Source: Macrotrachela quadricornifera (taxonomy: Eukaryota > Rotifera > Eurotatoria > Philodinida > Philodinidae). From it: DNA of 64,000 bases. Position numbers and translations under genes: made by a program. Each line of letters begins with the position of its first letter. The stretch's first letter is position 1. Positions 1 through 64,000 of the stretch are shown here, piece after piece. The DNA lies in contig JAJEKB010017875.1 in assembly GCA_022393335.1 (NCBI GenBank), positions 34,315 to 98,314 of the forward strand, in the 5' to 3' direction. Under the pieces are notes generated by a model. The model had not been told where the DNA came from and searched no databases. It was given only the letters and a program-made list of their open reading frames with translations.

Positions 1-321
1 CCCAGGTCATCCAAAACGGCCTCGTTTACGGCCTGAAAATGAGCCGTAAATGTGATAAAAACGGAGTATTTACGGCAGGATACTGTGTATATACAGCTCG
101 TTTTCGAACCGCATCGAACCGTATGAGTGGGCGCAGTATTACGGACCGTATTGTATCTGTTTGGTAAACGGTCTGTATTTGACCGTTTTTCTTAACTTTA
201 CGGATACAATACGGTTATGTGTATTACTACGTATTAACATCGTAAATGGTCGTTAACATACCGTAACATATCCGTTTACGATATATTTCGTAGGATGAGC
301 GTTACGAAAATAGGCCGCTGT

Positions 322-497
322 CAACGTACAATGAACAGTAAATATTGTTTTAAACGAAATAATTCTTTCTTTTTTTATTTTAGATTTATCTAAACAGTAC
401 AATATATACTGTTTGTTGTACCGTTTAGATGAATCTAAAACAAAACAAAAAATAATTATTCCGTTTAAAACAATACTTGTTGTTCATTGTGCCGTCG
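322..497. repeat. Imperfect palindrome (~175 bp)
   Basis: The sequence from 322 reads, with few mismatches, as the reverse complement of the sequence ending near 497. For example, acaatgaacag and tattgttttaaacg on the left pair with cgtttaaaacaata and gttcattgtgcc on the right. The dyad centre is near 411. It equals one minisatellite unit in head-to-head orientation with the first direct unit. Confidence 0.75.
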
Positions 498-1015
498 ATA
501 GAGACCTAAATAAAGAAAAAAATATTTTATTTAAAAAGGATACTTACTTTTGGTTGTGCCATTGAAATAAACCTAAAGAAAGAAAAAAATATATTGTATT
601 TAAAAAAATTACTTACTGTTCATTGTGCCGTTGATAATGACCTAAATAAAAAAATGTTTCATTTAAAAAAAAAATACTGTTGCGTGTGCCTTTGATAGTG
701 ACCTAAAGAAAGAAAAAAAATATTGTATTTAAAAAAAATACTTACTGTTGGTTGTACCGTTGATATGGACCTAAAAAATAATATTTCATTTAAAAAGATA
801 TTTACTGATTTATTGTTTGTTTTGCCGTTGATGGTGACGTAAATAAAGAATTATTGTATGTAAAAAAGAACTTACTGTCTGTTCTGCCATTGAGATAAAT
901 CTAAATATAGAAAAAGAACTATTTAATATTAAAATTCTATGTATTGTTCACTCTATTGTTGAGATGAATATAAAATAAAAAATATTATTTCATATTCAAA
1001 TCATATTTACTGCTG
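480..1015. repeat. Degenerate minisatellite, about 8 units of 61-69 bp
   Basis: An anchor resembling 'tgtgccgttgatagtgacctaaa' in shortened form (key part gtgccgttgata) recurs at about 489, 556, 625, 686, 754, 822, 884 and 953. Each copy is followed by an A-rich stretch and a variant of 'tttaaaaaa...cttactg'. Units are diverged, so this is an old tandem array inside the element. Confidence 0.75.
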
Positions 1016-1215
1016 AACACGACAAAAGTACGATCGTGGATTACCAACCTTAGTTTATTTCTCATTACTTCATTTTTATTCCATGAGACAAAGACGTAAT
1101 GTATCCGTATGTGTATTGTTAACTGATATCGATATAAGATAAATGTTGGATGCCTGTAAAGACATCGTTTTTGATCGGTTTACCACCGTTTACGGCCCGT
1201 TCTTATTGACCTGGG

Positions 1216-1420
1216 TAACTTTAAAAAATACGGTACAAAACGATACGTAAACGATGTCCGTTACGGAACCGTATACGAGACCGAAAGCACTCCGTGATTC
1301 ATCCGTAAGGATGTCGTAAACGGATATCAGTATACGAAAAATGGCGGATCTCCGTAAAGCCATCGCTTTTTACTTGTTTATTGGCGTATACGGACCATAT
1401 CATTCAACCTGGGTACCCAT
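1216..1420. mobile_element. Second terminal segment of the acgg-rich element, inserted into HDAC pseudogene
   Basis: This stretch has the same 'ccgtaaacg' vocabulary as 1-300 and ends with aacctggg at 1406-1413. That is close to the end sequence tgacctggg at 1207-1215. It therefore looks like a second, related terminus, from a nested or tandem copy. The histone-deacetylase reading frame stops abruptly at about 1420, so this is the insertion junction. A frame opening at 1341 inside it is not a gene. Confidence 0.5.
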
Positions 1421-2211
1421 AAATATTCTTCAAATTTATGGAATGAGACCATCACAACTCCATCTGTTGTATAAGAAGCTTCTTCAACACCATCACTATG
1501 ATGAATATCAATACCAATATCAACATAAAGTACAGGTTGACAATATCTTTAAAGAACAAAATATTTCTCAATTTTTTTTATTTGGAAAATTTACTTGAGT
1601 AATTCCGAGAATAGATAAAACAATGTCATTTATATAACAAAATCCTGATGTTTCAGATTTTTTGCATGATGAAGACCATCAGCTCAATAAATGGTAATAT
1701 CAGTTAATTTTCGATCAAGTTTAACAGCACCAGCTAATGAAACGTTAGCTGATATTTGACAAGATTCATAAAGACCTTCAAATACAGGACAATCTTCTTC
1801 AACATTAAATCGTTGCATTTGTTTATTGAGATCAACAATCTTATCTGGTCGAATATTTTAAATAAATTTAACGTATTCATCCCTATGAAAACGTGTTATT
1901 TCGTCAGCTATTGCTTTATGTGGACGCTAAAAAAAGACCAATCAATTGATTAAAAATTAGCTTTTATCGATAGACATACATAAACTTCCATGTTACGATA
2001 AAGTCCATAATTAAGAATTAAATTATGTGTCATACGAATACGATGTAGTTTCATCGGATGGATTTGTCTATTTAAACAAAAAAAAAAGTTATTCGAATAA
2101 AATCTCTTTTTTACTAAATTACCTCTAATAATAATTGCCCACATTGAAATCATAATAATAAGAGACCTGTTGATGATTATGAGAACCAACATTTGCTGGT
2201 GTTGAGGTCAT
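1421..2211 (-). pseudogene. Class I histone deacetylase (HDAC1/2/3-like) pseudogene, 5' part
   Basis: Reverse-strand exons read as the N-terminal half of a class I histone deacetylase, the nuclear zinc enzyme that removes acetyl groups from histone lysines. Visible landmarks in order are [26 protein letters not shown], a RPHKA exon, [15 protein letters not shown], the active-site block GLHHAKKSETSGFCYINDI, and [12 protein letters not shown], ending in [10 protein letters not shown]. Introns can be placed near 2075-2137, 1941-1992 and 1570-1620. The frame has in-frame stops: TAG after GNYY, TAA in the FI*NIRPD block, and TGA where the family has the Trp before AGGLHH. It is then cut by the transposon-like element at about 1420, so no catalytic C-terminal half follows. 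It is a dead copy; the family assignment is firm. Confidence 0.85.
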
Positions 2212-2656
2212 TTTATTTGATCTGAATAGATAAAATCTTTTTTTTGCTTTAAATAAACAGAAAAGAGATATTAATCAATGCTGACAACAAAGAAGGAGAA
2301 ATAAGTTTAAAGTGACCATCCGGAGAGTGGACGATTGGAATAATGAATAAACAAATATCAATTGTTTGATAATGATTGGTAAAAATAGAAGAAAGGAATA
2401 TAAAAATATGAGATTTTCAATAAATTCTAATTTACGTCATAGATTTTTCGGAGTGATATCTGCAGATAAAAATATCATTGCTCAAATGATTATCCGATCG
2501 AAAAATTACTAGAGAATGCCATCATACTCTTAGAAGAACTATTAGTAGTAAAGCAGACGTTCTACTGTGTGTCTAACTTTGGTTTTCAACTAATACAGCT
2601 CACCCAATACTGATTGCGACTGAATTATGAATTTTTTAAATTATTTTGTTTTTCAG
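2212..2656. other. Intergenic/upstream stretch, nothing recognised
   Basis: AT-rich sequence between the divergent starts of the HDAC pseudogene and the next plus-strand gene. An acceptor-like tttttcag directly precedes the ATG at 2657. A small 5' exon may therefore lie here, but I could not identify one. Confidence 0.4.
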
Positions 2657-3226
2657 ATGTTAACTGCTGAAGAACATCGTCAACACATTCTAGCAAATTC
2701 GGAATCGCGTCTTGCTAAACTTCGAGAAAGTAAATCGGAGTGAAAGATCATCGAATATTTCACCAATGGCACCTATTTCATCGCTAACTCTAACTAATCT
2801 TTTGAAAAAATCAGAACAAGAATCAAGTCCTCCTTCAACTATTTCTACTGCTAATAATAATCAAACACCATCATCATCATCATCATCTATATTCTCAATA
2901 ATCATTTCGGAACAAATATGATGAATTCTATAACATTTTCATCAAAGAGAAAAGCAACACCGGAAAAAACGAAAGAAATGACAATGGATGATAGACAACA
3001 TATTCTTCTATTAATTCTTGGAATTCTAGTTGGACTTTTATATCTCATCTCAAACAAATTTTTTCTTTTTGATTTATTTTACACGTTGTATATGCATATT
3101 AACATCATGTTAGTATATTATACAAATGAAACATGGTACAAATATTTTAATTACTACAGCAATGCCATCAGATTTTCAAGCAGAACTTTTGAAAAAATTG
3201 CTTCTTGTTTATACTCTTGTATATAA
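2657..3226 (+). CDS. Possible CAMLG/GET2-like tail-anchored protein insertion receptor subunit (frame disturbed)
   Basis: The segment starting at 2657 encodes a basic helix with HRQHILANSESRLAKL. This resembles the cytosolic N-terminal motif of CAMLG/GET2, the ER receptor that accepts tail-anchored proteins from GET3. Downstream, the frame from 2918 carries a polar stretch (MTMDDRQH) and then two hydrophobic segments, LLLILGILVGLLYLIS and a second at about 3062-3115, ending at 3226. Between them a Ser/Thr-rich frame (2731-2921) lies in a different phase. The N- and C-terminal pieces share one phase. Either an intron (a GTAAAT donor at 2731) removes the middle, or two frameshifts have occurred, one probably in the TCA microsatellite. 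An AATAAA lies at 3301-3306. The family call rests on a short motif plus membrane topology. Confidence 0.4.
2866..2890. repeat. TCA/ATC trinucleotide microsatellite
   Basis: About six tandem tca/atc triplets in a Ser-rich frame. The reading frame on its left side differs from that on its right, so slippage here could explain one of the suspected frameshifts. Confidence 0.7.
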
Positions 3227-3590
3227 TGCTTGAGTTATATATGTATTCTTTTTTGTTTTGTTCTATTAACACGTGTCATATGTTCTTTGTTTTAAAAATG
3301 AATAAACTTTTAAAAATATAATTCAAACTAGGCAATGGAGTTCGATATTTGTCATCTAATCATTTTTTCGTTTTCCTTTTTCTCAAAGGGATATCTTTTT
3401 CTATTTTTATGTGATGTAACACGTCACAGCGATTACTTTAACATAACAATAAATAATCGAAAAAAAAGCAAGAGTCGTCTATGAACATATTCGACTATAT
3501 ATCAATGTTAGATTTGTTTTTTTGTTCAACAAGGTCAACTTTTTTTCTTCAATGAGAAGAGTATTTATAAACAAAGAATCAATAGATAAC
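3227..3590. other. Intergenic stretch
   Basis: Holds the likely polyadenylation signal AATAAA (3301-3306) of the upstream gene and AT-rich sequence. Nothing else is seen. Confidence 0.5.
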
Positions 3591-3598
3591 TATATATA
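3591..3598 (+). promoter_or_regulatory. TATA-box-like element of the F-box gene
   Basis: TATATATA lies 46 bases upstream of the ATG at 3637. The distance fits a core promoter with a short 5' leader. Confidence 0.4.
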
Positions 3599-5204
3599 GT
3601 GTCTTCACATAGGCAATACAACAAACACATTTTAATATGAATCAACAAGATAACGTTCATCTTCTCGATCTTCCTAATGAAATATTATTTCTCATTTTGA
3701 AAAAACTTGACAATATTAATGTTCTTTATTCTTTATTTGGTATCAATAATCGAAGACTTGCAATCATAGCACAAGACCAAACTTTCACTAACATACTTAA
3801 TTTTGTCTCCAAATCAATATTAGCAGATGAGATTTGTTCAATTTCTTCAACAATACTCGATCGATTTTGTATTGCAATATTACCAAGAATTCATAAAAAT
3901 ATCAAATCACTCATTGTTGAATCTGTTTCTACGGAAGAGATTCTTCGTGTTGGTAACTATCCTAATCTCAGGGAACTGAAAATTTTTAATTTCAACAAAT
4001 CAATTGTTTCACAGTATTTCATAGGTAAGATATTTATATCTACTAATATTTGAAAAGAATAACGTAGAAATATATTTATATGCTCAGATTAAATGATATG
4101 TATTTCATTTAGATGATTCTCTTTCGACATATTGATAAACAATAAATCACAGATCTTGTTCTCGTCAGTAATGAACACAATATTGAACTAACACGAAAAG
4201 AATATACGAAGAATGTTTATGCAATTATTTTCAATTTCTTTAAAAATCTAAAGCATTTGAGTATTGTATCATCATCTATCAACGATTATCCACCTTTGTC
4301 ATTATATATTTCACCACCATTGATATTTTCTTCTTCAACACTTACTAAATTATGTGTCGATGTAAATGATTTTAATGATTGTCTTGCTTTACTTGATGGA
4401 CGTTTCATACAATTAACTACATTTATCGTTAAAATTGACCGTATTTTCCATAGTATATCAACATCTCATAACATGGTGAGTTTATGTTTCGTATTATTTA
4501 TTATCGTTGTTAACTTGTATTTAATATCGAAGATAAAATATAGTTAATTAGCAGTGCAATGTGCAATAAATATAATGAGATTTCTACATTAGTAAATACC
4601 ATATTTTAGTTTTGATTATCAAAAAACAAATAGAATAGATTGTTATGCTTATGTTAGTTTTATTCAAGATTCTTGAAATGTTTAATCATCACTCATTTGA
4701 AAATATTAATCATTCTTTCTAGTTATTATATGATCCGATAGGAAAAGTTTTTCTTTATATTGTTTCTAATAAATATGTAGGACTTATTCATTGATATTAA
4801 AATAAATTACACATATAGAGTTCATTCCCAAATAAATATTTTGATTAATCAAGTTTTTTTTATCGCTTCATTTGTTTATATAATGTTTAAATGAGCACAC
4901 TTATCTAAAATAAGTATTAATATTCCTTGTAGCATCTCTATAATGAATCTTATTGAATGCTTTGAAACATATTAAGAAAAATCCATTCTTATATAATATT
5001 TGATGATTTTCACTGATTCCTATACGGCTGAAATTAATAAATACAAAATAATCATTATTCTTACTGGACAATGCATATATTGTGGAGCTCACATATTTTT
5101 TTGAAGCAAAATAGTGATTATGAGTTTTAAGTCGATTATGGAACTCAGGTATATTCTCGAAGAAAATAGTGAGTCGAAATTTTAGGACGAAGTTTTAGTG
5201 CTAC

Positions 5205-5290
5205 CCATACCCATTACAGACAGCTTTCATTACAAACACTGCATCACAGACATCTTATATTACAGACAACTCTCCATCACTGACAGATGC
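5205..5290. repeat. Short 'attacagaca' repeats
   Basis: Variants of cattacagacag recur about every 15-30 bases: cccattacagacagc, cattacaaacactg, catcacagacatc, attacagacaac, catcactgacag. They form a small decayed tandem array within the F-box gene intron. Confidence 0.45.
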
Positions 5291-5446
5291 GATAGAATGA
5301 TTTGTTTTGGTTTTCAAATCCTTTTGGTTCATCTAAAGCTTCGATGCAACTATATGTCTATAAAACTAGTAATAACATTAAAAAAAAACTACAGTAAAAT
5401 AGCTCACACCTTATACGAACATGTGAGTTCCACATTTTAGCCTCAA

Positions 5447-5856
5447 AGGGGCTGCACCAGGCTCGCCGATTAGGTGGGGGATGGTGGGGGCTTTCCCCCA
5501 CCAAAATTTGGACACTGTCTGTGAAATTTTTTCCGCTATATTTCTGAAATTTTTGGTAACTACGTGACTTTGTAAGTCATCCAGGTCGAGCAAAATCTAG
5601 AAATATCACAATTTTCATGGACAACAGCGATGATGAACAGGAGGACAGTGATAATGATTAGATGAAAAAATTTTTTTTTTTACTTGTTGAAAGTTTAAAT
5701 ATATTTGAAAGCATTGTTATTTTTTGAAGAACACGATTTTTTGTTTCTCTTTAGACAAATCTTTTCAGCTGGAAGTTATTTAAAAAATTGACTGTCTGCC
5801 AAATTTTCAGCCCCCACCACTCCTAGAAACAATCGACAACCCTGGGCTGCACTGAC
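5447..5856. mobile_element. MITE-like inverted-repeat element in F-box gene intron 2
   Basis: A GC-richer block whose ends are inverted copies. The left end has ggctgcaccaggctcgccgatt, then a gtgggggatggtgggggct run and ccaaaatttgg. The right end reads, on the other strand, gtgcagcccagggttgtcgatt, then a gtggtgggggct run and aaaatttgg. The centre is AT-rich with no transposase. A short minus-strand frame over it is not a gene. Confidence 0.65.
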
Positions 5857-6876
5857 TTGTTTTTTCATAGATTTTGACAACCATTTAAAAACAAATTGTT
5901 TGAAAAATGAATAACATCTCTATCGATTGCTACTTTGTGTGAATTTATTTCTTAACTTAAATGATAAACATCAATTTATAAAGATAGTTTTATATTTTCA
6001 GAATGATCTACCTAATTTAAAATCTTTCTCATTAATATGTTATGAAAGTACTGAAGAATATGACAATTTAGTTGTACCTCTTCTTCGTCGAATGTCAAAT
6101 CTCGAAGAATTAACTTTATATATTGAGATCTTTGGTGGAACGACATTTATCTCTGGTACTTATCTTGATAATGAAATACTTATTCATATGCCACAACTTC
6201 ATAGATTCACATTTTATATTGCTTCTGAAAATTTCATAATTGGTCCCCATATTCATGTATCTAATTTAGATATTCAACGAACTTTTACAAATATAAAATA
6301 TGAACCAATGGTATGTATGGTAGATTATTTCGGTTCAAAGAGAATGATTTGTGGTGTGTTTTCACTTCCATTTAAATTTCATCGTCTTAAACAAATCACA
6401 AATAATATTCCAAATCTTGTGTTTAATTCTGTTACTCATTTGGGAGTACGAGATAATGATCCATTCAAACATGAATTTTTCGTTCGACTTCAAAAAGTTT
6501 TTCCATTTCTTAAAAGTTTATCTATTTCGAATATTCAACCACCATTTTGGAAAATTGATCAGCGTCATCATTACGATAAGGATTGGTGTTCAATTATTGA
6601 ATATCCTCATCTTATTTTACTTGATATTAAACGTGTAGCTATTCATTATGTTGAACATTTTCTTAATGAAACAAAAACACATTTATCTCGTTTAACTAAA
6701 TTAAAAATCAGTTATGAAGATTTGCAAATGGTAACAGAAAATTTTACAAGAGATGAAACGCGACGTAATTGTGCTAAAGTAAAACAATTAATTACTGAAC
6801 ATCCTACAGTTTATTCGAAAGATGTTTATAACTATTTTCCATTGTTGTCAGTTTAATTTTCTTCTGAGATGATGTG

Positions 6877-6882
6877 AATAAA
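6877..6882 (+). terminator. Polyadenylation signal of the F-box gene
   Basis: AATAAA lies 21 bases after the stop codon at 6856. Confidence 0.45.
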
Positions 6883-7451
6883 AATCTGTTGTAAATTAGA
6901 ATTTTTATAATATTAGGTATAATGCCGAAATGTATGTTGTTTATGAAGAGAAAATCTGCTTTGGAAGCTGAGTTATTATTAAGAACAACTATGCTAAAAT
7001 GTACGTGTGAATTGAAAATATTGTATCGATGAATAAAGTTTGAAAGCAACACCTCCTATTCAACATCATATCTTTTGTTACTTATGCGAATGATCATAAT
7101 GATTAAGTTGATTTTTTAAATTTACATTATTTATCATAATAAACAAAACTAAGCAAAATAAATGAAACATGAAAAAAATATTCAACAATCGATTGTATTT
7201 ATTATTTTATGTATCAGACAATTGACTTATTTCATCAAATAACTAGAGATGTCAGAATATCATTACGCTGAGTAATGACTAGTTACAGGTCATGATATTC
7301 AATGGAATAACCATCTTAATACCCTAATGATCAAGTATATCCATATAATGGAGCTGAAGCATTGCAGACGAAGCTGAGCGTATTATTCGAGATTTCGGCG
7401 ACAAAAATCGTTTTACACGTAAGTCAATAGGAAGAAAGTTAAAAGCGAACC
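6883..7451. other. Intergenic stretch between F-box gene and titin-like pseudogene
   Basis: AT-rich DNA with no convincing frame. The part next to the MITE (7300-7450) no longer reads as titin on the minus strand, so the pseudogene's downstream end is lost here. Confidence 0.4.
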
Positions 7452-7549
7452 CTTCAAGGGGTAAAAGGCGGTACTCCAATACTCCGGAGTACTCCAGAAA
7501 AAAAGTTGGAGTATCGTTGGAGTATTGGTGTAGCGCTTTTTCCCCCTTG
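7452..7549. mobile_element. Small fold-back element interrupting the titin-like pseudogene
   Basis: The left end, aaggggtaaaaggcggtact, is mirrored by the right end, which on the other strand reads aagggggaaaaagcgctac. A central palindrome (tactccggagta) and repeated 'ttggagtat' lie between. The immunoglobulin-domain frame reads up to KAVADNGTRTPVET and breaks exactly where the repeat starts, so this is an insertion. Confidence 0.65.
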
Positions 7550-9985
7550 TTTCAACTGGTGTTCTAGTACCATTATCTGCAACAGCTTTAAAAACACGTA
7601 TTAAAAAAAAATCTCCCAGCATCAGTTTGATCAGTACGATTAACAGTTAATGTATGAATATTTTGTTTAGCTGTAATAGCTTGTTTTTGTGTTAATTTAA
7701 GTTCAATATCATTAAAAAACCGATTCAAAAAATAAATTCAAAAAAAACATTTTTTTTTCTCTATAAAATCTTTTACCATTTTAACATTTGCTTTTGAAAT
7801 ACCTTGTACTTCACAAGTTAATATTGCATTTTGTGTATTAAGTATATTAGTATCTTTTAATGGTTGGATAAATTCTAATGATTCTGTTACTTTTAATTGT
7901 TCATCAGTTTGATTTATTCCAACTTTATTTTTTGATACATATGAATATAATGGTTGATCTTCTTCATTAACATCTTTATCAATTGGTATAATAGGAAATT
8001 TTTTCTCATAATCTTTTATTTCTTTGTCACCTTTTAACCATGTTAATGTAGTTTGTGTTATACCAGATACTTTAACAATTAATCCAATTATTTCTTTTGC
8101 AAGTACTGATTTATCTTGTAAACCATCGATAAACATTGGTGCATTAATAACATTAAGTTTAGGTTCACTTTGTATTTGTCCAAGTTGATTTGTTGCTTGT
8201 AGACTAGAATTTCCAATATGATCTAAATTTATTATTTTTAATAATAATTTTATGTTGATTTGTTTTTTGATAAAATGATATATAATATTTATTTGTTAAA
8301 GAATTTATTTGTTTATCATTATAAAACCATTGAATATTAGTTTGTGGTGATAATTGTAATTCACAGATAAATATTGCATCATTATTTGTTATTACTTCTG
8401 TATCAGTTAAAGGTTTGAGTAAAATTGGTCCGGAACGAACATTGATATTAACAGTTTCTTCATCTGTACCAACGGTATTTTCTGCGCGAATTGTCATTGA
8501 ACCAGCGTGTTTGGTAGTCATATTTTTTATATTTAATGTTGCAATACCTGTTTTCGCATAAAATGTTGTTGTTTCATAACCATCTTTAGGTAAAACGGGG
8601 TTTCCGACAATGAACGAAGAAATTTTTGATTGTGCTAATGCTTCAATGTGACATTCGATGTAACCATTTTCAGTTTGATTAACAGTAATTGATTGTGGTT
8701 TTTTAATAAATATTGGTTATTTTTGTACAGTAATTTTAGATTTTTTAGATTTAATTGAACCAGCAGTATTTGTAAGTTGACATTGATATTCATCAATATC
8801 ATCTTGATTATCATTTTTAATAATAATAAAATATTGATTTGTTGTTTTATCTTCTTGAAATTAAAAATGTTCATCAGATGTTGTAGTTAATTCAGTATTA
8901 TTTTTAAATCATTGACAAGTTGTATGTGGATTACCAGTACCAGCAATTGATAAAATAAGATCTTCACCTTTAATATCAAGATATGTTAGATTAAGATCAC
9001 GTGTTATTATTGGTTTAATTGCTATTTAAGAAAAAAAATAGAATTTTTTTGTAATTTTTATATTTACGTTTAATATTTAAATTCATTTTTCCTTCAACTT
9101 CACCAGCTCTATCAGTTAATTTAACTGAATAAGCTCCTTTATCATCCATATTTGTATGATTAATTATTAAAACAGATAATGTTACTGATTCTTGTGTAAT
9201 AACAAATCGTTGGTCATCAGTTGAAATTGATTTTTCATCTTTAAACCAATTGATTGTTGGCATTGGTTGATTAGAATATTGACATTGTATACGATCAGTT
9301 TCATCAATATTAATATCAAGATCAGCTAATTTATCAACTTGTGGTTTAGTATATACAGATACTTTAGCATCAGCTTAAACTTTATCAGCAGAATTTTCAG
9401 TAACAACAATATATTGACCTTCATCAGGTTTATCACCTTTAAGAATTGTTAATGTATATGTTCCATCGTTTTTTATCATCCATTTGATATTTTGTTGGAA
9501 ATATTTTAAGTGGTTGACCTTTGCATAACCACGTAACTTGAGGTTTTGATGTATCAATTATTTCTGGTGTAAGAATAACTGATTGACCAACAAGAAGAAT
9601 TGAATCAGTGGATGCTTTGATTATTTGTAGTAGACCTTTGAAGAAAAAAAAAGATAAATTTTCTTCTATCGTATTTACAAAGCTCCATAGGATCACGCTT
9701 TTGCTGAAATTTCTATCAGAATTCGAATCCTTTATTGAATTTTCTATCCTTTTACTTAAATATTTCTGTTAAAAATATCCCTAAAACTTCGACGGTGCCT
9801 TCTGTTTGTACATCTTGAAATTTCACTGCATAAATTCGTTTATCTTTATCTTCAATACTTGATATAATTAATTATCAATTTCTTGTTTAATATCTGTAAT
9901 TAATTGTCCATCTTTAAACCATTGTAAAGGAATATTTGGTTTATTAACATTAGATAATTCAATCAATAAAACATTCAAGGTATAT
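7550..9985 (-). pseudogene. Titin/twitchin-like immunoglobulin-domain protein, pseudogene fragment
   Basis: The minus strand reads as a chain of I-set immunoglobulin domains of the giant muscle proteins titin and twitchin. Typical pieces in order from the 5' side are IPLQWFKDGQLI, PQVTWLCKGQPL, DGTYTLTILKGDKPDEGQY, MPTINWFKDEKSI, DKGAYSVKLTDRAGEVEG, DEYQCQLTNTAGS, GSMTIRAENTVGTDEE, TNIQWFYNDKQI, TTLTWLKGDKEI and VADNGTRTPVET. At least four or five domains are recognisable. The frame is broken by stops (a TGA where the core Trp of one domain should be, and TAAs near 8719, 8862 and 9374) and by frameshifts near 8220, 9470 and 9870. One short intron (about 9018-9062) is still visible. The copy is 5'- and 3'-truncated and carries a MITE at its downstream edge. 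It encodes no functional protein. Confidence 0.8.
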
Positions 9986-10194
9986 TATTGATATTTATCA
10001 ATGTAAATGATAGTTTTTGCTTCAGATCATCGGCTTGTCTCTAAATGTACACAAAAAATCGTCGATTGCATCCAGTAAATATACTGTTGATCAGAATTTT
10101 ATTGACTTATTGTTTGATATCAATGAGCTGAAAGGCAAATATTAATAGATGAGCATAGTTGTCGCAGCAATTGTCATTGATTGATTCTAGAAAT

Positions 10195-10345
10195 CGATGA
10201 TTTTAGTCAACTAAAAATCAAATTAGATAATCCATTTGAAATTGATCGACAACTAAAAACTGTACGTCATATTTGTCCAGTTCATTCAAAACGTCAAAAA
10301 CTCCGACAAGCAGATCCAGAATCATCATTGTGTAAATATTCTTAG
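10195..10345 (+). CDS. Unrecognised coding-like fragment
   Basis: The plus strand is open with coding-like composition: FSQLKIKLDNPFEID, TVRHICPVHSKRQKLRQAD, then SSLCKYS and a stop. Upstream the same frame has several stops, so this is at best one exon or a relic. The family is unknown. Confidence 0.25.
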
Positions 10346-10392
10346 TTTCAGTAAAGTGTAATTTAAATTTTTATTTATCTCTACTAGAGTCA

Positions 10393-10574
10393 ATGAGCAC
10401 TAGCTATAGCGTCTCCATTGATTCAGATGATTTATATAATATCGATCCAAATGTCTTCCGCCTATCCTATTATTTCCATCCTCCAGGTTTCATTCCTCGT
10501 ACTCCAAACTCAACAACATTGAGAGATGATGATAGAATAGACGTATGTATTAATGGGATGCCATCAAACTTTCG
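10393..10574 (+). CDS. Hypothetical short exon
   Basis: An ATG opens a frame with coding-like composition (VSIDSDDLYNIDP, FHPPGFIPRTPNS, DDRIDVCINGMPSNF). It reaches a good donor (CGCG|GTAAGT) at 10575, and the open frame itself continues to 10626. No family is recognised and no second exon could be paired with it. The frame at 10819-11019 is a weak candidate. Confidence 0.3.
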
Positions 10575-10626
10575 CGGTAAGTCTCTTTCCTATTATTTTT
10601 ATTCTGTTCTAATTTTGATCTTGTAG

Positions 10627-11868
10627 ATTAGCACACCTTATTATCTTTCGACAATACTCTATGAACCATATATCTATAACTGTTAATAAAAAATTCAACA
10701 TTTTCTCGACTTTTTCTTGATACAATAAATCATTGAACGAAAGTGACATGAATTAAAAATACTACACAGTCGCAAATAATTAGGTTGTCTTATTGTTGCT
10801 AACTTCCATTACCATCAAATGAATAAGCAATTATTTTATTTATTATTAATTAATATTGATTCATCATACGATAATGAAAGCGCAGAATTTAGCGTCTATT
10901 TAATAAATAATGCAGAACTGGAAATAGTTTTGAAAGATCAAGCACTACTAACAACTACTATTCCAACAACTTTTCATGTTTTATCAATATATGATGTATT
11001 CCAAGATTTTTTTTTATAAGTAATTAACTTTATTGGACGTTAAGTAGCGCTGATCAACTCATTGATAGTTTTATAAAAATAAAGGATGAAAGCAATTTAG
11101 TCAAAGTAAAATAGATGACTTTGTAAAGAATTTCATGGCATATTTTTTCATTAAAAATTCATGTATTTTGGTTGCAAAGAAAGAGAGTTAAAAAGAAAAT
11201 ATTGAGAGGTCCATTTATTCTGCTCTCTGATCATTACAAACAATAATATTCTTAGTCGACTCTCATCTTCAAAATCACCGGTAAGTTCATTGAAAAATGC
11301 GAACTTCCTGGTGGATCCCCAAGGAATCATCTTTATTTTCCCTAGTGAATCCGAAAAGATAAGAATTCTCCTGAGGACTTTTTCGGGAATTCCTACATTT
11401 GATGGGTGAGGAAGAAAAAAACAAACTCCTCAGGAAGTCCCTCTGTGGGAGACTTGCTGGTAAGTTTGTTTTTCGTGATTTTGCTTAAAAAAGTGCATAA
11501 ATGTTTTCATTATATGCTAAATTATATTTGTTCATAATTGAAAGATAAGAAATCAATGATTGGTTGTAGCAACATCCAACTGGTTCAAAGAAAAAAGAAT
11601 CTAAGAATAAACGCTGAGAACTTTGTTTTCAACTAGAAAACGAAAGTAAAAGTGAACTTCTCTTAAAAGAAGAACTATTCATGACCTAGCGATCGAATTT
11701 TCATTATTTAGCATTTATTCGAGGGAAAAGTTGTCTGATTGTTTTTTATTTATTTATCTACAAATTGTTTTCTCTACCAGCTAATGAAAACCAAATTGAT
11801 TTTATACTTTTGAATAATTTTTTTCTTAGATTGACTATTTTATTTTATTTTAGATATTTAACATCAGT
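10627..11868. other. Intergenic stretch with a short inverted/tandem G+C-richer patch at 11270-11480
   Basis: Mostly AT-rich. From about 11270 to 11480 phrases such as 'gaacttcctggtgga', 'gaattctcctgaggac', 'aaactcctcaggaagtcc' and 'tggtaagtt(t/c)' recur in both orientations. This suggests a decayed fold-back insertion. No gene is seen. Confidence 0.35.
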
Positions 11869-12184
11869 GTCAAACTTGAGAGTTGAATTCAAGTATTTAA
11901 CTATCATTTCAAGTATTCACCTCAAGCGTTCAAGTATTTAAAGCATTCCACTATTCTAGCCTTCCCAATGTTCCTCTCTAACCATCAGCTGCCCCTGTGT
12001 GATCTTGACATTCCCTCAAGGGTTCCGCCATCACCCTCAGCTAGTCCTGTGGGATTTTGACTTCCCCTCACTAATGACTCTTCTCTCGCTCTCAGCTGAT
12101 TCTGTGAGGTTCTGTATTCCGAACCCCCCCCCCCCTTTTGAATACTTGAATACTTGAATACTCGAATTCAAGTTTCAAGTTTTA
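11869..12184. mobile_element. MITE-like element with inverted ends and three internal repeats
   Basis: The left end (caaacttgagagttgaattc, then several caagtatt) is the inverse of the right end, which holds aatacttg three times followed by gaattcaagtttcaagt. Internally a ~50-60 bp unit built on 'ctcagctg..cctgtgtgatcttgacattcc' occurs three times (about 11985, 12035 and 12090). A run of 12 C follows at 12124-12135. No coding capacity is seen. Confidence 0.65.
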
Positions 12185-12276
12185 CATATATGGGTTACAC
12201 AATAAGAGCATTGTTCATCTACAAAAATCAAAAGAAGGAAATTTTTTTACGAAAGAATTCTTCGATAATATCTTGT

Positions 12277-15200
12277 CTATTTTACGTTGATTGTCTTTTT
12301 GATATCATCAATTTCTCGAATTAGATTCGCATAATCGTAGGTAAAATTGTATTTGGTGAAGTTGATAGACTGCTGTTTAGCTATTATATTATTCAACCAT
12401 CCAGTTGGACAATATAATTCATCCAATTTCACTGGAATAATTGGTCGGTGTCGCTTTTTTGCATATTCAGCTTCCAGTCGACATGAATATGATTTTTGAT
12501 AGTTATTTGAGAAGCATATTAGAATTATAGATGACTTTTCAATCGCTTCAGCCATTGCATTAGGTACTGTTTCATGAATATGCTCTGTATCGAATAAAAC
12601 TCGATGAAATTTCGATGTCGTTAAACAATCATAAATTTGATTACAAATTTCTTTGTCGCTACGATCATAACTAATCATCAAATCAAACATATCTGATGTT
12701 TTACTATCAGAAAAATCCCAATAGTTAATTCGAACTTGTTGATAAGTAATTTCATTTTCATCAAACATCTTTGTTGGTTTTTCGTATTGTTCTTTTGTTT
12801 TTTTTAAAATAAAGGTTTTTTCATCTTCGACTTTCCATTGGATACGATTTACTATTGATTTTAAAGTTGGATCGTTCTTTTGAGATAGATGTTGGATATG
12901 ATTCATCAATGTATCATTTTCTTTAATCTTTTGACAAATTCTCTTATTCGCAAACGATACTGCATCAATAATTCGTAAAGCTGGACATTGAACAGTTTCA
13001 AAATCTAGATTTTGATCTAGCACACATCTTGCTAGCAGCGATAGACCATCATCATCATTACCAATTTCTTCTTTTATAAAATCGTTTTGAACAATGACTA
13101 AAATAAAAACAACAAAAACATATAATGTGAACAATTCATTTGATTATTTTCAACCTATGATGATAAGTGAAGATTCAATATCGTGCAAGAATCATTTTAC
13201 TCAATCAATTACAATGCTAGTCAAACATGTGGCCCCACTTTTTTCTTTTGAGTCGTGCGTTACAAATACAAACTGTTAATTGAATTCGTTGGTACGTCTG
13301 TATAGTAAAGATCAAGCGCTATCTATCCATATATATTCGATACGAAAAATTCTTGAATATAAGGTACAGAAGAGCCAAACAAACTTAACTACTAAGAAAA
13401 AAAATGACACAAAAACTACAAAATGGGATATTTTATTATNNNNNNNNNNNNNNNNNNNNNNNNNNNNNNNNNNNNNNNNNNNNNNNNNNNNNNNNNNNNN
13501 NNNNNNNNNNNNNNNNNNNNNNNNNNNNNNNNNNNNNNNNNNNNNNNNNNNNNNNNNNNNNNNNNNNNNNNNNNNNNNNNNNNNNNNNNNNNNNNNNNNN
13601 NNNNNNNNNNNNNNNNNNNNNNNNNNNNNNNNNNNNNNNNNNNNNNNNNNNNNNNNNNNNNNNNNNNNNNNNNNNNNNNNNNNNNNNNNNNNNNNNNNNN
13701 NNNNNNNNNNNNNNNNNNNNNNNNNNNNNNNNNNNNNNNNNNNNNNNNNNNNNNNNNNNNNNNNNNNNNNNNNNNNNNNNNNNNNNNNNNNNNNNNNNNN
13801 NNNNNNNNNNNNNNNNNNNNNNNNNNNNNNNNNNNNNNNTTTTCGTATCGAATATATATGGATAGATAGCGCTTGATCTCTACTATACAGACGTACCAAC
13901 GAATTCAATTAACAGTTTGTATTTGTAACGCACGACTCAAAAGAAAAAAGTGGGGTCACATGTTTGACCAGCACTGTATTTTCCTTTATTAAGTTTGTTG
14001 ATGGTCAATTGAGTGTCAGATTTAATTACAGTTATTGTATGTATTTTACTATCAATTTCGAAACAAGTCATGGATAGTACAAGATAAGCATGACTGAAAT
14101 ACAATCAAATAAGTATCTACAATTTGCATAATTTAAAAGAACAATTCAGCTAAAATAAGAATAATCATAAACAATTAAACTACTAACGACATTTTAGCTT
14201 CATATTTTGTAGACGATGTAGTCGATAGATTCTCTCTCTGATTTCGACTTAAATACAATCATCTTATGAAAACTATTACTCATTTTTAGATTGATAAAAG
14301 TTTGACGTTATTATTTTTTTCTATTGAGGTTATATATACTTTTTTCAGGGATGTCCACTGTGGTCAAACTATTTTAAATCAGTTCAGAATACACCATTAT
14401 GAAAATCGTTGGCCAAGCTGAGTCGAATGGCAATGTCTAATTGTCAATTTTGCAAGGATCAAAAGACACTCTATCCATAATCAGCAGCAGGTTAAAACTT
14501 AGACAATCTTGATATAATCGTTTTAGATCATTACCAAGAGCTAACTGTAAACATTCATAATAATTTATTGGAGATTAGAAGTTTCAAGAGAAGGCATATA
14601 GCTCCTGAACAGTTCACTTAATTAAGTAATTTTCGAATAATCGAATTTCAGCATGTTTTGATGTCTTGCAGACTGCTCTTTCAAATGATAAAATCCGTAC
14701 GTTTGTACTATGATAAAATTACACATCTTGGACTGATCCTTTTGAATTTGGACATGAATAATAATTTGTACAAATATTTAGTTTTCAATAGAGAAAAAAA
14801 GACCTTCACAACAAAGCCTGTATTTTCTATGATCTAAGAAAAGACAATATTTTAAAGAGAAGATAGAACAACAATAATCGAACGTGGATGACGCAATATG
14901 AAGCCGCCGTCATGTGTCAGCAATATTCAAATTGACCAAGAATCATCTGTCTATCTAACATACTTATAGAGAGAGGGAAGAGGAAGAAGAACAAACATAA
15001 GAAACGAAACAGACAAGAAACTTAAATAAATGAAGAAAAATAAATCAAGAATCATACAGAGAAAGAGTGACGGCAACATCGGATGTAGTAAATTTAATAG
15101 TATGCTTCACATTTCAATTGCGAGAATTGTTGAAATAGTTTATCTGGATAAACTAAATCATACATAATATTTACTTTTAATAACGAAGCATGAATCAATA

Positions 15201-18200
15201 CTAATTATGTGATTCACAAGATAAATCTCTTCGCATTAATATTCTGTTGGTGTAGACATATTTATACAATAGCTGTTTACGTCAATTTAAAAGAAGGATA
15301 AGGTCCAAAAGACAAATTAACAATTCTAACATCTTACAAAACTCCTATTGAGACGCTCCATGCATGTCTGTGAGTGACAATAATGATAGTATAGAACGAA
15401 TTCAGAACATTTTCAAAAGCGAATTTTTCCAGTATAAGTTTCAGCCGACATCTATGTCAACATTTTAGTCATGATTCCGATAAACTGACCTTTAGATTTT
15501 CGTCTGTTTCAATTCTGCGAAACATTGCTGGTACCGACTACGTATTCTCATAGTATCAAATGCTTTTATTTTTTAAATTATACATATTTCTATATTTCAT
15601 CTCTCAGTCTAAGAGATTTTGCCGAGAATTTTCTATAACAAGTAGTACTAGACTGCACAAATTCTAAAAAAGCTTCGATTTCTCTGAAGCAAGTATGCAA
15701 GCATCACTCGTTCGAACTAGCTCTCGCTTAGCAGTGTATGAACAATGCACATGAAGTTGCCTTTTTTTCAATAAAATGATATTTATACTAAAAATCATAC
15801 TTTCAAGATTGGCTAATATTCCACTTAATTTTATCCCATGATATGTTTGTGTTAGTTCGTCTATTGCATTTTGTATATAAACCAAATAATTTTCTGCCAT
15901 CTTCGATGGATTTTCGATTTTGTCAATATTTTCTTGATTTAATATTGCGGATAATGTTTGTGAGGCAAATTGTATTGTTCTATCTTTTGCTCTATGTAAT
16001 TTTGTACAAATTTCCATGAAATTTTTCTCTTTCAATAAAGAAAAGATTTCTTCTTCGAATGCCAAATTGTACAAGAGAGTTATTGCAGATGACATTAGAT
16101 GCACGTCAGTGTGAGATAGTTCATGATATTTATGAACACTTGTAACTAACGATTCTGTTCGTAATATGTTAATCATTTGATCAACCATTGTTTGATCAAC
16201 ACCTAAAACAAAAACATTATAATATATATAAGAATTAGAAATATTCAATTGATTACAAAATATTGAACATAAACCAATTAGATTAATAGTACTTGGACGA
16301 ATTACAGCTTAGCTGACCACTCAGATATCATAATGACAACAATGAAGTATCCACTTATGATTTCTGGTCTGATTCGAATCGATTCAAAAAATGGGAACTC
16401 TTTCAATTCCTAAGCTACTTAAAAATTTAATATATTCGTTTGATACTCATAACAAGAGATAAAAGTGTTGGTTGGCCGAACACGAAAATTTCATAATCGA
16501 AATGCTTATGTGTATTCTCTCGTTAGCTGAAGATTGTTATCAATGTCGTCAATGAAAAAAGTGTTGATCTCTGTTGTATGTAGAACAGTATCAAATCAAT
16601 GGGATCAAGCTCGTTTTCAAATTCTCCTACTGTCTTTCTATTACAATAAGTTTTGTTAAGTTTCTTAAAAGTTTCGAGAACTTTTGGACCGGCCAGTAGT
16701 ATATTAAAAGGCTCTCTGCAATCTAATGCAATCGATAATTCACAGAAATCATGAGTGTTCAGATGGACAAGAATGACTTTAATAGAAGTCTCTATTGATT
16801 TTGTACATTTCCTTTCAGAATCGAATAAGAATAGATTCGAGAATATTTTGCGCATTTCAACGAGCTCAGCATTGTTAGAAAAATGTTCGAAAGACTGAAT
16901 AATACATAAGTAACCAAAAAAGAGTTATTACTATAATGCTCATTTTCCATCGGAAGGATTTCTTTAATTGATAAAAATGTCTTTCTACATTCTCTTCCGG
17001 AGCAGGTTTAGGAGAAGTCTAGAACATCTCCAACTTCTCATTTGACAGATCTCTGAGATACGGAATCTTTCAATCGATATATAAAAGTATCATAAGATTA
17101 AACTAGAGAAATTTTCTATAGTGACATTTCCAATCTTTTTGAAAAAACTCTTGCCTATATTTTTACTTTATCAAACAGTAAACTTCACTAACAAACGACA
17201 CATAGCTGTAAAAATGATTGAAGATATATCGTAAGATTTTCAGTAAACATAATCAGTTCAATTTAAGTTGGAACAGATTGGTTTCAATCAATAATTAACA
17301 AATACAACTAAACTGTTAAACAGCACGCATCGTTGATCATATATATTATCGGTTAATATTACTCTTTCCCTCTGGAGAATTCTACCATTATCGCACAGAC
17401 ACTAATCAAAAATAAAATAACACAAACAGAACATTTTCTTATCATATAATTCTCGATATTGATTATACATTTTTTTTATCAAAGTAGATCACTAAAAATG
17501 AATTCATTGATCCTATGAGTTTAATTTCATACCTGTAGAAAAATACAATCTTGTTGTTTGTGTTAAAGCAAAATGATTCAATAATTGAATATGCCAACCA
17601 ATTGCCTGTAATTTTGCACCTCGATCATTCGTTATAATTTTGTATTGACGATTCGGTCGTTTTGGTATAGATTCGCCTTCCAGTGAAATTGGTAAATGTT
17701 GTTCAAAAATTTTTATAGAATGTTGTAACATTAATTGACATAATGAATTTGATATTTCATCCTGTCGTTGGTAACTTCGAAGACGAATAAATTGTGGACA
17801 TTGGTAAATAAAAAATAATTGTTTTGGATTGATAAATGGTTGTCGAAGATCAATCGTTTTGTAAGCATTGAGATAATGATATGAACATAAACATTGAACA
17901 ACAGAATCGAGCAAGAAACCGTGATTAATCGTGTCCAATTCTGTGCAGAGATGAAGTAGACGACCAATAACTTTATATTTAACATGGTATGATGCATAGT
18001 CATTGACGGCTAAATCATCGGTTATAATTCGAACGAGTTTATCGAAAAATGAGTCCGTTAAAAATATTTTTTGGTACGATATTTGATCAATTGGTCTTTC
18101 ATGAATTGGATTCAAATAGTTATTGTTACCAGTATAAAAACATGTTAGTGGTTTATTTTTGTAAACACACAAATTAACAATCAGATTACTCATTTCATAA

Positions 18201-18514
18201 AAGCATTGTTCATCTTGCTCTGTCATCGAAATGAATGTTGCTTTGGTTAGTAACATTTCAAATGTGCTACTAATAATAAGAAAAAATTTATGGTTCATTA
18301 TATGTATATTGTCGAAGAATTTTAATACATTAAATGATGACAATTCATTACTAATAGTAATCAGAACATTTAATCCATCTATTTGATTGTGGACAGTATT
18401 TAAAAATAAGACAATCTTATCCAGCATTTCCTTTATATTAGTGACTGTTACATTTGTATGATTTTTACTTAGCTCCCGGATAATAGATACATGATGCTGT
18501 AATAATGAATCCAT
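12277..18514 (-). CDS. ARM-like repeat + TIR domain protein (SARM1-like layout without SAM)
   Basis: Three minus-strand exons, 18514-17533, 16202-15801 and 13097-12277, join in phase (1/1) into 2205 nt, 734 aa. The start is the first ATG at 18514, and every boundary is a GT-AG site. Residues 1-590 are helix-rich with Leu/Ile-patterned repeats, an armadillo/HEAT-like fold by appearance. Residues about 598-715 are a TIR domain: the strand FDLMISYDRSDKE, the loop FDTEHIHETVPNAM, then IILICFSNNYQKSYSCRLEAEYA and PIIPVKL. E670 (CRLEAE) sits where the catalytic glutamate of SARM1-type NAD+ hydrolases lies, so an NADase is plausible. SARM1 is ARM-SAM-SAM-TIR; no SAM is present here. Intron 1 (1330 nt) holds an unexplained coding-like segment. 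Intron 2 (2703 nt) holds a Tc1-like element and an assembly gap. There is no lesion in the joined frame. Confidence 0.8.
13212..13976. mobile_element. Tc1/mariner-like element with long inverted repeats, centre unsequenced
   Basis: The ends read ca(a/g)tgct(a/g)gtcaaacatgtg and are flanked by TA at 13210-13211 and 13977-13978. This is the TA duplication expected of Tc1/mariner transposition, and cagtgctggtcaaa is a typical family terminus. The right arm (137 nt, 13840-13976) matches the inverse of the left arm with only about four differences, so the insertion is young. The interior is N, so it is unknown whether a transposase is present. It lies in intron 2 of the ARM-TIR gene. Confidence 0.8.
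13440..13839. other. Assembly gap (400 N)
   Basis: Exactly 400 Ns inside an inverted-repeat element. A palindromic insert is a likely reason for the failed assembly. Frames that span the gap are artefacts. Confidence 0.99.
13979..15800. other. Remainder of ARM-TIR intron 2
   Basis: AT-rich sequence without a supported exon. The donor of exon 2 is GTATGA just below 15801. Confidence 0.5.
16523..16904 (-). CDS. Unrecognised coding-like segment inside ARM-TIR intron 1
   Basis: On the minus strand, an acceptor-like tattattcag precedes a frame that stays open for about 125 codons with coding-like composition (SFEHFSNNAELVEM, KVILVHLNTHDFCELSIAL, TYCNRKTVGEFENELDPIDL). Its phase does not fit between ARM-TIR exons 1 and 2, which join perfectly without it. 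A possible upstream exon (about 16950-17040, TSPKPAPEENVERHFYQLKK) would join it in phase through a ~43-nt intron, but that one is preceded by an in-frame TAG. It could be a relic of a duplicated ARM exon or a separate nested gene. The family is unknown. Confidence 0.35.
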
Positions 18515-21500
18515 TTATTAAGCTAAAAGAAAATATTTTCAAATCTAAAATATAATAGAAAAATAACATCATTTTCGATTCTAACTTGATCTACTGTAAG
18601 TTTAATACTATCAAACATTTGATATCTATGAATATATTACTCAAAATTGTTATAGACTTGTAACCATATGCAACCCAAGATCTATATCAGGTGTTTTTCT
18701 TGTATTCTCAAGTTCTATACGATTATGTTGATTGTTCTAATACTTATGTACCTTAACATTTATCATTATGGATTGCAACTACGAACTGTTGCTGATATCA
18801 GAAAAGAAATTGGAAGAAGAGATAGACTTTGAATAATTAGAGAATGTAAATAATGAGTTCCCATAAATTTTCATTGTTAAAAAATCACCTCAACGATTAT
18901 ATATGTATTAAACTTGAATCATAATCTCGGATGCAGCCTGAAATTTGTATTTGTAAGATTGCCTTTGTGATTTGAAAAGTTTCGCTATTTTAAGTATTAA
19001 AAGAGAAATGAAAAGGTAACAAAAGACACATTCATTTTATTTTCTATAACAGCTACCTATTTTATCATTAAGTTGCAATCAAAAGTAAAAGTAGTATTAA
19101 TGTCAATCGCTCTGAATCTATGGAAATTTCACAGTAATCGGTATACTAACTTGTCAAATTTGTTTATTATTCTACTATTTCTGTTAAGAATTCCTCTAAA
19201 GTTGCTATTTCATTACACTATATTTTATAGAGGAAATGTACTCAAAGCTAGTTTATATCATATTAAAGTATAGTTTATTTAAGAGTTCAATATTTCAGAG
19301 ATTTTTCTTCTTCAGTCAGAATCGACTAAGCATCGTGAGTTTTAGCGCATTTCTTGCAAGCAAACTTTGCACAGCGTACCTTATCAAGCGAAATGACATT
19401 GCCATTTGACGTTTGAGTCAGATTCTAGAGCTTTGAAACTCTGCCTGGACATTCCCTCTATGTATTATCGATGATCATGTTAATGTTCTTTGTGCTACAA
19501 TACTAAGTGATTACTGTACTGTTGATGTTTATCAATGGTATTCATTCATTATTCAGTTTGATTTGCTAATTACTTGTAAAACGCGAAAGAAATTGGAAAC
19601 CCAGTGTTAATAACTAGCTTATGTAATGATGCGAATTGAATGAGGTGAAATATAATAACATATACACATGCACTTCGATCAGTAGAATTTCGTTCTGATG
19701 TGTTTTACTTGGAATCAGTTGATGTGTCCTAAGAACGTTCTTCCACATATCAGACTGAATTCAGTTACGAGATAGACGTCAGAACATAACTGAATCATAT
19801 TCTCTATCATGATGTCGGAAATATCGAATTAAAAATTATAGGAATACAGTTGGATCTAAAGAATGGAATTAGAGGACAGAAATTCAGATAGCGTTCGATA
19901 GAATCTTGTTGGGATTATCAAGATCCGTAGAATCCAACTAAAATGCTTCCATTTTGAAAGCCAGACCATTAAAACAATCAGAACGTTCGAATTCGTTTTG
20001 GCGTGAGTGTTATCATATATTGACTCAGTACAAGTGGCACTATTGAACGAAAAATAAAAATAAATATAGAAAACATAGAAATCTATGTGTATGTGAACTA
20101 GCTGACTGCAATCTGTCAGTATGCAATATGTGTAATTGAAAAGTCATATAGTTACAATGATGGATTCAGTCAGTGCTTTCACTGAGTGCTGAGTACTCAG
20201 TAAATTAATGCGCAACTCTGAGCTCTTTTCTTCAGACGAACAAAGGGATGATGTTCACACGCTAATATGAAGTTCTAGGATAGTTGGCTTAAAATGTTGA
20301 GTAGAACTCGAGCAGCAGAGCTAGGACGAGTATAAGTACAGCGAGTAAAAGCATTCAACTTGTACTTGATCTTAAAAGTACAAGTATATGTACTTTCGCC
20401 CTAACTTTGTGAACTAGGCCATGCTCAGGTTCGTTAGTTGACTAGTTTCTAAGCCTAACGATTATTTCTAGAATGCTTCAATTCGCTTGCAATTGATCAT
20501 TCGTCAATGACATATGTTAATATTCACCTCTCTCATCGGAATTCGATAGCGATAACATTAATTTGAATAGATCATTCAATGTGAAGATTATTGGACTAAA
20601 AAATGTAGACCAAGATACAGATTTTTACTGAATCTAATATCAAAGTATCCAATAAAATTTTGAAACTTAAGTCAAAACGAAATATGTGTAATGTTTTCAT
20701 CGAGGTTAGTCTGTGGAATTATTCACATACTATCATCTGAATAAAGATTATTAACAATCTCAAGTCACTGCGCTGTCAGAAATATTTTGAAAATGTATGC
20801 TGCATATATGCAATTATTAGAATATTTTTATAAATTTAATTGACAACTCTATGCACGAAGTAACTGCTCTATCTAGCGAACGAGTAAATGTGCAACTGTT
20901 CAATAAAAATTTTGAACAAGGTCAATTTAAGACATGAATTCATCTTAAATTGTACTTTTAAAGTTCTAAATTTGTTTATCTGAGATAAAGTCTAAGATAA
21001 AAAGTGAATCATCCTCTGTGGATATCTTATCTTAGGGCTTGAAACAAGCCTTTTGATCGAAAATATTTTATTTTCTCTTATAAAAGTATAATATATTACC
21101 AGTTCTAGAAATCATAAAAAGTGTTTTCAGAGACATCTTTATCATTTGAGCAAAAATCATGAAGGTAAATAATCGTATTTAGCTAAATTTGCTATTCAAT
21201 CATGTTCAATACTTTTCATATCGAAAGATAATTTAATGCTACTGATTTTCTAGTAAATGAAAGAAGAAAATCTTGTCAAACTAATGTAGAGTTGAAGGTA
21301 TTCTATTCGATCGTTTTCTGAATAACGTTGACTTATTCGTTTATTATATTTCTTAATATTGTTTTTGTTCTCATTTAAATTATCTGATTTTACGAAATTC
21401 ATCAATAGATTAATAATGTTTTCTTTAAAGAAATTTTTTTTCAGATGGGGTCATAAAAAAGTGACTTGGTGCGATCTCTGGTATCTATACGCAACGACCA

Positions 21501-21677
21501 ATTTCTTTCTCTTAACTGTCTATGTAGAACCCGTATACAAATATTCAATAGAATAGAAAAGGTCTTATTTTTTTTTGCGCCTCTGCCATTGTTTAAATGA
21601 TTTTATTTAACTGACATGTTGTAACTTTCTAGAGAGTTTCAGTGTAACTGTGTAAACGAAGTTTGTTAAAGAATATT
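18515..21677. other. 3.2 kb intergenic stretch
   Basis: AT-rich. No frame with coding character or recognisable family was found on either strand. It contains the small hairpin at 20359-20384. Confidence 0.5.
20359..20384. repeat. Small perfect hairpin
   Basis: cttgtactt and aagtacaag form a 9-bp stem with an 8-base loop. Further 'gtact'/'agtac' motifs occur on both sides (about 20327-20396). It may be the core of a decayed fold-back element. Confidence 0.45.
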
Positions 21678-21683
21678 TTTATT
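21678..21683 (-). terminator. Polyadenylation signal of the minus-strand KH-macro-TIR gene
   Basis: AATAAA on the minus strand, 53 bases beyond the stop codon at 21736. Confidence 0.4.
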
Positions 21684-21735
21684 TACTGTTGATTACTGTA
21701 ACAATCGTTTGCATTGATAAATATCCTTTTTTACG

Positions 21736-24700
21736 TTACATGTTTGATGATGTTCCGCATAATTCTTTGAATTGAGTTATATTTTGTATCTTTGCTTGAA
21801 TAAATTCTCTTGTACATCGACGTGGTTCTTTTATTGTCCAACGTTTATTATTAGGATCATCTAACTGATTAAGTTTTTGTATTTCTTCTTGTGTTTTAAA
21901 TTGATCTCCAATTTTTCCTTGTATAATATCCGAATTTAATTCTATTTTATCTTGTTTAATATCTGATAATAATTGTATCGATCTTTGGAGTATGCGTTCC
22001 CAACCAGACAGATTTTCGAGTGATTTATTCGTATTGTTTTTTGTTCGTCTCTTGTTATATTCGTTCAATATAAGTCTGTCTTGAGTGATATCCCATGCAA
22101 TTTGATCTTGCTTCAGTTCGGTTGTAAACTTTGAGTTATGTAAAACTTTTGAAGTTTTTCGATTGAGTTTTTGTCTCAACTTATTCGATTTCATTTGTTC
22201 ATTCTTCTCTTGTAATTCTTTTATCATTATTCGACGTTGTTTTCGTGTTTCATTTTGGAATATAATATCTTTATCAATCAATGTCTGATAATAATGATGC
22301 GCTTGATTATGCATAACCGGTGAACCCATAATTAATGGTGGATAACGAAAATATATATTTGATGGTGAATGATCAAAATCTGAATAAGTTATATTTGTCG
22401 TCCACCATGGATTTTTGTCTAGCAGTAACATTGGATATTGAACATCATTGAAATCACCTGTTAGTGTAAATGGTGGAATGTTTCCTCTTATAATAGTCCC
22501 ATTCGATGCTTTATTCATCCAACGTTCTATACACAAGACAAGGTCGTTTAAATTCCTTTGAGTTAATTTATTGTCTAAAAAGAAAATTCAATACAATATA
22601 TTGATTAATGTTGAACGAACTCTAATGAAAAGATCTTATCTTTAATACAACGAATTTTCCGTTATTAAATATGAAGATAATCGAAATATTCAAAGTAAAT
22701 CCATTTAGTCATATAACAAATAACAAATAACAATATCGAGTATTGTTCAAGTAACTTTCAAAATTCTCTATATAGAAAAGCTTTCGCTTGCGCAATCAGT
22801 TTCTATAAATTCATTATTAGTTTCAATAAAAACAATTTACAGGATCCTTAACTCTAAAACAACCAATAAATTAAATTTATTTATTCTATGATTATTTTAG
22901 AAATATTTAATAATGAACACAGTGAGTGGCAAAAGTTTGATTGCGTTTGTTCGATGACATTCAACTAGGATCCAACAAAAAATAACGAAGTATTTATAAT
23001 CAATTCACTGATTAAATAAATACAATCATTTTATACTTAGAGAAGTTTTTTGAATGATACTAACTGTATAATATAAGTTCATTATTTTTCTCAAATTATT
23101 AAAACACAATATTGTGTATTATGTTTTGATTAGAATAACCAGATTTTAAAAATTGTTCTTCAATCTCCTTGAAAAATTAAATTAGATCTATAATTCTTAG
23201 AAAATTAAGGAATAAAATAAAATGCAGTTATCTGAATATTTTTCAGAAGGAACGAGCAACCGAAGGAAAGCTTTTTTTTTGGTTCTGTTTTAGCGAAAAG
23301 ATTTTCATATAAAGATTTAAGTTGAGTAGGATTAATGCAAAATCTTCTACTATATATGATGATGAAGGAGTTTCTTTCAATAATGATTACATTTATTTTA
23401 TGAAAGTATATTTGAAATTCATCAATCGAAAAAATTACATAGTTTGTATAAAATTATTGTTCTAGAGTTCCAAAATCTAGTAATCAATTAAATTTTAAAA
23501 TAATTTCATATTTTTCATAATTCACTGAAAATTTCATCGAGAAAAAGCGGAATCAAAATATTTCGACATAAGATTTTCGTCATACATAGAATTCATGATC
23601 GATAATATACTCGAAAAATTTCAATACTCATGGCTATGTCTTTCAGTATGTAGGACACTATACAACCAACATAGCTCTCTCACACCTTTTATTAATCGTG
23701 CATGTCTTTTTTTAAATTCACTATCTCGTAGTGGAACTATACACTCGATTTGAAATCTTACAGACAATTTCTATCTATCAAGAAAATATCATGTCAAAAT
23801 ATAGTGTTTCCTTTATATAGTATTTACAAAAGCAATGGAAAAACACTCATTCATTCATTAAATAAAATATTCCTATATGAAAGTTACAAAGGCGAACTAT
23901 ATCAAATTCTACAACGTCAGATTTGTATTTCTCTATAGAAGCAATCGAACTCCTTATCTGAAATTTTTCAAAATGAAAATCCGTTTTAGAGAGGAAAATG
24001 GAGGAAATGATGCCTTAATCTTGAGTTCTCCACATTATTAAACTTTCATTTTATTGAAATTTTTCTCCAAATATTGAAAACAACGGAATCAATGGCATAG
24101 TTAGAAAATTAGAAATAAAGAATAGAATGTTCTAAACACATATGGAATACCTTCTATACATTATTGATAATTGTTATATATTCGAAACAAAATTATTGAA
24201 AAATGCAATAAATATACCGGTAAAATGTGATTACTCTCCTTATATATTTATTTTTTTCTTGTGAAAAACTTACCTCTTTCATAATTTTTATCTGTCGACG
24301 AATATGAATTTAATAAATTTTTGTTTTTTTTATATACAATTGTTTGTAAAAGTTGTTGCATATAGCTATTGTAATGTAGTCCTTCATCTCGGTTCATTTG
24401 CTCCCTTTCTAAATCTATTTCGTTTTGTTGATGTTCATTTGGTTGATTAGATTGTTCTTCCGGTAGTTTCTCATAGTCAATGTCAGATAGATTACCATTC
24501 TTGCAATCTTCGATAACCAATCTTAAAGATTTCATTATTTTGTCTAGTTCATCAGTTGGAATTCGATCTCGATCTATAATCTGTTGAATATTTTTTTCAT
24601 ATATTTGTTCTCGTTGTCGTCTTTGTTCGATTGTTATTTGTGGTTGAAAATTCTCTTCATATGATACTTGTTCTTCTTGGTTTGATTTGGTTGATTGTAT

Positions 24701-27700
24701 CGAATACGTTTGTCCAACTCTCCCAAGTTTTGTATAGTGAAGCTATAAAAATAAAAGTTGATAGTATGCGAAGTAGAATGAATCCAATCACTAAATTCTG
24801 TCTTTGCTGATCTTTCTGAGGAATAAAGCAAAAAGATGAGCCATCTTATTCATATTGAGTGATCTAATTTTTGTTGAAAATTGTAGGAAACTTTCCAATA
24901 TAACAGGAGAGTTTTTGAGAAACTCTCTAGAAAGCTTGAAGGAATTTAATGTAAATCGGTAGACACAATATTGGCATCTTATAAAATCATTTTTAAAAGA
25001 GGGTTCGTGAGACGAGACCATCCAAAATAGTAGTGGTCAGTTGTCAGAAAATTTTAGATTTTGATATAAGTCAGCTAGTTTGAAAGAACATAAAAAGTTA
25101 GGTAGAAATGCAAACTTTTGAGCAAAATCTTCTAATATTTCAGGGAAAAGTTATTTGGACCAAAAATATTGACATATCAAAAATCATAGATTTTTATGGA
25201 TTTTGTTTTTTTGAAATTTTTGGTTACAAAAAATTGATTGAAGGTTTTATATTTTTATACCAATCGATAGAATGAAAGATACTCTGCAAAACTCTTTATC
25301 TTGTTTATTCACTATGCGTGCCAAAAAAAACTAAATTCACTTTAATATGTGAATTCGACACTGTTTTTTACATACTTCTTTTCTACATTTTTCTTTCTGT
25401 TATGCACTGTTCTTTTAATTATTTAGAATACGTTTTACCTAGTATTGTAGAAAATCGAAAGGTGCATTTTTTGATAAATAAATATTTATTCTAAAGTACT
25501 GATAAAATCTCGGAAAGTCCATAATAAAGCAGCTCACTACACGATTTTTCGTATTTTCATGAAAATTCACTGAATAATTTTTTATTTTGACAGGAAAAAT
25601 TGCACTGTGTATCAAAACTAATAATATATTTGGAATCAACACTAAAAACTGACCTAGACCATATATGTTTCAAGGATTTTGGCAAAATTTTTTTTAATCT
25701 AAAATTTCGTCCTAGTCTTCCTCCTTAGGGATCTGATGATACAGGAGTTCCATTAAAAAGATCTTTCGGAAGTATAGATGAGGTTCTAAACTTGTGAGAT
25801 GTTAGTAAAATACAAAACTCCATCAATCTAAATTATATAAACAGCGTTTCGATGAAAATAGATCATTTTTCAACAAGCAGTAGTTCGAATCACATAACCA
25901 GAAAAAATTCTATTCTTGATGAGTGCTGAATACAGTTATCAAAGAGATCTAATTGGGAAAATTTTCAATGAATATTTTGTAAAGTAAAAGTAATTATTCG
26001 CTATAAATTAGTGCCATATTCGATCATAGAATATGTCATTGCTCTAAAATGAATTGACTAGTTTAAAAACTTTATAATTGATTTCTAAACTCATCAAAAA
26101 CTCTTACACGACAAAAATTAAGAAAATTGAGGACAAGAAGTTCATGTTAGATTGTTTATAACATAGATTGGTCTATTCTAGGCCCTTCCTTTGAATAGTC
26201 AAGATCGTACATTGAGAAGATCTTGCGTTTTCAATAGCTAACTCTTAATTCATTATCTTATATTTCAAATTCTGTTGATGATAATCGTTAATTGATTTGC
26301 ATAATCTTACCAGTTCAACTAATAGTTTGTCGTATTCAAAACCAAAATGTTCGTCCAATTTGAAGTGTATCTCTTCCCGAAATAATTCATAATATAAATT
26401 TGCTATAGTAATAGAATGAAGCCAATTGTTATCTTCATCTATTCGATTTGTCATTGGTACGATCGCTATGATTTTCTTTTTTGACATTTTAGCTAAATTG
26501 ATGTGTGCCAAACAATTCTCATTTTTTAAATAATTTCCAGTGAAATAGACAAGAATCACATCAGTGTTTTCGAATGATGATTCAACAAATGAGGATAGTT
26601 GATTAGAATGATTGACACAAACTAAATAACCTTCATCAGTTAGATGATCAGCAAGTTGATTTGATAAAATCTCATCTTCAGGACAACATATTATTTCAAT
26701 ATTACACTTATTGAAAATATCGTTCAATTTTGGTTGTTGAAATTGGTCAGAATTTGTGATTTCTATTTGCTCGTTCATTTGAATTGATAATAAAGTTTTC
26801 TGTTTAATAATTTCTGACATGATATTATATCTTTGCTGCATTTGATAAACAGCAGTTGGTGAGCCAGTCAAATGTAATCGGTATCGTTCTGTTCCTTTTT
26901 GTTTATCCGATACGCAATAAAAGGTTGGAAGGACGAATTGTTCTATAGCATATTTATAATAAACATTAATCATATATTGGTTCCATATTTTTGAATCAAA
27001 TGCATCATCAAGTTCAACTGTTTTGATTAGATGTTTCTGGAAATAGACATTAATTGCATTTTGACCTTTGACAATATTAGAATTTTGTGATGTTTTCAAA
27101 TGTATTTTAATCGCTAAATAAAATAACAAAAGAAATGATTTTAAATTGAAATAACTCGAACAAATATGATCAACAATCGACAATATAGAAATAGATTTTT
27201 AATCAATCAGACCTTAACTAACGACGATCACATTTAGTTTTAGCTATAATCAAATCAAAGAATAAGAGTTCACTTTATATTTAATTCAAATCTGGATTGT
27301 TCGTCCAGACTAGAAAAATTGAATGCCATTCAGTCTTAACTATAAGGCTTTTCAATCAACTAATATTCAGTAGTATCACACATTACATATCTTACTCCGT
27401 TCAATAATATGTAATTAATCATGTCGAGCTTATTTTGCAAGAGAAAAAAGCAGACTCCAATAGACTTCTTCATATTACTAGAACTTCATGAAATCTCAAA
27501 AGCTTTTACGGATAAAGTCCCCACTGTTGCTCCTTGTTATCATGTATCATTCTCGATTAGCAACTAAAAAATATATTGGATTGATCTACTGTACATAATT
27601 ACATATTATGAAAGTCATTCTCTTACTTGAAAATTTTAGTTTCTATATGCAATACAATGGCACGATATTGTCAATACGATCCTATACATTGATTTTGAAT

Positions 27701-30700
27701 AGGCGTTTAGAGACTCATTTGAGATTTGATCTAAACAATAATTGACGATTAAAGTCATATTTGCAACATAGATGAAGTCTCTCGAGGTTAAAGGATCTGC
27801 GCAATAATTTGAGTCTCTAGAATATTACTGAAGAGTTATGATCGTTTTGCTGAATTTTTCATTCTTAATACGATACTTATGAGACCTAAAACTTTGCTGA
27901 TAAATAGATTTAATTAAGATTAGAATTTTTGTGAAAGTTTCCACAAAAGTTGAATGATTCTTTCTTCAAATATGGACTTTGAAAGCAAATTCGATTATCA
28001 AAACTTTCTTGTAAATCGTGACTACTTTTCTTAAACTCGATAAAGATGTTATTGTAATTTGAGAATATCTTGCAATCAATTATATTTATCTACTGGCAGA
28101 GATTCGACTCAAAATTTATTAATTGATTATTTACTACAAGTGTCATATTAGAGGTGCAAAGTTCAGTAACAAACATAGTTTTAGAATAAAATATTATGAT
28201 CTCAAAATATTACACAATTATTCAAATGATAATAAAAATCAGAGATGTATTTGAGATCTAGGTATAGGTAAGTTTATTGATGGTTACATACTTGTTATTG
28301 GAAAATAAAATTGTTCATAATCATTGTTTTTAAGTTGCATTTGAAGAATAGTTTGAGAAAATAAATTATACAGATCAGATTGGTTTTCATCGAAAATAAA
28401 TAGGATTGTCCAATTATGATTAGAAAATCTATTTGTTTCAAGTTGATATTTCAATTGATAAATGATTTGTTCAATCAGTTGTTTTCTATTAGAATAGTTT
28501 TGCCATTCAGTTGTAGAAAATGCAATTCTCTTCACATTATTTGTGCAAAGAGCTTCAATTTGTGTCAATGAATTTGAAATGAATTCTTTAACTGAATTTT
28601 GAAGAATAATTTCCATCTGATCATTGTTGATTTCTGTTGAAGGTGGTAGCCATGGAATAAATAGAAGTTTTCTATGAGTATCTTGTTCAACAAAAAAACT
28701 AGTACAATTGGATTCTATTTGTTCTTTCTGAGCATCTGTAACCACTGAAATAATAGTAATATCTACCTAGAATAACAACGATTAAAGATTGAAAATGAAA
28801 TATTTTTTTGAGATACACTGACCATTGGTAATGTTGAATTGTTTGTTTTATGAATTTCTATTCCACCAGTTAATGTTGATAGTCTTTTCAACATTGTTCG
28901 TGTATTACTAAATTCATTTGATTGTTGAATAATAAATTTTGAAGTTGATTGTATTGTAGATGTTGTTTCTAGTTGAGGCAGTTCGATGAGCTCATTATTT
29001 GTTTGCACATCAATTTTCTCGATTTGACAATTATATTTTCGAGCAATTTGTTCTATTTCCAAATTTTGTTTTGTTGTTAATATGAAATCATTTTGAATAT
29101 ATTTAAAAATACTAATTACTTGTTTGAAAATCAAATTAGTGATCATTCTTTTGATTTTTAATGTCAAATATTGTGGTGCATAAAACAAATTTTCACGTAT
29201 TTGAATTTTAACATTATCACCTTTATATTCCGATTCAATATCTCTCAACTGAGGAACACAATTGTCCAACAGATATTCACGCTAAAATGGAAAAATGAAT
29301 CAATAAATCAATAGTTTAATTTTATATGTAGAAGAAGCAAATATACAATATGAATATTTAAGAAACATAAAAAAATTTTCATTCATTTGTAGTTAACTGT
29401 GACATTTGTCAGAGTAGAAGAGTCCACTATATTTCAGACAAATTAATTCTGTATTAGATAAAATGATAGTAACCTGTTTTGATACAAATTCATTTGTTGT
29501 ATATTTTCCTCATCGTTAAAATCATCTCTCAAAACGAAATCAGAAGTCAACCCATACTAAAGATTTTCTAATATGGCTGCAAGAAATCATCTGCTAGTTC
29601 GTGAATCTTGATGAATGCAATAGAATGACATTTCTTTTCTCTCTGAATCTTCCATTTTTTAATTGTCTAAGTAACTCATGACGATCTCTAAATCTAGTCT
29701 GCATAATTTTATGACTTTTAAGTTAGATTTATTAAAGAACTGTGAAAATTTTCTTGGAAAACTTATCATCGAAGTTTCGATTAAAAGTTTAAAGTGTTAA
29801 ATGTACAAAAGATACCTTGTTTTATATCAAACAATTGTCAGATTGAATTTAGTTTATGTTTGATACATGAGAGTTGTATTTGTTACACTGTCTCATCATC
29901 TTAGAAATTTTTATTCTATTTAAATTTTTCCTATGCTTTTATCAATCACTTTTCTTCTTCATTTCGATATTTTTCTTTATCTGTCTTTTCTTTTTAGCTG
30001 TTGCACGTATTCTTTAACTCATCAATATGGTAGAGTATACGATCATGACTTACGTTTTTATGATCTCCTCAATCGAAACAGTATTTTCTTTAATCTTACA
30101 TTGACATTCCATCAATATTACTCATCGTTTGATACTCAATATCTTTATATAATCAGTGAAATATCACGAGCAATAATAGAACACTCTATTAAAGCTCTCT
30201 TTTTGTTCTGTCTTTCTTCTTCTACAAAAATCAGGAAATTGAAATTTTAAATTCATTCGAACGCTTAGTATTCTCTAATGATTCAGAAGCGTCTTGACAA
30301 AATCGATACGATTTTTAGATATAGTAGTTTTAGTTTAGTTTGTGAAGATGATATGTCTATTTCTCAATTAAATCGAGATTGAAATCGAATTGATTTTCGA
30401 TTATGGTGACGTTGTAGTTTCTTATTCTTCCACACAACAATATCTAAAAAGCGATTGAATATTTCATATTCGAGCTAAGTACTAACAAACTAGAAAACTC
30501 TAACGTTTTCTATAGAATCATTGTCCTGATGACATTCTAATGACTGGAGGAGAAGGTAAATCATCGAATTTTATGTTAACTTGCACAATATATATTTTCA
30601 TACATGAGTTTTACAAGACGTAGATGGCAGATCGAATTTGTATGTTAATATCTACTTTCCATTACACTACATCGTTGATTAATGTCTATAGATAACGAGT

Positions 30701-33700
30701 TTTCGGTTCTAATCTTACTCTGTCTTACTCACGACGTGTTCGAAATATATCAACATACAATAGATGTTGTTTGAAGTAGTCAAATCATTGCTGAATAACT
30801 CAATATTCTGATAGTTTAAAAAAAAAATTTGTACTGATTTACTATGATTTTGAGATGAAGTTTTTCGACAAGCTACATTTTTTTTATGTACCAAATTATC
30901 ACGCTGTTAAATATGTAGGCAATGATTCTTATATGTTAGTATTGATTTTGTAAACAATATCTTGAGTATATTTCATGACAGTCTATAGAAGTATTTAATC
31001 TACTTGGATCTATCACAAATTCACAGAAGAATAATGTTAGTTACGAATCAATCTTTGTACTGGAAAACTTACAAAAGTTTGACGGTAACACATTAGAAGA
31101 TGTAATATCAATATATTACTGATGCAATTTCGATTTACCGTCGATAATTTTAATCAAAATAACAATTGGAATAAAATTATCAGAAGAATAAAGTTCTTTG
31201 ACTTTCATCAAAACATAACAGTTCGATGTTACTTTATTTATGATTATTGAACCATTACTTATTCATAAAATATTCTCTAAAGTATATATTGAGTAGCTCT
31301 ATTCTCAGTCTACATTTAAATTCAATGCTCAAAAGGTTATTGAAAAATACAATGATTACAAACAAACAGTATTAATTAGAATTGTAACTATGTTAACTCA
31401 TATTTACATAATCGTGTTATATACTTGGATGAAGAAAAGATATCAAAGCTCTGGCTCATTGTTTATACTCATCTAATAGTGATTATCCTTATTTTGGATT
31501 AATATTCTATCTCAAAACAGATTTGATATATATCTATATTTAACAAGATTGATCAAAATAATGTTAACTAAGAAAACTCAACTATATATCTGCTGATAAA
31601 TATAATAGAAAATTCCTCAGAAGTTTAATGAAATCTTGCATTTAATATCATGATGATCATGTTCAATGGCCTATTTAGAAAGATCAATTTAGTGTGTTTC
31701 TATAAAGACATTATTTCGAATGTCAAGACGTTTTATCTATTCAGAATATGTAAGTATTTTATCATTGAAAACTCATACGAGATCATGTTGATAGCAATAA
31801 AGTACTAGACGAACATTTACTAAAAATTCTTGAAAGAAGAGTTGATTGCTTTTTTAAGAGAAAATTTTTTGATTGTTAACTAATACCATTGCCGAACTAC
31901 ATAACAAAAAATAAAGTCAATTCTATTTTGAAACAATTTGATATGAAATTGCTGATTCAAAAATTGATTAATTGTCTCTATAGAATTATATGCATATAAA
32001 TGTAATGTAGATATTCTTACTTGTGTAGAATCAAGTTCAATATTAATAGTTTTCATTTCGTGTTTGTATAAGAGACGTTGCAATTGTTTCTTTGCATTGT
32101 TTACCATTATTTTTTGTCCAAAAAAGCTAATTTTCAATTCTGTTTGGAATGGATATTTACAATATATAATAGAAAAAGTTTGCAATTGTTGTTGTTGCTG
32201 CTTTTTATCATTAAAAAATTTATCCAATTCTTTGCTAAAATTCGTTTGAATACAATCGAATTTTGGTATAACTATATCTTTTACATAACTTATATCATTA
32301 TTTATTATGCGATCAATACATAGTTCTGAAACGTCAAATGTATGATTAGAATTGAAATAATGAACGACATAATATCCGGATAATATATCTGTTTTTTCCC
32401 AAACGGTAAATAATTTTTCATTATCGAAAATTCTCTGTATAATATTAATAGCTGAATCAGAATAAATATTCTTCGACCAATACATCACTAAATAGAAATC
32501 CAAATTTTTGTGTCATAATGAGAACAACTGATTAAAACTTAATTAATGCAATAGAATTAATTAACGATGGAAAATTTTGAAATGTATAAAAACAAAAAAT
32601 TCTCGTGAAAATATTAGACAACTTTGAGAGATGTTTATATCTTACAGATCTACATAGTTTTAGTCGACTTTTTAGTCCATAAATATTTCTTAGCTATAGG
32701 TTTTTTTTGTGTATTATTCGAGAACTAAATCTGATGCGATAATAGATACACCAAAGAAAAAGTTTTGTGTGATTATTATGATCAAAATAATGAATATCAT
32801 TGCTTTTTTAAGAAACGAGTTTGATCATAGATATCTGGAATGATCTTGTAACTACATTTATTCTTATTAATTCAAACGAGAGACTTATTTTAGCGAATGA
32901 GTCAATAATTACATCCAAATTGCTAAGGTGATATAGTGTATAAAATACAATAATTAATATAACTACGTTATTTTAGATATTTTTATCAGTTTTATCGACT
33001 CTTCTGAAGAGATCTTCAACCAAAATCACATACAACGTTATTCTAGTGCATATGCTCGTTTTAATCTACAATTGTTCAAATCAATCTTGACGATTGATGC
33101 AATACATACATTTTACTATAGAAAGAATTCTAGGTGTACCAAGATTATTTAATTTCTAGATGAGAATTTCAGAACGAAAGCTCCGCAGTTTGTAATCGAT
33201 TTTTTTAATTAGTGTTTTAATTTGATAAATAAGTGGAACAGTGGAAATACATCAGCAGTGTTAGTTCCACATTTGAGCGCCATTAAAGTTTCATAGATAA
33301 GCTTTCTAACTTGGCAAAACTCAATCGGATGGTCTTAACTATTGATAAATATCTTAAACCTCAATCATTATTCTATGTGTCACAGTATTTTTATATGGCA
33401 TTGTATACTATTGGCTAGTCATAATTATTTCAATAGTTTAATCAGTCCGTAACGGACAGTAAACTAGTGTAAGAAACTAAACAAAGAGAAAAATTGAAAA
33501 TGGTTAGAACCAATACAAATTAGACTTGATTCTATATCTGTGAATAATAGTTTTCTCTTAATTGAATAAATCAATCTAATCTCAGCTAGAACAATATCAA
33601 TGTGCCTAGAGAAAACAATCTAAAGTAATAAAGCAATATGGAGTTCTCATTCGATTTTATATTGCATTAATTTTATCTGAAACTTTTCCAAGACCAGTTT

Positions 33701-34018
33701 CTTACCTTTTTTATCTGAATTTTCGCTATTGAAAATTTTCGTTTTCACCGTTTGAAATAATGCTTTTATGTAATCCCAAGCACGTTTCACATTTACTTCG
33801 GCTCCTGATAATTCTATCGATATGCCAATTTCGTTGTCAATTCGAGGTTGTGATGGTATCCAATAATCAACAGTGTATTCTTTCGCTAAGTACTCTCGGA
33901 GATTTGCACAAAATAATGGATTATTGAAAAATTTCATATTGATATTCGTTGACTCAATGCAAGACACATTTGCATTGGATTGAGCTGCATTAGTTGTCTC
34001 ATTCATGCTTATAGACAT
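21736..34018 (-). CDS. KH-like/macro/TIR multidomain protein, TIR pseudoenzyme copy
   Basis: Seven minus-strand exons (34018-33706, 32487-32021, 29281-28823, 28766-28292, 27113-26311, 24742-24274, 22574-21736) join through GT-AG sites into 3825 nt, 1274 aa, without a stop. In order: KH-like module (FFNNPLF ... SGAEVNVKRAWDYIKALF), a second (TELKISFFGQK), a third module (VKIQIRENLFYAP), a degenerate macro domain split by a 56-nt intron (GGIEIHKTNN|VDITIIS, then KLLFIPWLPP), a KH-like module at about 573-690 (LHLTGSPTAVYQMQQRY), a TIR domain at about 707-815, a Gln/Glu-rich linker, and a C-terminal domain with PPFTLTGDFNDVQYP. In the TIR domain the position of the catalytic Glu is His775 (CLAHINLA), and the first strand is IEIICCPEDE rather than a LSY type. 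NAD+ cleavage is therefore unlikely. Exon order and intron phases match the plus-strand paralogue at 42-52 kb. An intact frame despite lost catalytic residues suggests selection for a non-enzymatic role. Confidence 0.78.
22575..24273. other. Intron 6 of the minus KH-macro-TIR gene
   Basis: 1.7 kb of AT-rich sequence between exons 6 and 7. No other gene or element is recognised. Confidence 0.5.
24743..26310. other. Intron 5 of the minus KH-macro-TIR gene
   Basis: 1.6 kb with donor GTAAGA at 26310. No supported feature inside. Confidence 0.5.
27114..28291. other. Intron 4 of the minus KH-macro-TIR gene
   Basis: 1.2 kb with donor GTATGT at 28291 and acceptor TTTAG at 27114. Nothing recognised inside. 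Confidence 0.5.
29282..32020. other. Intron 2 of the minus KH-macro-TIR gene (longest, 2.7 kb)
   Basis: AT-rich with no convincing frame. The plus-strand frame at 29933-30250 has AT-bias composition and no start context. I do not call it a gene. Confidence 0.5.
32488..33705. other. Intron 1 of the minus KH-macro-TIR gene
   Basis: 1.2 kb with donor GTAAGA at 33705. Nothing recognised inside. Confidence 0.5.
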
Positions 34019-37000
34019 AAATGATAATCAAGCAGACCAACTAAACAATACAAAACAGAATTCGATATTATAGTCAAATATCGTAGAGAATAGTTCCTAC
34101 AGACAAAGAGATTCTATTTGCTACGTTTTTTGGTAAACACATATTACAAACGTAGAGTATTTTTGTCTTTTGTCATTTTTTTATTGTCTATATTTCCATT
34201 AGCAGCTCTTTCATTTAATGAGGATATAACTTCTCTAGAGTAGGATTTTCTATTGTAGAATATGTGTGTTCACTGTACTATCTCATTTACGTTGTGACAG
34301 AGAAACTGATATTTTGTGCTTCATTAGAAAAGATTAGTCATATAAAAAGAAGCATAAGTAGTCGATCATACATGTGTAAAATAAAACAAAGCAGAAGGTT
34401 TCCTAATGATCTAATCATAGGTGAGAACCTTCATTTGGTTGTTGTAGAAGACTAAGGGATCAATCTCATACTATCTAACATCGATTAGAAGATTTATGAA
34501 TATGGCCATTCATCTTTGACGCCTTTATGCTCTAAACATATTATAATTTTTCAGTGATCTCATTGTACTAATCCAATTCCTTTTCTTTTTAGATTGATTT
34601 TTTCTCTCGATTTATCGGATTCATCATATACCATTGCAACTACCAAAAATGCCACAAAGAAATTCAATTTTCTCGGAAAAATTAAAAAGAAAATCTGATT
34701 AGTCAGGAATAGGTGATTCAAAAGTTAGATTTGTTAAAATACAGCAAAACAAATCGCATCGATACAAAATTGACTAATAAAAAAATTAAAAAGGGATCTG
34801 GTTGATGAAGGAGGTCTGATGAAAAAGTACGATTACTTAGTGATAAATAGGCAAATAGGTCATAGAATAAGATATGTGAATATCACAAATTTAAACAAAT
34901 CTTAGACGAGAAAAATCGCAATTGTTCGGACAAAATGCGCGAAAAAATCTTAAAGATGTGAATTATGGATAAAAAACGATTTAGTCGAATGAGAATCACA
35001 TAAGAAAGTCTGACGAAGCGATATCTGATCGATTCCATGAGAAATAGACAAATAATTTGACCGTATGGTTTATTTGAAGCAACGAATTCTAAATTAATCT
35101 TTTTGGATAGTCATGGAAAAGTACGAGTATTAGCGATGGGAAATGAACGGCTAATTCTAGTAAAATATTATAGTTGTGTGACTCTGAACCTTAACTAATC
35201 GTATTACAGACTACCACTAATTGAGACTGATACTTATAATTCCTATAAATGATTATGAGAACAGAGAATCGATCATGAGTAGCACTAGAAGAGTCAATTG
35301 GAACATATACGGAATCGGTTAATAATTTTCTATAATTTAAAACAAATATTAATTCAATTTATAAAAGCTTGCTAAATTTATAAAGATTGACTGATCTAAC
35401 GTAACTCTTAGGATACAAATGTGATTATATTTTTTTGACAATTACAGAGGGTTACATATGCTGCTCAACGTCAATTAGAACATCTTAACACAGCGTTTAA
35501 TGACATTTCTTCATTATGACTAAAATCTTTGATTATTTCTCTCTCATCGACAAAAAAAAACAGTTTCTTTGATTAGAATAGAGCGAAGATATTCAATTAG
35601 ATATGAACTCAAATGGCAGACCACCTGTCTGAAATATCGACTGATACAAGACAGGACGGAAGCACATTGGATGGTCGTTGGTATCAATTCAATCTATGGC
35701 CCAAATCTCAAATTCATCGAGTCAACTGATTTCCTCTTGAGTTTGTTTTTAATTACATTCTAACCCAAGTGCAAAACATTGGACTCGATGGCATCGTAAT
35801 CCTACTGACTACACTAATACTACTGAAGTTCAAGTATTTCTTCGCATAGATATTTTACAGAAGTCGGAAGCATCAGTCTTGTTCACTTTCAGCTTATAAT
35901 ACATCTAGTTAAGATCGAGATTTGCATAATGCACATCTACTATTCAGATATTTGAACCTTCTAATGACTATTCAGGAGATTAACTTTCAATTTATTCCTT
36001 CAAATAACCTATTTGGTCAAATTATTCGTCTGCTTCTTATACGACTGATTGGATGACACTCTTCATTTTCTTGAAATAATCATTTCTCCCTTTCTCAGCG
36101 ATCTTTTCTGCTTCTCTCCAATTTTTTGGCCAACAAAATTTTCTCAAGTGATTTATACTTGATAAATCAGTCTCTCATCGGCGTTCTACAGCTATAAAAT
36201 TTCACATCGTATTTTCTCTGAATACCTCAAAATTTTTCATCGAGCAAAAACGTTAAAAACTAGAAAAGCGCCAAAATGAAAAACACAATATCTGCAAGTG
36301 ATCTCGCAATTAATTTTTTCGCTACATTATGAATATGACTTGATCGATAAATTTTTTTCTGAAAAAATTATATAAATATAAATTTTACCTCTAGGAGATG
36401 ATGAAAGGCAAAAATTGTGGTCTCCTATACAAGTCAATTTCACCTTGAAGACTATATTATTCCGTTGTGCACACTACCGCCGAATGCAAAAGAAGATGAG
36501 AGAGAAAAAGTTCTTTGTTGACTGTTAATATCATATGATGACACCGATTTTTGAATGTACATAGTTTCCCTTATCTTCTCTTATCTAGTTTACTTCAGCA
36601 TTATCTACATTTTAAATCATTTTTAATAGTTACCTATTTGCTTAATATGAGAATCACACGTTCTTGTCGTTGTTTTCTTCAGAATGTTATTAAGAAACGG
36701 GGTTCAATAGCATAGAATCTGAAAAAAGCCACTTTATATTTGTTGATGATAGATTGAAAAATATTTTTTCATATTCTAATGCAATATGAAAACAACAAAA
36801 AAGAATAAGAATGACTCATCATAGAAAGAAAAATAGTTCCTTAGTATTTCTTTTTTTTCATACGTGTCTCCTATTTTTTTGTACTTTTCTTTACATGGTG
36901 CAATATAGGATGATTCATACATCGAATAAATGAATTATATGCATGTCATAATAAAAAACATTTATTTTTCATTAAACAATCGAGTGAATAATAACGGCAA

Positions 37001-37528
37001 AAATATTTTCATTGCGTAAGTTTAATAATTTTTTTTCAAAAGTTCAATAGTCTCGACGTCATATGATTCATCAGATTTATATGGAGATACACGAGAAAAT
37101 TTTATTATAATATAAAAAAGTTTTTTTTTTCAATCTGCGATCAACAAATTAGGTTGTTACATTGAGATTCTACTGGTAGTAGAACGTGTTTTTCAACAAC
37201 ATTGTGAAAAAAAAGAGCGGTAACAACGTGTGGCTACATCACTAAACAAGCAAGTAAGTAAGTATTAAAAATGATTCACAATGATCTTATTAATATCTAA
37301 GAAAGTGAGATACGACAGAACAAAGGATGCACCTCATAAAAATACTATCATCATATGATGACAACAGTCAAGAAAAAATTAGCCTTTTTCGATTTTGTTT
37401 TTGTTGTTTGATGAGGATATACAGAGCAGAAAAATAAGGTATTCAAAGTATTTAAAAACAAACTGACTTTGATGATAGGTGGTAACTTTTGTGATTCATC
37501 ACAGAGATGCACGGAGTACAGTTTTTTT
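34019..37528. other. Region between the divergent paralogues, left part
   Basis: It should contain the promoter of the minus gene. At 35450-35518 an acceptor-like attacag precedes an open stretch VTYAAQRQLEHLNTAFNDISSL with a stop. At 35560-35700 further coding-like words (NGRPPV, DGSTLDGRWYQFNLWPK) occur in shifting frames with TGA stops. These may be relics of a dead gene of unknown family. Confidence 0.35.
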
Positions 37529-37910
37529 ACACTCCCGTCCCGCCCCGGCTCGTGAACGTCTACCCCCATGACCCTCAGAGCCCGGAGAATTTTTTAAAAA
37601 GAAGCCCCGCCCCGTGTCAAGTTAGCCCCGTTATGACATTATATGACTTTATAAATTTTGATAATTTTGCATTTTTATGATGTCAAAATTGATTTAGTCA
37701 TGATAGTTGTTGAGATTTCACCTTCCTTGAGCAAATACACCACTTGCTTGGTGTTTACACAACTTGAGAGGGAATTATTTGTTGAGATTTCGAAAAATAA
37801 GACCATACTCTGTTTACAAGAATTTTTTTCAGTACTCATCCGCCTCGCCTCGCCCCGTGAAAAATCACGGTGACCTGTGGGGCGCTCCATGCCCCTGGCA
37901 ACTCTGACTC
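37529..37910. mobile_element. GC-rich-ended insertion of unknown type
   Basis: Two GC-rich patches, 37529-37625 and about 37838-37905, bracket an AT-rich core. The composition is unlike its surroundings. The patches resemble each other in direct orientation: an 'actc', then a run of cccgcccc/cctcgcc, then cgtgaa, a ccatg(a/c)cc and an actct/cagag tail. No coding region fits. It could be a non-autonomous element or a foreign fragment. Confidence 0.4.
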
Positions 37911-40340
37911 ATCATAGAACAACTAATTTTCGTTAAGAGGTAAAATGCATATTTAAATAATTTTATGTTATTTTGATGTCTCTATGCTTTGTAATATATT
38001 GTTCCACAGTGATATATTATCAAATTTGACACAATTGATGAATCTTTCATTGTTATAACTAGAAGATCTTTTGTTTTTAAAGGTTAAATATAATTATTTT
38101 TGAGACAGGGGCATCTTAGGACTCACTAAAAAAAGAATCTCTAAAGAGTTTTATTCCAAAATGCACAAGTGATGTAACAATTACACGAAAATTAATGCGA
38201 AGCCCGAAGGTCGACAACTTCCCAAACCATTTTGAAGCATATCTAAATTTTATTCTTGTTAACAAATGAACAACCTATCAGAATATAGAAGGAAGAGTGT
38301 TTAAGATCTGTCAATTATGCTCTTTCCCTATATCTATCACAGATTTTGCTTAAACGTAATGTAAAACTATTATAAATAATTTTATTGAGATTCAGATAGT
38401 AACATGAACAAAAAAACTTTTGCGTTCATTTACCGTATAGAAAAAAAATAATACCATTAAATATTTTGTATTGTAATGTGACAGAATGCCGTTTCTCTAT
38501 AAAATACATTGCAAATTTCATTTCGAGAAATTCAGTTTTAGAGCGAAGACATGCAGATTTTATATAATGGAAAGAATCAGCGATTCGAAAATGAAAGTTT
38601 TTGTAAAAAAGTGTAAAAATGAAAATTTTCTCTTTCGAACAAACTATAATGTGAAAGAAATCTAATTTTAATCAGAAGATGAACCTTTTCTACAGATATA
38701 AATTGGCAGGTTTGATATGTTTATATCTCAATATACAAAAAAATAAAAACTGTCTAATACTGTATTTCTAATTGCAAAGTTGACAGGTTGCAAGGTTCGT
38801 ATTATTTTTCATCTAATTATCTACTCGTGCATTCTCAGACAAAAATTTTAATATACATTCTGCGAAAAAAATAGTCAGATTTAATCATACGAAACAAAAA
38901 AATGGTATTGTCGAAGTAGTGAAAAACTCATTCATTATGACGCACCTGATAGTATTAAAAGGGGCTGGTAAATTTTCAGCATGGGAAAGTTCAGCACTAG
39001 GAATAATCAGTACGCAAACGTACTTCATGAAAAACACACCGTGAGACTCTTGGTTTGGGTAACAGCATGGCTGCAGGTGCTGGATGCGTGCTGGCTTTCT
39101 ACTGGGGATCCTTCTTCGTGTATAGTTTCCTTAGAAATTTTTCTAGATGATTGACTAATCACTAAAGTTTTGTCAAGCTTTGGAAAAGAGACTGAGATCT
39201 ACTTGATACATAATCTGACAGTGATTCGGTATGTAACTGAAGTCTTTGAAATATTGTAGAAACTCTGAAAATCCACATAAAGTTTTGAAATCACTTAAGA
39301 TTCAAATGAATCTCACATAGGTTTTATTCGTTTTCTTGTGGAACCTATTTCAAAGATTCTAGGGTTCCATGTACAGAACGTCAAATCATTTACCAGTCTA
39401 GAGCTTATTGAAACCAAGTGCTAGGCAAAAACTGTATGCTCGTGCTCATATTTTTTCTAGTGTCCCTCGAGCAGTCGAAAAAGCCATAGCTACATGCTTC
39501 AGATTGTCATTACGTTAAGGAGTAACACTACGGAAATAATAATCGAAATTTCCATTCATAGCATCTAATTAGCTTAAAACATATACTCTAATGATAAATT
39601 TCAAGTTCTATACAATCCTAGTTTAAAGCAATTCAATTACAACTCGAAATCTCTTTGGTTTTAGCAAGTCTTTTCAATTTAAAAATTCTGAACAATCTGA
39701 AGAAAACATATTTCTGAAGTATTAGCCTTGAAAGCGCTGGTTTTGAAAAGTTTATATGTTAGTGCAAATAGGAATGTCAGAGTTTTTAGTTTTGAGTTTC
39801 CTTTCTTTGAAGAATATGAACACATTTGATCTGAACTTTCTTACGCGTTTTTGAGCACTAGCAATATTTAGGCAAAACTTTTTTTTTCTTCTTGGATAAG
39901 TTACTTTGTCAGAGCAAAATTGAGTTTTCATCTTCACACACCTCGAGCCATGTAATGAGTTACTGGTAATCAGGAACTACATAGTGTATTTTGAAAAGCA
40001 GAAGTCCATATATTGCTACTGGTTGTTAAAAAAGACATCTATATCTGTTTTGGCTGTCTAATGAATGGAATACGAAACTGACATCTCTAGTTCCAACGTT
40101 ATTGTATCAATATGTGCCACATACATCAACGGAACGACTATTATAAGATAGAGGAATTTATAGGTAGATAGCTTAGTAAAAACATCATTTGACTTCTGCT
40201 TTAAGTTTTTTCTTTTTTCTACTCGAAGTCATTGACCATCTCATACTTATTATATAAAACCATACATTTCAGATTGGTATAAAATATTTTAATACAAGAA
40301 AACAATCTTATTGGACTGCTCCTGCATTATTTCGCAGTCA
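37911..40340. other. Intergenic stretch upstream of the SAM exons
   Basis: AT-rich and mostly featureless. A slightly GC-richer patch at about 38955-39120 has no inverted or direct ends that I can define. Confidence 0.45.
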
Positions 40341-40732
40341 ATGAGAGGGTGGAACGTAGACGATGTTGCTAATTGGTTGAGAGTAATTGGTTTTGAGAAG
40401 CAAATAAAAATATTCAAGGGTAGATATTGTTCTTTTATTGTTAGTGTATCTCTCAAACTTTTACATTAGAAAGAAATATTAATGGCAATGCTCTAATGAA
40501 ACTGACCAATAGAGATATTCTACAAATACTCATTTCATTCAATGAAGATGGAACAATTAAAAAGCCAACCATTAGAACAATACGTCGATTTCGAGAAGAA
40601 TTATCAGAATGGAAGACAATATACGGATTTTTGGAAAACAGAAATATTGCCAAGTAGGCCAACTTGTTTAACCGACTTCTATCTATTATGCAGTATTTAT
40701 TCTTGTTTAGAACATATAGTGCTTCGAAAACT
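40341..40732 (+). CDS. SAM domain, partial gene (three exons)
   Basis: Exon A (40341-40419) encodes WNVDDVANWLRVIGFEKQI. Exon B (40470-40653) continues with NINGNALMKLTNRDILQIL and RTIRRFREELSEW. Together they match a sterile alpha motif, a small helical domain for protein or RNA binding and oligomer formation; SARM1 uses two of them. The A/B junction is in phase through a 50-nt intron. A third small exon C (40694-40732, IYSCLEHIVLRKL) follows through a ~40-nt intron and ends at a GTGAGT donor. The start is unsure, since a cag acceptor-like site sits just before the ATG. No further exon could be paired. It may be a lone SAM protein, or a 5' part of the KH-macro-TIR gene 1.6 kb downstream. Confidence 0.6.
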
Positions 40733-41632
40733 GTGAGTACTTCAATTCATTCAAATAATTTTAATATCGAAAGCCTATCAATAAACATATGATAGATCAA
40801 GCCCATGAATTGTTAGTGACATTCTAAGAGTGAAACTAAAGCTTATATGAAGAAATTGTAGATGACTCCATTCTACTAATATCAGAATCAGTGCAAAATT
40901 GGCAAACGATTATAGCTGTTTCTCAATGTAGTGATTTGGTGTGCTTCGAAATGTAGTCCGCTACAGTTAACTTTAAAAATTTCAAAACTTATTAGCGATA
41001 CTCTTTAAGTTGATAACTAGGAAAGAACGAACACAGATGACAAAAGAAAACTGCAAAGTTGTTATACGGCTTTGACTAGATTTTTCAATCGAATTTATTA
41101 ATTACAACCATAGAACATTATTTTAGTTAAATCTATTTCAAAATAAAAGTAATGTATAGTTCAAGTAATAAAAAAACATAATTGATTTAACTATTGATGG
41201 ATATAAGCTTAGGATAGTTGTAAAATCACACCATTTTAAAGACAATGCGTAGAGGAAATCAAAAGATATAGATCTTATAAATTTATCTTTGCTTTAATCT
41301 TGAAAAAATATAACAATTTAATATTCAAATACAACTTGTTTCGATGAGTATTTTATTTGTGTTCTTCTTTTTTCATTCTTCTCATATATAGACCAACGTA
41401 TATTCATACAGAAAAATTCTCATTTCTACTTGATGCTGTCTTTACCAGTCTCTTCAATATTTTTATCTGTTGAAGATTCAAAAACTATGTTTTCCGAAAT
41501 AAAACTTACATGTTTAAAATAAAATGGGACAAAAAAACGTATTGTTTATCCTGCTCTATGCTAATGTCTGATAACTAGTCTAACTGTTAACTATAATAGT
41601 TAGTTCAATATGGTTATAGACAGGTATATAAT

Positions 41633-41791
41633 ATGGAAGAAACAGTAAAGCTATGTTCTAAAACTGTCTTCAACCAATTGTGGAACTATCTCAACCATTC
41701 AAATATTGATTCTCTTCAATTATACAATAAAGCTTCAAATGGCTCATATGAAAACATCGATAAAGCTGATAAGCTTACTATATTTTCTTGA
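41633..41791 (+). CDS. Small hypothetical frame, 52 aa
   Basis: An ATG preceded by a TATA-like gtatataat opens a frame with coding-like composition (EETVKLCSKTVFNQLWNYL, NIDSLQLYNKASNG) and ends at TGA. It lies between the SAM exons and the KH-macro-TIR start and could be an exon of either. No family is recognised. Confidence 0.25.
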   Translation: MEETVKLCSKTVFNQLWNYLNHSNIDSLQLYNKASNGSYENIDKADKLTIFS

Positions 41792-42246
41792 GATTTATCG
41801 AGGATTATTTTCAATTGCTATTATAAAGTTTGAACCCCTAGTAACATCAAATAAGCGAAACTTAAGCCAGGATAAGTGTGCTAGTTTGATAAGATAATTC
41901 TACGACTATAATGGACAGTACAAATTCGTTTTCATAAGAAGTAACATTTATCTTTCTTTCTATCAATATTCCATTACGTTAATATATAATGGACGTTGTC
42001 TGTACCATATAAAAGATTCTTTTAGAATTTTATAAAACTTTTCAATACTATTGGAGTAGAAAATATTACTATAAATAAATAGATAGTCAATAAATTGAAA
42101 AACCTTTCCATTCTCAAAAGAAAGAATGTTCTTAAGAAATGTAGATTTTGAGGTTTTATAATATTTGATTGAAGAGAAAAGATACAATGTAAATTTTACA
42201 CAAAATCAAATTGTGAATGCTATTTGAAAATCTCATATTGAACTGA

Positions 42247-42266
42247 TTTTATATATATCTATAAAA
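42247..42266 (+). promoter_or_regulatory. TATA-rich element upstream of the plus KH-macro-TIR gene
   Basis: ttttatatatatctataaaa lies 27-46 bases before the ATG at 42293. It is plausible as a core promoter, but the region is AT-rich, so the call is weak. Confidence 0.3.
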
Positions 42267-42292
42267 TTTCTTAAGTATAGTGTATATCCACG

Positions 42293-45200
42293 ATGTCAGT
42301 TCTACAATACATTCTACTAACCAATGCTGACGAATACATTGATAATGATTATCGAGTAGAATTTCAAATAGTTGTTTTCTCTCTTTTGTTAACTCCACAA
42401 AAGTTAATATACATATATATCATTTCAGCAGGGAAATTGATGAATTTTCCTTTGTGTAACAGTTCCTCGAGCCACCATAAGTTTTTCTTATTGTGTTTCT
42501 AGGCTAAACAACGACAAAATTCGAACAAATTATCATTGGTAATTATTCAAAGCAAAAGCGAATTAACTGGAGATGTCGAGGACAATGCTCAATACAAATA
42601 TTTGATAAATAATCCTATTCACGTTGAATTCTTTAAAAATCCAAAATTTGTTCCATATTTAATAAATTATATCCAGGAAGCATCATTTATGATTCCCATT
42701 CAAATTGAACAAGTATTATCAACAAATGAACAACCATCACGCTCTTATACTATACAATTCTTAGGAAACCAGCAACAAGCAAAGACTGTTTGTAACGTTA
42801 TCGAACGTTTGTTTAAAGCAGTCAAATCTAAAATATACCATCAAAACGAAGGTAAAGCTACACACAATGAATCAACATTTATCTGAATTTGAGTTGTGCA
42901 AAAACCTCTTCAAATAAGAGAGCATTTTGTCTCCAAATCGTTTATGGCTCAGTTGAATGATATACTAAAAGTTTCATAGAATAATTGGGACTACTATTTT
43001 TTTTACTTGAAAATATTTCGTGATTGCGTATCAGTTTGTTTTATAATAGCCAATTGAGTATAGATCATATTTTGAGTAACAGAAGAAATACAATTTTCAA
43101 CGTCACTATCGATATGTATCCCTAAAATATAGCTGTGAATGTCTATAAGATGAATGCTTACATTTCACCCTTATGCTTAATAAATGAAGAAGCCCCAGTT
43201 GAGACAGGTCAGTTATAAAAATGTTATTACTTACAATTATCTCATGTAACTGATGTTCATCTTCATTGAGTGGCGAATTGCACCACTTCTTTTTTCTTTC
43301 AAAGAACACAATAACTATATGAATAATAACATCGAGTTCTGTTAAGCAGACGAAAAAAGTATTTATGAGGAAATTAAGGATTGAAAACTTATGAAACTCT
43401 TCCATAAACAGGAGGAAATTCCTAGCATTAGCACATTTCTTCCCTTATAGATATACAATCATTGTCTCTCGCATTGACAATTGAATTTCATGAAACGGGA
43501 TAACTTTATCTAGTTTCACTTAGTTGTTCATAGATAAATCTCGGTTTCTTCCGATAAGGAATGAATGTATTTTATACTTTACAAGAATGTTTATACTGGT
43601 AATTATAGAGGATAATTTAACACAGTGATCAGTATTTGTTTTACATTCACATACTCATACTGTAGCAATTTTGATTTATGATTTTTTATCGCTTATAAGT
43701 CGATCTGTCCAACCGTGACGAAATCACATTTTTTTCACTTTTCTTTCTTCAATATCTCAACACATTCAAATCAAATAGGGGCAGATACTATCATAAGATA
43801 TAAAAGTCGGACTGCTCTACACATTATAAAAGTTTCATTTCATCTCGCCTTTCTTTCATAGTTTTATAATTGAAATATATGACCGTGACGGACTCACCAA
43901 GTTTTAAATATGATGAGAAAGTCAGATAATAAGTTATATATAGAAAAAAAATAATTCCAAAAGTATAACAACGTGGTCTTCATAAGTGGAAAAAAGTCTC
44001 GTGACGGAATCACCATAAGGAATGAACTACTTTTCAAATGTACATAACTTTCTTAAGGGGCGACAGAACTTCGATCTTTTGCTATAGCTAGGAAACCTAA
44101 CCAAGACAGTTTTTGAACATATAATTAATTTTGAAAAAAAATATTTGTCTGTATAAAATGTTCCGAAATAAAAGCTCATGCTAAATATTAATTTTCATCG
44201 ATTCAGAGTGATATTTGTTTGGCAGCATTTTTTTTCTAAAATGTACAAAGCTATTCAGATAAAAACCATGTTTTTATGAGTTATCGATCAGGCTCTGCAG
44301 CATGGTTGTATTCCTTTTGTTTATTTTTGTGGTTCAATTTTGCTGACAGAGGTGGACCGTTACTTAAGAAAATCTTCAAGCGACTGAAGAATATAGCAGT
44401 AACTGAGCAATAATTATCAGTTATTTAGGAAATCAAGAGTACCATTTATATCTGGATTAATGAAAGCTACCAATTTTCTTTGTCAAAGAAATAGTTTACG
44501 ATTGTGTTTAAAATGTTTATTATATAGTTTTCCATTAATTTGAAAAATTTTATTTAAAAATTTTTAGTTAAAACCTGGTTACGTAATCCAAGAGCAATTT
44601 CTATTATACAATCAATTATGGATAATCAAAATAATCTTTTTACTGTCTGCCAAACAAGTTATGAGCCCTGGAAACTGTTAAAAGTTTCATATTTTAACGA
44701 AAAAAACTTTAATCATTTTGAAAATTCTATTGGAATTGATCAAATTATTGAAAATAACATTCTACGAATAGTATTCTTCATACACTCAACAGTGAAAAAT
44801 AAACGAAACATACAATTCCAACAAGAATTAATCGATATACTGAAACATCATGATCAAGAAAATCAAATGAGTTGTTCTATTCTTCACAATACTACTATCC
44901 CCTTTATGACACGCAACCAAAAACAACAACATATACAAATATTTGGTTATTTCAAATTAGTCAATAATCTCGTGCAAAAAATTGAAAATTTAGCCAATAA
45001 ATATTGTTTAACAAAATATCAATTGGATGAAATTTCTTCAACAGAAGTTAGTTTTTTTTCTCTCTATTCATACAAACTAAAATTTTAAATCAAAAAAATA
45101 GTTTTAATCTATAAATCATTTAATATTCTCATGTACGATATTCAAAATATCCTCAGATATTTTATATGACGTATAGGATGAATTATGGTATCATACCAAT

Positions 45201-48200
45201 ATTCTAAATTGAATTTTGCATTGACACCATAAACTTACTTGAAAAAGTTCAGACTAAAAGACTATGATTGGAGTTTTATTTTACCATAATTTTCAAATTA
45301 TATCTTAAGAATTTTAATTGAAATAGATAAAATCGACTCGATTTGTTGTCTTTATTTTATATTTTAATATCTCGCTTTATACTTATATCAAGTATTACGT
45401 GAGATATAAATCAAAATTTTTAGACACTTAGTATTTCCTTGAGTAGTTTAAATCAAATTTTAATCATTTACCGTGGGAAACTGTTTTATGAAAGAATGTG
45501 ATAGTGTTGTTAGATCTAGATCATTCGTTGCACCTGAAAATGTAAAGTAGCGAAATAAATGTCAGTGGTAGTATTGCCAGTAGCGCTATGATCTTAGTTT
45601 GTCGTTATACAGAGGTTGAGATTTGAATAAAAATCTTTTTTGACCCATAAAGTGTCGATATGAAGAAATTCAAATCTAGTTTTTTGAAGATATTCGTTTT
45701 AAATACTCTTTTTTTTAATTGAAAAAAAAATGTGTAAAATGATCGGATTTGTTTATGCAACGATACCAAATTCCTTCACATTAATTACTTTAATAACCTT
45801 GCGATATAAACAAAATTGAAATGAATAAAGCTGAACAATAGGAATGATACATTGTATTTCCTGGAAACAATAAAGCATTCCGTCACAAATACAAAACTGC
45901 CCGATATTAGCAGGTTGTACAGAATTTTTACAGTGGATTGCTTCTCGAACTTGACAGTTTGTGTAAATATAAATTACTCTACGTGCGAAAAGAGAACTTG
46001 TGTCTAATATAAGAAAAAATTTTTAACACTTTTGTCCCCGAAGATAACCATGTTGGAGACGATTGTTCTGAATAAGACTGTTTCACAGAAAAAACTAACT
46101 ATGCTAGAAATTTTTCTAAGTTAATCGCTGCTACACACTTGTTATTTTTCTCGTAGGAGAAAACTTCTTTTTATTATATTTTCCAGAAGGAAAAAAGTAT
46201 TGTGACAATTCTTAGCAATTTTACTGTTGGAGATAACTACGCTAGTAACGACTGCTTGAAAATAAAGCTATGCAAGAGGTAATAAGTAATAAAATTGTCT
46301 TGAAAACAAAAATATCATGGTATCTTTTAGATCGAGTAAGCTCACGCTGTTACCTCTGCGCAAACCAAAAATTTTTAATATCTCTTCAAAATTTCCTGGC
46401 TAAACCTATCGTTTTAGAGGAGATCTTGAATAAAATATAGCTGACTTCTTCAGCTTGCCACATAACTTCATGTTTTCTACCAAAGAAATTTTTTTAAATA
46501 TTATTTAGAAGTCTACAGTTGCTACAGTTTCCCATTTTAATAGGACCTGAAAAATGGAAAAAGTGAGTTCTCGCATACAAAAGTTTTCTTTTTATCTACA
46601 TTATGGCTCCTCAAAAGACTATAAGAGTTCGTCAAAAATTTGAATAGAGAAAACCGTTGTTGAATTTATATTTTTAAATTTTAGGTTGACTATCTTGTAA
46701 ATGTTTGTCACCGAGAATTGAAGGCGATTGAAAAAGAATTCAAAAACGATAGTATACAATTTCGTATTCGACAACACGCATTTTATGCACCATTACAATT
46801 GAAAGAAGAAATTGAATCTCGTATAAAAACTTTATTATCACAGTTAACAATGAGCACATTTAAAACTATGGAACTCTATTATGATATTGCCAATAAAGCA
46901 AACATTATTTTGAAAGCAATTGCTCGAAATAATCGTTGCCATTATGATTGTCAAATTGAGACAACATTAAAGGCATGTACAATACCAAGAGCAATTGAAA
47001 CTGCATCGACAAATTATTCTCTTTCAAAATTGATTATCGAACAATCAGATTTATTCTGTTCATCACCTATGGTCCATCAACAAGCAATATTGACTAAGGG
47101 ATCACTCGAGGTTCTTATTGGTGATATAGCCACACAACAGGTAAGATAATCATCTGACAGTGATGAAATTAATCTGTTATTTTATTATTTTTTATTACTC
47201 TATTTTAAAATATTTTAGGTCGATACAATTGTTATTCCATCCATGTTATGCGGATTGAAAGAAAGTCTACTTGAACGAGCTGGTGAAATTGTGCAGCAAC
47301 GATCAGAAAAAATCGGGAAGAATTCAATGCCATTAATTACTGAAACAACAGCTGGAAGATTGAACTGTAAAAAGATTCTATTTGTGAATTGGTCATTATC
47401 GCCAACGATGGTGACTGACGATCAAAACAGTTTACATGAATCTGTACGAACATTCATTTCAAAGGTCATCCAATATGTTGTTATGCAAAATCAGCAGTCG
47501 AATACAGAAGCTCAAACAATTGCATTTGCAGTTCCCGATTCATGTACTGATGAAAAAACTTTGGCTGAAGAAATGATTTATGAAGCACAACATCAGATAC
47601 AATCAACAAAATCAACATCATTAAAAGTTTCATTCATTCTATTACCAGATCAACAAACGTTGCATCAACAGTTTTTAAACATAATTTCAACAATGCAAAC
47701 AAATAATAATAATTATGGACTTATTTTTTGTCCAACATCAAGTGAGATAATGTTAAACTGGTTTTTGAGTTTCTGCTCGATATATTTATTCATTTCAAAC
47801 AGTATCATCATTACACAGATATCTAAAGTTCTAATCTTTTTATACTAAGACTGTTCATTCTAGTAACAATTTTCATATTATCGTCTGCATTGTTAAATGT
47901 TACGATTTAATCTTATATTAAACCAACGTAAAAAAGACGTGACTTTTGATAAGAGTGTGATCTTTTATACAATAGGTTCTATAGAAGACTTACTATTAGT
48001 ATCTTTGAGGAATGCTCTACGATAGATTTTTCAGTAGTTCCCTTACATTTCACAAATGCTAGAAAATTGTCAAGGTGTATACAACTATCTTACTATCGAT
48101 TTGTTGTTTCAACTTTAGTATGAGTGAAGAAATTGTTTACTACTATTACATCTAACATCTGCTTCTTGTAGAAAAGATTAATCAAGTTAAATTTGATAAA

Positions 48201-51200
48201 ACAATAAACACCATAATTCTACAACATGTGACAGTATAAATGACTATTCGTTATAGTTTTAGAAACTTCTTACATTTCTTATATAGAACGATGATCTTCT
48301 TGAGTGACTTCTTTGTAAAAATCTATGAAAATCTCTAACTACATTGAATAACTCAAGAACAGATGATTAATTGATCAAATTGAATATGGTTTTTCTTTCA
48401 TTTGTTTAAGCTATGACAATAACATTGACATCATCAAAAAAAGAATATATAACAAAATGTCAAGAAAAACTAAACAATTATTTGAGACGATGTATGCATC
48501 GAATAGAATTGAATGGATTCAATTATTGGAATCAATATTTAATAAATGCCTTTTATAAATATTGTGATGACAGATGCGTTTTACTGGAAGTTAATAATGA
48601 TCAACAAATCGTATTAACAGGATCAATTACTAGTGTATATCAAGCAAAACAAAAATATGATGTAATAGTTAAATTAGTTAAACAGAAGATACATTTGCAA
48701 CAATCGTCAATTGAAACATCACGATCAATGTCGGTTGTTCGACGTCTAACAAAAGATTCTACATCAACTACTGAACCTTACACATTTTATAATGTCATGT
48801 TAAGTTATTCACAAAAAGATTTTATTTCATCTCGTCATTTAGCGAATCGTCTTATTGATGAAGGTTTTTCCGTATGCTGTCATTCTAATGAAGTAACTGG
48901 TCAGAATGATACATTATTGAAAATCAATCAATCTGATTGTGTTATTCTTTGTATTAGTAAAAATTATTTTGAGGATGAACAATGTGAAAAAGAAGCTAAT
49001 TATGCTAATCAAATTGGAAAACAAGTTATTCCTGTTAAAATTCAAAATTGTACAACAGTTGATTGGTTACGACCAGTGATTGGAAATCATTGCCCGTTTC
49101 ACATGTTCGGATCGGAAAATCAATTTGATTTAGTATTTGACAAATTATTGCTGAAAATAGTGAGTATTATTTCTTTTAATATATTGCTGAAAAACACTAT
49201 CTACTATTAATACTTTTCCTATAGCTTATTACAAAATCAATATCAATCATTTTTCTTATATACAATACTCCGAAAAATAGTTAAATAAGTTCTTCGAATG
49301 AAACATTTGTAGGCTAAAACAAGACATTGCGCGTTATATAGGACAGTCCAACAAGTCAAGAAAAGACTATCTCACTAAGAGTTTCTTAACGACATTGTCT
49401 ACCTCGTTATGTTTAATCTTGCGAATATATTTTTTGTTAAAAATTGCGTATAAATATATGCGCTCATTTATTTCACAGTTGAAGAGTATTGTCTAATCAA
49501 AACAATTGTCTTCGTAAAAAAATAAAGAATCCTAATCATGCTTAAATATGTTTACTAAATTGTTTTTCAACCACGCTACTTGCATTTTTTATTTTGTATT
49601 TAACCCTCTTTTGTTTTCATTATTCATTCACATTACTTCTCATCAAAGATCGTTAGATTTACTATATTATAATCGACATAATAAGTACTACTGAATCTAC
49701 AGTTTTGCTATTATTTAAATATTAGATGATTTTGATATCTAATGTGTTTTTGAATTGAACAAATATTGATCGGCATCCACATAATCTGTTTCTTAGGCCT
49801 AGTCAGTTTATTCACTTAGTAGATGCGATCAAATCATTGTTTCTTATTAGTCACTAATCAGTTTTTATTTTTGTTCTATCATTTCCATACGTTGTATATT
49901 ATATGATACCTATTACCGAGCACATTTCTCAGCATAGCTAAAATCTCTTAAGGAACATTAAAACTTTTCTAAGAATTTTACGTCCATAGGTAATATAGAA
50001 GTCAAGTAGATTCTATTACTTTATAAATGAATCTATTTGGTTAAGATTATGCTTAACTAAAATTTCATTTTCAAATAGAATTGATCTTTTCTTTTTTAAT
50101 GATTGTTCTACTTTCTCAGAGACAGTCTTGATTTATTTCAAAAACACAGAATTCATCAAAAATAGTATATTAAATCGTTTCAAGTCAATTTATAATAGAT
50201 ATACTAGTTTTACCAATCAACGAACATTGAAAATTTCTTCATAAAACTGTAAATTATCATTCATTGACATTAGATCTTCATTTAGTTTAGGGATACTAAC
50301 CATACATCGTGATGAACTAATTTTTATTCAGAAAATAAGAAGGCATGTCAACGAGCATTAAAAATTAGGCTAACAGATTGATTATTAGATATATGAAACC
50401 GTTTTCTATCGTCTTTGTAGAAAATTTCTAAATTTCTGTAAACGAACAGTTTTGGTCTAACTATAGATAGAAGAGATCTGAACTGTTCAAATATACGTTA
50501 GAACCATGTTCCATGAAATCACTTGTAAATATACTATATGTATCATCTAAATTTGTATGAGGCTATATTGGTGTATTTTAGTTTCAATATACAATCCCCG
50601 ACGATATCTCTTCGCTTGAACAATCATCTAGTCGAGCGAGTAAATTGGAAGAAAAAGATGCAACTATACACGATGAAAACAATGCAAAAATCCCTACCAT
50701 ACTTTTACTTGAACAACGAACAATAATTTATCCAATGAATGTAAATAACTTAAGCAATTTGGAAAAAACCAAGTTCGATAACGATGAAAAGAAAATTATC
50801 ATTGAAAATGTAGAAGATATTATTCATGAAATAGAAAATGATTACAAAGAATATATGATAAACAATCAATATGAACGAGATACTCAAAGTACGTAAAGTT
50901 ATTAAAAATGATCTTTGTCTGTTTCTTTGTTTCAGTTTCCTTAATTTGTATCATATTTAGATAATCATGAATATGAAGAAAGAAAAAGTCAAATGAAACA
51001 CCAAATCTGGTTAGACAAAGGAATATTATCATATAAATATTGGTTGGAACAAGCTTCAACTCTAAAAACTGAACAAAATGCTTACCCATTTACAATTTCT
51101 GGTGATATTAATGATACCATATTTCCGACGTTGAATGGAGTTTTACAAAATCCAAATCTATTACTTCGATCCTATATAGAAAAATCTTCACCATGGACAA

Positions 51201-51745
51201 ATACTTCATCTGCAAGAAACCTATCGATTGTTCAATATTGTGAACCTTCATCCGAACAGTATAACTGTTATTGTAGCGGAACAACTTACAGGTCGGGAAA
51301 TATGTTACACCGAACCATTCGATATTTCTCAAGGGGAGTGATAACTGAACGACAAATCAGACAGAGACTTAGTATGGTTGATACAAATAACATGATCCAA
51401 CGACGAAAACAAATTGGAAAATATTTTTTGAACAATTATAAATACATTACAGAAGAGAAGTTGAAAAGATATTTGCAATTTGCGCAACGAATCAAAGATA
51501 ATGCTGATGAATTGGAAAGATTATGTGAAATTGATGCAAGTTCTTTACGAGAACAATTAAAACAACAAATTCAACCATCTTTAAAAGCTATATTTTATTT
51601 ATGCACTGAACATCATGCGAATGAACCAACAACAACAACTTCGAAAACTGAAATTTTATCAAAATTTCCGCAAAAATCAGATTCTAATTCGAACAAATAT
51701 TCAAATTTCCAAAAGAAAATGTCTATCATTCGAATTCATCTTTGA
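42293..51745 (+). CDS. KH-like/macro/TIR multidomain protein, TIR glutamate intact
   Basis: Eight exons (42293-42355, 42503-42851, 44568-45046, 46685-47140, 47219-47741, 48411-49159, 50582-50888, 50961-51745) join through GT-AG sites into 3711 nt, 1236 aa, with no stop. Exon 1 is the least sure; exons 2-8 mirror the minus paralogue with identical phases. Domains: KH-like modules (about 50-137, 160-297, 298-430), a macro domain at about 432-620 (ILTKGSLEVLIGDIATQQ|VDTIVIPS, AGRLNCKKILFVNW), a KH-like module at 625-720 (IVLTGSITSVYQAKQKYD), a TIR domain at about 749-855 (YNVMLSYSQKD, ISKNYFEDEQCEKEANYA, KQVIPVKI) with E818 at the NADase glutamate, a charged linker, and a C-terminal domain with YPFTISGDINDTIFP and coiled-coil-like helices. 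KH plus macro recalls PARP14-type proteins, with a TIR in place of the PARP domain. A role in NAD+/ADP-ribose immune signalling is inferred. Confidence 0.8.
42852..44567. other. Intron 2 of the plus KH-macro-TIR gene, with a thrice-repeated motif
   Basis: 1.7 kb. The motif cgtgacg(g)a(a/c)tcac occurs at 43714, 43884 and 44000. No exon is supported; a minus-strand frame at 43106-43405 has AT-bias composition. Confidence 0.5.
45047..46684. other. Intron 3 of the plus KH-macro-TIR gene
   Basis: 1.6 kb with donor GTTAGT and acceptor TTTTAG. Nothing recognised inside. Confidence 0.5.
47742..48410. other. Intron 5 of the plus KH-macro-TIR gene
   Basis: 0.67 kb with donor GTGAGA and acceptor TTTAAG. 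Nothing recognised inside. Confidence 0.5.
49160..50581. other. Intron 6 of the plus KH-macro-TIR gene
   Basis: 1.4 kb with donor GTGAGT. Nothing recognised inside. Confidence 0.5.
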
Positions 51746-54700
51746 AAATATCATATCAACTACATTAGAAAAAAATTCGAATATTATCCTGCATCCTTTT
51801 AATCATAATACATTCACCTAGACATTAAATACCTTATCACAGATTTTTTTAAAAACGATTATTCTTCCATAGATTCTGTATAAATATATAAAAGATGATT
51901 GCAACTAGAAGTTAACTCTCTCAATACGAATGACCGAATTGTATTGAATCACGATATAATGTAAGCTTATATTGGATGCTAACAGATGCATCATTTTCAT
52001 CAATCAAACAAAATATGAATGAGCTGATAACTATACTAAACATATTCATAGAAATTATCGTGTTTTTAAAAGCGTATTTGATTATAATTAAACATAATTG
52101 ATAAATTTGGTTAGTTCTTCTGCATTCTCACATCAGATATCAAAATTGAGTTCTTGTTGGAGAAACACTACAGCTGAGTGACAAATCCACATATGAATGA
52201 AATAAATCATTCAACCACTAATACCCATTCAAAGTAGAAGAATAGCAGACGATTGATACACAGTCCATTCATTTTAATTATTTTAAACAAATTTAGAAAG
52301 AATTCTTTTGAAAGGTGTATGTCTTACGTCAATGGTCAATGCTCTTACTCAAAAGTGTAATATTTAAGCTTTACAATGTATGCATAATCTAGAAATTCTG
52401 TGGAATAATTGTATTTATTTATGGAACTTATACTTATTATCATTCAAAATTCACTCGTATTAATAGTTGATTTCCGTAGGGGCCCTTGACTCCAAAATAG
52501 TAATGGAGAAAAATTGTAGTCATTTACCTATACGTTGAATCTTTTTAGATTGATTTTGAATATATTTAATCTTATGAGTGACCTATAATAGCATTGAAGG
52601 TTATAGAATAATTACTATTCGCAATATATAGATCAATAGATATGTACTTACGTGGATTTCATACAAATATTGATGTGTTATGATGAAACTTAAATATTTC
52701 TTTATAAGATATTATTCATTGATGAATAACTCTATAAGTTTAGTGATATTATCATTATCATGAATATATAATAAGTTTTTTTTTGTAAAATTATGATTTA
52801 AAAAATAATCGAAATAACGAAAAATATCGTAAGAAAAACTCAGCTACTGTCATGAGCTATTTAAAAACAAATATTGAACAGTGGTTGAATATATCAAAAG
52901 AAGTTAATGAGCATTGTTACAATGATTTTTAAGAGGGTGTCCATCTAAAACAAATCAATACGTATCTATAGAATTTGGTTTGCGAATCTCTGTAGATCAG
53001 AGATATCTATTGCGGCTTAGACGTCTTAATATGAATGTTGCACTACACGGCGACAACGATAGATTCTCACTCGTTATGGACATCTCTGGTATGCATCAAG
53101 TAAAACAATAATATGATCAATTATACAAATTGTGTAGATTTAACAACCAGTATATAGAAAGGAATAATTGCTAGAATTTTTATCAAACCAAAAAGAAATC
53201 GTTACTATTTTATAGAAATTCAATAGATACAAATGTTTACTATTTATATAAATACGTAACGATGATTTATCATTGAATCATATACAAATCTGAAATGAAA
53301 ATAATGAAACATCTTGTAGGTTATTATAGCAATATTAACCAGTTATTTGTCTTTATTTAACAGATATAGAATGAAGTATTCGCATAATATTAAATTTATT
53401 ATAGATACGTTTTTAACAGACTTTTAGCTCTAGAAAAAACAATGATTGAGCTTTAAAAAAGTATTTAATAAAAATATTCTTTTATATGAATATACACAGA
53501 TTTTAATTTTTTTTTGATATAATTATCAAATAAAATATTTTTCTCTCAAATAAAATGAATAAGTTTATTATTTCGAAAAGTTTGTACAAACAAAGTCTAA
53601 ATTAAAACGTCTATTTCTAAAATTTACATTTCCCACGATAATAAAAAATAAATTGAGATATTTGACGTTTATTTCGAAATCCTTCAAAGAGAATGCATAG
53701 CATCAATAAATAAAAGTTTTATGAGACAATAAGTATCTCCTTGGAAACATTATCTACATATTGTATAATCATTTTTTACAAGCAAAGATATCCACTGTGA
53801 TTCAGCGTTAGTTGTTGTGGAGGTAAACATATTTTTAATAAATATTAATATCATTATCATTTGCACCATAATCTTCTTGCTTTTTATTCATAACAAAAAA
53901 AAGCTTGAAGATTTTCAGACGTCTTTCGATTTTATCTAGTCAGAAATCTGTTTTCAAACAACAATAAAACTTGATTGAAGAAGTGTTTTCGTTCAATCAG
54001 ATCCGAAATACATAATTAACATAAGACCACCAGTCTAATCTTAATTATTTATAAAAAATTTCAATTGAACTCAATTCGTAGGCAAAACTAGTCATTTCTG
54101 TAATGCAACTATCCAATCTTTTTTTTAATATTTGTCATGACGTGCTTAGTTCCATAACATTAATATGAGACATAAGTCATGAGTTTTCATCTTATTAATT
54201 TCTTTTATACTTTGAGCAAAACTTTTCTTGGAACACAACTCATGGATACTGAAGAAAATCTTTTAAAACTAAGTTCAACTGTTGAATGGAATTGAATTAA
54301 ATTGCAATTTTGCAGAATAAATTTCCTGGTTCTAAATCTGATCTCAAAACATCCATCTATAGCGGCTATGGATTTGTGAATCGAAAGTAATGTACTTTCC
54401 TTACTTTCGGAATCGTCATAGTCTAGAATTGCTGAGATAGAGGTTGAATAGATTGGCGCTTTTGAATAGTGAATAATATTGCTCTGTTTTAGAAAAAAAA
54501 ATTGGATAATTGCTACTCAAAAAATAGTTCTCAGACATCAGTTCCTTTCAGAAGGATCGTACTGATAAATGGATGAGTTCTTATCAAAAGGACTTCTCAA
54601 GAATTATTGAGATTGGAACCAAATCAAACTGTTCTATCTTCAATCATAAAACTACCTTTGAAATTGTGCAAAATTCCTTACCTTCAATCCATTCTGATAT

Positions 54701-55354
54701 GCATCCTTTGTTGTAGAGAATCGGCATGAACGATGAAAATGATAAAAAATCAAATGTTAGTTCATTGCTTCATGTCAATATTGCTACTTTTTTGTAAAAA
54801 TAAACGATGTATTTAACAGAGATGTTGGTTACGATCGACAGTGTTTTCGTCTAAAGTCTCTCCCTTTATGTGAATTAACTTGATCTGTAACAGTCTCAAT
54901 CTTCTATCCGTATTTCTTATACATGATAATAGTTTTTTTTCTAAGTGAAAATCGAAGATAATCATCAGACAATCGTGTCTTCGGAACACGAATTCACCAG
55001 GTTTCTTTCTAATTCAACTATTTGGTAACATTGTGCTAAACTAAGCTCTTCTTTTCCAATACTTACTCGTTCCTACATAATCTACAGATTGTAATTATGA
55101 ATAGTTATCTTCTCTGTTCAACATCTTGTTAAGAAAATGACAAACAAAATAAAAAGGAGAAACAACAAGTATTTGGATGCATCCTTCTCTTTTTTCGCTG
55201 TAACATTTCTTGTGCAATATATTTTTATTTAGAATATATCCTCAGTGCTACAAGTAATGTGTGAAAAAATAAACACCTTTATCTATAAATAAAGAATGAA
55301 GAGAATTACTATTCGACCTAAATAAAAATGTTAGTTGATGAGTGTTCATAGTTG
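51746..55354. other. 3.6 kb intergenic stretch
   Basis: Very AT-rich. No coding-like frame, RNA gene or repeat could be supported. Confidence 0.5.
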
Positions 55355-58300
55355 TTAGTCTGAGGCAATGATGGAAGGATTTTGATAAACAATATTATAC
55401 AATATAAACTTTAACCATTTCATGATATAAACATTATCGATTGATGGAAATATCAGATGAGTTGTATTATTATTTGACGATTTTACCGATGGTAATTCTT
55501 GGAATGAACTGTGGGAGAAAAATTCTGCAATTGATTCGAATGAAAGTTCTGTTGTTGATTGTGATATTAATTTACTTTTCCATTGATCGTATGAAACATT
55601 GATAAGTGCGATATCACAATTTTGAATATTTTCAATTATATTTTGAAATGGTATTCCTTCATTTGATTGAACAATATGGTAGATTTTTCCGTAAGTATTC
55701 GATTCAATACGACTCAAAGACACAATACTTTGAGCAGCCAAACTAGCTGGTACGCCATTTAACTTCATATTCAAGGCTGTTGTTGGATAGCATCCAGTTT
55801 TCATGATAGCTGCCATTAATAGTGTGTTGATGTCATTTTGATTACAAGCACCAGTTTCTGTATTTCCCCAAATTGCTCCAAGCCGATAAATATTTACTGG
55901 TAAACCTAACTGATTAGCTTTTGCAATGAGCTTTTCTGCCACCCATTTACTTTGTGCATAACCACTTCTCAAATGATTTGGAGAAATTTCATCAATATGT
56001 ACTTCGTGCATCGTAGTTGAAGGTAGCACACTCATTGTCGATATATATTGAATAGGTATACATGTAGCACCATGAGTTGCAAAACAAATTACTTCATGAG
56101 TTCCGAAAACATTTGAACTGTAGAGTTTTTTGTAAGGAAACATAAAATTGACAGTAGCTCCACAATGAAAGATAACATTTATTCGATTAGCTAATTTTGC
56201 ATAGATATCATAATCAAGTCCAAAATGTTCTTGAGCAAGGTCGCCACGTAATGGAACAATGCGATCTCGAAATTGCTCGTTCCATAATTGAAGAAATGTC
56301 ATATTTTCTCGAATACGATCTAATGGATTTGTTGATACTTCACATCGTACGAGACATATAAATTCGTAATCGGAAGGATACACTTTTAATAATTCAGCTA
56401 GTAAGAAAGCACCTACGAACCCAGTGGTTCCTGTTATAAAAATCGCAGAAGACGAAGTAGTTCCATTTTTCTTTTCGCCAATCTTTATATTGAGTTCTTC
56501 TTCAGAATCATTTAATAGTTGAGATGTAATCGAGACTGGAAGTGATAAGAGTTGGGATGGATTTTTAATTATATTTGCTAAATTTTCTAGAGTCATATTA
56601 GATTCGAAAAATATATTTAGTGGTATAGATATTCCAAGATCATCGTGTATCATACGAGAAAGACGCACGACAGCCAGTGAATCACCACCTATCGATATTA
56701 AATTCGTTGCTTGATCAGTTGTTAATTGACGTCCTATTGCTTTCTCAATAAGTTTTTCTAAATGATTTTCAATGGATTCGACAGTTTTTAGTCGATCACC
56801 ATAATGAGTAGCGAGTCGATAACGACAAAGTTTCATTGATGGCGTGAGTAAACCATTTTCAGATGTAAACGGTTCAAATTCTATAATTAATCTGGATGGA
56901 ATTTCATGTTTTCGAAGCGATTCTTTTGTAGCTAACGATCGTAGATCTTGCATAATAGCATTGTATAATAATTTCTTGAAATTATGACTATCAAATTCAG
57001 CTATATCGTGTTTAGTAGCAAATGCTTGAGCATATTCTTTGTTTGGTACTATAACTGCTACCACAGAATCTTCGAGATAATTACCATGAACATATATTTG
57101 TTCAATGAATGGACTTTGCATGTAGATTTTTTCAAGAAATTCTGGTGATACAAATTGTCCTTGAGAAAGTTTGAAAAAGTTTTTCTTTCGATCAATGATA
57201 TATATGTTAAATTGTCCATCTGTCATAGGACGTAGTTCGACAATGTCTCCAGTACGAAAAAATCCATCATCAGTTAGTGCTGCTTTCGTTTCTTCAGAAT
57301 TGTTCATATATCCTGAAAACATTGTCTGCGTTTTAACTAACAGCTCTCCTCGTGGAAATGGCTTATCGTCAAGTGTATAGCCCATTTCTGTGACTGATTC
57401 GAGACGATAATCAACAGTCATTTTGAGAAGATTATCATATGTAATGCCCCCACATTCAGTAGTTCCATATGCTTCCATTATTTCACAATTTCGAAAACAA
57501 CGTTTCATAAAATCAAGTACTATCGAATTTACCAAAGCACCACCAATAGAGAGATTCTTACATCGATTTGGAATTAGTTTTGCAAATTGGTTGAGAAGAG
57601 TTTCTTCAATCATTGCAACATTAGCAGTTGGTTGATCGATAGTCATTAATGAAAGAGTTGCTTTATATTCAGAATAGATTTTATTCCAAATAGTTGGCGG
57701 ACCAGAAAAACTTGTCGGTCTGACTAGTGCCAATTCTTCCATTAGACGACTAACATCACCCGTTGAAAATCCGATGCGTCCTCCTCCAAGAAATACTACG
57801 ATTGAACCTTGACGATCGGTAGCCCATGCTAATGGTCGATAACAGAGTTTGACATGTTCATTTCGAAATGATATATTTAGAACTGGAAAATTATTTCGAA
57901 ATGCATTTTCAGAAATGATAGCTCCTTTAGGAAATCCTGAGCTTCCACTGGTATATATGACAGTGATACATTCATCGGGTTTAGTAATGGCATATTCGTA
58001 TCGTTTCATTAAACCATATCTTTCGATAGCGGCCATATGATGAATTGAAAGGCCATTTATTTCTAGAATTATGTATATTATGTTTAAGAAATGCGCTTAC
58101 ATATGTTTGTCACCTTTCGAATCTAACATTCAGCGAAGGTTTGAATACTGAAAATTCTAATTACAATAATTATTGAAATTTAGTTGTTTTCCCACTAAAA
58201 AGTTCGATATCTGGCTAAACTTGCAAACTGAATTTCATTTTTCAACAGATATTTTATCGATAAATCGTATAAGAATTCCATTCAGAGTATACGAAATTGA

Positions 58301-59661
58301 TCATATGAACTTACATCGTGCGAAATAACGTAAAGATACGATAAGAATGTACATTTCAGCGTTTTCTGTAGTGAAGGGGACAAAGAAATATGTAATAAAC
58401 CTTGGTTATCTTATGGAAATGTGATAATAAATAAGTTTATCTTATCTACAAAACTGAAGATCTGTGCAGAATATTGTCTCGAAATTATCTAGTGCGTTTA
58501 GAGAGAATCCTTTTCATTGCATTATTCTTCACTTTCAGTATGATTTGTGCATTCGATGGAACACGATCCATAACAAGACCTGGAAGTATATAGTGCGAAA
58601 ATTGAAATCTTTCTCCTGGCCCATATATCGCGACATGCCCACTACACCGATAAAACTCCTAAACGTCACAATAATCCATATGGTAAGGACTCTATTTAAC
58701 AAATGGAACTATTCAATCGTGTTTTAATTTTAATGTCGTACGGATTAATCGTGTTTTTCCTCTATCTACCGTTTAACAACGCACAAGATAGTATGGAATA
58801 CAAACATCAAAAATTTTCTTCATACATAGAGTCATCTTCATTTTTTTAATAATAGCTTAACGAAGATATGTATTCGTCTTCTTTGATTGTTTGAATTCAG
58901 TTATTTAATCTTTGACAGTCATGGATTGTGTTACTTGAAATATTTTTATTCAATTCGCCGAAAACATCAAATTCCTCAAGATTTACTGTTGCTTTCATCT
59001 TACTTGACATTGTTTCAGAGATTGGATCCATACAGATAACATGTCGTAGTGTTGGACATTCAGAATGTAATTGAATAAATCTTGGTAACATTTCTTTATC
59101 ACAAATAATAACGGATATTGGCGTATTTTTGAGAATATAAGCAATTTCACGGTCATTAAATAAACAATAGATGGGTACTGTAACAAAACTCTGTATAATA
59201 CAAGCGAAATCAGTTATTAACCATTCAGGTCGATTAGCTGCACAAATACCAAGAAAATCACGTGGTTTTATCAAACGTCGTAATCCATGACTAAAATTTA
59301 TTATTCGTTCGCCAACAGTTTTGAACGTTTGCCATGAATAAGAATCTACATAGTTTTTAGGATTATTTGGATCAACCTCTCGTACACCCATACAAAAACG
59401 ATCTTGATAGGTGATAATGGCAGCCTGAATTCTAGCTGCCAGATCTTCTCTACTGCATTCTGCTGCTTCAACATAACCATAAGCAATTTCACGGACCATT
59501 CGATGTGGATGGGATGATTTTCCTATTGTTACACATGTTTCACACTCGTTATAGTCGGGGCATACAGTGCAATTAAAACGAAATTCGCCATGTTTAAGAA
59601 TACGATCACAACTATCACATTCCCAAAAGCTTGGCTTCGTAAAAATATGAGAATTCGTCTT
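55355..59661 (-). CDS. ZZ zinc finger - acyl-adenylating - carrier - thioester reductase protein (carboxylic acid reductase-like)
   Basis: Two minus-strand exons, 59661-58935 and 58062-55355, join in phase into 1144 codons; a 5' exon with the start ATG is still missing. Counting from 59661: residues about 12-55 form a ZZ zinc finger (CDSC, CTVC, CETC, then SHPH). An acyl-CoA-synthetase/CAR-type adenylation domain follows, with the P-loop TSGSSGFPKG (280-289), YGTTE (441-445), FRTGD and LLTPSMK. A carrier domain has GGDSL, with the phosphopantetheine serine at 704. An NAD(P)H reductase domain has GTTGFVGA (787-794) and the pair Y944/K948 (YAQSK). The expected chemistry is ATP activation of a fatty or other carboxylic acid, transfer to the carrier arm, and reductive release as an aldehyde. 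All key residues are present. Bacterial and fungal CARs have this A-carrier-R order; the ZZ finger is unusual. A phosphopantetheinyl transferase elsewhere is required. Confidence 0.85.
58063..58934. other. Intron of the ZZ-CAR gene
   Basis: 0.87 kb with donor AA|GTAACA and acceptor TTCTAG. The short frame on the plus strand (58464-58727) is not supported. Confidence 0.6.
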
Positions 59662-62600
59662 CTATTAATGAAATAAGAGAAAAGAAGTACAAGTTTCATC
59701 AATAAAACTATATCAATCACTTTAAAATTGTTTATTTACTAGTATTATGGCTACCAAAAGTCGCCAAATAATTCATTCTTTTTATTCGAGATATTCAAGT
59801 TAAACAAATAGCTAACGAATTTATATTCATTAAGTAGTTGTACATATATTTTTTTTTCAACTTTGTGTACAGGAACAAAATGACGAAAGATAAAATAATC
59901 ATTGTATCATCTATTTTACAATGATAGTGAAGCGCAGTTTTTCCAGACAGAACTTATTCTAAGTACTAGACTTCATTATTATCAAAAAAGTTTTAAAATT
60001 CTATTCCATTCTGTAATTTTCTTAAAAATTTTGCTGAAGTATGATGATGTTTTTGATATCTAATCACATTCGACTAAATGTTTTCTTTGTATCTTTTACG
60101 GAAAGAAGGAAAGTATCAATACGTAGCTTCAACAACGGTATTCCATATAGAAAATTGTTCGGTTTCATTCTACACAAATCCTGAAAGGATTAAAAATATA
60201 CAATAAACAACAAAGAAGAATATTTCAAAAAGTTTCATAATAATTGTGTTAAATCACAAGTGTCTGGAACACAGAAGATTCGTTCTCTGTCTTCGATTAT
60301 TGTAATATGCTTGTCTTTTATCTATCCTTTATCTGTACGAACTATTCGTGCTACTAGACAACGCTTTTGCTATACATTTCATTTATTCAATGTTTCAATT
60401 TCTATTACAAAAGATCGTACGTTTTCATTTTGCTATTAATTGTAATGGGCTTGTTATCGAATAGCCACGCAAAAGATTGAGTAGACTTTGAATGGTTTAA
60501 GAAAGCATTCGAATAGTTGAATTCATTTGTAACAATGATTTCAATGCTTTCTTCACGATTAATACGCAACAAAAAGAGTAAAACTTGTGCGAGAATATAT
60601 CCTACAGATTCTATTCTGGAACAATAGACGAAAGTATAAATTTCAGAGCTATGGGATGTCGTCAAATGCATGAAATATTTCGCACTATTTTGTATATTGA
60701 TCTACAAATTTTCTTTCATATACAATTCATGCTAATAACTGCTTAAACCAATGCTGATTTTGCAAGATTTACAGACATATCACATGATAAATTCATGTTG
60801 CTATTCGGTTTCTAATTGTTAAAAATTTTAGATAGTAACAAAATAAGAAACAATCTAAAAATCAACTTACATTTTCTGTTGTCATCAATTGCAAATATCT
60901 CGTATCTGTTCTGATAAAAGAACTGACATTACTTATGGATGATGTAAGATTTGTTTTTTTCTGACATATGCTATACTGCAAAACAACCATGTTCTTTTTT
61001 TCTGTTCTATTTATGAGTCATATTAGAATAATATTATTATGCTTGTGCCGTTTTACATGGATGAATCATGCAATATAATGCACATTGCAAAAGAAAACCT
61101 GAAATAATAAATTCAAAAAGATTCAGAAATCCATCATAAATCCTTGAAAGGCTTACGATAAAAGCTAAAACTATTTTAGTGTCTTGTATATGTATTAGGA
61201 TGCAGGTTTAAGTCGGCACGTGCATTAACATTCATAGAATATTTTCTTCTGTACTTTCCGTATTTATTCATAATTTATTTTCTACAGTGTTTATTATTGA
61301 ACTCTATATTAAAATATTGACTAGAAAAAGTATTTTCTTCTGTGTGCTAATAGTAGTATGTAATATGTTCTTGTTACAAGCTTTGTGACACTATAGAATG
61401 CTTTATTCAATCTATATGATATTGAAACCAAGCTAACGAATAACATAAAGTGGACAATTTTGATTTAAGAAGCATCATAAATGGATGACACCATGAAACA
61501 CAGGAAGATCTTTTTATCTTTTGGAATGTGAAAATGCAGATTGTCTACGATTGAATCAATCATTATATATGATTGCTCATTGAAGACTGGATTATCTATG
61601 TGGTTAATTCTTACTGTTTGCTTATTTATACTTTTTCGGTTATAATGTTCTCGAAATGTCTTACAACGTCAAACATTTTCATCGTTACTCATTTCACTAT
61701 GTAAAAATGTCCATTGTGGACGAAACAAAAATCATTCGATTTCATTAGAAGTTACTGCGTTCTATTAAGTGATTCGGAGCTTTTCTCAAACAAATATATT
61801 GTTGTGCGTTGTATGAGAGGACCCTAGATTTCTATTGTTTTCTAAAATGCTTTCGGCATATGGAACTTTTTGATCGGGATGATCTATCTTTCTACGTCAC
61901 ATGTAATATAAATCTATCTATATATTGATAAAAACCGTTATCTGATCTATTACTTACAAGGAAACATTTCCAGGTGATTCTCTTTGTTTTTTTTCCACAT
62001 TTTGACTATATATAAGGAATTATTAAAATAGTGTATCATTCAACAGATTTCTACAGATGTTTAGATTTGACCGCAATAGCAGATTTTTACCAACTTCCTT
62101 CCAAAGGAATTCAATTTTCAAAAAAAAACATTTGGCATTTCTGACCAAATAGTTTGTATACATGGGAAGGTCTTGATTAAACCATAGCATATAAAATTTC
62201 ATTATTTTTATATACAGCTGCAGTCAAAAAACTTGTACAAAATTCTTTTTTAATGTTAGAATCGTTTTCCTATGGTTCACGTGGTAATGATGATGTTTTG
62301 TTTGTGAAAAAATGATTTTAATATGAATATATACTAGATTGTTAGTGTTTGAACACAAATACTGAAGGAATAAGATTATTGAAATGTTCATAGAGATTGC
62401 ATATTTATCTTTTATATTTAGATTTGAGTTAGTTTTACATCATTAATGTTAAAAAGAAAGACTCATATTCTGATACATATATAATTATTAATTCAAGCGA
62501 ATCATTCTGAATTTTATTAAATGTATTACAATGTTTATTTGAAAATGGTGATACTTGATTTCAATTGAAATAGTCTTGTGTCTAACAGCCAGTAGATATT

Positions 62601-63788
62601 AAAAAGAAAAGAAGATAACCCATTCAAAATATCGATTATTTAAAAACGAACATTATTAATTCTTGTTATTTAAATGATTTTTTCATCATTGATTCGTTCG
62701 AATTGTCAAAACATATAAAGCTATATTGTTTCCACGTTTTTTATCTATTCGCTCGCATTTTACATAATATTGTGAAGAAAATATATAAAATTAGTAGTAT
62801 TTTTTCTTATTTCGTTGTATCGGACACAAATAAAGTAACAACAAACAATCATCTTTCATGGAGTCATTTTTCCACTTTTTTATCGTTTTTTATTTAACTA
62901 GACGGACGAAAAAAATCATCATTATACTTCATGACAATAAAGTAGTTTATCATCGCAAAGGTATCACTCTTTCTTATTCTGCGTGCAATGCGGATACAGA
63001 ATGTAGAACAGACGAGAACGAAAAACGAAAAATCACTTTTGACTGATGTTATCAAAAAGGAGAAGAACACATTCATATATTCACACATGACTCTCATACT
63101 TCTCATACCATTTCTTCTTTCTATAATCACCACATTTTTTCGTTCTCTTAAATAATACTTATCAATATGACGAAAGGAACGACGATAAAATGGCTTTGAT
63201 CGACTTACTTTGTGTAATGTATATATTAATTATTTACATTTATATTTGCTACATTACATGTAGAATAGTTTTTTTTAATTTCTACTATTTAAGTTTATTG
63301 AAGAGATGCTCCTCATCACTATATTTTGTATTTCAAATATTCATGGTATCAATCGCTATAGAATCAAGAAAAAAATATCGACAGTTTAAGATTTTATTCT
63401 ATAGAAAAAAACAAGTTCATATCAACGATTTTGTTTGCATCGTTGAAAAGTTTATTTTCTCTTAACATTTCGTACACATTCGAAATATTCTTTTTATCAT
63501 TCAAAAATTCTATTTATCATGAGAGTATTTATTTTAATTTAGTTCACATTATGAGTCAGAGTGTAAGTTTATTCAAACTAAATAACTATACTTATTCACT
63601 ATTAGTCTTCTAAAACAGTACAACTGGAGAAAGAATTTCTGAAAGCATAAGATAAAAATCGTTGACACTGCCTAGTTTCCCACGCACATGGTATTTTTTT
63701 CAATATTATATTATTATGAATAAGTTAATCATTGAAATTTTGTTAAATTGATTTTTTCACATTTATTATCTTCTTCTAGATTAATATA
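59662..63788. other. 4.1 kb between the divergent CAR-like and ACSF2-like genes
   Basis: It should hold the missing 5' exon(s) of the ZZ-CAR gene and both promoters. A minus-strand frame at 60405-60671 (MHLTTSHSSEIYTFVY...) has moderate coding character and could be an upstream exon, but no phase-matched donor was found. The rest is featureless AT-rich DNA. Confidence 0.4.
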
Positions 63789-64000
63789 ATGTTATTCAAA
63801 TTATCTAGAATTTATTTATCATCTCGATCATTATATCCACCTCTATTTACTCTCTCTTCACGTCTTTCATCTTCTTCTACAAAAACACTTTTGCCTTCAT
63901 CAAAGCCTACACAAAGTTATTATCATCATGCATCAGATATTCCAATTTTATACCATACACTTGGTCAACATTTGGAAAAACTTGCTCATATACATCCAAA
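63789..64000 (+). CDS. Medium-chain acyl-CoA synthetase ACSF2-like, N-terminal part (runs off window)
   Basis: The ATG at 63789 opens a frame that stays open to the window end (70 codons). The first 40 residues are rich in Ser, Arg and Leu with no acidic residue (LSRIYLSSRSLYPPLF, LSSRLSSSSTK), typical of a mitochondrial targeting peptide. The following SYYHHASDIPILYHTLGQHLEKLAHIHPN (shown here by its key words SYYH, PILYHTLGQ, LEKLA, HPN) matches the beginning of ACSF2-type acyl-CoA ligases, which activate medium-chain fatty acids in mitochondria. No catalytic motif lies within the window, so the family call depends on this N-terminal signature. Confidence 0.55.
   Translation, partial: MLFKLSRIYLSSRSLYPPLFTLSSRLSSSSTKTLLPSSKPTQSYYHHASDIPILYHTLGQHLEKLAHIHP

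Follow-up and report, generated by a model that had tools for sequence, protein, structure and literature searches.

The locus and its gene model

The window analyzed here, a 64,000-nucleotide stretch of the bdelloid rotifer Macrotrachela quadricornifera (C3022:34315-98314 in a genome assembly of 450 Mb and 5695 contigs; GC 26-35% in 2-kb steps), carries on its plus strand a gene at 42503-51745 that unites, on a single chain, KH-like modules, a macro fold, a further KH-like module, a TIR domain, and a C-terminal region. Its seven exons join in frame to encode 1215 residues, and all six introns (1716, 1638, 78, 669, 1422, and 72 nt) have GT-AG borders. A probable SAM domain lies upstream on the same strand, and a divergent, degenerate partner gene (B) faces it from the minus strand. 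The features of the main gene, hereafter TIR-type or A, and of the SAM exons are these:

40341-40419, plus strand: probable SAM exon, first half (MRGWNVDDVANWLRVIGFEKQIKIFK); SAM_1 E=0.0022, below the cut-off
40470-40653, plus strand: probable SAM exon, second half (ERNINGNALMKLTNRDILQILI...); by-eye continuation of the SAM of relatives
42503-42851, plus strand: exon, first KH-like module (aa 1-116); from exon join and haplotype comparison
44568-45046, plus strand: exon, KH-like modules (aa 117-276); from exon join and haplotype comparison
46685-47140, plus strand: exon, KH-like modules followed by the first part of macro (aa 277-428); from exon join and haplotype comparison
47108-47725, plus strand: macro domain, aa ~418-597, on two exons interrupted by the 78-nt intron 47141-47218
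47219-47741, plus strand: exon, remainder of macro (aa 429-602), with altered loop IAFAVPDSCTDE
48411-48718, plus strand: KH-like module downstream of macro (aa ~603-705); aligns with the pre-WWE module of PARP-type genes
48782-49159, plus strand: TIR domain (aa 727-852); NADase-position Glu797 at 48992-48994
50582-50888, plus strand: exon, C-terminal region part one; aligned in relatives, without confident fold
50961-51745, plus strand: exon, C-terminal region with SGDIND motif, up to the stop

The initial annotation had read the same order of KH-like, macro, KH-like, TIR, and C-terminal parts, and both the seven-exon gene and its relatives bear this out. Its first exon, placed at 42293 (MSVLQY...), finds no counterpart in the alignments of relatives, many of which start with a SAM domain instead, and was rejected. 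The C-terminal region could be assigned to neither a fold nor a family; on models of relatives the match lists are taken up by macro and TIR and thus say little about the folds of the KH-like modules and the C-terminus.

How the SAM exons connect to the main gene is less straightforward. An N-terminal SAM is present in the relatives P0001, P0003, P0005, P0007, P0016, P0021, P0022, and P0023 and absent from the models of P0006, P0029, and P0030. The second half of the SAM exon (40470-40653) has no stand-alone Pfam match, and the other haplotype keeps this exon with the donor CAG/GTAGGC. That donor is phase 2, mismatched in the window gene with the phase-0 acceptor at 42503, and a convincing splice across the 1.8-kb gap was not found; an acceptor within the 42503 exon would fit in phase, at the cost of residues kept in relatives. 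Both the upstream SAM and the degenerate head-to-head partner were overlooked in the initial annotation.

A second haplotype of the locus lies on contigs C2353 and C2331 and has the same exons, with 0 indels over 3648 nt and 0 premature stops, whereas two of the main-gene introns contain gaps that add up to 293 and 285 nt. Exons are 96.7-98.1% identical between haplotypes, as against 94-96% for five stretches of non-coding sequence, four of them introns and the fifth the gap 40661-42502. Given the long introns and the gene duplicates of bdelloids, one might suspect a decaying, non-functional copy: four introns exceed 600 nt in addition to the gap before the SAM, and dN/dS between haplotypes is 0.44 for the main gene (29 S, 52 N), rising to 1.4 in the TIR (7 changes) and 1.0 in the 44568 exon (11 changes), values that could mean relaxed constraint in these segments. 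Decay nevertheless appears highly improbable, given that the frames are open in both haplotypes, that exons are more alike than introns, that full-length relatives exist in at least two genera, and that a long-intron class, larger in Rotaria, is normal in bdelloids according to the relevant passages of PMC5916493.

A bdelloid gene family

A protein search with the window protein returned 18 matches, all from Rotaria, the best of which, P0001 of R. socialis (1321 aa), spans the whole query (100%) with 50% identity. A profile search extended the set to at least 27 proteins by adding Adineta vaga (P0023, P0029) and A. steineri (P0022, P0024, P0028), placing full-length relatives in both Rotaria and Adineta. 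The TIR region is partly or wholly missing in P0003, P0004, P0015, P0017, and P0025-P0027, which may be an annotation effect. Among nine TIR-type sequences, the macro domain has a mean pairwise identity of 53% with 38 invariant columns, the TIR 51% with 21, and the C-terminus 31% with 12. A paralogue at C3952 in the same genome has a 455-aa ORF that runs through macro, KH, and TIR without a break, which argues against a chance joining of unrelated exons; together with the full-length relatives, it upholds the proposal that macro and TIR share one chain.

Among the matches listed, the TIR-type family is so far seen in bdelloids only. The GenBank labels of the Rotaria and Adineta relatives (P0001-P0030) go no further than unnamed, hypothetical, or SAM-, TIR-, or Macro domain-containing. 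The initial annotation knew of no described animal protein with this layout, and likewise none was found in the open-licence literature surveyed on bdelloids and rotifers, TIR, PARP, macro domains, and paired receptors, as far as those texts were covered; the passages of PMC11258130, PMC9503650, and PMC8195603 that match such terms make no mention of it. The window gene belongs to a conserved, uncharacterized bdelloid gene family.

A PARP14-type scaffold with a TIR domain in place of WWE and PARP

The origin of this layout is suggested by sister genes in the same genome that still end in a PARP domain. The gene at C4472 (L035) has six exons that encode KH-KH-macro-KH-WWE-PARP in 901 aa, in a model for which the donor of the fourth exon was moved so that the frame holds; its exons match Pfam Macro (2.8e-6, over the cut-off), PARP (8.7e-5), and WWE (0.12; both under). 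A second gene, at C4186 (L034), matches Macro (1.7e-7) and WWE (6.5e-5), both over the cut-off, and is the only one whose WWE passes it. Five PARP-type Rotaria proteins give Macro in 5/5 (3 over the cut-off), PARP in 3/5 (best 9.2e-20), and WWE and KH_PARP14_2 in two each, both under the cut-off.

Residues 34-673 of the window protein match the C4472 product (640 residues, 22.5% identity, E=3.8e-28), and with P0032 the alignment reaches residue 685. Alignment with PARP-type proteins stops in the last KH-like module, and the TIR begins ~40 residues further on, in place of WWE and PARP. Three introns, of phases 1, 0, and 1, are common to the window and C4472 genes: they follow the exons 42503-42851 (its position one alignment column off), 44568-45046, and 47219-47741. 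The intron within the macro domain, after exon 46685-47140, is confined to the window gene and absent from the PARP-type gene. In a tree of macro and KH regions, 6 PARP-type and 12 TIR-type rows split at one branch (support 100/100), and since all PARP-type rows fall on one side of it, a single replacement suffices; because the tree is midpoint-rooted and carries a long-branch warning for P0030, this reading depends solely on the PARP/TIR split.

Domain searches agree as to the differing ends. No PARP domain was matched by Pfam in the window exons or in 14 TIR-type proteins; Pfam Macro matched neither single window exons nor the same number of whole TIR-type proteins, and KH matches occur in 2/14, under the cut-off. 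Sequence-profile macro matches of the window protein are to PARP15, PARP14, and PARP9 only. The macro fold proposed in the initial annotation, which had named a lack of this fold as grounds for refutation, is predicted on structural models of relatives, with PARP14/PARP15/PARP9 types among the best matches, tied with a bacterial macro domain. The top Foldseek row for one of these models is an SPX crystal (rmsd 21), which we took as a fusion construct, and below-cut-off Pfam matches to FKS1_dom1, IGFL, DUF2659, Protein_K, and Fuz_longin_3 were treated as chance.

Human PARP14, an immune protein, has the order KH, macro, KH, from which we infer that the PARP-type is the older end of the replacement. 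Compared with the macro-PARPs (PARP14/PARP15/PARP9, the ARTD8 group), the TIR-type proteins share the KH-macro-KH order and a macro domain that resembles theirs by profile and by predicted fold, yet they lack WWE, PARP, and the phosphate loop, have a new C-terminal region, and often have an N-terminal SAM. That a TIR sits at the PARP position of a PARP14-type protein, as had been suggested, is strongly supported by the 640-residue homology and the three shared introns.

The macro and TIR sites

What the two domains could do is best judged from their sites. The PARP-type macro loop, SIAFPALGCGELKYDP or a near variant, is found in 6/6 proteins (some of them near copies), in L034 and L035, and in both L042 copies, so that the phosphate-loop GCG is kept in 10/10 PARP-type copies; it is absent in 28/28 TIR-type sequences covering it. 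The latter derive from a set of 31 (P0001-P0030 and the window), of which P0017, P0026, and P0027 leave this loop uncovered; 27 read SIAFAVPDSC or a GCG-free variant by pattern, and P0024 reads SVAFAVLDSC by eye. The paralogues C4649A and C3952A are also without GCG. The macro domain of the window protein retains its GDI motif, and the invariant motifs G-K....ERAG, ET....L-C, LF-NW, and IAFAVP recur in the nine TIR-type sequences, whose 38 invariant macro columns suggest a putative retained binding site. Judging from these residues, the macro site would appear to be changed rather than dead.

The TIR is recognized by Pfam in the window exons and predicted on structural models of relatives. To survey its catalytic glutamate, 40 sequences were entered, of which five had no TIR and P0004 was gapped at the column, leaving 34 scored. 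The column was set by alignments of a control TIR of the genome to Cat1 and RUN1 and of the window TIR to TLR1 (E=0.26). The glutamate had also been sought in the BB-loop region, where it seemed lost; these alignments place it instead at CxxE, and there the window has it. We take this CxxE column to be that of SARM1 E642. The relevant part of PMC7075850 is consistent with the assignment and indicates that glutamate frequency, which is high in TLR1/2/6/10, does not necessarily track reported NADase activity. The glutamate is present in 16/27 A-type TIRs, including the window (Glu797), and missing in 11/27, many rows being near copies; it is kept in Rotaria as well as Adineta and replaced by T, I, Q, or L in several lineages. 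It occurs in 1/3 B partners (the window B has His) and in 4/4 other TIR controls of the genome. The WxxxE tryptophan is absent in 34/34 rows, the 4 TIR controls included, and the window has Gln there. The window TIR may be an active NADase, though we regard this as doubtful.

Two rival readings hinge on these sites. In the first, suggested by the initial annotation, the gene is a single-chain unit resembling the bacterial Thoeris system, in which the TIR makes an ADP-ribose product and a macro domain, on that chain or on a neighboring one, receives it. It draws on the occurrence of macro and TIR folds on one chain, on the retention of Glu797 and the GDI motif in the window protein, on weak ThsB_TIR matches under the cut-off (P0030 E=0.029; another TIR gene of the window E=0.025), and on the conserved cleft that binds ADPR and IAD in Thoeris effectors of the macro type (PMC11204291). 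The loss of the phosphate loop throughout the TIR-type sequences, the lack of the glutamate in 11 A-type TIRs, and the PARP15/14/9-type profile matches speak against such a mechanism, which we hold to be decidedly improbable. Thoeris macro domains are not among the macro folds listed, which is weak as an exclusion. The likeness lies in a macro and a TIR within one system; Thoeris employs separate proteins, a transmembrane-macro effector (ThsA) and a TIR protein (ThsB), whereas the bdelloid gene has one chain and a PARP9/14/15-type macro domain without phosphate loop.

The second rival would make TIR and macro pseudo-domains of a purely structural adaptor, a MyD88-type TIR scaffold with an RNA-binding front end. 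The replacements of the glutamate in several lineages, the altered macro loops, and the loose relation between glutamate and reported activity in other TIRs all fit an adaptor; the glutamate nevertheless persists in Rotaria, in Adineta, and in the window protein, and the invariant macro columns suggest that a binding site has been retained. On balance, we consider this unlikely, while giving it appreciable weight.

Other animal TIR proteins offer further comparisons. As many of the TIR-type relatives do, SARM1 and TIR-1 combine a SAM with a TIR on one chain, and the SAM and TIR of SARM1 are among the matches listed. Unlike SARM1, the TIR-type proteins have no ARM, their SAM, where present, is N-terminal and far from the TIR, KH-like and macro modules are added, the WxxxE tryptophan is absent, and the glutamate is not universal. 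Pfam matched no ARM domain in the window exons or relatives, a search that also overlooks ARM-like stretches here; in the model, the pre-macro region alternates between strands and helices instead of forming helical repeats, and it shares homology with the PARP-type gene. Further TIR proteins of the same genome, labelled by eye as having an ARM-like front and in some cases a SAM, share the TIR with CxxE (glutamate in all four controls); no KH-macro part was seen in them. These genes are a possible source of the TIR.

A degenerate head-to-head partner

New in this follow-up is the degenerate partner that stands head-to-head with the main gene and is repeated at two other loci. Its parts in the window are these:

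21736-34027, minus strand: partner gene B, divergent; from ORF limits, by tblastn and by eye
33647-34027, 31880-32512, 28763-29281, minus strand: B KH-like ORFs; 28763-29281 by tblastn, the others by eye
28284-28766, minus strand: B collapsed macro; by eye
26245-27198, minus strand: B KH-TIR; by tblastn
24248-24742, 21736-22587, minus strand: B C-terminus; part of 21736-22587 by tblastn, the rest by eye

The window B gives TIR_2 at E=1.4e-5, just under the cut-off, and no Pfam Macro match in its macro region. On the minus strand it runs from 34027 downward, facing away from the A-side SAM at 40341 on the plus strand. At C3952, the N-terminal ORF of A (minus) extends to L031:4988 and an ORF of B (plus) starts from L031:5263, ~0.3 kb apart; at C4649, the N-terminal ORF of A ends at ~635.6 kb and a SAM-like ORF of B begins at ~645.4 kb, across a 10-kb gap that may hold other genes. 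Divergent A/B pairs with a degenerate partner are therefore present at three loci of one genome. In a tree of both types, the three B rows group in a single clade (100/99) with 13 A rows on the other side, so the divergent pair probably existed before duplication carried it to several loci. In plants, NLR genes arranged head-to-head are known to function jointly (PMC11298796). The likeness, by analogy only, consists in several loci where two genes diverge and one of the two is degenerate; the pair here has no NLR domains.

Proposed mechanism and significance

The interpretation of the initial annotation is thus upheld in part: one chain, a PARP14-type scaffold, and a TIR at the WWE-PARP site stand, although the single-chain Thoeris mechanism is not supported. 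The reading that we prefer, at a probability of about one half, is a bdelloid assembly scaffold derived from PARP14, with TIR clustering as its new output. A ligand, either RNA or a mark that bears adenine (ADP-ribose-related or other), would be recognized by the KH array together with the repurposed macro domain; chains would be clustered through SAM and KH contacts; and once the TIRs cluster, TIR-TIR assembly would send an intracellular signal. NAD+ cleavage is possible in glutamate-keeping members, the window protein included, and the degenerate partner B probably takes part in the assembly or holds it in check. C. elegans TIR-1 oligomerizes through its SAM in vitro, which increases its NADase activity, and immunity fails in mutants that lose one or the other (PMC8923663), a precedent for which an assembly switch with TIR output is preferred over a single-chain Thoeris unit.

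A bolder version, which we think quite unlikely in its entirety, is a paired intracellular immune receptor of bdelloids derived from PARP14, in which a SAM-KH-macro-KH-TIR executor would work with the degenerate partner as sensor or brake; its macro domain would have given up ADP-ribose-type phosphate binding, and a new conserved ligand site would couple ligand to TIR clustering on one chain.

PARP14-type and TIR proteins represent two NAD+-linked defence toolkits of animals. A gene that exchanges one output for the other on a shared scaffold, in a genome that retains the PARP-type sisters, amounts to a natural domain-swap experiment, and the swap makes the sensing versus signalling parts of PARP14 directly testable. 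The family also provides a macro fold that is conserved yet lacks the canonical ADP-ribose loop, along with a candidate for a paired receptor in animals believed to be asexual.

Neighbouring genes and further TIR and macro genes

The genome is rich in TIR genes, with at least 46 matches to PF01582, and one of these genes lies near the KH-macro-TIR pair. The features within the window and at two other loci of the same genome, L039 and L042, are as follows.

Window 3613-6856 (+): candidate F-box gene whose C-terminal part is long (Pfam F-box match at E=0.036, short of the cut-off)
Window 7738-9768 (-): immunoglobulin I-set repeats (Pfam I-set E=1.2e-16 at 8204-8716; remaining ORFs by eye)
Window 12277-18514 (-): further TIR gene (Pfam TIR_2 E=9.5e-19 at 12277-13143)
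Window 55355-59661 (-): carboxylic-acid-reductase-like gene (Pfam AMP-binding, PP-binding and NAD_binding_4 within 55355-58096; probable-looking start at 58897-59661, by eye)
L039, 357-1412 (-): putative mariner-like transposase ORF adjoining a TIR gene
L042 (C4112:36000-45000), 3725-5576: two-macro gene

The front of the further TIR gene appears ARM-like by eye, with no Pfam match. At L042, both macro domains carry the GCG loop and are followed by a region assigned by eye to PARP; the gene represents an additional, PARP15-like type within the same genome.

Loss of the TIR glutamate in one Rotaria subfamily

In the alignment, seven proteins forming a single Rotaria subfamily (P0005, P0007, P0008, P0016 and P0018-P0020) have threonine in place of the TIR glutamate, and the cysteine preceding that position is replaced by serine. 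This subfamily offers a naturally occurring loss of the glutamate, of use in enzyme tests.
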